Shown here: piece by piece, positions 1 to 38,503 of the stretch
Numbering within the stretch: position 1 is the stretch's first letter
How the letters are laid out: every line of letters starts with the position of its first letter
Assembly (NCBI GenBank): GCA_027484315.1
Contig: JAIXTE010000066.1
Span: 1 to 38,503 of the forward strand
Source: Burkholderiales bacterium
GTDB taxonomy: Bacteria; Pseudomonadota; Gammaproteobacteria; Burkholderiales; Burkholderiaceae_B
Direction: 5' to 3'
DNA: 38,503 nt
Program-made: the position numbers and the translations under genes
The notes under the pieces: generated by a model
Seen by the model: only the letters and a program-made list of their open reading frames with translations
Database searches by the model: none
What the model was told of the DNA's origin: nothing

Positions 1-7
1 CGGGCAC

Positions 8-24
8 CTGGCCACCGCCAGGTA
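8..24 (+). repeat. 17-bp repeat, left copy of an inverted pair
   Basis: CTGGCCACCGCCAGGTA occurs here and, exactly inverted, at 1344-1360. The motif is itself partly palindromic (ACCTGGC/GCCAGGT, 4-nt loop). The pair brackets the tandem-repeat and iteron region, so it may mark the limits of a functional or mobile unit. A 14-bp near copy lies at 3482-3495 inside a gene. Confidence 0.7.
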
Positions 25-28
25 CAAA

Positions 29-42
29 AAAATCACGCTGGG
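29..42 (+). repeat. 14-bp dispersed repeat, copy 1
   Basis: AAAATCACGCTGGG is found here, at 1031-1044 and at 4443-4456, always non-coding and always on the plus strand. Copies 1 and 2 flank the 108-bp tandem array. A partial copy (AATCACGCTGAGG) overlaps the 3' end of the YgjV-like gene near 27266. Function unknown. Confidence 0.6.
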
Positions 43-244
43 CGTTCTTTGGTTTTTACCATGGAGCGCCTTTTTTATTCAGGCGAGTCAAATTCGCGAT
101 ACAGGGCAACCTTATTGAATTGGGGAATCCATGACTGAATTTGCGAGGGTTTCTCAAAAGCTTACCTTCTGCGCCCCGGATGTTGATTCAGGAATATCAG
201 TATGCAGGCGGCCACCCTGCACCCCCTTAGCAAGCTTTGTTACC

Positions 245-993
245 GGTGAAGTCTATTTTCGATTTCTGCCCGGCACCACCTGGCCACCCAATCTGTGATC
301 ACTGGATATCTGTCACCCGCAGCCCAGTGCCCCCCGGGCAACCTAAGATCCAGGTAAAGTCTATTTTCGAATTCTGCCCGGCACCACCTGGGCGCCCGAT
401 TTTTTATTACTTGACCTCCAACGCCCGCCGGCCAGAACCCCCTGGGCAACCTAAGATCCAGGTGAAGTATATTTTCGATTTCTGCCCGGCACCACCTGGG
501 CGCCCAATCTGTGATCACTGGATATCTGTCACCCGCAGCCCAGTGCCCCCCGGGCAACCTAGGATACCGGTGCTCTCTATTGTTCGAAAGCTGCCCCGGC
601 CATCTGGCCACCCAAGTTGCGATGGATGGGGTCTGTCACCTGCCGGCCGAAAACCAAGGACAAGCATGTGTACCGGTGAATTCAGTTTCCCGAATCCCGC
701 CCAGGGGGTCTCAGGCAATCTAAATTGTAATGAATGGGGATCCACCGCCCGCCGGCCGGCACCCCCCCGGGCAACCAAGGACACCGGTGCACGCTGTTTA
801 CCGAGCCCAGACCTGGCCACCCAGTTTGTGATTAATGGAGTTCTGTCGCCCGCCGGCCGGCACCCCTTGGGCACGCATGGCCACCGGTGAAGTCTATTTT
901 TGAATTCTGCCCGGCGCCGCCTGGCCACCGAGTTTGTGATTAATGGAGTTCTGTCGCCCGCCGGCCGGCACCCCTTGGGCACGCATGGCCACC
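245..993 (+). repeat. tandem array of about seven 108-bp units
   Basis: Unit boundaries marked by CCGGT or a close variant (GGTGAAGTCTATTTT in the best copies) fall at about 245, 353, 461, 569, 675, 786, 886 and 994, giving periods of 108, 108, 108, 106, 111, 100 and 108 bp. Each unit has a GGTGAAGTCT-like start, a TGCCCGGCACCACCTGG-like block, a GTGATYAMTGGA-like block and a CCGGCCGGCACCCC-like GC palindrome. The best-conserved pairs are units 1 and 3, and units 6 and 7. Open frames cross it on both strands, but the period is a multiple of three, which keeps frames open, and the translations are proline-rich with no recognisable fold. I read it as non-coding. A partition, replication or incompatibility locus is possible but not shown. 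Confidence 0.75.
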
Positions 994-1030
994 GGTACAT
1001 CCAATTCTCCTTTGGCCATGGTGCCGGAGC

Positions 1031-1044
1031 AAAATCACGCTGGG
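1031..1044 (+). repeat. 14-bp dispersed repeat, copy 2
   Basis: Exact copy of AAAATCACGCTGGG just beyond the last tandem unit, in the same orientation as copy 1. It is followed by AGTTCC, where copy 1 has CGTTC. Confidence 0.6.
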
Positions 1045-1185
1045 AGTTCCTAACTATTGATTTTCGAAGCCGACCGGGTTGATGCAGGGCTCTGATGACA
1101 CGTCCAGGGAAAAGGTTCGAGACACTAGGGACTCAACCGGCATTTTGAGGAAATCAGACGATCAAATCTTGATTTCTGGGGCGTA

Positions 1186-1272
1186 TACGCACCACCCCAA
1201 AGGTGAATAGGCACCACCTGGGAAACAATACGCACCAGCCCACGCGGGAATACGCACCACCCTCGCGCATAA
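1186..1272 (+). repeat. four iteron-like 22-bp direct repeats
   Basis: TACGCACCACCC-type cores begin at 1186, 1208, 1229 and 1251 (TACGCACCACCC, TAGGCACCACCT, TACGCACCAGCC, TACGCACCACCC), spaced 22, 21 and 22 bp, about two helical turns. Every unit ends in AA. This spacing is typical of binding-site arrays for plasmid Rep or partition proteins. No rep or par gene is visible in the window, so the role is inferred only. Confidence 0.7.
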
Positions 1273-1343
1273 ATTTGAGTTCTGAATGAATAAAAAGGGG
1301 TGTTCTTGAATGAATTAGGCTTTCTTTCCAAAAACGGGTCGGA

Positions 1344-1360
1344 TACCTGGCGGTGGCCAG
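1344..1360 (-). repeat. 17-bp repeat, right inverted copy
   Basis: TACCTGGCGGTGGCCAG is the exact reverse complement of bases 8-24. It lies just downstream of the AP2-like gene that ends at 1378. Confidence 0.7.
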
Positions 1361-1377
1361 CCGTTACCTTGAAAAAA

Positions 1378-1929
1378 TCAGTTGTACCCTTGTTGTTGCA
1401 GCTTTTCACGGTGCTTTTTAACGAGTTCACTGCGGATTCCCCTGGCGATCTCAATGGCTTCATTGATGCGCTCCTGTGTAACGGTTGCCTCGGTACCCAC
1501 GTACACGCGAGGAGATGCCAGTTTACGATCGGGAGACGATGCAATCACGCTGAGCTCTCTGAAATTTCGGCCGGCGCGCGAACGCCATTCCATTCGAAGT
1601 CCGACATCTAGATCCTGGTTACCTTTGTTGGCGTTATTGGTATCCCGGATTCGAACATTGGGACCCTGGTAGACGCCGCACAGGTGATCGATGGCTGCCT
1701 GGAGTGATTTGGTTGGCGAGCCGAGCCTTCCGACTCCGTAATGGCGATCATTAAAAAACTTGTTTTTACCTCTGTATCTAACCTGCCACCCATGAGTGGT
1801 GGACCTATTCTGTGAAGATGGATAGGCGTCAACCCGGCTGATGAAGCGGGGGACCATAAATGCATGCAGGTACCCTTTAAGGAAATACTGGCGGTGGGGG
1901 AATCCATCCGGGAGATCTGATTTTTTCAT
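1378..1929 (-). CDS. AP2-like DNA-binding domain protein
   Basis: A 183-residue protein. The ATG at 1929 is chosen over an in-frame TTG two codons earlier; no strong ribosome binding site is seen. Residues from about 28 to 90 contain RVDA, then THGWQVRYRGKNKFF, then KSLQAAIDHL. This resembles the bacterial AP2/ERF-like fold (a Trp-x-Val-Arg strand followed by a helix of ALxAA type) found in mobile-element and homing-nuclease-linked proteins. A second half (GLRMEWRSRAGRNFRELSV, then an ERINEAIEIARGIR helix) looks like a diverged repeat of the same fold, giving a two-domain DNA-binding protein. The iteron-like repeats lie immediately beyond its 3' end and are a possible, untested target. No catalytic domain is seen. 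Confidence 0.55.
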   Translation of the reverse strand: MKKSDLPDGFPHRQYFLKGYLHAFMVPRFISRVDAYPSSQNRSTTHGWQVRYRGKNKFFNDRHYGVGRLGSPTKSLQAAIDHLCGVYQGPNVRIRDTNNANKGNQDLDVGLRMEWRSRAGRNFRELSVIASSPDRKLASPRVYVGTEATVTQERINEAIEIARGIRSELVKKHREKLQQQGYN

Positions 1930-2026
1930 GTTCAAAGGTCGCGAAGAAAAAATACACGGAAGCTTAATTTAAACACAGGAATCCCCCGTTGGAGTGATTT
2001 GGACATCCCAGTGCGTAACGTTTGGA

Positions 2027-2278
2027 TCAAGGTAACCGTTCTTGAAACGGAAGTGTCGCGGCTAAAACATTCTTTGCTGCCATGAGATCGGTATTGGATA
2101 CAGGGCCACAGAACACGCGTTCTGAATCCGACTGAGCGGGTGTTTCCATTGTAGAAACACGGGCGTTCTCCGGTTTAACCGCCAGGAGCTTACCACCCCG
2201 CAACTGTAGCTTGCATTCCAGTTGCCTTCGGAGTTCAGCCCAGCTTTCGTCAGGGATAGGTTTGTTCAAATTAGCCAC
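2027..2278 (-). pseudogene. C-terminal remnant of IS605-family TnpB (OrfB)
   Basis: The 83-residue frame opens with a GTG. NLNKPIPDESWAELRRQLE and YKL/CKLQ-RGGKLLAV match the region just before the zinc finger in TnpB (typically NKSILDQGWxEFRRQLEYK), and NTDLMAAKNVLAA matches the final RuvC part (usually NADxxAAKNILAA). The intervening TCxxCG...CxxCG zinc ribbon is lost; only one Cys-Gly remains. The family is normally 350-450 residues, so only the last fifth survives. It is an inactive relic of an older insertion. No left or right end hairpins of such an element were recognised nearby. Confidence 0.7.
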
Positions 2279-2370
2279 CTTTTTAGTTTGGATGGAAATG
2301 TTTCAAAACGCGCTCGAAAATCTGTAATCCAGGATCCGATTTTGAAACAGGACCGACCATTTACGATGCC

Positions 2371-2832
2371 TTAGACGCAGGTATCTCCCGACGGAAGGGT
2401 CGTTGTTGTCCCGCTCATGGATCTTGCGTGAGCAAAGAATGCATCCCTTCGTTCAGGGGTGTCTAGCGTAAGAGACCTGACGGATTGCGCCACAAAACCA
2501 GGCGACCTACCCTCAAATGTGCGGTAAACGCAATTGACAGCATGGGTGAGTGCTGTAGCAATTGAACGAGCTGACTCAGGCTGAGCGGGGTCGAATCTTG
2601 CGGCAGAATCAATAGCTCTTGCAAACTGCAAGGCCGCACCCAAATCAGGACCAGGGGAATAAGTCACATTGAGAAGGGCTTCGATGTCATCTCGCAGCCC
2701 ATCTGCGTTCAGATCCGAATGGGGAGCACCCATGCGAATAAAATCAGGAGTACTGAGTGACTCACTCGGGGAGCACCCCAGCAAAAATGTAGAGAAAGCA
2801 GCACAAAGAGTCCAGGATGAAATTTTCTTCAC
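2371..2832 (-). CDS. small lipoprotein with EF-hand-like loop
   Basis: A 153-residue protein starting at GTG (2832), overlapping the stop codon of the upstream gene (GTGA), so the two are translationally coupled. Residues 1-20 form a lipoprotein signal: Lys-Lys, a hydrophobic stretch and the lipobox LLGC with Cys20 as acylation site. Residues 40-51, DLNADGLRDDIE, have the DxNxDGxxD spacing of a calcium-binding loop of the EF-hand or dockerin type. The rest is helical and unrecognised. Expected location is the inner or outer membrane, facing the periplasm. Cys69-type intramolecular pairs cannot be judged. Function unknown. Confidence 0.7.
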   Translation of the reverse strand: MKKISSWTLCAAFSTFLLGCSPSESLSTPDFIRMGAPHSDLNADGLRDDIEALLNVTYSPGPDLGAALQFARAIDSAARFDPAQPESARSIATALTHAVNCVYRTFEGRSPGFVAQSVRSLTLDTPERRDAFFAHARSMSGTTTTLPSGDTCV

Positions 2833-3566
2833 AGCGCGCTTACCCCGCTCAATGTATAGCGTGACTGAATGTCATAAAAAACCTCAATTTCCTGAGCAAC
2901 GCGCAGTGTTGGCGCATAAACAAAAGTCAGGTATTTCTCGTGCGCGGGCATCCGATCCCAAACCTTTGCGCACGCCTTTCGCATGACCTCGGCCGCCTCT
3001 GTCTTGAAGTTCTCGACGTCCTCGTAAATCCGATTGATGATCTTGGCATCTGATGGCGCAATCACCGATTCAATAAGACCGCATACCGGACAACGCATGG
3101 ATGTCAAAAAAGACGAGGAGATTGTAGATAAACAGTTTTTGCAGCGAATAAACGGATTGTTGGAATTCTTTTTGGTCTCAAGCAACCGGTTGGCCAAGAC
3201 TGGAATAACCTCCGGCCCCAGGGACTCAAAATCCTCTCCCAGAAGCTGCTTGAACTTCTCGACCTTGTTGTGATATCGCCTGGATGGGAGTGCCACACGC
3301 TGCACCTCTGGCGACATCATCGTTCTCAGGACCACGGCCTGGTATGGATTCTCTCCAGATGACTTCTTTTGACAAAACACCAGGGCTTCCCGCTCGGAGT
3401 CGAAGTACTCGCTTGGGTAAAACTGGGGCTCCTGAATCACGGAGGTGATCTGCCCCGGTGCCAAACCAAGCTTGCGTTCCGTGGCCACCGCCAGGCGATG
3501 GATTGCCACCACCATCTCGTGGGGAGTTGCTCGATAAGGAAGAATTAGGTGTTGTGCGATGGTCAT
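2829..3566 (-). CDS. unknown protein with a zinc ribbon
   Basis: About 245 residues from the ATG at 3566; the frame is open 13 codons further to a TTG at 3605, but no good ribosome binding site marks either start. The centre has RCKNCLSTIS, then RCPVCGLIE, two CxxC knuckles about 15 residues apart that form a probable zinc ribbon. The flanking regions are mostly helical. It is cotranscribed with the lipoprotein gene downstream (4-bp overlap). A weak TATGAT -10 lies upstream near 3610. I do not recognise the family. Confidence 0.65.
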   Translation of the reverse strand: MTIAQHLILPYRATPHEMVVAIHRLAVATERKLGLAPGQITSVIQEPQFYPSEYFDSEREALVFCQKKSSGENPYQAVVLRTMMSPEVQRVALPSRRYHNKVEKFKQLLGEDFESLGPEVIPVLANRLLETKKNSNNPFIRCKNCLSTISSSFLTSMRCPVCGLIESVIAPSDAKIINRIYEDVENFKTEAAEVMRKACAKVWDRMPAHEKYLTFVYAPTLRVAQEIEVFYDIQSRYTLSGVSAL

Positions 3567-3688
3567 TTGTTGTAATTGATTGGTTAAACACCGTATTTTT
3601 ATCAATCATAGCATAAATGGTAAATATATTCCACAGTGGATCAAGTAATTCTGATGATAGACGGTGGCTAAAACGGGACAAAGGAAAA

Positions 3689-3745
3689 ATGAAGAAATAC
3701 CATGGTTTCTGGAAACAAAAATTTGGCCGGGGGCGACATGGATAG
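3689..3745 (+). CDS. 18-aa basic leader peptide
   Basis: ATG at 3689 follows AAAGGA by four bases, the only good ribosome binding site in front of the next gene. The reading frame (MKKYHGFWKQKFGRGRHG) ends at TAG 3743-3745, overlapping the ATG (3738) of the following gene. This looks like a coupling leader whose translation delivers ribosomes to the weak downstream start. It could be fortuitous; conservation in relatives would decide. Confidence 0.4.
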   Translation: MKKYHGFWKQKFGRGRHG

Positions 3746-4442
3746 CAAAAACGCATATGAGAATTTGATTAACGAAGAGGCGAGAAATCTCGATCCATTT
3801 GAGGACGGTCGATTTGTTGAGCGGATTGCCTTTGAGTTAGGTCGACGCGTGTACGAAGGCGATCCCCTGGTTCTAAGCCGCAAGGACATCACGGTGATGC
3901 TCTCCACATTGAGAACCGGTCAAACAAATGAGATCAGGGCTTTGTTGAGAAAGTCAAACGGCATGTCGCTAAACAGGATTTATGAACACATGTGCGAAAT
4001 GGGAGTTGTCGCGCTTCAAACAGTGAAGAGACACGCGGGCGCAGATGTGCTGTTTGAAAACGCAAGAATTCGCCTAACTGAGATCAAAAATGGAGCGGCG
4101 GCCGCCGAAATCGGCGCGGGGACGGCCTGGGGTCTGGATTGGCCGCAATTTGAGAAAGGCTACCTGTCCAATGGACAGAGCCTTTACGTGATTGAAGACA
4201 AGGAAAAGCTTCAAAAGTATGCGATTCACGATCGGGCTGGCATCAGAAATCAAAGAGACGTACCCATTAGCAGGCAGGAGGCCGCACAGCTTTATGGCCT
4301 GATCGACAAGATCGCAAGGCTTGCGAACCCCAAGTTCATGGAAACCTATCTTGCGTGCGCACGCGAGCTGGCCGACGACCCCCAATTTGACAAAGAAAGG
4401 TTTCTTGCGCCAAGAAAGCGCGAAAACAGCATGTCAATGTAG
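3738..4442 (+). CDS. unknown protein, PFEDGRF family, paralog 1
   Basis: A 234-residue protein from ATG 3738. An upstream in-frame ATG at 3702 exists, but 3738 gives the same length as the neighbouring paralog (235) and overlaps the leader-peptide stop. The two paralogs share an N-terminal DPFEDGRF block, a central GTxWGLD block, YLS, KY-x2-H-x2-AGIR and a helical C-terminal third. It ends in RKRENSMSM, one of four proteins here with a basic stretch followed by [NS][SG]M[SG][ML] at the C-terminus. No catalytic motif, signal peptide or membrane segment is seen. Function unknown. Confidence 0.7.
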   Translation: MDSKNAYENLINEEARNLDPFEDGRFVERIAFELGRRVYEGDPLVLSRKDITVMLSTLRTGQTNEIRALLRKSNGMSLNRIYEHMCEMGVVALQTVKRHAGADVLFENARIRLTEIKNGAAAAEIGAGTAWGLDWPQFEKGYLSNGQSLYVIEDKEKLQKYAIHDRAGIRNQRDVPISRQEAAQLYGLIDKIARLANPKFMETYLACARELADDPQFDKERFLAPRKRENSMSM

Positions 4443-4456
4443 AAAATCACGCTGGG
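4443..4456 (+). repeat. 14-bp dispersed repeat, copy 3
   Basis: AAAATCACGCTGGG begins directly after the stop codon of the first PFEDGRF gene, in the 72-bp gap before its paralog. Confidence 0.6.
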
Positions 4457-4514
4457 AATGCCCAATTTTTGATGTGGTGAGCCTAGCCAACAACCAGGAA
4501 AACGGAAAAAGAAG

Positions 4515-5222
4515 ATGGCACGCAAAGACGAACACGACAGTTTGCTACATCGAGTAGCCAGGGAAATCGATCCATTTGAAGACGGTCGGTTTATCGATCG
4601 GATCAAGGTTGCCTTAAAAAGCGGGCAACGCAACAGATACCGTGAGCCGCTAAGAGCTCATGAGATATCGTCTACGCTGCGCACGCTGAAGGATAGTCCT
4701 ACGCAGGAACTATCGGAGCTTCTCGCCAGGACTGACAACATGACCCTGGCGGATATATTGAGGGCATGCGACGAACTAACTCTGGACAACCTGAATATCC
4801 GAAAGGAATTCCTTGCCAAGGCCGGGACTACCATCATTGCAAGCACCTCTGATCTTGAGATTTTTCAGATCTCCAACGGCCCCGCAGCAAAGAAAATAGG
4901 TGAAGGTACCCAATGGGGACTTGATCAAGCACACCTGCGGGAGGCTTACCTGTCAGATGTCCATCAATTCCACGTGATCGTGGATCTCGCGCAAAATAAA
5001 AAGTACGTTGTGCACCCGCACGCGGGAATCCGTGATCAGGACGATAGGCTGGTGGACAAATCAGAGGGCGCCCGGTTGATAGACCGGGTCATGGAAGCAG
5101 AACCAGGTGTAATGTTCAAAAACCCCGAATTCCTGTTCAATAGCATTCGAGGCCTGGAGTTTTGCAACGATGACCCGGCTCCAGAGCAACCAAGAAAACC
5201 GTCTTCAGGCATGTCGCTCTGA
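4515..5222 (+). CDS. unknown protein, PFEDGRF family, paralog 2
   Basis: A 235-residue protein preceded by a GGA/AGAAG purine stretch. It aligns along its whole length with the gene ending at 4442: IDPFEDGRFIDRI against LDPFEDGRFVERI, GTQWGLD against GTAWGLD, and HPHAGIRDQDD against HDRAGIRNQRD. Divergence elsewhere is high, so the duplication is old. The C-terminus is RKPSSGMSL, matching the shared tail motif. Probably cotranscribed with its paralog. No enzymatic signature; function unknown. Confidence 0.7.
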   Translation: MARKDEHDSLLHRVAREIDPFEDGRFIDRIKVALKSGQRNRYREPLRAHEISSTLRTLKDSPTQELSELLARTDNMTLADILRACDELTLDNLNIRKEFLAKAGTTIIASTSDLEIFQISNGPAAKKIGEGTQWGLDQAHLREAYLSDVHQFHVIVDLAQNKKYVVHPHAGIRDQDDRLVDKSEGARLIDRVMEAEPGVMFKNPEFLFNSIRGLEFCNDDPAPEQPRKPSSGMSL

Positions 5223-5265
5223 ATAAAAAGGATTCCCGGATTCGGCTTTGGGCAACCACGTAGAG

Positions 5266-5760
5266 TTACCAGAGCCGAGCAGCATCCAGGGCTGCGATTG
5301 CGCCGATGTAAATCAAGACATTTCGTAAAGCCCAAAACACATGATCGGTACGAGCAGCGCCGTGATTTCTGGAAACCCGCCATACACCAATCCCTATGGT
5401 GATCCCAAGCGTCAGCGTAAGTAAGAACGGGACTAACTCGGGTACCAGTGCGACAAAAACACCAAGCAGAAATCCGTCTCGCACGCCGTGCGTTATATCA
5501 TCGACTGGTTGAGGAAGGCCCCATGCCATCACACAGGGTAGTCCGTCCCGTAGTGGCATATAGGAAGGACGCTGATGATCCTCGCATTGCGCAGACCCTT
5601 TCCAGCGCGCCTCAACCACAGGACCAAGAAAATGTTGCCAGAGAACCCCGGACAATAAGGGATAAACAACCGCCAGGAGGACTCGGTAAGCCGCCATTAG
5701 CCCGCCGCAAAGTAAGGCAATTTGAAACAGCTCAATCCGGAGAGTGTCGTCGATTTGCAT
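5266..5760 (-). CDS. membrane protein, probably three or four segments
   Basis: A 164-residue protein. Hydrophobic stretches lie near residues 10-45 (LFQIALLCGGLMAAYRVLLAVV and the following segment), 97-125 (FLLGVFVALVPELVPFLLTLTLGITIGIGV) and 145-160. The central part (60-90) is polar and probably soluble. It starts 8 bp after the ATPase gene stop, so the two form an operon. It converges with the PFEDGRF genes. A membrane partner for the ATPase is possible, but no transporter family is recognised. Confidence 0.65.
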   Translation of the reverse strand: MQIDDTLRIELFQIALLCGGLMAAYRVLLAVVYPLLSGVLWQHFLGPVVEARWKGSAQCEDHQRPSYMPLRDGLPCVMAWGLPQPVDDITHGVRDGFLLGVFVALVPELVPFLLTLTLGITIGIGVWRVSRNHGAARTDHVFWALRNVLIYIGAIAALDAARLW

Positions 5761-5768
5761 GAGGCAAG

Positions 5769-6575
5769 TTAAACGCTCGGGCCTTCTTTCTTGACCCTGG
5801 CGTTTCGTACGACCTCGAAGGTATCCAGAACTGCCCGGAAGTTATCCCTGCCTTTATCGTGAAGAGCAAGCAGCTCATCCACGGATTTGTTGCGGTCGTC
5901 TGCAAACCAACTCGCCAAATTGGGATAATCTCCCATCACCAGCGAAGTCGGAACCACCGGTTCAGCGCTGTAGGCCAGTGTGTCAAGCAAACCGGCCCCC
6001 AGTTTGCGGCTATGAGTGACAACGAGCACTGAAAAGTCGCCCGGATTTGACATGGCGGTGGTTTCTTTAGCGATAAGCTCGCCCACAGCCCGGTGAAAGT
6101 TCTCCGACAGCCCCATCTCGGGCTCATCAAGGACCAGGATGACGCGCTTGCCGTCTTGAAGCCTCGACTCCATATTGGCGAAGGACTTTTTAACCATGGC
6201 GGCCGATACGGCACCAGTCGACTGCTCCGACTCATCGCCGAACATCATCGCACGACGAATGCCGGCCATCTCACTCAAACCTGAACCGGTGCGCTCGCGG
6301 ATTGAAATGCTGATGGTGGACACATCGTCATACATGTCAGCAGCAATTCGACGCAGGTTGTCCACGAAAAAGGATTTTCCACTGGTGTTGTCCCCCACCA
6401 CCAGAACAATTCTGGGGTCCCCTTCGCCAATATTGGCTTTAAAAGGATTGTTCCGGTGTGGCCAGAACATCGTTTTGGTCATCAACTCGTTGGCCGCATC
6501 CAAAAAGAGGTTCTGTTTGGATGAAGGAGACTCCAGGTCACTGGGAGAATAGATCGGGGCCGAGGTGCTTTTCAT
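5769..6575 (-). CDS. ABC-type AAA ATPase
   Basis: A 268-residue P-loop ATPase. The Walker A motif is GDNTSGKS at residues 61-68, the Walker B motif VILVLDEPE at about 145-152 with catalytic Glu after Asp150, and an H-loop histidine lies in VVTHSR (His188). GSGLSEMAGIRR near residue 97 sits where an ABC signature would be, but it is not a canonical LSGGQ. It resembles standalone ABC or AAA15/21-type ATPases seen in plasmid and defence loci more than a transport subunit. It is first in a two-gene operon with the membrane protein. Substrate and role are not evident. Confidence 0.75.
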   Translation of the reverse strand: MKSTSAPIYSPSDLESPSSKQNLFLDAANELMTKTMFWPHRNNPFKANIGEGDPRIVLVVGDNTSGKSFFVDNLRRIAADMYDDVSTISISIRERTGSGLSEMAGIRRAMMFGDESEQSTGAVSAAMVKKSFANMESRLQDGKRVILVLDEPEMGLSENFHRAVGELIAKETTAMSNPGDFSVLVVTHSRKLGAGLLDTLAYSAEPVVPTSLVMGDYPNLASWFADDRNKSVDELLALHDKGRDNFRAVLDTFEVVRNARVKKEGPSV

Positions 6576-6707
6576 ATTGGTCTAGGATTCAATGATGTGT
6601 TTTTCAATGGTGCCAGAGATAAAAAAGAGCGGGTATTCAACAAGAATAACCCGCCCGAAGTCCCCACTAAAAACTTTTTGGCATTTGCCAGGATAGTGAA
6701 CCCGGCA

Positions 6708-7088
6708 TCAATTCAAACCTCTTCCCAGTTGAGCGGGGCTGGCCGGATTCAACAACCCATCCTCGGAACCGCCACGGTCAAACAACGGGCACGAGCCGGC
6801 ATGATCGTCAAATCGAAGCTCACGAACGAAGAATTTTCTGGCTTGATTGAAGATCTTAAGCAAGTGCGGATCAAGCAGGTCGTCGTATTCGCCATCCTCG
6901 CTGACCCAGAGATTGACCACTCCCTCTTCAAGCGATCGCACAGGCCACTCGCCGGCAGAGTGATTGGGACCCAATTTGCCGTACAGATTGTCTTTGGTGA
7001 TGTGAGAGGTGCTTAGAACCCAAAGGGTACGAAACTCAATTTCATCATCGGTAAATCCGTTGGCGCCCAAGGTGTCAGTTGTTCTCAT
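6708..7088 (-). CDS. unknown 126-aa protein
   Basis: Acidic, soluble 126-residue protein. The central segment (SLEEGVVNLWVSEDGEYDD, then HLLKIFNQARKFF) looks like a genuine alpha/beta domain. An antisense frame (6597-7016) is open over the same bases, but its translation is low-complexity and less protein-like. The gene lies 21 bp downstream of the small membrane protein gene and is probably expressed from the same promoter at 7335-7363. Family not recognised. Confidence 0.55.
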   Translation of the reverse strand: MRTTDTLGANGFTDDEIEFRTLWVLSTSHITKDNLYGKLGPNHSAGEWPVRSLEEGVVNLWVSEDGEYDDLLDPHLLKIFNQARKFFVRELRFDDHAGSCPLFDRGGSEDGLLNPASPAQLGRGLN

Positions 7089-7109
7089 AGGAGTTCTTTC
7101 AAAAGAGAT

Positions 7110-7304
7110 TTATTGGCCAATCAGAAACGATTCAAAGGCAACAACTGGGTCCAGCGCTGCGCCGGAGGACATTGATGCCGGAGAAGAAACAAAGGCAGAA
7201 AGAAAAGCCAGGCTGGAGATTGCAAACACGCCGGCAGCCGCATTGAATGAAGGTCCTTGATCTTTGGAGCTGGACTGAATATATTCGATGCTGAAGTTAC
7301 TCAT
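7110..7304 (-). CDS. small hydrophobic protein, 64 aa
   Basis: The start is supported by a GGAG ribosome binding site (reading CGGAGATCCAG before ATG) and by a near-perfect promoter 30 bp upstream. Residues 23-45 (AAGVFAISSLAFLSAFV) are hydrophobic enough for one membrane segment. First gene of a likely operon with the 126-residue protein. No family recognised. Confidence 0.55.
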   Translation of the reverse strand: MSNFSIEYIQSSSKDQGPSFNAAAGVFAISSLAFLSAFVSSPASMSSGAALDPVVAFESFLIGQ

Positions 7305-7334
7305 CTGGATCTCCGTTTGGCTTGTTGATGATTA

Positions 7335-7363
7335 ATAATACAACACTAGGTTGTAATTGTCAA
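7335..7363 (-). promoter_or_regulatory. sigma-70 promoter, TTGACA-17-TATTAT
   Basis: On the minus strand the -35 TTGACA (7358-7363) and -10 TATTAT (7335-7340) are separated by exactly 17 bp. Transcription would start near 7328, 24 bp before the small hydrophobic gene. The -35 box lies within the palindromic operator at 7356-7377. Confidence 0.8.
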
Positions 7364-7377
7364 TACAAATTGACAAT
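7356..7377. promoter_or_regulatory. 22-bp palindromic operator
   Basis: Perfect 8-bp arms ATTGTCAA and TTGACAAT with a 6-bp centre (TACAAA). It overlaps the -35 box. A copy identical at 20 of 22 positions, in the same relation to a promoter, lies at 28611-28632. This suggests one dimeric repressor controlling both units. Confidence 0.7.
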
Positions 7378-7510
7378 GCCACTGTTAACCGGTGAGGGAG
7401 ATTTGGTGCTTTCTGGTCCCGCCAATCGGAATTGTTTGGAAAATCGGGGAGAGCCAGGGGAAAATTAGAGTGGAAAGGTTGTCAAAAAAATAAAGAAAGG
7501 TGGGAAGAAC

Positions 7511-7876
7511 ATGAGCGTTCTGTTGATGATAAAAATGGAGCACCAAAAGGCAGCCCGGAGCTACGAGCATGATGCGCAGAGGATCAAAAGAGCGCGCGAC
7601 CCCTATGATGTGGCGTCTGTTCTCAGGCTTAATCACGGGGCGTCCTGGGCGATGATGGAGAGCAGCCCAGAAGTACGGCACGCGAAGAAGAAAAGACTTG
7701 ACGCCGCCGGCGAGAGACTCGACGAGTTGTTTGCAAACAGCCCCACCGTGGAGATGGCCAAGAAATGCTGGGAAGTCTCACGTGGCGATCTGCCCAAACA
7801 TGCACGGAAGTTCTACGACGAGATGACCAGGCTTATGAAAAAACCCGGCGGACCGGGTTCTTCAATGGGGATGTAG
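7511..7876 (+). CDS. unknown helical protein with SMGM tail
   Basis: A 121-residue, strongly helical, charged protein with an AAGG/GTGGGAAG purine-rich ribosome binding site 4-10 bases upstream. No conserved domain is seen. It ends KKPGGPGSSMGM, fitting the tail motif [NS][SG]M[SG][ML] shared with the two PFEDGRF proteins and the Fic protein. Size and charge would fit a small DNA-associated or secreted accessory protein, but this is not shown. It converges with the long membrane protein gene that ends at 7895. Confidence 0.65.
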   Translation: MSVLLMIKMEHQKAARSYEHDAQRIKRARDPYDVASVLRLNHGASWAMMESSPEVRHAKKKRLDAAGERLDELFANSPTVEMAKKCWEVSRGDLPKHARKFYDEMTRLMKKPGGPGSSMGM

Positions 7877-7894
7877 AAGCTGCGGGCTGTCTGG

Positions 7895-9523
7895 CTACTG
7901 CTTCAAATTCGAGTCAATGCTTGCAGAGGAGAACTCCACTACGTTGATGGTGGTCTCGTTGAAGCGTTGGCCGACCAGCTTGACTGTGTCACCGGGCTGG
8001 GTCAATACCAGAAGGCTGCTCACACCGGAGCCGATCTCGAATACTTCAGGGCGACCAGAAAGCATCAATCGGTAATTGCCGGTCTTCAAGTCCTGCCCCA
8101 CGCGGAACACGGCACCGGAGAATGTCTCATTTGATTGATTCTCACGCCCAGTAAGGCCGCTGTTTGTGCTGGCGGAAAGATAAGCCTGGAACGTCTCAGT
8201 GAGAGTGGGTTTTGAGGCGAATACAGTCTCGCTCTCGATGTCCACCATGCCGTAAGCATAGATCGCGTCGCCAAGTAATAGCGACATCACATAAGTTGGG
8301 CGCCCATTGACCAAAAATGGAATCGGATTGCTTAAATCGTAGTCCTTGGTGTGTGAGTCGTGCACCATCTGTTGAGCACGCTCCTCAAGGATGCCGTTTA
8401 CTAGATACTCGAAGGTCTCCTTGGTGCGTGTATCCACGAAGAAAAACTTTTGTACACCGAGCGTATTTTGCTTGGTGGTGATCCCAAACACCCAGTAGCT
8501 TGCACCGTTCTTGGCAAAAACTTGATCCGCGCTTGAGGCTGCGAACTTGTCAAGGTTTGACCAGTTAAATCGCCCATGAACGAACTCCCCAGCATCATCC
8601 ACTTGCTCGTAAAGCAGGTTCGGGGAATGAATAATGTCGACCCAGGCTGGCACATTGTCCAGATCGAAGTGTTCAACACCTCCAGTTTGAGGGTCGACGA
8701 TGGCCACGCCCACCGTATCGTATCCGCTGGCGTTCACCTGCGGCTCAATGATGCTGGCCACATAATACGGCCGACCGTTGTCATCGAGCTCTGGGCTAAA
8801 GACATCAATCTTTGTTGTGGGGGAGTTAAACCAAAAATGACGGCGCAGATCATTTGAGAAAAAGGAGAGCTCCGTGTATTTCAGATTCAGAGGCTTACCA
8901 TCCAACTCCATGACCAGCTTGGCATCGCCATAATCTGAAGCTGAGACTGACACGTAGCCAGGCGTTCCATCCATGCTCAACCAGCGGAAGAACCCCGTGG
9001 GCTCAATAAAGGCAACCCAACGAAGCTCACCATTGACCTCTTGCTTGGCAAGATCTCCAACCTTTAGCTGTGATGCCCTGCTTCCGATTGAGGCCAAGGC
9101 AACCTGAGCCTTTCGGTACGCCAAGGTGTAGGGCACCAAAGGAGCCTGCTGAATATCCAAGTCGGGAAGCTTCGAGCCTTCAACGACCACAGGGGTTCCC
9201 AAAACAGCCCCGAGTCGCGCTCCTTGGCCTGGCAGGAAATTCAAAAGAGAGGCCCCGAGGACAAAAAGAAAACAACACGCAGCAGTGAAAACAAGGGAGA
9301 CGCGGAGCCAAATATACGATCGCTCCGATTCAAGGACATCGCGCCCCGTAAAGCGACCCTCAAATCCGCCAAGAAGGTATACCGCAAAGAACGACGCTCC
9401 ACAGGCGATCAGTGTGACAACAAACAGATACAGGTTTGTCCAGATAAACGCCGGAATGAATGCATAAAAAAACAACCCCAATATCGCGCAAATTATGGAG
9501 CTCAGAATCAAAGGTCGGATCAT
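7895..9523 (-). CDS. large membrane-anchored protein, 542 aa
   Basis: Three hydrophobic segments near residues 5-25, 30-52 and 72-97 are followed by a soluble region of about 440 residues. That region contains FIEPTGFFRWLSMDGTPGY, DLRRHFWFN, ELDDNGRPYYVASI, PFLVNGRPTYVMSL and a C-terminal beta-rich part. The GFFRW...TPGY and DDxGxPYYV patterns recall a widespread uncharacterised membrane-protein group known to me mainly from Firmicutes; that is from memory and needs a search. Expected topology is an N-terminal membrane anchor with a large domain outside the cytoplasm. It has its own promoter (9560-9588). Function unknown. Confidence 0.75.
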   Translation of the reverse strand: MIRPLILSSIICAILGLFFYAFIPAFIWTNLYLFVVTLIACGASFFAVYLLGGFEGRFTGRDVLESERSYIWLRVSLVFTAACCFLFVLGASLLNFLPGQGARLGAVLGTPVVVEGSKLPDLDIQQAPLVPYTLAYRKAQVALASIGSRASQLKVGDLAKQEVNGELRWVAFIEPTGFFRWLSMDGTPGYVSVSASDYGDAKLVMELDGKPLNLKYTELSFFSNDLRRHFWFNSPTTKIDVFSPELDDNGRPYYVASIIEPQVNASGYDTVGVAIVDPQTGGVEHFDLDNVPAWVDIIHSPNLLYEQVDDAGEFVHGRFNWSNLDKFAASSADQVFAKNGASYWVFGITTKQNTLGVQKFFFVDTRTKETFEYLVNGILEERAQQMVHDSHTKDYDLSNPIPFLVNGRPTYVMSLLLGDAIYAYGMVDIESETVFASKPTLTETFQAYLSASTNSGLTGRENQSNETFSGAVFRVGQDLKTGNYRLMLSGRPEVFEIGSGVSSLLVLTQPGDTVKLVGQRFNETTINVVEFSSASIDSNLKQ

Positions 9524-9559
9524 TTCGTTTTACTCTTGGTTTCGATGGGCGATGAAATA

Positions 9560-9588
9560 ATGATACACGAATCTTTGAATAATATCAA
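9560..9588 (-). promoter_or_regulatory. promoter of the 542-aa membrane protein
   Basis: On the minus strand TTGATA (9583-9588) and TATCAT (9560-9565) are 17 bp apart, about 37 bp before the start codon at 9523. Confidence 0.6.
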
Positions 9589-9718
9589 TTACCGATGGAT
9601 GACATCTTGAAGCCACCGCCGGGCGATTTTAGAGTTGATGATACGGATTGAATGGATCGGGAGACACATTGGCAGCGGCTGATCCGTTGGCAAGCCCCCT
9701 GCCCTCTGGTTCGTCTTC

Positions 9719-10372
9719 TTATGCGGGGTCTCTGGGTTGCTCCAGTAACAGTACCGCGGCGTCAATGTTTTCCCGGGCTTTTTTGGTGAGCTGCCCCATG
9801 GTCTCTCTAACCTGATCCGCAACGTGTTTTGGACTGTGGTCTCCCGCGCTTATAAGCTTGGCAATTTTGTCACCAATCTCAGAGGCCAGCGATTGCCGTA
9901 AAGCCTCCATCGTTCTGGCATCCAGATCATCAAGTTGCGCTTTCCATTCCTTCTGGTTTGCTTTTGTTGTCTCGGCTACTTCCGCTCTTAGGTTTTCCCA
10001 AGCTTGCGACTTGGCACCCAATTGCTTGTAGGCCTGGTCAGCATCGAGAAATGTCTCCAAGTACCGAGACTTTACATAAGCCAATTTTTCGTCGGTGAGT
10101 CCATCGCGGATCTGCTGTGAAAATTGGTTCACTTTATACTCGTCCATGAATCCTTGAGCGCCGCTTTCAGCTATTTTCATGGCAAGTTGTTTGTTATCTG
10201 AAATTCTGCTGCGAACTGGATAATTGGATCCAAGTTCAGTTTTGGTAAAGTCAACCACAGCAGAGGTTTCTTGTATCAGGGTATTAATTAGATAAACGGC
10301 TACTAATGAAATCACAACGATGGCGAGTACGACCATACCGCAGAGATTGAATAACCGTTTATCTTTTTTCAT
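9719..10372 (-). CDS. single-pass membrane protein with coiled coil
   Basis: A 217-residue protein. Lys-rich residues 1-6 precede one membrane segment at about residues 10-32 (GMVVLAIVVISLVAVYLI). The rest is helical and charged, including a coiled-coil-like stretch from about 110 to 170 (LRAEVAETTKANQKEWKAQLDDLDARTMEALRQ region). Likely an inner-membrane anchor with a periplasmic helical domain. AGAGGT precedes the ATG by about eight bases. It lies 74 bp downstream of the 97-residue gene and may be cotranscribed. Function unknown. Confidence 0.65.
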   Translation of the reverse strand: MKKDKRLFNLCGMVVLAIVVISLVAVYLINTLIQETSAVVDFTKTELGSNYPVRSRISDNKQLAMKIAESGAQGFMDEYKVNQFSQQIRDGLTDEKLAYVKSRYLETFLDADQAYKQLGAKSQAWENLRAEVAETTKANQKEWKAQLDDLDARTMEALRQSLASEIGDKIAKLISAGDHSPKHVADQVRETMGQLTKKARENIDAAVLLLEQPRDPA

Positions 10373-10446
10373 GACAGATTACCTCTTGATGGGCTTGAAA
10401 GTATTGAGGGCTCAGGCCTCCTGGCAGATATTGGCCGCCGGCTTAA

Positions 10447-10740
10447 TCAGTAGGAGTCAATGTAAGAGTCAACGGGCTTTGGCCAATTGGATTTCAGGAC
10501 TTCATGTATCTTGGAAACCCAGTGAGTATCGGCAGCGGCAGCTTCCCCGGTATAACTGTTTCCTGCGCAGAATGTCTCAAGCCTGAAAATCAAGTCGTCT
10601 GTATCTTCAGAGCCGACCTTGTCAGAGATAAAGGCTACGCCTTTTTTGGTCACTCGGAGTTGGCGGTGAACTGAGTCGTCTTTTGAAGCAATCAATTTGC
10701 GTACGTCATCAACGTCGAAAGGTTGGGTAAGGTCGAGCAT
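10447..10740 (-). CDS. unknown 97-aa protein
   Basis: Small acidic protein with a clear AAAGGA ribosome binding site about eight bases before ATG. It begins MLDLTQPFDVDDVRKLIAS and continues into a short beta-strand region (QLRVTKKGVAFISD). No membrane segment or known motif. Weak promoter elements lie upstream (TTGTTT-17-TGTGAT, about 10780-10810). Confidence 0.6.
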   Translation of the reverse strand: MLDLTQPFDVDDVRKLIASKDDSVHRQLRVTKKGVAFISDKVGSEDTDDLIFRLETFCAGNSYTGEAAAADTHWVSKIHEVLKSNWPKPVDSYIDSY

Positions 10741-11244
10741 GACGGGTTCCTTTAGTGAGATACGGATCTATTTGGTTAAATCGATCCTATCACAAAGCAT
10801 GGAACTTCACAAAACAAAATGCTATCATTAGATAGACCCAATGAAGCCGGTTAGAAATAACTAGGCCTGGGCATTTTTCACTCTCCCCGGAATCTCGGTA
10901 TTCTAGTTTTTCTTGACTCTCCAAGCTCATTAGTTTTTGGTGCAACCCGGCTACCTGGTTTACGCCTATACCCTTGATTTTCGTTCAATGTGCAAAGAAA
11001 TATTCTCAGTTTTTCCCTTTATTTTATGGTTCTTTAAATTTTCCCATGCTATATTTTTGGCAAGCGCTTTGATTCAAGCGCGCCGTCTGCGTGGCGAAGA
11101 CTTTCTGTCAGGATCAACAAACAAGTAGTAAAAGTTTTGTACTTCACACTTTAAAAATTGTGGAGCAGCAAAGGAAAAGCAGACTCATCCAGGTCAACAG
11201 TTCCCTGTTTACTTGCCGCTCCCTATCGTTTAAAGGTGAATGCA
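10741..11244. other. 504-bp intergenic region
   Basis: AT-rich stretch between divergent genes. It contains an inverted repeat CTATC-ATTA-GATAG at 10822-10835 and several T-runs. Short frames (63 aa at 10937-11128 and 61 aa at 11091-11276) have no convincing ribosome binding site or protein character. No clear promoter for the downstream gene was found. Confidence 0.5.
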
Positions 11245-13020
11245 ATGTCATTGGAACAAATCAAAAAGCAGGCTAAGCGTCTGCATAAAATCCTTCCCGA
11301 AGTAATTCCCGAAGTCATTTCCCAGAAAAAGGATTTCAACCTGGCGCTTTGCCAAGAAATTGTGGCTAAGCAATTTCGTTACCCCAGCTTTCATGCGGCA
11401 ACGGAATGTTCTGCAGGAGCAACCCCCCGTAGCTCATTGGGTATGGCAAGCGCCGCTATGACTCCCTTGCCTGCCCAGCAGTCATCTGACACTCCGTTAA
11501 TTGATGAAAGCTCGCTATCAAGGATTTGCAGGAAGATGATAAAAGTTCTTGCTTCCTACCCGATGATAGGAGAGCTGGATAAACGCGAATACCACGCCGG
11601 CATTGGCTTTTTCGAGGCGGGAGCCAAGAAAAGCTTTGATGTATATGCCGTCTGGGTTGGAATCAAAAAAGGGGTTGACGAGTACTCACTACTCGTTGTT
11701 CCTTGCTCAACAGACCCTTCGCTATTTGAGGCCGGTGCCTTTTTAAATAACGATGCCTTCAGGACTTTTTTTCTCAGCAGGGTTCAGGCCGAGATCGATC
11801 TACATAGTGATTTCGCAGGCATGAAATTTGTGAGTATCTGTGGTCTCTTTGGGCGACCAGATCGCGCTGAGGAGCATAGCCTGCATTTATTCCGGTTAAA
11901 TCAGGTCGACGATTTCTCGCTTTCTGTTGAATGGCATTGCCCGCGCAATCCAAATCCTGATCTCAGGCTTGCCCCCACCCGCGTCTTTCAAGCAGTACTC
12001 ACGCAGGCACCTCTTTGCTTTAGTGCTCAACACATCCTCATATACCTACACTGGGTTCTTGAGCGTGTTCATGTTGAGAGCGAAAGAAGTCTACTCATGC
12101 AGAATCTTCAGAATCACAAGCTGCTGGACGTAGGTAGGCTGGTCGATGCGCTCAATACCTGCGTTTTTGCCGCATCAAAGCGCGGCGATCACCATGACAT
12201 AGGCGTGGAGTTCATGTTGCCACTGTCAGGGAAATCCCCTCTCGTGAGATTTCTTGAGTCGTATAGCACCGTAGCCCCTGGAGCTTCCTCCCTAGTAAAG
12301 GCGGAAAAATCCGGGAGGTGGGCTCCTTCATCGGAAGAGTACCAATTCTTTGTTGGCGCAAAGCCTCTGTCTGGAGTGAGGAGCCTTCTTAAAGGCTTTT
12401 GGCCAAGGCCACTCAATTTTGGCTCCACACCTCTGCTGGTGTTCTGTACTCGATCTTTTGCTCCCGCTGTTTCCGTGGTTGAGTCTTTTGTCCGCACAGC
12501 CCGTAGTCAGGGTAGAAACGTCATGTATCTGGCACGGTCGGCCGAGGTGCTCCTTCCGGAGAGTCTTCGAGAAGGAGTGGAGTTCGTTGATCTTGGGATA
12601 CTGAAACAAAGCGCTGAGGAGGTGAACACCCGACTGAGATCTGCATTTCTCAAGTCGCTCCAATATGAGCAGATCAGCCTTCTCATTGAGGACAGTGATC
12701 ATCTTTCCATTCACCCGTCGTTCAATAGCTTCTTGAACCAGATCAGAGACCAGAGCATCCCAGCGCTTCTGCTCTCCCAGGCGGTGAGCTATGATGCTCA
12801 ATCTAGGCTTTTATCATTGCTTGCGCAGCGGCAAACAGCGGTCATCTTCTCAATGTCCGACGGGGAGCATTGTGCTGCGTGGTTTAACCAATCGCTTCGT
12901 TGGGGCGATGGACTGCAAGCATCGAAGTTCCGGGAAAATTATGCTTCAGGGGACCTGCTTATTTACAAGCGCAGAGACGGCGGGGTAATGAAGGGCGACT
13001 GGTACGAATTTAGTTCTTGA
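11245..13020 (+). CDS. large protein with short N-terminal module and coupling-protein-like C-terminus
   Basis: A 591-residue protein. ATG 11245 is chosen because AAAGGTGA lies just upstream and the first residues (SLEQIKKQAKRLHKIL) match the short helical module found in proteins often annotated as glyoxalase-superfamily on plasmids; an open frame extends 29 codons further. Residues 1-55 hold this module (ending RYPSFHAATE). About 75-360 is an unrecognised mixed domain. About 390-591 resembles the RecA-like end of VirD4/TraD-type coupling ATPases: LLIEDSDHL (about 477) like a Walker B, LLLSQ (about 507) like the sensor Gln, then AVIFSMSDGEHCAAWF. No Walker A is visible, so it may be an inactive relative. 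This assignment is inference from patterns. Confidence 0.55.
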   Translation: MSLEQIKKQAKRLHKILPEVIPEVISQKKDFNLALCQEIVAKQFRYPSFHAATECSAGATPRSSLGMASAAMTPLPAQQSSDTPLIDESSLSRICRKMIKVLASYPMIGELDKREYHAGIGFFEAGAKKSFDVYAVWVGIKKGVDEYSLLVVPCSTDPSLFEAGAFLNNDAFRTFFLSRVQAEIDLHSDFAGMKFVSICGLFGRPDRAEEHSLHLFRLNQVDDFSLSVEWHCPRNPNPDLRLAPTRVFQAVLTQAPLCFSAQHILIYLHWVLERVHVESERSLLMQNLQNHKLLDVGRLVDALNTCVFAASKRGDHHDIGVEFMLPLSGKSPLVRFLESYSTVAPGASSLVKAEKSGRWAPSSEEYQFFVGAKPLSGVRSLLKGFWPRPLNFGSTPLLVFCTRSFAPAVSVVESFVRTARSQGRNVMYLARSAEVLLPESLREGVEFVDLGILKQSAEEVNTRLRSAFLKSLQYEQISLLIEDSDHLSIHPSFNSFLNQIRDQSIPALLLSQAVSYDAQSRLLSLLAQRQTAVIFSMSDGEHCAAWFNQSLRWGDGLQASKFRENYASGDLLIYKRRDGGVMKGDWYEFSS

Positions 13021-13030
13021 GAGGGGTGGC

Positions 13031-13050
13031 GAGGCCGTTTGTTCGGCCTC
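13031..13050 (+). terminator. hairpin after the 591-aa gene
   Basis: GAGGCCG-TTTGTT-CGGCCTC, a perfect 7-bp stem beginning 11 bp after the stop codon. No T-tract follows, so termination would be weak or factor-assisted. It lies between convergent genes. Confidence 0.45.
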
Positions 13051-13119
13051 ACCGGGTGAAGTAACTTGCAGATCATTTGATCCGGCGGACGTTCAATGTC
13101 AAAGTCGGAGCGTTAGTCA

Positions 13120-13932
13120 TTACAAGCCCATTCCGTTGGTGTTTTTCTTTACGGAATGAGTTGAATTCTCTTCATGAATCCGTTCGGCGTCCGGGTGACA
13201 ATCGACAAGGAACGCCATCATTTCAGTGGCATCCTTCTCCAAGTAAAACCTGACCATCTTTTCATTGAATTGTTGCACCTTAGCCGCGGGGACACTGATC
13301 GCATCAATACCCGCCGACATCAGAATACCGTTCATCATGAAACGTGATGTGCGCTTGTTGCCATCGAAGAAGAACTGTTGCAAGGCACCGAAAAGGAAAA
13401 AGGCGGCCGCTTTCTCAAAGGGTTGCTGAACATCTCTTTGGAGCATCTCTAATCCGCTGGTAAAGACGCGGTTCAACTCCGGCGCACCAGGCACGGTTGC
13501 CAATGGAGTGTATCGACCATGTTCGCCCAGTCCAACATCCGGCGTGTATCCGGTTTCTTCGCCTTACCCGCGGAAGTGACCCCACTCCAGCGCTTCATTA
13601 CGGGCGACGAGTTCATGTAACTTGATGAAAGTGGCTTTGTCCAATGAAAACTGTCCAAACTTTACCAATGAAAGAAGGTGTTCGGAGCTGACTGCCAGAT
13701 GAAGAATCTGTTCTTGATCTGAAATTTTGTGCCCGCCAAAAGTCACACCATCAAGCAAGGCCTTGACTTCAGGCAAGGTAAATGGATTGCCTTCGAGCAC
13801 GCCGGCGTCCCAAACAAACTCTGGCAGCATGCGATGAAAACGGAAGGCCACTCGATCTATAGAGTGAGTTGGAATAACGTGGGGAACCGCTGACCTGTCC
13901 CAGTGAAATCCGAGCGCAGAAAAGAGTTTCAT
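13120..13932 (-). pseudogene. fic-family gene with one in-frame stop
   Basis: Start ATG 13932 has AAGGA five bases upstream. Translation runs to a TAA at 13564-13566 (after EWGHFRG), then continues in the same frame with GEETGYTPDVGLG and on to the Fic core. With the stop read through, the product is about 270 residues, a normal Fic size. GAA to TAA would be the simplest change. The Fic motif reads QFFFDGNKRTSR where HxFx[DE]GNxRxxR is usual, so the catalytic His position is Gln. The tail KKNTNGMGL fits the shared C-terminal motif. Fic enzymes usually transfer AMP or other NMP to target proteins. The gene is therefore either dead, doubly impaired, or expressed by readthrough. Confidence 0.8.
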
Positions 13933-14021
13933 ATTTTCCTTGATCCCACAAAGTGGTCTGGTTTTATTGTGGTGAGACGGAGCAATCAAGGCAAAAAATG
14001 ATTCCAGCGGTTACAAAAATC

Positions 14022-14501
14022 TTAACTAGGATAGGCTTTTTTATTGCCCTCGCCTGTAAACCCGATGACTTCCAGAAGATATGAGACCCATATCACCCAC
14101 ACAATCAGCAAGACTACCAGAGTGTGATCATGCAGTGATCTAAGCACGGGAATCTGGTTTTGCAGCGACATCAATACGGATGATCTGTAGAACACGTTAA
14201 AGAAGTGCTCACTTGTGTTGTAGACGGAGAGTCCCAATAAAAAAAGAAGCCCGGCTACAGTGAGGGCTCCAGCTCTATTCGGCTTGTCTATGACCAACCC
14301 ATGGCGCGCCATATAAAATACCACCGCGGCAAAGACCAAAAGCCAGTAAACCCACGATTGCTGAGTGAGGCCAAGGTCAAGACGTAACGCCATGAAATCC
14401 ATCCCGAGTACAAAAAGGTAACCGAGAAATGCGCCTTTTGATGCCCGAATGAGAACACCAACCTGGCCATTTAAATCATCCTGTTTCATCAAGGAACCCA
14501 T
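14022..14501 (-). CDS. four-segment membrane protein
   Basis: A 159-residue protein with hydrophobic segments at about residues 24-42, 48-65, 78-95 and 126-147 (LVVLLIVWVIWVSYLLEV). ATG 14501 is 8 bp after the preceding gene's stop; an alternative ATG lies four codons in. It belongs to a minus-strand pair with the 118-residue gene. No transporter or enzyme motif seen. Confidence 0.65.
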   Translation of the reverse strand: MGSLMKQDDLNGQVGVLIRASKGAFLGYLFVLGMDFMALRLDLGLTQQSWVYWLLVFAAVVFYMARHGLVIDKPNRAGALTVAGLLFLLGLSVYNTSEHFFNVFYRSSVLMSLQNQIPVLRSLHDHTLVVLLIVWVIWVSYLLEVIGFTGEGNKKAYPS

Positions 14502-14509
14502 GAATGTAG

Positions 14510-14866
14510 TCAGATCTCACTGAGTGAAGGCTGAGCCGCATTCTTGACTGCGGTGACGGTTGACTCTTGAAACACTTCCGGTTGAGCCGAAAACACGCCA
14601 GGCGGCCGTAGGTACAGGGGCACAAGTTCTACGCCCGCCATTTCGCAAGCTTTCTTGTTGTGGGCAGCCAGACCAGTGATCTCCCCACCGCCACACTGCT
14701 CAAGCTGATGTGCGTGCGCAAGGAACACTGGTTTTTCCGCGAGACGTTTTTCCCAGGAATCCAGTATCTTCATGATTGCGTCAGCAGCCTCTTGTTCTGA
14801 TTCACCACGGGCACTGATAAGAGAGGCGACGATTGAACTACGCAAAGAATGGAGATTATTGTTCAT
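14510..14866 (-). CDS. unknown 118-aa protein
   Basis: Soluble, helical N-terminal half (residues 5-60, including EQEAADAIMKILDSWEKRL) and a less ordered Pro/Gln-rich end. It starts at ATG 14866, 80 bp from the left target duplication of the 10.9-kb element, so the element landed in its upstream region and may have displaced its promoter. Family not recognised. Confidence 0.55.
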   Translation of the reverse strand: MNNNLHSLRSSIVASLISARGESEQEAADAIMKILDSWEKRLAEKPVFLAHAHQLEQCGGGEITGLAAHNKKACEMAGVELVPLYLRPPGVFSAQPEVFQESTVTAVKNAAQPSLSEI

Positions 14867-14946
14867 GGATAAATTTAATGAGAAAAGGGATTATGAAAAT
14901 AATACCTGATTATAATTACAAAGAAAATTAATTGATCAATATGCAA

Positions 14947-14954
14947 TTAATTAG
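14947..14954 (+). repeat. target-site duplication, left (TTAATTAG)
   Basis: Identical in sequence and orientation to 25873-25880, immediately outside the two ends of the element. An AT-rich 8-bp duplication is what the ISL3 family typically makes. Confidence 0.92.
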
Positions 14955-14980
14955 GGCTATGTGCAATAAGTGGTTGAAAA
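14955..14980 (+). repeat. left terminal inverted repeat
   Basis: 26 bp beginning GGCTATGTGCAATAAGTGGT. Compared with the right end it differs at positions 7, 13, 15 and 23 only. Its inner part GTGCAAWAAGTGGTTG recurs twice further in. Confidence 0.9.
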
Positions 14981-15016
14981 CGAGTTTCTTACTGAAAAAT
15001 AATTTTGTTTTCTTTT

Positions 15017-15032
15017 GTGCAAAAAGTGGTTG
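15017..15032 (+). repeat. subterminal repeat 1 (GTGCAAAAAGTGGTTG)
   Basis: Repeats the inner 16 bp of the left terminal repeat with one mismatch, 56 bp downstream. Its end overlaps the -35 box of the hsdM promoter. Candidate transposase or regulator binding site. Confidence 0.8.
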
Positions 15033-15057
15033 AATTCATTTTTTATCCTGATACACT
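15030..15057 (+). promoter_or_regulatory. hsdM operon promoter
   Basis: TTGAAT (15030-15035) and TACACT (15052-15057) with a 16-bp spacer. The start of transcription would be about 15064, leaving a leader of about 23 nt. Subterminal repeats sit on the -35 and on the start site, a layout typical of repression. Confidence 0.6.
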
Positions 15058-15062
15058 GTATT

Positions 15063-15078
15063 GTGCAAAAAGTGGTTG
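15063..15078 (+). repeat. subterminal repeat 2 (GTGCAAAAAGTGGTTG)
   Basis: Exact copy of the repeat at 15017-15032, 46 bp further on. It covers the predicted transcription start and ends 8 bp before the hsdM start codon. Confidence 0.8.
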
Positions 15079-15086
15079 GGATAAAA

Positions 15087-17120
15087 ATGAACGATACGAA
15101 CGAAATCACACAAGTCTCAGGTTCAGCGTCTTTTTTGGGAGACTTCATCTGGAAAAATGCTGAAGACCTGTGGGGGGACTTCAAACACACGGACTTTGGA
15201 AAGATTATCCTTCCATTCACCCTTCTGAGGCGACTTGAGTGTGTGCTTGAGCCCACCAGAAAAGCTGTCAATGAGGCGTATGCCTTGCATAAAGACGGGG
15301 AGCTGGATGTTCCTTTAATTCTTCGTCAAATCAGCCAATATCCTTTCTTCAATACTTCTGAATACAGTCTTGCCACCTTGGGCGGAACGCGTACCAGGCA
15401 AAACCTTCTCGACTATGTTGCACACTTTTCGGACAACGCCAGACAAATATTTGAACTCTTCAACTTTACAGACACGGTAGCCCGCATGGACAAGGCCGGA
15501 GTCTTGTTCAAGATCACGAAGAACTTTGCCAGTGTTGATCTGCATCCTAATGCAGTTCCAGATCGGGCAATGAGTAACTTGTATGAACACTTGATTCGCA
15601 GATTCGGCGCTGCGGTCAATGATGGGGCCGAGGACTTCATGACCCCGCGTGATGTGGTTCACTTGGCTACCATTCTCTTGCTGGATGCGGATGATGATCT
15701 CTTTGCCTCTAGCCCCGGACTGATTCGTACCATCCACGACCCTACATGTGGAACTGGCGGTTTTTTGTCGGATGCAATGAACCATGCGGAAGAATACGGA
15801 AGCAAATACAAAATTGCACCCGTGCTTGTGCCTCATGGTCAAGAGCTGGAACCCGAGACCTATGCGGTAGCACTCTCAAACATGCTCTTGCGTCGCCTGC
15901 CCAATGAGCCAGGCCGTGATCTCTCCAAGAACATCAAACAAGGCAGCACCCTGTCAAACGATCAGCTTGCCGGGGAGCGATTCCACTATGGGCTTGCCAA
16001 CCCGCCTTTCGGCAAGAAGTGGGAGAAGGACCAGAAGTCGGTTGAAGCTGAATTCAAATTAGGTCACATGGGTCGCTTTGGACCTGGGTTGCCGCGAATC
16101 AATGACGGCTCCATGCTTTTCTTGATGCACATGGCTAAGAAGCTTGAGTTGCCTGAAAACGGAGGCGGACGCGCTGCCATCGTTCTTTCTGGATCGCCTC
16201 TGTTTAACGGTGGTGCCGGCTCAGGGGAATCAGAAATCCGTCGCTGGCTGCTCTCGAATGACCTAGTGGAAGCAATAATCGCTTTGCCGGAACAGATTTT
16301 CTTTCGAACAGGGATTGCGACCTACCTTTGGATTCTTTCCAACAAAAAGGACAAGAAGCGCAAAGGCAAGGTTCAATTGATCAATGCGACCGGACTGTGG
16401 GATTCAATCAAGAACGAAGGTAACAAGCGCCGTGCCGTGACTCCCGAATACCAGCGTCAGATTGCCGATACTTACCTGTCCTGCGAAGATTCAGAGATCA
16501 GCAAGATTCTGGATTTCAGGGCCTTTGGCTATCGAAGAATCAGAGTTCTGCGTCCTCTACGAATGTCGATTCAGATCAATGATGCGACCGTCTCACAACT
16601 TGCCAATGAAAAAGGCTTTTCCAAGCTCGATGAAACGGCTCAAGCGGCTTGGCTGGATTGCTTAAAGCCCCTTCAAGACACCACCCATCCTTATGGGTGG
16701 GTAGAAGATTTTTTGAATGAACACTGTGCGAAATATCCAGAGGTTTTCAAATACACCAAGACACTTGCCAAGTCATTCATCAATGGGCTTGGGGTTAAGG
16801 ATGAAAATGGCGAAGCCGTGCTAGATGCTGATGGCAACCCAATTGCGGATACTGACCTGACGGATTATGAAAATGTGCCTTTATTGGACAGCATTGAGGA
16901 GTATTTCGCTAGAGAGGTTTTGCCGCATGTCCCTGATGCTTGGATTGACAACACCTTCGTAGATGACCTGGATCGGGATACTGGCCGTGTTGGATTTGAG
17001 ATCAATTTCAATCGGTTTTTCTACAAATATGTCCCGCCACGCAAGCTGCAAGACATTGACCTTGAATTGAAGCAAGTTGAAGATGAAATCAATGCGCTGT
17101 TAAATGAGGTAACCGAATGA
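15087..17120 (+). CDS. hsdM: type I restriction system methyltransferase subunit HsdM
   Basis: 677 residues from ATG 15087; the frame is open 24 codons upstream through the repeats, but conserved HsdM sequence starts here. N-terminal HsdM_N helical domain at about 16-60 (FIWKNAEDLWGDFKHTDFGK). The N6-adenine methyltransferase domain has FMTPRDVVHL (about 184), S-adenosylmethionine-binding DPTCGTGGFL (about 218) and catalytic NPPFGKKW (about 303). With HsdS it methylates adenine in a bipartite DNA target; with HsdR it also restricts unmodified DNA. It overlaps the next gene by 4 bp (ATGA). First gene of the cargo operon. Confidence 0.96.
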   Translation: MNDTNEITQVSGSASFLGDFIWKNAEDLWGDFKHTDFGKIILPFTLLRRLECVLEPTRKAVNEAYALHKDGELDVPLILRQISQYPFFNTSEYSLATLGGTRTRQNLLDYVAHFSDNARQIFELFNFTDTVARMDKAGVLFKITKNFASVDLHPNAVPDRAMSNLYEHLIRRFGAAVNDGAEDFMTPRDVVHLATILLLDADDDLFASSPGLIRTIHDPTCGTGGFLSDAMNHAEEYGSKYKIAPVLVPHGQELEPETYAVALSNMLLRRLPNEPGRDLSKNIKQGSTLSNDQLAGERFHYGLANPPFGKKWEKDQKSVEAEFKLGHMGRFGPGLPRINDGSMLFLMHMAKKLELPENGGGRAAIVLSGSPLFNGGAGSGESEIRRWLLSNDLVEAIIALPEQIFFRTGIATYLWILSNKKDKKRKGKVQLINATGLWDSIKNEGNKRRAVTPEYQRQIADTYLSCEDSEISKILDFRAFGYRRIRVLRPLRMSIQINDATVSQLANEKGFSKLDETAQAAWLDCLKPLQDTTHPYGWVEDFLNEHCAKYPEVFKYTKTLAKSFINGLGVKDENGEAVLDADGNPIADTDLTDYENVPLLDSIEEYFAREVLPHVPDAWIDNTFVDDLDRDTGRVGFEINFNRFFYKYVPPRKLQDIDLELKQVEDEINALLNEVTE

Positions 17121-18103
17121 GTCAGGTCAGCATTTACAGTTCAGAGTCGGGGTCTGTTGAGGTTCGCTTGGATGGCGACACGGTATGGCTAAGCCAAGCG
17201 CAGATGTCCGATTTGTTTTCTAAAGACGTCAGAACTGTCAACGAGCACATTTCAAACATCTACTCAGAAGAGGAACTTGAAAAGGAGTCAACTATCCGGA
17301 AATTCCGGATAGTTCGACAAGAAGGAAAGCGCCAGGTGAACCGAGAAATAGACCACTTCAATCTGGATGTAATCATTTCCGTTGGCTATCGAGTGAAATC
17401 AGTTGAAGGCACGCGATTTCGCCAATGGGCAACCAAAGTGCTGCGTGAACACCTCACCAAGGGTTACACAATAAACCAGCACCGATTCGAGTCCAACGCC
17501 CAAGAACTTGAGGCGGCACTGAGCCTGGTGCGGAAAGTGGCTGCCAATCCCGATGTGACTGGTCCTGGTGCCCGAGGCCTGGCCGATATTGTCAGCCGAT
17601 ACGCTCAGACCTTTCTGCTTCTTCAACGGTATGACGAAGGTTTGCTGACATCCCCCAAGGTTCAAGATGGCGGAACCCTTCCAACAGTTGATGAGGCCAA
17701 ATCTGCCCTTGCGATTCTCAAATCTGACTTGGTTTCCAAAGGTGAGGCCACTGACCTCTTTGCCAGAGAGCGTGAGGAGGGGCTGGCTTCCCTTCTGGGC
17801 AATCTGGATCAGTCAGTATTTGGCGAGCCTGCTTACCCCAGCATTGAGTCCAAAGCGGCTCACCTGATCTACTTTGTCATTAAAAACCACCCCTTTTCAG
17901 ATGGCAATAAGCGAAGCGGTGCATTTCTCTTTGTTGACTTCTTGAATAGAAACAATCGATTGATTGGGCCCAACGGCGAGCCCGTCATCAATGATATTGG
18001 ACTTGCAGCATTAGCCCTTCTAATTGCCGAATCCGACCCAAGTCAAAAAGAAACCATGATCAACCTGGTCATGAACATGCTTTCTAGCGGAGGGCGCTCA
18101 TGA
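17117..18103 (+). CDS. RhuM-Fic/Doc fusion protein
   Basis: 328 residues. The N-terminal 130 residues (VRLDGDTVWLSQAQMSDLF, REIDHFNLDVIISVGYRV, FRQWATKVLREHL) are a RhuM-family domain. The C-terminal 120 carry a Fic/Doc core with KNHPFSDGNKRSGA (about residue 256), keeping the catalytic His, Phe, Asp, Asn, Lys and Arg. Such RhuM-Fic proteins commonly sit inside type I RM operons, between hsdM and hsdS. A role in modifying or guarding the RM complex is often suggested but not established. It overlaps hsdM and hsdS by 4 bp each (ATGA), so expression is tightly coupled. Confidence 0.9.
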   Translation: MSQVSIYSSESGSVEVRLDGDTVWLSQAQMSDLFSKDVRTVNEHISNIYSEEELEKESTIRKFRIVRQEGKRQVNREIDHFNLDVIISVGYRVKSVEGTRFRQWATKVLREHLTKGYTINQHRFESNAQELEAALSLVRKVAANPDVTGPGARGLADIVSRYAQTFLLLQRYDEGLLTSPKVQDGGTLPTVDEAKSALAILKSDLVSKGEATDLFAREREEGLASLLGNLDQSVFGEPAYPSIESKAAHLIYFVIKNHPFSDGNKRSGAFLFVDFLNRNNRLIGPNGEPVINDIGLAALALLIAESDPSQKETMINLVMNMLSSGGRS

Positions 18104-19416
18104 GTCGCTACAAGCCATACCCCGCTTATAAAGATGCTGGCGTTGAATGGCTTAATTCAATTCCGTGCGATTGGGAAACAAAGCCAATAAAGAGAGTTAC
18201 CACTTGTAACGACGATACTCTTAACGATGACTTTGATCCGCAGGAGAAGATCCGATACGTGGATATTTCATCGGTAAGCCTAACCACGGGGATTGAAAAA
18301 ACGGACGAAATGATCTTTGCTGACGCACCATCAAGAGCCAGAAGGAAGGCTAAAGCAGGTGATGTCGTTATATCCACTGTCAGAACATATTTAAAAGCGG
18401 TTGCCCAAGTTTCCGAGGAGCATGAGGGTTGCGTTTATTCAACTGGCTTTGCCATATTACGAGCAAAAAATGAGTTTGTTTATCAACCCTTCTTGAAGTG
18501 GTTGGCTCTCAACGACCTCTTAATTCAGTCCGTTGAATCGAATTCCAAGGGTCTGAGCTACCCCGCGATCAATGCGAGTGAGTTAATAGATCTTCAGACT
18601 GTATTACCACCGTTTGACCAACAAGTTCTCATTACAAATATTCTTGATAAAGAGACCAAGCGCATCGACGCCCTAATTGCCAAGAAAACCCGCTTCATTG
18701 AATTGCTGAAAGAAAAGCGTCAAGCTCTGATTACACAGGCGGTGACAAAAGGCCTAAACCCCAGCGTGAAAATGAAAGACTCTGGGGTGGAGTGGATTGG
18801 AGAAGTGCCGGAGCATTGGTTGTCAATCAAGTTTAATCATGTTGCTCGCGTGACCGAGGGGTTGGTTGATCCAAAAGAATACCCTTACAGGGATATGTTT
18901 TTGATTGCTCCGAACCATATTGAGTCTGGGACAGGGAAAATCCTTGGGATGGAAACCGCAATTATGCAAAATGCGGAGAGTGGAAAATACACATGCAAAA
19001 AGGGCGCAGTTATTTACTCCAAAATTCGACCTGCACTTGCCAAGGTAACTATTGCCCCATGTGACTGCCTCTGTAGTGCAGACATGTACCCAATGGACTG
19101 TGCTGACAGCACCTATCCAGAATGGCTTTTCTACTTGATGCTGTCTCCACCCTTTACCTCATGGGCAATATTGGAGTCAGACCGAGTAGCAATGCCTAAA
19201 ATCAATCGAGAATCATTGGCTGATCTTCGAGTATTTTTGCCGCCAAAAGAAGAACAATTGTCGGCTGTTTCTTGGCTCAAGGTTCAACTGGAAAAACTTG
19301 AAAAGATCGCCCTGAAAACTCAAAGTAGTATCGACCTCCTCAAAGAACGTCGTTCGGCTTTTATCACCGCTGCAGTTACCGGACAGATCGATCTGCGCTC
19401 GGAGGCAAAGCAATGA
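18100..19416 (+). CDS. hsdS: type I restriction system specificity subunit HsdS
   Basis: 438 residues with the usual two-fold layout. Target-recognition domain 1 spans about 15-180, first conserved helix about 182-222 (KRIDALIAKKTRFIELLKEK), recognition domain 2 about 230-400 and second helix to the end (SSIDLLKERRSAFITAAVTG). Both halves open with matching AGVEWLNSIPxxW and SGVEWIGEVPEHW segments. HsdS sets which two half-sites are recognised; the sites cannot be read from sequence alone. Both recognition domains look complete. It overlaps the next gene by 4 bp. Confidence 0.95.
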   Translation: MSRYKPYPAYKDAGVEWLNSIPCDWETKPIKRVTTCNDDTLNDDFDPQEKIRYVDISSVSLTTGIEKTDEMIFADAPSRARRKAKAGDVVISTVRTYLKAVAQVSEEHEGCVYSTGFAILRAKNEFVYQPFLKWLALNDLLIQSVESNSKGLSYPAINASELIDLQTVLPPFDQQVLITNILDKETKRIDALIAKKTRFIELLKEKRQALITQAVTKGLNPSVKMKDSGVEWIGEVPEHWLSIKFNHVARVTEGLVDPKEYPYRDMFLIAPNHIESGTGKILGMETAIMQNAESGKYTCKKGAVIYSKIRPALAKVTIAPCDCLCSADMYPMDCADSTYPEWLFYLMLSPPFTSWAILESDRVAMPKINRESLADLRVFLPPKEEQLSAVSWLKVQLEKLEKIALKTQSSIDLLKERRSAFITAAVTGQIDLRSEAKQ

Positions 19417-19937
19417 AACACCTTATTCCAGAAATTGTTGCAGCAAGGAGCCTGGCTGAGGATCTCGGGCATGCCTACTACACGATTGAGCATCTCCTGG
19501 CTGCCGTCATTGTGGACAACGACTTCGCCCAGCAAGACCTACTCGGTTTTGTAAATTTGCATACCCCATTGGCTGAGCCCGGAGATATTGCAATGCCAAC
19601 TCTGGGCGTTCAGAGGGTAGCAAAGCGCCTAGCCCATGGGGACAACCTTTTTGACGCGATCATGGCCGAGGGTGATGAAGCCCATGGGCCGCATTTCATC
19701 AAAAAGCATGATCTGACTCAAAAAGATTTCTTGGTTCGGCAGAACGAGGCTGTCTTGACAAGTGAAGGTAACGTAACGGATTCGGCCTATGACGAATTCT
19801 TGGCGCAGAAAGTAAACGCCGCAAGAACCTCTTTCGCTGAAGGTAAATTCCTAACAGCAGAGCAGGTTGAGTCAAAAATGCTTGAAAAAAAGCAAAGCCT
19901 CAAGAACCGCGACAGTTCAAACGGGGAGCCTGCATGA
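19413..19937 (+). CDS. Clp-N-domain-like protein in the RM operon
   Basis: 174 residues. Residues 1-32 (EIVAARSLAEDLGHAYYTIEHLL) match the start of the Clp_N repeat of ClpA/B/C (A-x3-A-x3-GHxYIxxEHLL), the domain that binds adaptors and substrates. A second, weaker copy may cover about 65-105 (GDNLFDAIMAEGDEAHGPHF). There is no AAA module, so it could act as an adaptor or decoy for a Clp protease. In E. coli K-12-type systems ClpXP degrades HsdR to prevent self-restriction; a link here is inference, and Clp_N belongs to ClpA/B/C, not ClpX. It overlaps both neighbours by 4 bp. Confidence 0.65.
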   Translation: MKHLIPEIVAARSLAEDLGHAYYTIEHLLAAVIVDNDFAQQDLLGFVNLHTPLAEPGDIAMPTLGVQRVAKRLAHGDNLFDAIMAEGDEAHGPHFIKKHDLTQKDFLVRQNEAVLTSEGNVTDSAYDEFLAQKVNAARTSFAEGKFLTAEQVESKMLEKKQSLKNRDSSNGEPA

Positions 19938-20524
19938 AAAGCCCAGTGACCTTAAAAACAGCAAAATCAGACAAGCACTGGATATATGTGCTTGAAGCAT
20001 TTGAATCCGGTAATTCCACCCAATACATCATTTGCTTTGATGATGACGAAATCCTGAAGGGCATTGTCATTGTGGGCGAATGGGAGTTCAGTGCTTTTTT
20101 CCGCCTCGCTGAGACGGTTTCCGAAAGGCTCAAAGAAGCAACTGGCCAACAAAAAAGCATCACCGTTTCTTTGAAATGGGATGAAGCGGCACCCATGAAA
20201 TTCAAAGCTGAAAAAGAGTGGAACAGCGAAAAATGGAAAGTGGTTCTTTCCTGCCCTGAACCTTCGCAATGCTGGCGAGCGTGGAATTCAACTTCCGGCA
20301 GCCCAAGAAATTTCATTCTGTACCTTGAGTGGAATGAATTGGTCTCCTTGTTCGACAGGCTAAATGAAATCCCAGAACTAGATGCCCAAGAAGGCGGAGT
20401 CATAGAGCAGATTGATGATTGGGTTGATCAAGCCTCCTTGGACGGACTTGAAGAACTTCCCAAGCGGATTCTTTTGAGCAAACGAAAGTGGGAAACCCAG
20501 TTTGGTTTTAAGCGTCGGTATTGA
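19934..20524 (+). CDS. unknown RM-operon protein, 196 aa
   Basis: No recognised domain. Tryptophan-rich soluble protein with alternating strands and helices (HWIYVLEAFESG, YIICFDDDEILKGIVIVGEW, RNFILYLEWNELVSLF). It starts in the ATGA overlap with the Clp-N-like gene, so its dose is tied to it. Position between hsdS and hsdR suggests a modulator of the RM complex, but nothing in the sequence proves it. Confidence 0.7.
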   Translation: MKSPVTLKTAKSDKHWIYVLEAFESGNSTQYIICFDDDEILKGIVIVGEWEFSAFFRLAETVSERLKEATGQQKSITVSLKWDEAAPMKFKAEKEWNSEKWKVVLSCPEPSQCWRAWNSTSGSPRNFILYLEWNELVSLFDRLNEIPELDAQEGGVIEQIDDWVDQASLDGLEELPKRILLSKRKWETQFGFKRRY

Positions 20525-20596
20525 GAAACCGGCTACAAACGATATTGGCGCAAGCCGTGCAGAACAACAATAAAAACCTCAGAGGGGGAGTACTTA

Positions 20597-21286
20597 ATGG
20601 ATACTGAAACACAATCGATCAGCTTCAAATTGTCTTTCGAGACAATTGAAATTTTGAACGAGATTGAGCGAGATATGAGGGCGCGTGGGTGTCCCAGGGT
20701 CAACAGAACCCGTCTGATGGAAACTGCGTTGCTGTGCATGGCCGCCAACTATCCCAACTTCAGGCTAATCCCAGAGGTCATGAACTCCATGTTCGCAGCC
20801 ACGCAGGACGACTGCACCCGCATAGCCCGCATGACGATGTACCGAAAAGTACTGGAACCCTTTAAGGACCGCATCTACTCTGATGCATGGATCAACAGTG
20901 GGTTCGCCTCAGAGAATTCCTTGTTCCTATGGAAAATCTTGCAGCGACATGATTTTTTCAAGGCGCTTTGTGAAATATCCGACTGGGAGTCAACTCCTTA
21001 CTTCCCCAAAGATGTCGAAGAAGCCTCAAGGCTTGTTTCTATGTTCTATGCCTGCCCAGAGCTGGAGGAGCGATATATGTTGGCTGCAAGCAGTATTGAA
21101 CCCATGGCGTGGCTTAAAAAGGCCTGGCCAGAGATTGGAAGGAATGCCGTTCAATATGGCAACGACCGCAGATCCTCCGAAGATAAGGATCCCAAAAAGC
21201 AGGAAGGATTTGCTAGGTTTTTTGATCACTTTAATGAACAACACTTGAGGCTCATTCAGTCTCGATTTGAATACGAGGCCGAATAA
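20597..21286 (+). CDS. unknown RM-operon protein with ribbon-helix-helix-like start
   Basis: 229 residues, with GGGGGAG seven bases before ATG. Residues 7-50 (ISFKLSFETIEILNEIERDM, then NRTRLMETALLCMA) have the strand-helix-helix rhythm of Arc/MetJ-type DNA-binding domains. The remaining 180 residues are helical and unrecognised (YFPKDVEEASRLVSMFYACP region). It could be an operon regulator acting on the repeats upstream of hsdM, which is inference. The hsdR ATG follows its stop after one base. Confidence 0.6.
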   Translation: MDTETQSISFKLSFETIEILNEIERDMRARGCPRVNRTRLMETALLCMAANYPNFRLIPEVMNSMFAATQDDCTRIARMTMYRKVLEPFKDRIYSDAWINSGFASENSLFLWKILQRHDFFKALCEISDWESTPYFPKDVEEASRLVSMFYACPELEERYMLAASSIEPMAWLKKAWPEIGRNAVQYGNDRRSSEDKDPKKQEGFARFFDHFNEQHLRLIQSRFEYEAE

Positions 21287-21287
21287 A

Positions 21288-24200
21288 ATGAGCGCTCTAC
21301 CGAACAACGATCAAGCACACCAAGAAAAGCACTTTGAGGATTACATTGTTCAAAAACTCAAAGAACAGGGTTGGCATGTCGGGGATTCAAAACACTACGA
21401 CACCGAGACTGCCTTGTATCCAGAGGACCTCCAGCAATGGATGATTGACTCCCAGCCCAAGGCCTGGGATCTTTTGCTGGAAACTAACAAGAATGACCCG
21501 GCCCAAGCACTTAAAGCCCTGACCACTCGGTTGGTGAAAGAGCTTGAAGACGACAAAAAGGGCATGATCCAGGTGCTACGTCGTGGCGTGAGCCTTGCCA
21601 GAATCGGCCATGTGGACTTGAGTGAATCCATGCCTGAGGACAAGCGAAACGAGGATGTGATCAAACGCTACAAAGCGAACCGTCTTCGAGTGGTTCCTCA
21701 ATTGAAATACCATCCAGCCCGTGAATTTGCGATTGACCTGGTTTTTTTTATCAATGGACTGCCGGTTGCCACTGTTGAAGTCAAAACGGATTTCACTCAG
21801 TCTGCTGCAGCGGCTGTCGATCAATACAAAAAAGACCGCTTGCCTTCAGACCCGAAGACCAAGCGAAAAGAGCCCCTTCTGACCTTCAAGCGCGGCGCAA
21901 TCGTCCATTTCGCCATGTCGGATTCAGACATTCAGATGGCGACCAAGCTCGATGGCGACAACACTTTCTTTTTGCCTTTCAACAAAGGCAACAATGGACA
22001 TGCTGGTAACGCACCAAGAGAAGATGGTGAATACCCTGTGGCCTATTTCTGGGAAGAGATCTGCCAGCCCGACGCATGGCTTCGAATCTTCCACAGCTTT
22101 GTGTACGTGGAGAAAAAAGATGTCTCCGACATTTACGGCAATTGGAAGAAGAAGGAAACGTTGATCTTCCCGCGTTTTCATCAATGGGATGCAGTCAATA
22201 AGATGGTTGCAGATGCCAAGGTGAACGGCCCCGGTTTGCAGTACCTATGCGAGCATTCAGCGGGTTCAGGTAAGACCAGTACGATCGCATGGACTGCACA
22301 CGACTTGACCAAATTGCGTTATGACGACGGCAAACCTGTCTTTGACAGCGTAATCATTGTGACCGATCGAAACGTGTTGGATAGCCAACTCCAAGATGCA
22401 GTCCAGCAGATCGATCACCAGTTCGGTTTGATTGCTGCAATAGATCGTGAAAAAAGCTCTCAATCTAAAAGCATCCAGTTGGCAAAAGCCATGGGAAATG
22501 GAACCCCAATCATTGTTGTGACAATCCAGACCTTTCCTTTTGCCATGCAAGAAGTGGTGACCAATAAAGCACTGAAAGACAAGAGCTATGCGGTGATTAT
22601 TGATGAGGCCCACACTTCGCAGACAGGTTCTAGTGCTACCAAGCTTCAAGCCGCCCTGTCGATGAGCTCAAAGGGTGGAACGGGATCAATGACCGTGGAG
22701 GAAATCTTGGCCAAGCTACAAAAATCGCGGGTGAGGCCAAAAAATGTGAGTCACTTCGCTTTCACCGCCACCCCAAAGCACGCAACCATGATGCTATTTG
22801 GGCGCACCAAGGACGGTGAATTAGCCACAGACGACAATCTGCCGGAGTCTTTTCACAAGTACACCATGCGTCAGGCCATTGAAGAGGGTTTTATTCTGGA
22901 TGTATTGAAGGGATACGTTCCTTACAAGACAGCGTTCAATTTGGCAAAGCAGCTCGATGATTCCAAGCGAGTAAGCGGGAAAGCTGCCAAGAAAGCTCTG
23001 GCCCAGTGGATGAATCTACACCCCACCAACGTGACTCAGAAAGTTGAGTTCATCGTGGAGCACTTCAGCAAAAACGTGTCGCACCTGTTGGACGGTAAGG
23101 CCAAAGCAATGGTAGTCACAAGCTCCAGGGCAGCAGCGGTTCGCTACAAACTTGCTTTGGACAAGTACATAGAACGAAACCCCCAGCATGCGGGAATTCG
23201 ATCACTCATCGCATTCTCCGGAAAACTCACAGGGAAAGAGGTCAAGCACATTGAGGACGAAGGAATCAAGGCTGAGGACTTCATCGTGGATGAAGATGCT
23301 GAGTTTTCTGAATCATCAATGAACCTCGATGTTCTAGGTCAAGACTTGCGGCTTGCGTTTGATCGGCCCGAGTACCGAGTCATGCTGGTGGCCGATAAAT
23401 TCCAGACCGGATTTGATCAACCCAAACTTGTAGCCATGTACGTAGACAAGAAGATCGCCAACGATGTGGAGATCGTTCAAACCTACGCCCGCCTGAACAG
23501 AATGGCACCTGGTAAAGACACGGTGTTCATCATTGATTTTGTGAACGACCCGGAGACGGTTCGCAAGGCATTCCTAAAATATGATGAGGGTGCAGAGATC
23601 GAGGAGGCGCAGGACTACGATGTGATCTATGACATTCAGGGTGACCTTGAGGAGCACAGGATTTATGAGCCTCAAGACTTGGAAAACTTCAAGCAGGCTC
23701 GATTTAGATCAATTCGTGACATTACCCAATCTAAGGACCCTCAGCACAAGGCCCTTTTTGCGGCGACGGACCGGCCAACACGAATCTTCAATGAGCGCCT
23801 AAAAATGCTTCGCGAAGCCATGTACATGGCTGAGGACTCCTTTCAAAAGGCGAAGTCTCGTGGAGACAAGACTGGTGAAAAATCGGCTGATCTACACCGT
23901 AAAGAATATGCAGATCAGCTCGCGCATCTCATGACCTTCAAAAACGGGTTAGGTCGCTTTTGCAGAACCTACAGCTACATTGCCCAGTTGGTGGAGTTTA
24001 ACGAACCTGAACTGGAAAACTTTGCAGCATTTGCCAAGCTTTTACAGAAACGGTTGATGGGTCTGCCCCCTGAGGACATTGACTTGAAGGGTCTGGTTCT
24101 CACCGGCTTTGACATCAAGCAAAAACCAGATGAGGGGTCTGGGGATGGTGAAAAGCCTGTCCTCAAACCAATCGGTCCCGGCGGTCAGATCAAGGGAGGA

Positions 24201-24545
24201 CCTGGGGCTGACTATCTAAAAGAAATCATCGACCGGTTGAATAGACTGTTTGGAGAGGCCACGCCCTTAAAAGATCAGGCTGTTTTTGTTAATCACATTG
24301 CATCAATTGCAAAGGAAAGCGATGTGGTCATGGCGCAAATCGAAAACAACACGATGGATCAGGCATTGAAAGGTAATTTACCAGGCGCTGTACAGCAAGC
24401 CGTTGTCAGGGCAATGACCTCACATTCAAAACTCTCCACACTGATGCTGAAGTCGGACAGCCAAGGGATGGCTGCATTGACAGGTTTGATCTACGAAATC
24501 CTGAAAGCCAACAACTCAATTGACATCGACTCACTGAATGATTGA
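21288..24545 (+). CDS. hsdR: type I restriction system endonuclease and translocase HsdR
   Basis: 1085 residues from ATG 21288 (an ATG seven codons upstream lies inside the preceding gene). The N-terminal PD-ExK nuclease has FAIDLVFFINGLPVATVEVK (Asp about 149, Glu-x-Lys about 164). The superfamily 2 motor has Walker A SAGSGKTST (about 325), DEAH box IIDEAHTSQ (about 437), motif III HFAFTATP (about 490), and later QTGFDQP and QTYARLNR. The C-terminal helical domain that docks on HsdM/S is present to the end. It translocates DNA with ATP and cuts away from the recognition site. Length and motifs are complete, so the system should be active. Confidence 0.96.
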   Translation: MSALPNNDQAHQEKHFEDYIVQKLKEQGWHVGDSKHYDTETALYPEDLQQWMIDSQPKAWDLLLETNKNDPAQALKALTTRLVKELEDDKKGMIQVLRRGVSLARIGHVDLSESMPEDKRNEDVIKRYKANRLRVVPQLKYHPAREFAIDLVFFINGLPVATVEVKTDFTQSAAAAVDQYKKDRLPSDPKTKRKEPLLTFKRGAIVHFAMSDSDIQMATKLDGDNTFFLPFNKGNNGHAGNAPREDGEYPVAYFWEEICQPDAWLRIFHSFVYVEKKDVSDIYGNWKKKETLIFPRFHQWDAVNKMVADAKVNGPGLQYLCEHSAGSGKTSTIAWTAHDLTKLRYDDGKPVFDSVIIVTDRNVLDSQLQDAVQQIDHQFGLIAAIDREKSSQSKSIQLAKAMGNGTPIIVVTIQTFPFAMQEVVTNKALKDKSYAVIIDEAHTSQTGSSATKLQAALSMSSKGGTGSMTVEEILAKLQKSRVRPKNVSHFAFTATPKHATMMLFGRTKDGELATDDNLPESFHKYTMRQAIEEGFILDVLKGYVPYKTAFNLAKQLDDSKRVSGKAAKKALAQWMNLHPTNVTQKVEFIVEHFSKNVSHLLDGKAKAMVVTSSRAAAVRYKLALDKYIERNPQHAGIRSLIAFSGKLTGKEVKHIEDEGIKAEDFIVDEDAEFSESSMNLDVLGQDLRLAFDRPEYRVMLVADKFQTGFDQPKLVAMYVDKKIANDVEIVQTYARLNRMAPGKDTVFIIDFVNDPETVRKAFLKYDEGAEIEEAQDYDVIYDIQGDLEEHRIYEPQDLENFKQARFRSIRDITQSKDPQHKALFAATDRPTRIFNERLKMLREAMYMAEDSFQKAKSRGDKTGEKSADLHRKEYADQLAHLMTFKNGLGRFCRTYSYIAQLVEFNEPELENFAAFAKLLQKRLMGLPPEDIDLKGLVLTGFDIKQKPDEGSGDGEKPVLKPIGPGGQIKGGPGADYLKEIIDRLNRLFGEATPLKDQAVFVNHIASIAKESDVVMAQIENNTMDQALKGNLPGAVQQAVVRAMTSHSKLSTLMLKSDSQGMAALTGLIYEILKANNSIDIDSLND

Positions 24546-25839
24546 TCTTCTGAACCTTCCGGGGGTTACTCCGGTGGACATCAGGACTGAAGGTGGATAC
24601 ATCGTCATTGTCGCGGATGTTCAAGAGTCGCAGTCTGGCCTTTGCCCGCACTGTACAAAGCCGCTCTACAAACACGGAAAAAGGCGTATTACGTTTGCGG
24701 ATACTCCAATTCAGATGCAACCTGTAAGGCTGGAAATCGACCGACCAAGACTTCGGTGTGACTCTTGTGGCAAGACCATCACATTCGAACTTCCTTTCCT
24801 CGATGAAAACAGGCGGTGCACGAGAAGGCTCATTGACGCCATCCGTAAACGGTGCCTTTCGGTGACCTTTCATGCTCTGGCCAAAGAAACCGGCTTGGCT
24901 GTCAACACGGTTAAAAATATTGCCAGCGATCTTATTGCGGAACTTGAAGCTACGGTCAAATATGAAACACCGACTATTCTCGGGATCGACGAAGTTCATT
25001 TGGCGGGCGAGTACAGATGCGTGCTGACCAACTTATCGACCAATAGTGTGTTCCAAATCCTTGAGTTTCGCACTCAGCCTGTACTTAAAGATTTTTTCAA
25101 ATCCATGCCAGATAAGGAAAGCGTGGAATGGGTTTGTACGGACATGTGGAGGCCATTCAAGGCATCTTTCGGGCAATATTTGCCTAACGCCAGACTTGTG
25201 ATTGACAAGTTTCATGTGGTCAAAATGGCCTCAGAAGCACTGGAGACAATGCGAAAACAATACCAAGGGGAACTCACAAAAAGGGAGAGGCTGTTCATCA
25301 AAAAATCGATCCGATGGATTACTTTGAAGCGACCATCTTCGCTGAGCAAGGATGAAATTGAAGATCTTGATGTCATCAGGCAACAGATTCCACACTTGGC
25401 AGAAGCCTACGACTTCAAAGAAGCGTTTTATCGAATCTACGATGTGCCCACAAAAGAACTTGCCATGGGATTCTTTGAAGCATGGGATAACTCGTTGCCT
25501 CCGAAGGGTATGGAGCCATTCGAAGCCCTGGCAAAAACGGTCAGACGCCACTATGAGGACATTTTTTCTTACTGGGACACTCCTCATCGCATAACCAACG
25601 CTTATACAGAGGCACTCAATGGTCTTATGAAAATATCAAACAGGCTTGGCAGGGGTTACAGCTACGAAATGATTCGAGCAAAAACACTGTACGCAGCAGA
25701 GGCCAGAAAGGTGGGCATGGGGGTCAAAATTGGGGGTAATAATCAGATTCCAACCAATCATGTTCTTAACAGCGTTGAATATGGCCCCCACATTCCAACC
25801 TTGAATACCCTGTCTGAAGATGATAATTCAAGTATGTGA
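24538..25839 (+). CDS. tnpA: ISL3-family transposase
   Basis: 433 residues, normal for ISL3. Zinc-binding CPHC (36-39) and CDSC (74-77) are followed by a helix-turn-helix-like segment (ALAKETGLAVNTVKNIASDL). The DDE domain has Asp in GIDEVHLAG (about 150), Asp in VIDKFHVVKM (about 222) and Glu in AYTEALNGLMKISNRLGRGY (about 358). All family positions are intact. ATG overlaps the last 8 bp of hsdR, and no separate promoter was seen, so it is likely made from the same long transcript. The right terminal repeat begins 7 bp after the stop. Confidence 0.95.
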   Translation: MIDLLNLPGVTPVDIRTEGGYIVIVADVQESQSGLCPHCTKPLYKHGKRRITFADTPIQMQPVRLEIDRPRLRCDSCGKTITFELPFLDENRRCTRRLIDAIRKRCLSVTFHALAKETGLAVNTVKNIASDLIAELEATVKYETPTILGIDEVHLAGEYRCVLTNLSTNSVFQILEFRTQPVLKDFFKSMPDKESVEWVCTDMWRPFKASFGQYLPNARLVIDKFHVVKMASEALETMRKQYQGELTKRERLFIKKSIRWITLKRPSSLSKDEIEDLDVIRQQIPHLAEAYDFKEAFYRIYDVPTKELAMGFFEAWDNSLPPKGMEPFEALAKTVRRHYEDIFSYWDTPHRITNAYTEALNGLMKISNRLGRGYSYEMIRAKTLYAAEARKVGMGVKIGGNNQIPTNHVLNSVEYGPHIPTLNTLSEDDNSSM

Positions 25840-25846
25840 TTTGGTA

Positions 25847-25872
25847 TTTCCAACCACATTTTGCATATAGCC
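25847..25872 (-). repeat. right terminal inverted repeat
   Basis: Read on the minus strand from 25872 it begins GGCTATATGCAAAATGTGGT and matches the left end at 22 of 26 positions. Confidence 0.9.
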
Positions 25873-25880
25873 TTAATTAG
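25873..25880 (+). repeat. target-site duplication, right (TTAATTAG)
   Basis: Perfect direct copy of 14947-14954, directly abutting the right end of the element. Confidence 0.92.
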
Positions 25881-26007
25881 GAGGCTAGTCACTGGCCAGC
25901 ACGAGTGGATATCATTGTGCGTTTCCACCGGGAAAAACATTGAGAAATTCACCACCTTAGAAATAAGATGAATTAGTTGCAATAACGCGTACTAACCGGA
26001 TCCGAAA

Positions 26008-26619
26008 ATGAGAAATCTGAATGAGAAAATAGACTCCCAAACCTCTGTTGCTGAGACCAATCAAGACCAGCACTTTGTACTTCAGGACAGCCGCTCACTT
26101 CTTGGATCGGTGATGATGTTCTGGCGCGATGGCGGTGGCTACACGTCCGATTTATCCAAGGCTGAAAAATTTACCAAGAACTCCGCGCTCGCGCAGCACT
26201 CATGCAGGTCGTCTGACGTGCCCTGGCCACTTGACTACCTGGCGGAACGAGCCAAGCCCGCCATTGACGTGCAGCTACTACGAAACGAGTACGCAAAGGT
26301 GCAGAAATCAACGCCGGCCGACACCCCGGCAGTCCTCACTGTGGGGGGAGCATACGATGGAAATAGCGTATTCTTTACCTGCAAGGAGGATGAGAAGAAC
26401 GATGACAGAACCAAGAACCTGGACAAGGCCTATGTTTACAGCGCCGGGAGCCTTTATTCAATAGCAGACATCCCCGGTTACAACGCACCCAAGGCGCTCA
26501 TTCTGGAAGACCTGAGAAAAATTCAGTTCATGGTTGTCGATGCGAAGGACTGCGACAAAGCTCAATCCCTGAACTCAAAATACAAGCCCAGGAAAAGCAA
26601 AGAAGCCGGAATCAGCTAA
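26008..26619 (+). CDS. unknown plasmid/phage-type protein, 203 aa
   Basis: The middle segment (VMMFWRDGGGYTSDLSKAEKF, then DVPWPLDYLAERAKPAIDVQ) matches a pattern I know from hypothetical proteins of phages and plasmids (MMWW-x-KD-x-GYT-x-DL ... DVPWPxxYI). No enzymatic residues stand out. The C-terminal 40 residues are lysine-rich and end KPRKSKEAGIS. It is the first gene right of the transposon and is not part of it. Function unknown. Confidence 0.6.
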   Translation: MRNLNEKIDSQTSVAETNQDQHFVLQDSRSLLGSVMMFWRDGGGYTSDLSKAEKFTKNSALAQHSCRSSDVPWPLDYLAERAKPAIDVQLLRNEYAKVQKSTPADTPAVLTVGGAYDGNSVFFTCKEDEKNDDRTKNLDKAYVYSAGSLYSIADIPGYNAPKALILEDLRKIQFMVVDAKDCDKAQSLNSKYKPRKSKEAGIS

Positions 26620-26739
26620 ACCAGTAAAATTCTGCGTACCCCATTAATTTCTGCATTGAGAAGGGTTTTTGTGGTCATTGATCAATCCTGGAGCTCGGGC
26701 TCATCGATACTCATTGGAGACCTGGTGCTTCAAAAGGAG

Positions 26740-27276
26740 ATGATGGCGCGTATCTTCGGCTTTCTTGGACTTGGGTTTTCTCTGGCATCAATGGTACTCA
26801 AGGACAACAAAAGTCTTCTGAGAATAAACATCTTTGCAGCCCTCTGGTGGGGGCTCAATGGATTCTTTCTTGGCTCCCTGACATCGCTGGTTACCCAGAT
26901 CATCGGTGCCGGATTGGCTGGAATCAAGCTGTTCGGAAAGCAGGAAAACCACCTAAAATGGAGCCTGGCCGCCATCACGGGGGTAATCATGTCATGCGGG
27001 CTTACCTGGGATGGATGGAATTCGATACCGGTCACAGCCGCGAGCGTCGCGATCATTACGGCAATCGGGGTTGCCCAAGGACTTCGGGTTCGTTACTGGT
27101 TCTTCGTGGCCAACAGTTTATTCCTGGTGCACGCGATGATCTATGGCGCATATGAGCAAATCATCACTTGTGTTGCATGCTACATTGCCATCGCCATAGG
27201 GATAGTCCGAATGAAAGCGTCGGACTCCAAAAAAGCCAATTCCACGTTTGTTGACAGCGAAAGCCAATCACGCTGA
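26740..27276 (+). CDS. YgjV-like inner-membrane protein
   Basis: About 178 residues. AAAGGAG directly precedes the ATGATG pair at 26740/26743; the frame is open back to 26656 without a ribosome binding site. It has five or six hydrophobic helices, with the order and loop features of the YgjV (Imp-YgjV) family: a short charged loop after helix 1 (LKDNKSLLRINIFAALWWGL), a Trp-containing loop in the middle (TWDGWNSIPV) and a final half with RVRYWFFVANSLFLVHAMIYGAY. The E. coli protein is about 180 residues, of unknown function. It ends in SESQSR. Confidence 0.65.
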   Translation: MMARIFGFLGLGFSLASMVLKDNKSLLRINIFAALWWGLNGFFLGSLTSLVTQIIGAGLAGIKLFGKQENHLKWSLAAITGVIMSCGLTWDGWNSIPVTAASVAIITAIGVAQGLRVRYWFFVANSLFLVHAMIYGAYEQIITCVACYIAIAIGIVRMKASDSKKANSTFVDSESQSR

Positions 27277-27287
27277 GGCCGCCAATT

Positions 27288-27563
27288 TCATTGGGCTACC
27301 TGAGCTTTCTCTCTTGAGCCCTGCATTGCAATTTCAAAGAGCCGATTGTTGTATTCCCGGTTGACGATGCGCACAAGACCGGGCGCACCCCACTCTTTAT
27401 CCGCACGCCCAGGTAGATCCGAGGGGAACTCGCAACCTTGGTATGCAAGCGTAAAAGCCTTGAATCCGTTGTCCGCCTCATCTACGCCCAACTGCGGCAA
27501 GGCATCAAGGTATTCCCTGGCCATCTTTTTCAGGTCTTCAAAATTTATTACGATGGTGCTCAT
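27288..27563 (-). CDS. unknown 91-aa protein
   Basis: ATG 27563 is preceded by AAAAGGAG at six bases, much better than the open-frame extension to 27725. Helical start (FEDLKKMAREYLDAL) and a short strand-rich end (GLVRIVNREYNNRLFEIAM). Soluble. No family recognised. It converges with the YgjV-like gene. Confidence 0.55.
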   Translation of the reverse strand: MSTIVINFEDLKKMAREYLDALPQLGVDEADNGFKAFTLAYQGCEFPSDLPGRADKEWGAPGLVRIVNREYNNRLFEIAMQGSREKAQVAQ

Positions 27564-27908
27564 GTGCACTCCTTTTGTTTTATCCGCGGGCAAGACACTG
27601 GTTTTCCCGGCTGTTGTTTCAAAGAAATATGCTTTCAATGCCTCATTCAGGTCGCTTAGACGCACGCGAGGAGACCCAATAGTTGGTGAATCCTCTCCCA
27701 TGTGGTCGACCTCTGCTGCCATCAATCAGGATCCGGCAATGTTAACTTGCTGAGCTGCGTCACGAACAGAGTCGCCCGCCGCCGGCGCAGGGGGAGAACG
27801 AGGGTTAAGCACGGAGGATTTGCTTTCATTGCCATTGGCAGTAGCATCATCCAATTAATCTTCTCAAAATTCTAAAGGGTGCCCACACCTGGACACCCGG
27901 GTTTCAGG
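27564..27908. other. 345-bp gap without a confident gene
   Basis: The frame of the 91-aa gene is open for 54 more codons upstream, but lacks a ribosome binding site. Otherwise no promoter, repeat or RNA structure was recognised. Confidence 0.4.
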
Positions 27909-28421
27909 TCACAAAGATCGAGCGAGTTCGAACGCCTCGTACTGCTGTTTCGTTATCTCTCGAAAATGGACGTTCTTGATAATCAACTCATCACCGTTAC
28001 ACCAGAACGAGCCATCTAGATCCAACTCGGTGAGGCGCTTTTGATATGCGGTACCGGGCTCATCACCGTTGGCCTCATCGGTTTCTTCCAGAGTCATTGG
28101 GTCATCGTAGAAGAACACTGCGTACTTTCGCGCCTGCTCTTCCAGGGATGCGAGATCACCTTTTTTTTCTGAAAAGAAAACAGATGCGTGCTCTGACGTG
28201 AAGTTACCGTTAACCACGGTGAATTTGACTACAGCATATGTGCCAACGGGCGCAGTTGATTGTGACTTGGCTGCCTTGAGGGCACCAAAATCATCGTACC
28301 CGGCTCGCTTGACCAGGGCATTAAGAACAACACTGCTTTTCAGGCCGAACTGTTTGGCGAGTGCGCTCGCTGCTTCCTGAGCATTGATTTCAATGGTGAT
28401 ACCACGGCTTGCTTGTGACAT
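27909..28421 (-). CDS. short-module protein, 170 aa
   Basis: ATG 28421 has AAAGGA six bases upstream. Residues 9-55 (QEAASALAKQFGLK, NALVKRAGYDDFGALKAA) form the short helical module seen in three other proteins here (at 11245, 31790, 32229), with its hallmark aromatic-Asp/Asn-Phe/Leu turn. The rest is a mixed alpha/beta domain with an acidic loop (ETDEANGDEPGTA). Expressed from a strong promoter at 28590-28618 with a leader of about 160 nt; the promoter carries the same palindromic operator as 7356-7377. Function unknown. Confidence 0.65.
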   Translation of the reverse strand: MSQASRGITIEINAQEAASALAKQFGLKSSVVLNALVKRAGYDDFGALKAAKSQSTAPVGTYAVVKFTVVNGNFTSEHASVFFSEKKGDLASLEEQARKYAVFFYDDPMTLEETDEANGDEPGTAYQKRLTELDLDGSFWCNGDELIIKNVHFREITKQQYEAFELARSL

Positions 28422-28589
28422 GATCATTCCTTTATTGGCGTGCCATCCGCGCAACGCGATTTCCAGGTGTCCGCTTTCCCAGATCAGATGGCGATACCTT
28501 GGAAGATATGGCTCAAATGCCGGTTTTGTATCAGTTCTCTCTGGGCTCAACCCTATGCGGCGAGAAGGTTTCTGATACGACCTGAATCA

Positions 28590-28618
28590 ATCATACGTTA
28601 CTATGGTGATATTGTCAA
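28590..28618 (-). promoter_or_regulatory. sigma-70 promoter, TTGACA-17-TATGAT
   Basis: On the minus strand -35 TTGACA (28613-28618) and -10 TATGAT (28590-28595), spacer 17 bp. The -35 lies in the operator at 28611-28632, exactly as at 7335-7377. Confidence 0.8.
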
Positions 28619-28632
28619 CACAAATAGACAAT
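28611..28632. promoter_or_regulatory. 22-bp palindromic operator, second copy
   Basis: Arms ATTGTCAA and TAGACAAT around CACAAA, one mismatch from perfect symmetry, and identical at 20 of 22 positions to 7356-7377. Confidence 0.7.
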
Positions 28633-28681
28633 CGAAGAAACGGGGTGTCAAGAAAGGAAAGCGGGAGGTTAATTGTCGGGT

Positions 28682-29152
28682 TTAGTCGTCGGATTGCTCG
28701 GGCGCGGCGACACCGGCGGTGGCGTAGATGTCCACGTAGCCCTGGTTACCGGGGATGGGGTTGCCGCTTTGAGCCAGTTCATAGCCACCAAGCAGGTTTC
28801 TGATGAAACGCGATTCCATGCCCTGCCCTTCCCAGGATTGAGCACTTCGAGTTTTGGCGTTGGTAAAGTGCGAGCACTGAAGAAGAAAATCAGATCCGCC
28901 GCGGCGTTTGACCTCAGAAAGAAGCCTGGGGTGCTGCAAAAGTTTACTTGCGACAATCCAGGTCATCAGGAGATCGTTGAACGCGATATTTCCTGGAATT
29001 TTTATGGCCTGGTAGGCGGCCTCCGCATCGGCGTAATGGACACCGCAAAATACAACGGGGTAATGCTGCGTCAGCGTGCGCTTACGATAAGCAATTGTCG
29101 TCGGATTGGTCAGAGCTGCGCCCAGTCCCATGGAGCCGCTAAAAATATTCAT
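28682..29152 (-). CDS. NADAR-like (YbiA-type) protein
   Basis: 156 residues from ATG 29152. The order of conserved features follows the NADAR fold: YPVVFCGVHYADAEAAYQAIK (as in YPxPFxxxGxxWxxxEHYYQAxK), then LLMTWIVASKLLQHPRLLSEV (VMxxxLxxKFxQNPxL), then LLQCSHFT...SWEGQGMESRFIRNLL (LVExSxxDxxWGxGxxxxGxNxLG). NADAR proteins are N-glycosidases acting on ADP-ribose-type conjugates, in some systems removing ADP-ribose from DNA. The match is divergent, so this is a fold-level proposal. Its presence in the same replicon as three ADP-ribosyltransferase-like genes is suggestive. Confidence 0.55.
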   Translation of the reverse strand: MNIFSGSMGLGAALTNPTTIAYRKRTLTQHYPVVFCGVHYADAEAAYQAIKIPGNIAFNDLLMTWIVASKLLQHPRLLSEVKRRGGSDFLLQCSHFTNAKTRSAQSWEGQGMESRFIRNLLGGYELAQSGNPIPGNQGYVDIYATAGVAAPEQSDD

Positions 29153-29209
29153 TGGGCGAGACAAGTCATTAGGACTGGAGCTGAACGAGCGCGTTCGACT
29201 GGAGGATCA

Positions 29210-29446
29210 TCACGGAAAGGTAGCATCAAGCGGATTAACTGCGAGCGTCGTACCTTTTGAAGGCTTGTATTGGAACACCAAACGCCGGATGACCTGCTCA
29301 GGCAAGAACCTCACTCCCCGCCTGCGGCATTCGCTTGCTCGAACGCTATCACGAAGAAAACCGATGACCCCCTTATGGGCGTGGCCAACATCTATCACCA
29401 CTATGGAGCCGCAACTCGTCAAATTTCCCTCATCAATTTTGGTCAT
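29210..29446 (-). CDS. unknown 78-aa protein
   Basis: AAGGAAGAG ends three bases before ATG 29446, a good ribosome binding site. Sequence begins MTKIDEGNLTSCGSIVVIDV and has an Arg-rich middle. Same strand as and 57 bp upstream of the NADAR-like gene; probably cotranscribed. No family recognised. Confidence 0.5.
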   Translation of the reverse strand: MTKIDEGNLTSCGSIVVIDVGHAHKGVIGFLRDSVRASECRRRGVRFLPEQVIRRLVFQYKPSKGTTLAVNPLDATFP

Positions 29447-29531
29447 ATTCTCTTCCTTGATCTATATGGGCAATTGAATGCGTTGGGTAGCACTATGCAC
29501 TTTCTGGGTGAACGCGCTGAGGGATTTACCA

Positions 29532-30032
29532 TCAAAGTTCAGCAAAAGACAGCTCTGTAGCCCCACAGGAGAAGGAGCCCTCCTTTGAATCCCCGGCAGC
29601 AAAATGCATCGCAGCGAGCGCCTTGGCATCAAACGCGCAGGTTGCCACAATTCGAACGTCATCAAAATCAAGAACGGTGCCATTCAAATACTCAAGCCGA
29701 CCCTTCACCAGGAACACCTTGGGAGTCTCTGCCAACACCTTAAAGAAATCCTTGCATTCATGGGCGTGCGAGTATGCCTGAACCCCTGGGGATTCTTCCA
29801 GGACAACACCATTCTCAGGGTTGTAAACAACAAAACAGAAGTTGTCGAGGTTGCCAACAGCAACGTTGGTGTGAAAGGTATCGAGCGCGACATTCGCCCA
29901 AATGGTCTCGCCAAGGGTGTAGGGAACTGACACGCTGTAAACGCCTGACACCCCGGAATCCTCGAAATCGACGAGATCATGCCCAGCTAGACTGATAGCG
30001 ACAACATGGAGTACCTTTTTCTTACCGTTCAT
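29532..30032 (-). CDS. unknown beta-rich protein, 166 aa
   Basis: Mostly beta strands (VLHVVAISLAG, NFCFVVYNPENGVVLEE, RIVATCAFDA). ATG 30032 is inside an open frame that runs back to 30131; no good ribosome binding site marks it, and a G/C hairpin separates it from the SPFH gene. It may depend on readthrough from that gene. Soluble; family not recognised. Confidence 0.55.
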   Translation of the reverse strand: MNGKKKVLHVVAISLAGHDLVDFEDSGVSGVYSVSVPYTLGETIWANVALDTFHTNVAVGNLDNFCFVVYNPENGVVLEESPGVQAYSHAHECKDFFKVLAETPKVFLVKGRLEYLNGTVLDFDDVRIVATCAFDAKALAAMHFAAGDSKEGSFSCGATELSFAEL

Positions 30033-30053
30033 AGCAGACCAGCCCAATTGAAA

Positions 30054-30071
30054 GAGGGGGCGCACCCCCCG
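30054..30071 (-). terminator. G/C hairpin after the SPFH gene
   Basis: GGGGG-TGCG-CCCCC on the minus strand, beginning about 9 bases after the SPFH stop codon and followed by TCTTT. A short U-stretch makes it a plausible but leaky terminator. Confidence 0.5.
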
Positions 30072-30078
30072 AAAGTTG

Positions 30079-31011
30079 TCAGGTATTCTGTGTACCCTGA
30101 CCACCAGACGCTCCACCGGGATTATCGGCATGACCCCCGGTTTGCTTTTGTGTGGCAGGCAAAGTCAGTGCAATGTTGCGACCGCCCGCCAGGTCAACAA
30201 GAACCATGTTGTTGTGCTTGCCAACCTCACGAAGCGCATCAATCCGGTTGATTTCCGTGAGCATGCCCATGGATTCCTCAATTGACACGCCATGCTTTTG
30301 GAATTCCGCCATGGATTCTGTGATGCCCCTGGCAAGAGTTTTGCGAGCATCAGAAAGACCCTTCGCACGCTCGCGCTGGGCTTCGGCCTCACCTTCGGCG
30401 ATGGCGACAAGACGAATCTTGTCGGCCTTCCCTTGCTCGGTGGCTGCTTCAGCCAGACGCCTTGCGGCAACCACCTGGTTAAATGACTCCTGCACCGATT
30501 CGGACACCGTAGGCTCATCAATCAAAACGGCATCAAGCTCATAGCCAAAGCCGGACAATCGCCCCTTCAGCTCGGTCGCAACGTGAGCTACCACGCGCTC
30601 GCGGTCTTTGAACATGTCATCAAGTGTCATATCTGAGGAAACCGAGCGGATCGCGTTCAAAACCCACGTGGAGATTTGTTGTTCAGGATTGGTCAGCTTG
30701 TAAAACGCAGCAACAGCGTTGCCTGAATCTACCCGAAGCTGGATACTGACAGGCAGCAAAACAAACATATTGTCGCTCGTTTTGATATTCACATGAGCCT
30801 TGACCTCCGTAGTTCTCAGGTCTACCTTTCCTTCGATTTGCTGAAAAGGCGCGAAGATAAAATTCAGGCCAGGGCCCAACGTGCGAGAGTAGCGGCCAAA
30901 GGTGGTCACAATTGCAAGAGTTTGCTGTTTAACAATCCGGACAGGATTGAAAAAGAGAATAACAATAAATGCAACAAAAACACCAACCGTATTAATAATA
31001 ATTGATTCCAT
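30079..31011 (-). CDS. SPFH/stomatin-prohibitin family membrane protein
   Basis: 310 residues. An N-terminal membrane segment (about 4-23, IINTVGVFVAFIVILFF) is followed by an SPFH domain to about 190 (TTFGRYSRTLGPGLNFIFAPF, DLRTTEVKAHVNIKTSDN), then a long coiled coil (LAEAATEQGKADKIRLVAIA, GEAEAQRERAKGLSDARK). The Gly/Gln/Asn-rich tail is probably disordered. Members form ring-shaped oligomers that scaffold membrane microdomains; in bacteria some protect against phage or support secretion. A plasmid-borne copy without a NfeD partner is notable. Own promoter at 31046-31074. Confidence 0.9.
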   Translation of the reverse strand: MESIIINTVGVFVAFIVILFFNPVRIVKQQTLAIVTTFGRYSRTLGPGLNFIFAPFQQIEGKVDLRTTEVKAHVNIKTSDNMFVLLPVSIQLRVDSGNAVAAFYKLTNPEQQISTWVLNAIRSVSSDMTLDDMFKDRERVVAHVATELKGRLSGFGYELDAVLIDEPTVSESVQESFNQVVAARRLAEAATEQGKADKIRLVAIAEGEAEAQRERAKGLSDARKTLARGITESMAEFQKHGVSIEESMGMLTEINRIDALREVGKHNNMVLVDLAGGRNIALTLPATQKQTGGHADNPGGASGGQGTQNT

Positions 31012-31045
31012 TGGGATAAACCCCTTTTTTTAAAGATTGAAAATA

Positions 31046-31074
31046 ATCATACAATATTAACATCGTATGGTCAA
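31046..31074 (-). promoter_or_regulatory. promoter of the SPFH gene
   Basis: Minus strand TTGACC (31069-31074), 17 bp, TATGAT (31046-31051), 35 bp before the start codon. Confidence 0.7.
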
Positions 31075-31088
31075 TTACTCTGAATGTA

Positions 31089-31790
31089 TTAATTAACGAC
31101 AAAAAAGCCCATGAGATCATTGGGCACAAAAACCTCGAACATCGTGTAACCAATGCGATCATCGCCGCCGTCATTGACTTCGGTCTGGGAGAACTTGTAA
31201 ACCCCAAAAAAAGTGTTCTCCTGGATGCGCTCAACCAGGGAGGTCGGATCGCCGTAAAAAGGAGAGCCGTATCTGGAAACACAAGCGCCGTCTACGAAAA
31301 CGGATGTCACGATCATTCGGCTACAATCCTGAGGGGTAAGCTCCACCGGGCATGGCTGAAAATATTGCTCAAAACCCTCGAATCCACTGTTTCGTCCATA
31401 GAAATCCGTCATTCGCGCATCTGACGGACTGCCTCCCTGTGGGTTAAGCCCAGCCTCAGTCAGCGCCCTCAGATCAAGGAACGAGTGCTCCATCTCGCCA
31501 TCCAGGTCGCCGATGCAGCCATCAACCAAGACAGCAAAGAATGAACCCTCCCCTGCTTTGGGAAAAACGTTTGTAACCCGGGCAGCTCCCCTACCGTCGG
31601 CTGCTTTATAGCTCGCCAAATTCTCAAACCCGTAGCCCACCGCAAGGCTTTCCTGAAGGTCAGAGAGCTTGATAGCAACACCCCTTTTTTTCAGTTCGGC
31701 GTGCGCAGCAGAGCAGACCGCTTTAAAGGAGTCAAAGCGCAAGGCTTTTTCATTTTTGGAAGTAAGAAAAGAATTGGTAGCTGAAGTCAT
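31089..31790 (-). CDS. short-module protein, 233 aa
   Basis: ATG 31790 has AAAGGTGA six bases upstream; an in-frame GTG three codons earlier is less likely. Residues 20-62 (FKAVCSAAHAELKKRGVAI, ESLAVGYGFENLASYKAA) are the same helical module as at 11245, 28421 and 32229. The remainder is strand-rich (EGSFFAVLVDGCIGDLDG, RMIVTSVFVDGACVSRYG). Transcribed from 32015-32043, divergent from the 32229 gene. Function unknown. Confidence 0.65.
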   Translation of the reverse strand: MTSATNSFLTSKNEKALRFDSFKAVCSAAHAELKKRGVAIKLSDLQESLAVGYGFENLASYKAADGRGAARVTNVFPKAGEGSFFAVLVDGCIGDLDGEMEHSFLDLRALTEAGLNPQGGSPSDARMTDFYGRNSGFEGFEQYFQPCPVELTPQDCSRMIVTSVFVDGACVSRYGSPFYGDPTSLVERIQENTFFGVYKFSQTEVNDGGDDRIGYTMFEVFVPNDLMGFFVVN

Positions 31791-32014
31791 GGTGTTCACC
31801 TTTATTTTCCCGTTCCGAACAACGACGCACGCGCGTCACGACTATTTTGACTTCTGCCATTGCCAGGCCGTATCGGAACAAAACAAGGACTATTCCAGAC
31901 CAAGAAAAACACGCATTCAACATACCCACATGGGCGGCAGAGATGGGAAGCGTATCCCAGAGCAAGGCTGTGTCCCGTCGCTATTTTGACGGAGCCCGAA
32001 AAGCTCATATAAAA

Positions 32015-32043
32015 ATCATACTACAAAACACTAAGTTAATCAA
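32015..32043 (-). promoter_or_regulatory. minus-strand promoter, TTGATT-17-TATGAT
   Basis: -35 at 32038-32043 and -10 at 32015-32020, driving the 233-aa gene with a leader of about 215 nt. Its -35 abuts that of the plus-strand promoter; the shared core TCAATATTGA is palindromic. Confidence 0.65.
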
Positions 32044-32045
32044 TA

Positions 32046-32074
32046 TTGACTTTCGTAGTGGTAAAGAGTATGAT
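32046..32074 (+). promoter_or_regulatory. plus-strand promoter, TTGACT-17-TATGAT
   Basis: -35 at 32046-32051 and -10 at 32069-32074, driving the 249-aa gene at 32229 with a leader of about 150 nt. Back-to-back with the minus promoter, so one bound protein or polymerase would affect both. Confidence 0.65.
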
Positions 32075-32228
32075 TTGCTAATGGTAGTTGATACCTGCCG
32101 TCTTCTGAAAAAGGCCAATTCAACGAAGTAATCGCTTGTTTATGAGTCCTCTCAATCAGGGTCATAGCTTGTCGACAACGAAGACACTCGATTAGCACAG
32201 CGCCCGAAATATTGACAGGAGTCACACC

Positions 32229-32978
32229 ATGACACAGCAAAAGCGTTTCCCCGCACTCAAAAAGCAAGCCGAGATTCTTCGCGACGAGATCTCACAGCTC
32301 GGCGCACAAGCCGGACAACGAAAAGCACTGGATATTTTGTCCAAGATCGCTGGCGTTAAAAATTTCAATACGCTGTCAGCCACCGCTCAGGATGACTTTG
32401 TGGTCGAGGTTGACCAGGAAGAACTAGATCGTGAGTTTGGAAAAAGATACTGGTTGATCAAAATTGCAACAAAGCAAGGGGAATATCAGTGCGTGCATTC
32501 GATGTTCATGGGTACGAATGACAAAGGATTTGACCCCGTGGCGTTTGCAGACAGCGAAGCAAGTACCTGGTTTGGGTTTTCGTCAAGAAACCGAAAAGAA
32601 GGTGAAACATACCATTTCAACGACTACCGAGACCAAGCATGGGTGAAAGAGGTAAGAGAGATTTCTTACCCCACCTTTATGGAAATGACCACCGAAAACT
32701 GGAAGCCAAAGGTTGTGGCCCCATCACCTAAGATGGATGTCAAAATCTCTGAGAATCTGGGGAATCTCCAGGAATCGATTGAGAAAGCCGTGTCCGCACT
32801 CTACGATGCGCAGAACGTGGTGGATCCCTACCAACCCGGAACCGAGGAGTTCCTGCAGCTCGTGGAGATGTCCGAGGCAAGCGACGAGTCACAAGCTGTT
32901 GAGCGTGGGCACACCGGTGCATACATGTTCGAAATCCATGCGCTGCAGGACGCGTTGCGCAAACTACAGGCAATGTAA
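32229..32978 (+). CDS. short-module protein, 249 aa
   Basis: AGGAG lies eight bases before ATG 32229. Residues 6-55 (LKKQAEILRDEISQLGAQA, ALDILSKIAGVKNFNTLSAT) are the clearest example of the helical module, with the typical xxNFNTLSA end. Residues 60-150 form a mixed domain (YQCVHSMFMGTNDKGFDP), and about 165-249 is helical (NLQESIEKAVSALYDAQN). Divergently arranged with the 233-aa member. Module proteins of this kind are annotated as glyoxalase-superfamily in plasmids, but no glyoxalase metal site is seen. Confidence 0.7.
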   Translation: MTQQKRFPALKKQAEILRDEISQLGAQAGQRKALDILSKIAGVKNFNTLSATAQDDFVVEVDQEELDREFGKRYWLIKIATKQGEYQCVHSMFMGTNDKGFDPVAFADSEASTWFGFSSRNRKEGETYHFNDYRDQAWVKEVREISYPTFMEMTTENWKPKVVAPSPKMDVKISENLGNLQESIEKAVSALYDAQNVVDPYQPGTEEFLQLVEMSEASDESQAVERGHTGAYMFEIHALQDALRKLQAM

Positions 32979-32984
32979 AACAGC

Positions 32985-33006
32985 GAGGGGGTGAACCCCC
33001 CCCCTC
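32985..33006. terminator. G/C hairpin between convergent genes
   Basis: GAGGGGG-TGAA-CCCCCCCCCTC 7 bp after the stop of the 249-aa gene and 10 bp from the end of the nucleotidyltransferase gene. It could end transcription from both sides; no long T-tract. Confidence 0.5.
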
Positions 33007-33015
33007 CAGACCATC

Positions 33016-33849
33016 CTAAAATTTGATTCGACCAAGTCGCGTTTTTTCACTTTTGGTTTGAGTGTTTTCATCCTGCCATTTCCGAAAGTCTGCTTTTTTC
33101 TTCGTTTTACTATTAAGCAAAGCAATCATCTGGGGCAGCCTGTTCGACTTGAAGGAATCGACATCGGGAGAATTTGACCGAATGGGTTTCATCAGGTCCA
33201 CGGGTCCATAGACGGCATTCACGGTCAGGGCATCACGACTTGACAGGATGGCAAACAGATTTTCAGCGGCCTTGAGCTTTGCTCTCTCCGTGCGCACGGG
33301 GTCTGTAACGATCTCTTTAAAGCAGGCCTCGGCGATTTTAAAGGCCAGCTCCAACTGCTGAACACCTTGTATTGTTCTTTTTTGTGGGATGTGAACCAGG
33401 TTGTGCAGCTTACTTTTCAACAGGTGAAAAGGGTGCATGATCTTGATTATTCCACCCGATATATCCACCTGCAGCGCGTGGTCGATCACCTCTTTTGACT
33501 CAAGACCTCCGACGTTTGCGATGAAGTCAACAAGAATGGGGCTCTCCCCCAACTCACCTAGATTCACAGCGAGTAAGGCGTTATTGAGAGTGTTGTCCGA
33601 GAAATCTGCGATCTTGAATGAGTGGATTGATTTGAACTTGGAGGCAAACCGGTGTGCGCTGTATGCGGAGCCCATTAAATCAAAGTCCCCGGATACTCCG
33701 CTGGCGATTTCATCGAATTTGTACAGGTGAGCATAGAAAAGTACGGCTTGCCCTCCAACAAGAACGAGATCCTCGTGCTCAGCCCCTCTAAGCAGCTCAA
33801 GAACCTGGTTGTAGTTCAGTAATCGGACACCAGACAAATTCTTCACCAT
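33016..33849 (-). CDS. AbiEii-like nucleotidyltransferase
   Basis: 277 residues. Nucleotidyltransferase core: VGGQAVLFYA (Gly-Gly at 32-33) and GVSGDFDLMG (Asp55-x-Asp57), the GG...DxD pattern of the polymerase-beta-type NTases, with a third acidic residue likely in LVDFIAN (about 107). The C-terminal half is helical. AbiEii-type enzymes act as toxins by modifying tRNA or other acceptors and form type IV toxin-antitoxin pairs with a winged-helix AbiEi partner. ATG overlaps the stop region of the upstream winged-helix gene, as in such pairs. Assignment to AbiEii itself is by motif only. Confidence 0.7.
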   Translation of the reverse strand: MVKNLSGVRLLNYNQVLELLRGAEHEDLVLVGGQAVLFYAHLYKFDEIASGVSGDFDLMGSAYSAHRFASKFKSIHSFKIADFSDNTLNNALLAVNLGELGESPILVDFIANVGGLESKEVIDHALQVDISGGIIKIMHPFHLLKSKLHNLVHIPQKRTIQGVQQLELAFKIAEACFKEIVTDPVRTERAKLKAAENLFAILSSRDALTVNAVYGPVDLMKPIRSNSPDVDSFKSNRLPQMIALLNSKTKKKADFRKWQDENTQTKSEKTRLGRIKF

Positions 33850-34232
33850 GCACTCATCGGGTCATGATTTTTGACAATCCTGATGTCTACGTGCTCGCCC
33901 TCTGGAAAACAGTACGAGACTCCACTGTGTTTTTTGAAAAGTTGGTCCGAAAGCTTTTGAGAGTACGCCTGCAGCTCACTTGCTTTTCCGATCTCAATGT
34001 TTTCCACATCGAAGGACTCTAGTCCATCAACCGGAAAAACCTTTCTGACGCATCGACCATTGCTTAACTCGTAGCTGCTTCGAAGCAAACCCAGTTCCTC
34101 CGCCCTGGCGAGAGAATCGAAAACCCGACGATAGCCGATCTCCAAGTTCTTGGAGATCTCATAGAGGTTCATCCCTGGGGAGGCCTGGGCTTTCTTGACG
34201 ACCTTGATCAGATTTTTCGGGAGCTTTTTCAT
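33843..34232 (-). CDS. winged-helix protein, likely antitoxin/regulator
   Basis: 129 residues from ATG 34232 (AAAAGGA six bases upstream; the longer frame to 34439 lacks one). Residues 3-60 (LIKVVKKAQASPGMNLYEIS, RRVFDSLARAEELGLLRSS) form a winged helix-turn-helix. The C-terminal half is basic and acidic in patches (EGEHVDIRIVKNHDP). It overlaps the nucleotidyltransferase gene start by 7 bp. Classical AbiEi is about 270 residues, so this is a shorter partner. A repressor of the pair is the simplest reading. Confidence 0.6.
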   Translation of the reverse strand: MKKLPKNLIKVVKKAQASPGMNLYEISKNLEIGYRRVFDSLARAEELGLLRSSYELSNGRCVRKVFPVDGLESFDVENIEIGKASELQAYSQKLSDQLFKKHSGVSYCFPEGEHVDIRIVKNHDPMSAW

Positions 34233-34384
34233 ATGGATCCTTTTCTGTACTATATATGACATTTTTTTCAACGTAAATGGTCCATCGAGTCGCCTCGCGC
34301 CAGATCTCCTTCTGAAGAACACGGCTGGAATTTCTTTGTGAAGCCCGGTTGTGGGATTACGATTTGGAAAACCAGGAGAACGCC

Positions 34385-34756
34385 ATGAAAAACTTGAGCA
34401 ACCAAACCGCCGACGGAAAACCAAGCCCATATATTCCAAAGTCCATTCGAGAGGAAAGCAACCCGCAGCGCAAAGCAGAGTTGTTTTACCAGATGGGGTA
34501 CGAGGAATCGGAATGCGACAAACTGGGCGTGTCTGCTGACCTTGTCAGGGCTCTTGAAGAAAAATACAACGGAGGGTCTATCCCGCTTCGGGACTTGTTA
34601 AGGCTGGGCCCCAGTAGATCTGATCCAAAAGAGAACGAGCAACTCATTGGCCAGGGCACGATGACTTACGGGGATTGGAAAGGAGTAACTGGGCCCGGGG
34701 CGCAATTTAAAGAGATTCTTGCCGCCCAGAAGAAGTCAAAATCTATGGAGCCCTGA
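34385..34756 (+). CDS. unknown 123-aa protein
   Basis: AGGAGA is six bases before ATG 34385. Polar, helical protein (QRKAELFYQMGYEESECDKL, SADLVRALEEKYNGG). The tail KKSKSMEP resembles, but does not fit, the [NS][SG]M[SG][ML] ending of four other proteins. Convergent with the first ADP-ribosyltransferase-like gene. No known family. Confidence 0.6.
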   Translation: MKNLSNQTADGKPSPYIPKSIREESNPQRKAELFYQMGYEESECDKLGVSADLVRALEEKYNGGSIPLRDLLRLGPSRSDPKENEQLIGQGTMTYGDWKGVTGPGAQFKEILAAQKKSKSMEP

Positions 34757-34822
34757 TCGCCCTACCCCTGCTTTCTTAAAACGGTGATTTTTGCTGCGTA
34801 ATTCCCTCAGGCCCGCTGAACA

Positions 34823-35368
34823 TCAACTGTTGATATCCAGGCTGCCTGAATCGAAGTTGCCGGAATTCCCGTGGGCTGACTTGATCTGGGACGGCGAGAA
34901 CACAATGATCTGTTGATCGCTTTCCACCAGGCCTGTCCCGATGATGCCATCGTAGCCCTTTGCTTTTAAGCGGCGGTGCACCTCGTTCATTCCAATGGGC
35001 TCACCATCCTCACCTTCTTCGAGAGCCAGCTCATGAAGATCGAGTTTCGAGGTCAAAAAGGGTTTCTCCATTTTGATGTACAGTGCCAGGACCTGCACTT
35101 CACGATTTCTACCGCCCGCAAGCGTTGCCCACAAGTGTGCGGACTCTGGTCGAAATGAGAGATAGATGCCCTGCCCGTACTCGCCGTGCGCAGACACTTT
35201 GAATTGCGAGAAGTCTGAGGCTGTTCCGTGGTAACACACCAACGGGTCTCCCCTTTCATTCACGATTTTAGATTCGCCGAACCATTGTCTGAAAGCCTGG
35301 TTTTCGAGCAAGGGGGACGCCAGGGGAATTTCTGGAGTGGATGTGAGGCGACGGGATTTGAAATCCAT
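34823..35368 (-). CDS. ADP-ribosyltransferase-like protein 1
   Basis: 181 residues. Same plan as the two genes at 36376 and 36990: MDFK start, RQWFGESKIVNERGDPLV, YHGT with His47, a GIYLSFRPESAHLW strand, and FSPSQIKSAHGNSGNF at the end. These match the ART fold used in phage and plasmid polyvalent proteins (YHGT, then an aromatic/Ser strand, then a Q/E-containing xQIKSA end). ADP-ribosyltransferases move ADP-ribose from NAD onto a target. In polyvalent proteins the domain is fused to others; here it stands alone. ATG 35368 has no ribosome binding site and follows the 54-aa gene by 27 bp. Confidence 0.75.
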   Translation of the reverse strand: MDFKSRRLTSTPEIPLASPLLENQAFRQWFGESKIVNERGDPLVCYHGTASDFSQFKVSAHGEYGQGIYLSFRPESAHLWATLAGGRNREVQVLALYIKMEKPFLTSKLDLHELALEEGEDGEPIGMNEVHRRLKAKGYDGIIGTGLVESDQQIIVFSPSQIKSAHGNSGNFDSGSLDINS

Positions 35369-35395
35369 GTGCAGGACAGATCAGGGACGAAAAAA

Positions 35396-35560
35396 TCAGG
35401 AATCGACTTTTTTGTCGGTGTTCGCGGCTGCTTTTGCGGGGGGATCATTGTTAGCAAGCCACTCACGAATTCGCTTCAGCGATTCACTCGTGTCGCGCTG
35501 CAGATGATCAAGCTCATCAGGAGAGAGCTTTCGTCCAGGTTCATTGTGTGTGGGTAGCAT
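35396..35560 (-). CDS. 54-aa protein preceding ART-like gene 1
   Basis: ATG 35558-35560 has a perfect AGGAGG seven bases upstream and a TTGAAA-17-TATAAT promoter ahead. The product starts MLPTHNEPGRKLSPDELDHL and contains a helix (DTSESLKRIREWLANN). Small, charged and adjacent to a putative toxin-type enzyme; an antitoxin or immunity role is possible and unproven. Confidence 0.65.
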   Translation of the reverse strand: MLPTHNEPGRKLSPDELDHLQRDTSESLKRIREWLANNDPPAKAAANTDKKVDS

Positions 35561-35579
35561 AACACGCCTCCTTTTGGTA

Positions 35580-35608
35580 ATTATACATTATTTGCCAACA
35601 AGTTTCAA
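35580..35608 (-). promoter_or_regulatory. promoter of the 54-aa/ART-1 unit
   Basis: Minus strand TTGAAA (35603-35608), 17 bp, TATAAT (35580-35585). Overlaps the last codons of the phosphoribosyltransferase gene. Confidence 0.75.
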
Positions 35609-36363
35609 CCGTTCGACATGCCGCCAATTTTTCTTGCCGCATGGAGTCTGTCCTTCATCGATTGAGCTGAATCAGCCGCCTTCAGGTGGCCTGCCTCACC
35701 CTGGGTTAATCTGTCGATACCGAAACCGAACTCCTCTTGCCACAATGCATCCATTTTGTCGCCGTGCTTCTGGCGGATTGCCCGCAGCATCCCCTCCTTG
35801 ACTGGGAGATCGAGTGCTCCCTCATGGGCTGTCATGACAATGCCGGCCAGGGGGGTGGCACCTCGGGACTTGATAAAGCTGTGGAGCGCCGCCAGGGTGC
35901 CCCCCATGGCCAGGGTGTCATCCACCATGAGATAGGAGGCTCCGGGCGTGACGGGCCCATCAAATTCCGGAAGAAATGCAAGGCGGTGGTCTGAACCCTT
36001 GTTAGTGCGGTGAGGGGTGTTGGTCTGGCGGATTTTGTCCTCAACCGCCAGGTTAAGACGTTTGCCTAAAAGAGCTGCTGCAGCCAACGGAATCTTGTTG
36101 TGTCCGGTTTCCTCCAGGGAGACGACCGGGCACAGAATCGGTTTTGTGTCGCCGATTCTTTTTCTGATTGCCTCCAAGGTTTCATCCTTGATCAGGCGCG
36201 AGATCAGGATAATTGCGGCATTCTCATCACCAGACTTCGCAGCCAGGTACTCAGGTTCGTTGGAGAGTCCCTTTAGATCACCATTTCTGATTACCGGTCC
36301 AAAATTACCCCAAGGCAATCGGGGTTGCCCGTACAAAATGGAGTGTTCCCCTAAAATTTTCAT
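35605..36363 (-). CDS. phosphoribosyltransferase-like protein
   Basis: 252 residues. The PRPP-binding loop YLMVDDTLAMGGTLAAL at about 144-160 is the type I phosphoribosyltransferase signature (VDD-x-x-x-TGG). Upstream are SLEETGHNKIPLAAAALLG and an Arg/Lys-rich loop, as in nucleobase-using members. Substrate unknown. It follows the ART-2 gene by 12 bp and is the third gene of the ART-3/ART-2/PRT operon. Phosphoribosyltransferase domains also occur inside polyvalent proteins, and together with the ART domains this suggests a decomposed polyvalent locus handling NAD- or PRPP-linked substrates. Confidence 0.8.
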   Translation of the reverse strand: MKILGEHSILYGQPRLPWGNFGPVIRNGDLKGLSNEPEYLAAKSGDENAAIILISRLIKDETLEAIRKRIGDTKPILCPVVSLEETGHNKIPLAAAALLGKRLNLAVEDKIRQTNTPHRTNKGSDHRLAFLPEFDGPVTPGASYLMVDDTLAMGGTLAALHSFIKSRGATPLAGIVMTAHEGALDLPVKEGMLRAIRQKHGDKMDALWQEEFGFGIDRLTQGEAGHLKAADSAQSMKDRLHAARKIGGMSNG

Positions 36364-36375
36364 GTGGTGGTCATC

Positions 36376-36984
36376 CTATTTTGTGAAGTCTGGGTTGAGG
36401 GGGTCGAACTGTCCGACGTTTCCGGTCGCCGATTTTATTTGCCCGGGACTAAATGGCATGTACGCCATGGGTCTCTGACCAGCATCATCCCGACCTTCAT
36501 CGATATACACCCCATCGAACCCCATCTCTGGCATTTCTTCCTTGAGAAATGCGACAAGGTCTCTTGCCTCCACCCAGTCAGGCAGCCCCGCGGGAGTCAA
36601 GGTGGCGCCGTTTCCGAACTTCCCAAAATACAGATCGTTGTAGATCTTCCTGTGTGCCGGGTTCCTGGTATCAAACGGTTTTTCAATACGAAGGTACACG
36701 GCGATCACCGCCGGCGCTTTGTCGCGAACGCCATAGAACGAGGATGATGCTGTAGACGAGGTCGTGAACTTCTGGGCGTACTCTTTGGATGCAGTGAAGA
36801 ATTGATCTGGCGCAAACTCAGAAAAGCTGGCATCTGGCGTACCGTGATAGACCACCAAAGGTTTACCGAGGGTGTCGATCACTTTGCTTTCACCGAACCA
36901 CCGCCGAAAATTCGGGTTTTCAAGTATGCCGGCGGGCCTATTCAGATCGCCGACTGGCGTTGATCGCTTCGTTTTGAAATCCAC
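36376..36984 (-). CDS. ADP-ribosyltransferase-like protein 2
   Basis: 202 residues, GTG start at 36984 with AAGGTAG upstream. Motifs: RRWFGESKVIDTLGKPLVV, YHGT (His47), QFFTASKEYAQKF (about 61-73) and FSPGQIKSATGNVGQF. Near-identical to ART-like 3 in the first 35 residues, and the DNA over the first 42 bases differs at only four positions. The middle parts differ, so target or activation may differ. Likely NAD-dependent mono-ADP-ribosylation; no signal peptide. Last two genes of the operon follow. Confidence 0.78.
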   Translation of the reverse strand: MDFKTKRSTPVGDLNRPAGILENPNFRRWFGESKVIDTLGKPLVVYHGTPDASFSEFAPDQFFTASKEYAQKFTTSSTASSSFYGVRDKAPAVIAVYLRIEKPFDTRNPAHRKIYNDLYFGKFGNGATLTPAGLPDWVEARDLVAFLKEEMPEMGFDGVYIDEGRDDAGQRPMAYMPFSPGQIKSATGNVGQFDPLNPDFTK

Positions 36985-36989
36985 TTTGA

Positions 36990-37517
36990 CTACCTTGTTA
37001 TATCGGGATTAAGAGAATCAAAGGATCCCTTGTTGGAGTAAGCCGATTTAATCTGCTCTGGCGAAAAAACAGCGTATGAATACCCTCCTCCCTCATAGCC
37101 GTTCTGATAAGTGTAGCCATCATATCCTTTGCTCATAAGTAGACCCTGGAGGTCACCACTGTCGGCTTCCTCCTGAGAAATAACCTGGCGATCTACTAAG
37201 TACGGTGCGATATCTTCTTCGCACCAGGAACTAAAATCTGTATCGAATAAAATTGGGTTCTTAATGGACAGATAAACGGGCATTAGAATTTCACCGCACG
37301 ATTTAGCTTGGGCTTCACTACCAAAGTGAAAACCAAACTCTCCATACCTAAATTCAGAGAATTCGGTATTTGTGCCGTGGTACACAACGAGGGGTTTTCC
37401 AGAGCTATCTACGATTTTACTTTCACCGAACCACCTCTTGAAATTGGGATTATCCAGCACGCCGGCAGGTTGATTCAGATCGCCCATTGGCGTTGATCGC
37501 TTCGTCTTGAAATCCAC
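36990..37517 (-). CDS. ADP-ribosyltransferase-like protein 3
   Basis: 175 residues, GTG start at 37517 with AAGG eight bases upstream, first gene of the operon. KRWFGESKIVDSSGKPLVV, YHGT (His47), FGEFGFHFGSEAQAKS and FSPEQIKSAYSNKGSF give the complete ART order. Ends NPDITR, close to NPDFTK of protein 2. It has its own -10 TATAAT at 37552-37557. The gap to the CRISPR array is about 260 bp. Confidence 0.78.
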   Translation of the reverse strand: MDFKTKRSTPMGDLNQPAGVLDNPNFKRWFGESKIVDSSGKPLVVYHGTNTEFSEFRYGEFGFHFGSEAQAKSCGEILMPVYLSIKNPILFDTDFSSWCEEDIAPYLVDRQVISQEEADSGDLQGLLMSKGYDGYTYQNGYEGGGYSYAVFSPEQIKSAYSNKGSFDSLNPDITR

Positions 37518-37551
37518 TGAGGTAACCTTTTCGTGAGCCGATGATTTCTAA

Positions 37552-37581
37552 ATTATATGAGGTGGCTACTCCGTACAGCAA
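37552..37581 (-). promoter_or_regulatory. promoter of the ART-3/ART-2/PRT operon
   Basis: Minus strand TTGCTG (37576-37581), 18 bp, TATAAT (37552-37557). About 35 bp before the GTG start. Confidence 0.6.
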
Positions 37582-37818
37582 ACAAAACCCCATAGCAAAA
37601 AGCAACAACGTCCGGCGAAAAATGCAAGTAAGACTCAGAGAATCAAGAATATCTCGGAACCAATAACGCGCATTTTTCGCTTGAGACGTAGTGTCGTCAG
37701 AGAAGGACTTAAGCCTTTACATTGCTGGCATTTATTTCGCAAATTGCGCTGAGCATATATGGGGGTAATGGGTCGCCTGATACAACCTGGACTCACATTA
37801 AGCGTCGAGCCGCCGAAA
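37582..37818. other. gap between ART operon and CRISPR array
   Basis: No convincing gene. It holds a half repeat, CGCCTGATACAAC (37774-37786), that matches the last 13 bases of the CRISPR repeat except at two positions, followed by a 32-bp spacer-like stretch to the first full repeat. No anti-repeat or tracrRNA candidate was recognised. Confidence 0.5.
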
Positions 37819-38503
37819 GCTCCATCGCCTGACAAAGGCTCACCTGATACAATATCGATCGAGCAGACGTGAGGTCTTCTTCAGTTCCATCGCCTGACAA
37901 AGGCTCACCTGATACAATGCGATTCCATCAGCTCAGCTCACTACGCTTGTTCCATCGCCTGACAAAGGCTCACCTGATACAATGCAGCGCGGCCAGCAAT
38001 GGCCGAATGTTGTGTTCCATCGCCTGACAAAGGCTCACCTGATACAATATCAGCGATTTTGGAACGAGCTAAGGGTCGGTTCCATCGCCTGACAAAGGCT
38101 CACCTGATACAATAGCTACAAATTAAACCAGGCTGCCGCTCTCGTTCCATCGCCTGACAAAGGCTCACCTGATACAATGTTCACCTAGGCCCAGCCGCCG
38201 CAGGGTTCGTTCCATCGCCTGACAAAGGCTCACCTGATACAATCAGCGACTGGATACGTTGCAATTGCAGGTCGTTCCATCGCCTGACAAAGGCTCACCT
38301 GATACAATGGTTTTAAAGGCTTGTTCAATTTTGCCCAGGTTCCATCGCCTGACAAAGGCTCACCTGATACAATCTTTGTGGAATCCATACACATGGACGT
38401 GGGTTCCATCGCCTGACAAAGGCTCACCTGATACAATCTGCATACGTAGTCAACGATCGCGTAGCGTGTTCCATCGCCTGACAAAGGCTCACCTGATACA
38501 ATC
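37819..38503 (+). CRISPR. CRISPR array, 11 repeats, truncated by window end
   Basis: 35-bp repeats begin at 37819, 37884, 37949, 38014, 38079, 38144, 38209, 38274, 38339, 38403 and 38468. They start GTTCCATCGCCTGACAAAGG and end CACCTGATACAAT. Spacers are 30 bp, one of 29. The first repeat has one change (GCTCC for GTTCC); all others are identical. GCCT-GACAA-AGGC gives a small internal hairpin. No cas gene is present in the window, so the type is open. The degenerate left end suggests the leader lies to the right, outside the window. Spacers are all different; no match inside the window was noticed. Confidence 0.97.

Follow-up and report, generated by a model that had tools for sequence, protein, structure and literature searches.

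Restriction systems are highly mobile, and the vehicle that carries them is often unclear. In the ISL3 family, ISPpu12 holds between its ends an ISL3 transposase and passenger genes with no part in transposition, but these passengers are metal-related and are not a restriction system. ISPpu12-like elements share with the locus described here an ISL3 element bearing passenger genes, and differ in that only the present locus carries a restriction system. Two relatives that do carry such genes are already known. ISKpn25 is an ISL3 element of 8,154 bp on pKPN4 (NC_009650), and one report terms hsdM one of its passenger genes (PMC5142620). Its transposition has been captured experimentally, in seven insertions each listed with an octamer in a second report (PMC8768599); we read these octamers as target duplications. 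Movement of one relative in Klebsiella and E. coli was therefore on record before this work. ISSm4-type elements, of about 9.1 kb, are found on plasmids of Aeromonas and Enterobacterales. In the literature that we searched, which consisted largely of papers outside subscription, we found no description of the slots, of the promoter repeats or of the tie between transposase and hsdR that runs through the family, all presented below.

The window (the whole stretch of DNA analysed here, 38,503 nucleotides from a Burkholderiales bacterium) contains a 10.9-kb element at 14,955-25,872, which the initial annotation had described as a type I restriction-modification (RM) system inside an ISL3-family transposon. 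Its terminal inverted repeats lie at 14,955-14,980 (left, + strand) and 25,847-25,872 (right, − strand, read directly), and our re-reading of both ends returned the same 22 matches in 26 positions that had been claimed. The perfect 8-bp target-site duplications said to abut them are likewise present: TTAATTAG was read directly at 14,947-14,954 and at 25,873-25,880 (both + strand). The left junction passes from TTAATTAG into GGCTATGTGCAATAAGTGGTTGAAAA; the right end, on the other strand, reads GGCTATATGCAAAATGTGGTTGGAAA and is followed outward by the second copy of TTAATTAG. This octamer occurs three times in the whole window (at 10,284, 14,947 and 25,873) against 0.52 expected, and the probability of an 8/8 match by chance at two fixed places, with flanks of the same composition, is about 5e-5. 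Such inverted ends with perfect duplications are one feature that places the element in ISL3.

Between the ends, the genes follow one another on the + strand in the order hsdM, rhuM-fic, hsdS, three genes without assigned function, hsdR and an ISL3 transposase gene. We placed the start of hsdM, a type I DNA methyltransferase gene with HsdM_N and N6_Mtase domains (15,087-17,120), at the ATG at 15,087 instead of the mechanically called TTG at 15,015. In what we call slot 1, rhuM-fic (17,117-18,103) encodes RhuM and Fic domains (PADLOC PDC-S23/PDC-S05); the specificity gene hsdS (18,100-19,416) matches a PADLOC model over residues 1-436. Slot 2 holds genes for proteins of 174 residues (19,413-19,937; weak Clp_N match), 196 residues (19,934-20,524) and 229 residues (20,597-21,286), the last two with no family match. 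The restriction and translocation subunit gene, hsdR (21,267-24,545; HSDR_N and SWI2/SNF2 motor), is overlapped at its stop codon by 8 bp at the start of the transposase gene (24,538-25,839), whose product has Zn-ribbon, HTH and DDE_Tnp_ISL3 domains. With M, S and R subunits bearing methylase, specificity and motor/nuclease domains, these genes are predicted to form a complete type I system, and the finding of M, S, R and transposase domains within 14,955-25,872 agrees with the complete gene set originally proposed. The transposase matches PF01610, PF13542 and PF14690 and scores 303.7 bits against NCBIfam transpos_ISL3 (cut-off 180). Its DDE residues had been called intact, and this holds up: the reading frame is full length, and the candidate acidic residues Asp151, Asp202, Asp223 and Glu358 are each conserved in 95% or more of the 66 ISL3 proteins that we aligned.

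Comparison with the named elements places the locus among them. Like ISKpn25, it has the order hsdM-hsdS-hsdR-transposase, GGCTAT ends, an 8-bp duplication and three copies of a left-end motif at element positions 8, 64 and 110, and its proteins are 64% (transposase), 69% (HsdR) and 68% (HsdM) identical to those of ISKpn25. Slots 1 and 2 are empty in ISKpn25, whereas the window's element adds rhuM-fic and the three genes of no assigned function; its hsdS also differs and its right end is shorter. Like ISSm4-type elements, it has the order hsdM-slot 1-hsdS-hsdR-transposase, with 69% identity in the transposase and 70% in HsdR. In ISSm4-type elements, slot 1 is occupied by a YhcG-type PDDEXK nuclease in place of rhuM-fic, and slot 2 is empty. 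Part of the window's hsdS is closer to the ISSm4 type: five plasmid records of Citrobacter, Serratia and Enterobacter match it over 731-737 bp at 83% DNA identity. The shared gene order between GGCTAT ends, the transposase gene adjoining hsdR and the identity to both named elements (transposase 64-69%, HsdR 69-70%) assign the locus to the ISKpn25/ISSm4 lineage, as does a 28-row group in a quick IQ-TREE hsdR tree that joins them (SH-aLRT 98). The reading as an RM-carrying ISL3 transposon is supported. The idea is not new, ISKpn25 and ISSm4 being known relatives; the window's element adds a new, informative example to an already known type. A candidate small element with ISKpn25 ends beside E. 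coli ppl proved to be just a 58-bp palindromic remnant with octamers that do not match.

We surveyed genome contigs for related loci; of 99 confirmed matches the 80 best were retained, and these gave 79 loci. Among these best 80 matches, 44 of the 79 loci have a transposase at least 53% identical to that of the window; hsdR lies upstream of the transposase gene in 43 of the 44 (the contig of the other, L041, begins inside the transposase gene), with a gap of −5 to +37 bp in 41 of the 43. Within the available DNA of the 35 more distant loci from the same 80 matches (transposase identity at most 40%), none has an hsdR match. This is an ISL3 lineage in which hsdR adjoins the transposase gene wherever the contig lets one see, and it is found in records from several phyla. 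Perfect 8-bp duplications flank 17 of the 44 contig loci (again from the best 80 of 99 matches) and 9 of 14 plasmid loci, or 27 with the window, comprising 25 distinct octamers of 84% A+T. The expectation that like ends with the same cargo core would occur elsewhere is thus borne out. Near-identical ISSm4 copies occupy four target sites, CTTTATTT, TTTTTTTG, TTTATTTT and ATCATAAT, and for one of these insertions an empty site exists: L111 contains the joined flanks, letter-perfect, with one TTTATTTT and not two. The empty-site check proposed at the outset accordingly succeeded for ISSm4, and none was found for the window's own copy.

The window's own copy is single in its genome, where we found no second copy. 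Its flanks (12,900-14,954 and 25,873-29,000) match none of 15 other genomes of the same genus, which is why no empty site was found, and longer flanks (1-14,946 and 25,873-38,503) gave no megablast match to plasmids. No transposase above 37% identity is present in any of those 15 genomes. The single copy and the missing empty site weigh against taking the mobility of this particular copy as more than likely. The single copy and the absence of close transposases from the genus would suit a true transposon whose present copy no longer moves and whose operon is kept for defence alone; we think this decidedly unlikely, the ends, the duplication and the transposase frame all being intact and the acidic residues conserved.

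A more radical alternative is a fixed restriction locus beside an unrelated insertion sequence, with the ends and duplication due to chance or a one-off capture. The single copy and unmatched flanks are compatible with it, as are close hsdR relatives that lack a transposase, which we found in 4 of 6 genomes with hsdR of at least 57% identity (369 genomes scanned) and at plasmid locus L121. A scan of viral contigs gave one further hsdR locus, L120, which was excluded from this count because the 302 bp past hsdR are too short to show a transposase gene. We rejected an obligatory tie between this type of hsdR and the transposase, and the restriction system evidently has no need of the transposon. 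Against a fixed locus stand the common ends, gene order and hsdR-transposase junction in dozens of loci, 27 of them with perfect duplications, the matching ISSm4 empty site and the movement of whole ISKpn25 recorded in PMC8768599. The empty site and repeated structure refute this reading for the family, and for the present copy we regard it as very improbable. Spread of type I RM genes as a unit, as first proposed, is supported by the relatives at many sites, the ISSm4 empty site and the published ISKpn25 transposition. We hold it very probable that 14,955-25,872 is an ISL3 transposon and that its own transposase would likely move the RM genes, rhuM-fic and the three slot-2 genes as one unit.

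We built FastTree trees for the transposase, hsdR, hsdM and hsdS, and the quick IQ-TREE tree for hsdR (47 rows). Pairwise distances among 32 elements correlate strongly between transposase and hsdR (r=0.96) and between transposase and hsdM (0.93), and weakly between transposase and hsdS (0.26). The splits agree only partially: the hsdR tree repeats 9 of the 18 supported transposase splits and contradicts 5 of them with supported splits of its own. Judged from these comparisons, transposase, hsdR and hsdM have diverged jointly while hsdS has been swapped, and the hsdR tree fits a single transposase capture followed by two losses. Genes predicted to act in defence occupy the slots that flank the core (YhcG nuclease, RhuM, Abi, GmrSD and caspase-like), and minimal elements such as L022, L023 and L081 have hsdM, hsdS, hsdR and the transposase gene alone. 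The Pfam scan of slot genes covered 20 of the 52 slot-gene clusters; the window's three slot-2 genes, which fall among the other 32, were given their own scan. In L027, cargo of nine reading frames, outside that Pfam scan, lies behind the transposase gene.

The end motif is TGCA-N6-GGTTG (a scan with a 5-base gap found none at left ends, the true gap being 6). Besides copy 1, at element position 8 in the terminal repeat, the left end has two inner copies, both TGCAAAAAGTGGTTG on the + strand: copy 2 at 15,018-15,032 (element position 64) and copy 3 at 15,064-15,078 (position 110), the two starting 46 bp apart. The last TTG of copy 2 opens a predicted −35 box, TTGAAT (15,030-15,035), followed after 16 bp by a predicted −10 box, TACACT (15,052-15,057, + strand), of weak consensus at 4/6; the end of copy 3 runs into GGGA, a possible Shine-Dalgarno sequence, ahead of the hsdM ATG. 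Of 22 distinct left ends, 21 have both inner copies and the remaining one, L027, has a single inner copy; shuffles average at most 0.075 per end. The letters after copy 2 make TTGA in 20 of the 22, with a −35 match of at least 5/6 in 15, and in 17 of 21 the end of copy 3 merges into a GGAG spaced as for a ribosome site. Spacing between copies 2 and 3 is held at 44-46 bp, while copies 1 and 2 lie anywhere between 45 and 67 bp apart. These motif copies suggest that the transposase would control the restriction operon through its own transposon end. Against this, boxes at −10 match 4/6 in only 10 of the 22 left ends (3.1 expected from letter shuffles) and 5/6 in none. Nor do the six variable bases of the inner copies clearly track the element's own ends (385 of 5000 permutations were as good), although they agree between copies 2 and 3 (2 of 5000).

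Copies 2 and 3 may instead serve the transposition complex only, as in other multi-site ends, without regulating the operon. Extra repeats can occur in right ends too, where no promoter is involved: further GGTTGG repeats lie in the first 140 bp of 12 of 27, as judged by eye, and two of these 12, L030 and L031, match the motif to at least 8/9 at position 64. Such a role alone would not readily explain the constancy with which copy 2 leads into TTGA and copy 3 into GGAG, or for the spacing held between them, and we consider it possible but doubtful.

Control by a separate restriction repressor deserves comparison too. According to the abstract of PMC12255303, an E. coli island resembles the present one in having a type I locus, an embedded second defence system and promoter direct repeats, three in number, through which RptR acts; there the repressor is a dedicated small regulator, and the abstract does not call the island a transposon. 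Copies 2 and 3 could be operators of such a protein, since they have common letters outside the core that are missing from the ends. However, the copies have the same core as the transposon ends; TAGCTA, the site published for RptR, differs from it; and the minimal elements show no gene beyond hsdM, hsdS, hsdR and the transposase gene. Within 350 bp upstream of hsdM, + strand copies are absent from all four transposase-less relatives examined (in L155 a single 8/9 match lies at −198 on the minus strand) and present in all three further transposase-bearing loci, of which L122 and L123 are close kin. A separate repressor therefore seems unlikely.

On the preferred reading, that of control by the transposase, transcription would start inside the left end, with HsdM the first product and the transposase the last; a copy new to the cell would then modify host DNA before it could cut or move. 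Copies 2 and 3, lying across the predicted −35 box and the start and ribosome site of hsdM, would also be bound by the transposase, whose rising level would damp the whole operon and limit both restriction and copy number. We advance the joint reading tentatively, its chances lying somewhat short of even: a single ISL3 capture by a type I system may have founded a lasting lineage where the end of the transposon doubles as the operon's promoter, the transposase is the repressor, immunity is tied to copy number, slots take up defence genes and hsdS is swapped.

In this family, the vehicle lies inside the restriction system: one transposase lineage stays with one hsdR/hsdM lineage, and meanwhile specificity subunits are exchanged and further genes of predicted defence function are taken on board. 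Should the end repeats prove to be the operon's switch, the long-standing problem of how a new host survives the arrival of a restriction system could be put to a direct test on about 130 bp of DNA.

The initial annotation had described an intact ISL3-family transposon with a complete type I restriction-modification system inside it, and this observation was confirmed. Perfect 8-bp TTAATTAG duplications flank both ends of the element (14,955-25,872), where the probability that two set positions agree at 8/8 by chance is about 5e-5 for flanks of this composition, and the inverted ends both start with GGCTAT and are identical at 22 of 26 positions. A third TTAATTAG octamer, unlinked to any end, lies at 10284-10291, with 0.52 copies expected by chance. 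Between the ends are hsdM, rhuM-fic, hsdS, three genes that fall in no clear family (one matches Clp_N weakly), hsdR, and the ISL3 transposase gene (tnp). The main genes are all on one strand and several adjacent genes overlap; because the first 8 bp of tnp lie within the end of hsdR, translation of the two is likely coupled.

The accompanying interpretation, that the restriction system moves as a transposon unit, is supported. ISKpn25 has a listed length of 8,154 bp and four reading frames (PMC8796155), and hsdM is named as one of its passenger genes (PMC5142620); in the pKPN4 record its order is hsdM-hsdS-hsdR-tnp. A further report has the 8,154-bp ISKpn25 captured on an E. coli trap plasmid in seven insertions from five clones, two of which held two insertions each, and lists for every insertion an octamer (PMC8768599) that we read as a target duplication. 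Given these descriptions and the published capture, neither the kind of element nor its movement as a unit is new; the window holds an added relative, with rhuM-fic and three genes of unclear family. A protein search of plasmids returned many ISKpn25-named records, as well as ISSm4-named records in which the transposase adjoins hsdR, and 21 of 5,426 complete E. coli genomes contain at least 80% of ISKpn25 in one place. For the family-wide features from our survey, no description was found in the literature searched.

That survey covered the best 80 of 99 confirmed relatives, representing 79 distinct loci: a close group of 44 (L002-L045; transposase identity at least 53%) and 35 others at 40% or less. 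Among these, hsdR lies upstream of the transposase in 43 of the 44 close loci, the exception being L041, whose contig begins inside tnp, and hsdR matches were found at none of the 35 distant loci. For 41 of the 43 loci the two genes are spaced at -5 to +37 bp; the gap is 416 bp in L034, and in L035 it is inflated by an hsdR match split in two pieces. hsdM is present in 29 of the 44 close loci, and 9 of the other 15 contigs start within a core gene. By record titles the 44 belong to Pseudomonadota, Bacillota, Campylobacterota, Fidelibacterota and Acidobacteriota, with one unassigned, and many come from metagenome bins, where mobile contigs may have been wrongly assigned; the Bacillota locus L017, however, belongs to a named strain (Sulfobacillus harzensis).

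The search proposed in the annotation, for such ends with the same core cargo at other loci, was positive: perfect 8-bp duplications flank elements of 7.9 to 15.6 kb at 27 loci (17 of the 44 close loci, 9 of 14 plasmid loci, and the window), with 25 distinct octamers that are 84% A+T, and L118 in E. coli is a further case. Near-identical ISSm4 copies sit at different octamers. The proposed empty site was recovered for L089, an ISSm4 insertion, but not for the window's own copy: an Aeromonas salmonicida plasmid matches the joined L089 flanks exactly with one octamer, and the flanks joined with two octamers were not found there. Neither window flank was found in 15 other genomes of the same genus, so no empty site can be read for this copy. 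The window's transposase lineage is absent from those 15 genomes (best match 37%), which fits a recent arrival. At L087:1-2370, a second hsdM and a YhcG-type nuclease gene, then a short hypothetical frame, directly precede an ISSm4-type element, an arrangement that would result if one copy had inserted into or beside another. Two E. coli loci, one plasmid and one chromosomal, hold beside the anti-phage gene ppl a 58-bp palindrome in which two ISKpn25-type right ends meet head to head (L116:15986-16043 and L117:15986-16043); its flanking octamers are unequal, so it is better read as a remnant than as an intact mini-element.

Relatives of hsdR also exist apart from the transposase. At least 57% identity was found in 6 of 369 genomes of the class (next match 46%); a transposase follows hsdR in two of the six, the window's own genome and one other, and was not found within the 1.5 kb examined at the other four, nor at the Nitratireductor plasmid locus L121. 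In a quick hsdR tree, with L127 and the window on long branches, three rows lacking tnp are basal to the transposon rows (joint support 92), L127 and L121, also lacking tnp, are nested among the latter (support 82), and the window falls in a group of 28 rows that all carry the transposase (support 98). The tree needs three changes; a single gain of tnp followed by two losses would account for them. The hsdR of an IMG/VR viral contig, L120, is nearly identical to that of the L121 restriction operon, so this contig may be of plasmid and not viral origin.

The end motif TGCA-N6-GGTTG recurs twice within the first 135 bp of the left end. Among 22 distinct left ends of the 27 (L040 excluded for masked bases, four duplicates removed), both inner copies are present in 21 and one in L027, against averages of at most 0.075 in shuffled ends and 0.14 per kb in element interiors. 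Their spacing is 44-46 bp in 21 of 21. The TTG of the first inner copy opens a -35-like box (TTGA in 20/22; at least 5/6 match in 15/22), with a weak -10 box at 4/6 in 10/22 (3.1 expected) and at 5/6 in none; the second leads, in 17 of 21 ends, into GGAG just before hsdM begins, the window having GGGA instead. Three further tnp-bearing loci, L158 and the close kin L122 and L123, all have two inner copies. No plus-strand copy was found within 350 bp upstream of hsdM at four loci lacking tnp (L121, L155, L156 and L157) or at L120, whose 302 bp beyond hsdR are too short to show whether tnp follows; in L155 a single 8/9 match lies at -198 on the minus strand. The copies therefore accompany the transposase rather than the restriction genes. 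Our reading, quite possible if somewhat short of probable, is that they reflect transposase autoregulation. The main rival is that they serve the transposition complex in a structural way only. Counting against a simple reading are the differing character of the inner copies (gTGCAAAA..TGGTTG versus tTGCATTCTgaGGTTG), their failure to track clearly their own element's ends (385 of 5000 permutations as good), and extra GGTTGG repeats in some right ends too.

Protein distances across 32 elements correlate at r=0.96 for tnp-hsdR, 0.93 for tnp-hsdM and 0.26 for tnp-hsdS. The trees match only partly: nine of 18 supported tnp splits recur in hsdR and five conflict with supported hsdR splits, so that some exchange among core genes is likely; one recurs in hsdS. 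Between Pantoea L022 and Klebsiella ISKpn25, DNA identity is 97% for hsdM, 95% for hsdR and 98% for tnp, versus 55% for hsdS: the backbone moves and its specificity gene is exchanged. Within the window's hsdS, positions 18661-19397 share 83% DNA identity over 731-737 bp with the hsdS genes in five plasmid records of ISSm4 type. By megablast these records do not match the element outside that stretch, which points to a putative recognition-domain exchange.

We surveyed the gene slots around the core in 38 loci, including four ISSm4 copies, using mechanically called reading frames of at least 70 aa. Such a frame lies between the hsdM and hsdS matches in 24 of the 38 (that of L042 may belong to hsdS), and other loci have genes at the hsdS-hsdR or tnp-right end intervals. 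The 72 slot frames form 52 clusters. For 20 of these clusters a single protein was searched against Pfam; 11 of the 20 matched, the families including YhcG/DUF1016 nuclease, RhuM, Abi_2, GmrSD, Schlafen-type AlbA_2, PIN, caspase domain and RlaP; PADLOC matched 7 of 10 slot proteins tried, one weakly. The window's rhuM-fic matches PADLOC PDC-S23 across nearly its whole length. A homologue 60% identical to it directly adjoins a distant ISL3 transposase (36%) at L054:4161-6342, from the Neomarinimicrobiota bin to which L034 also belongs; a different ISL3 element may thus have moved the same defence gene. In the tnp-right end interval, a protein of some 1,100 aa is common to L010:12734-15982 and L043:11330-14680; the L010 copy had no Pfam or PADLOC match, and the protein is a candidate unknown defence protein. 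Because the slot contents give defence-type matches, the most fitting view of the element is a restriction core flanked by slots into which additional genes of predicted defence role can be loaded.
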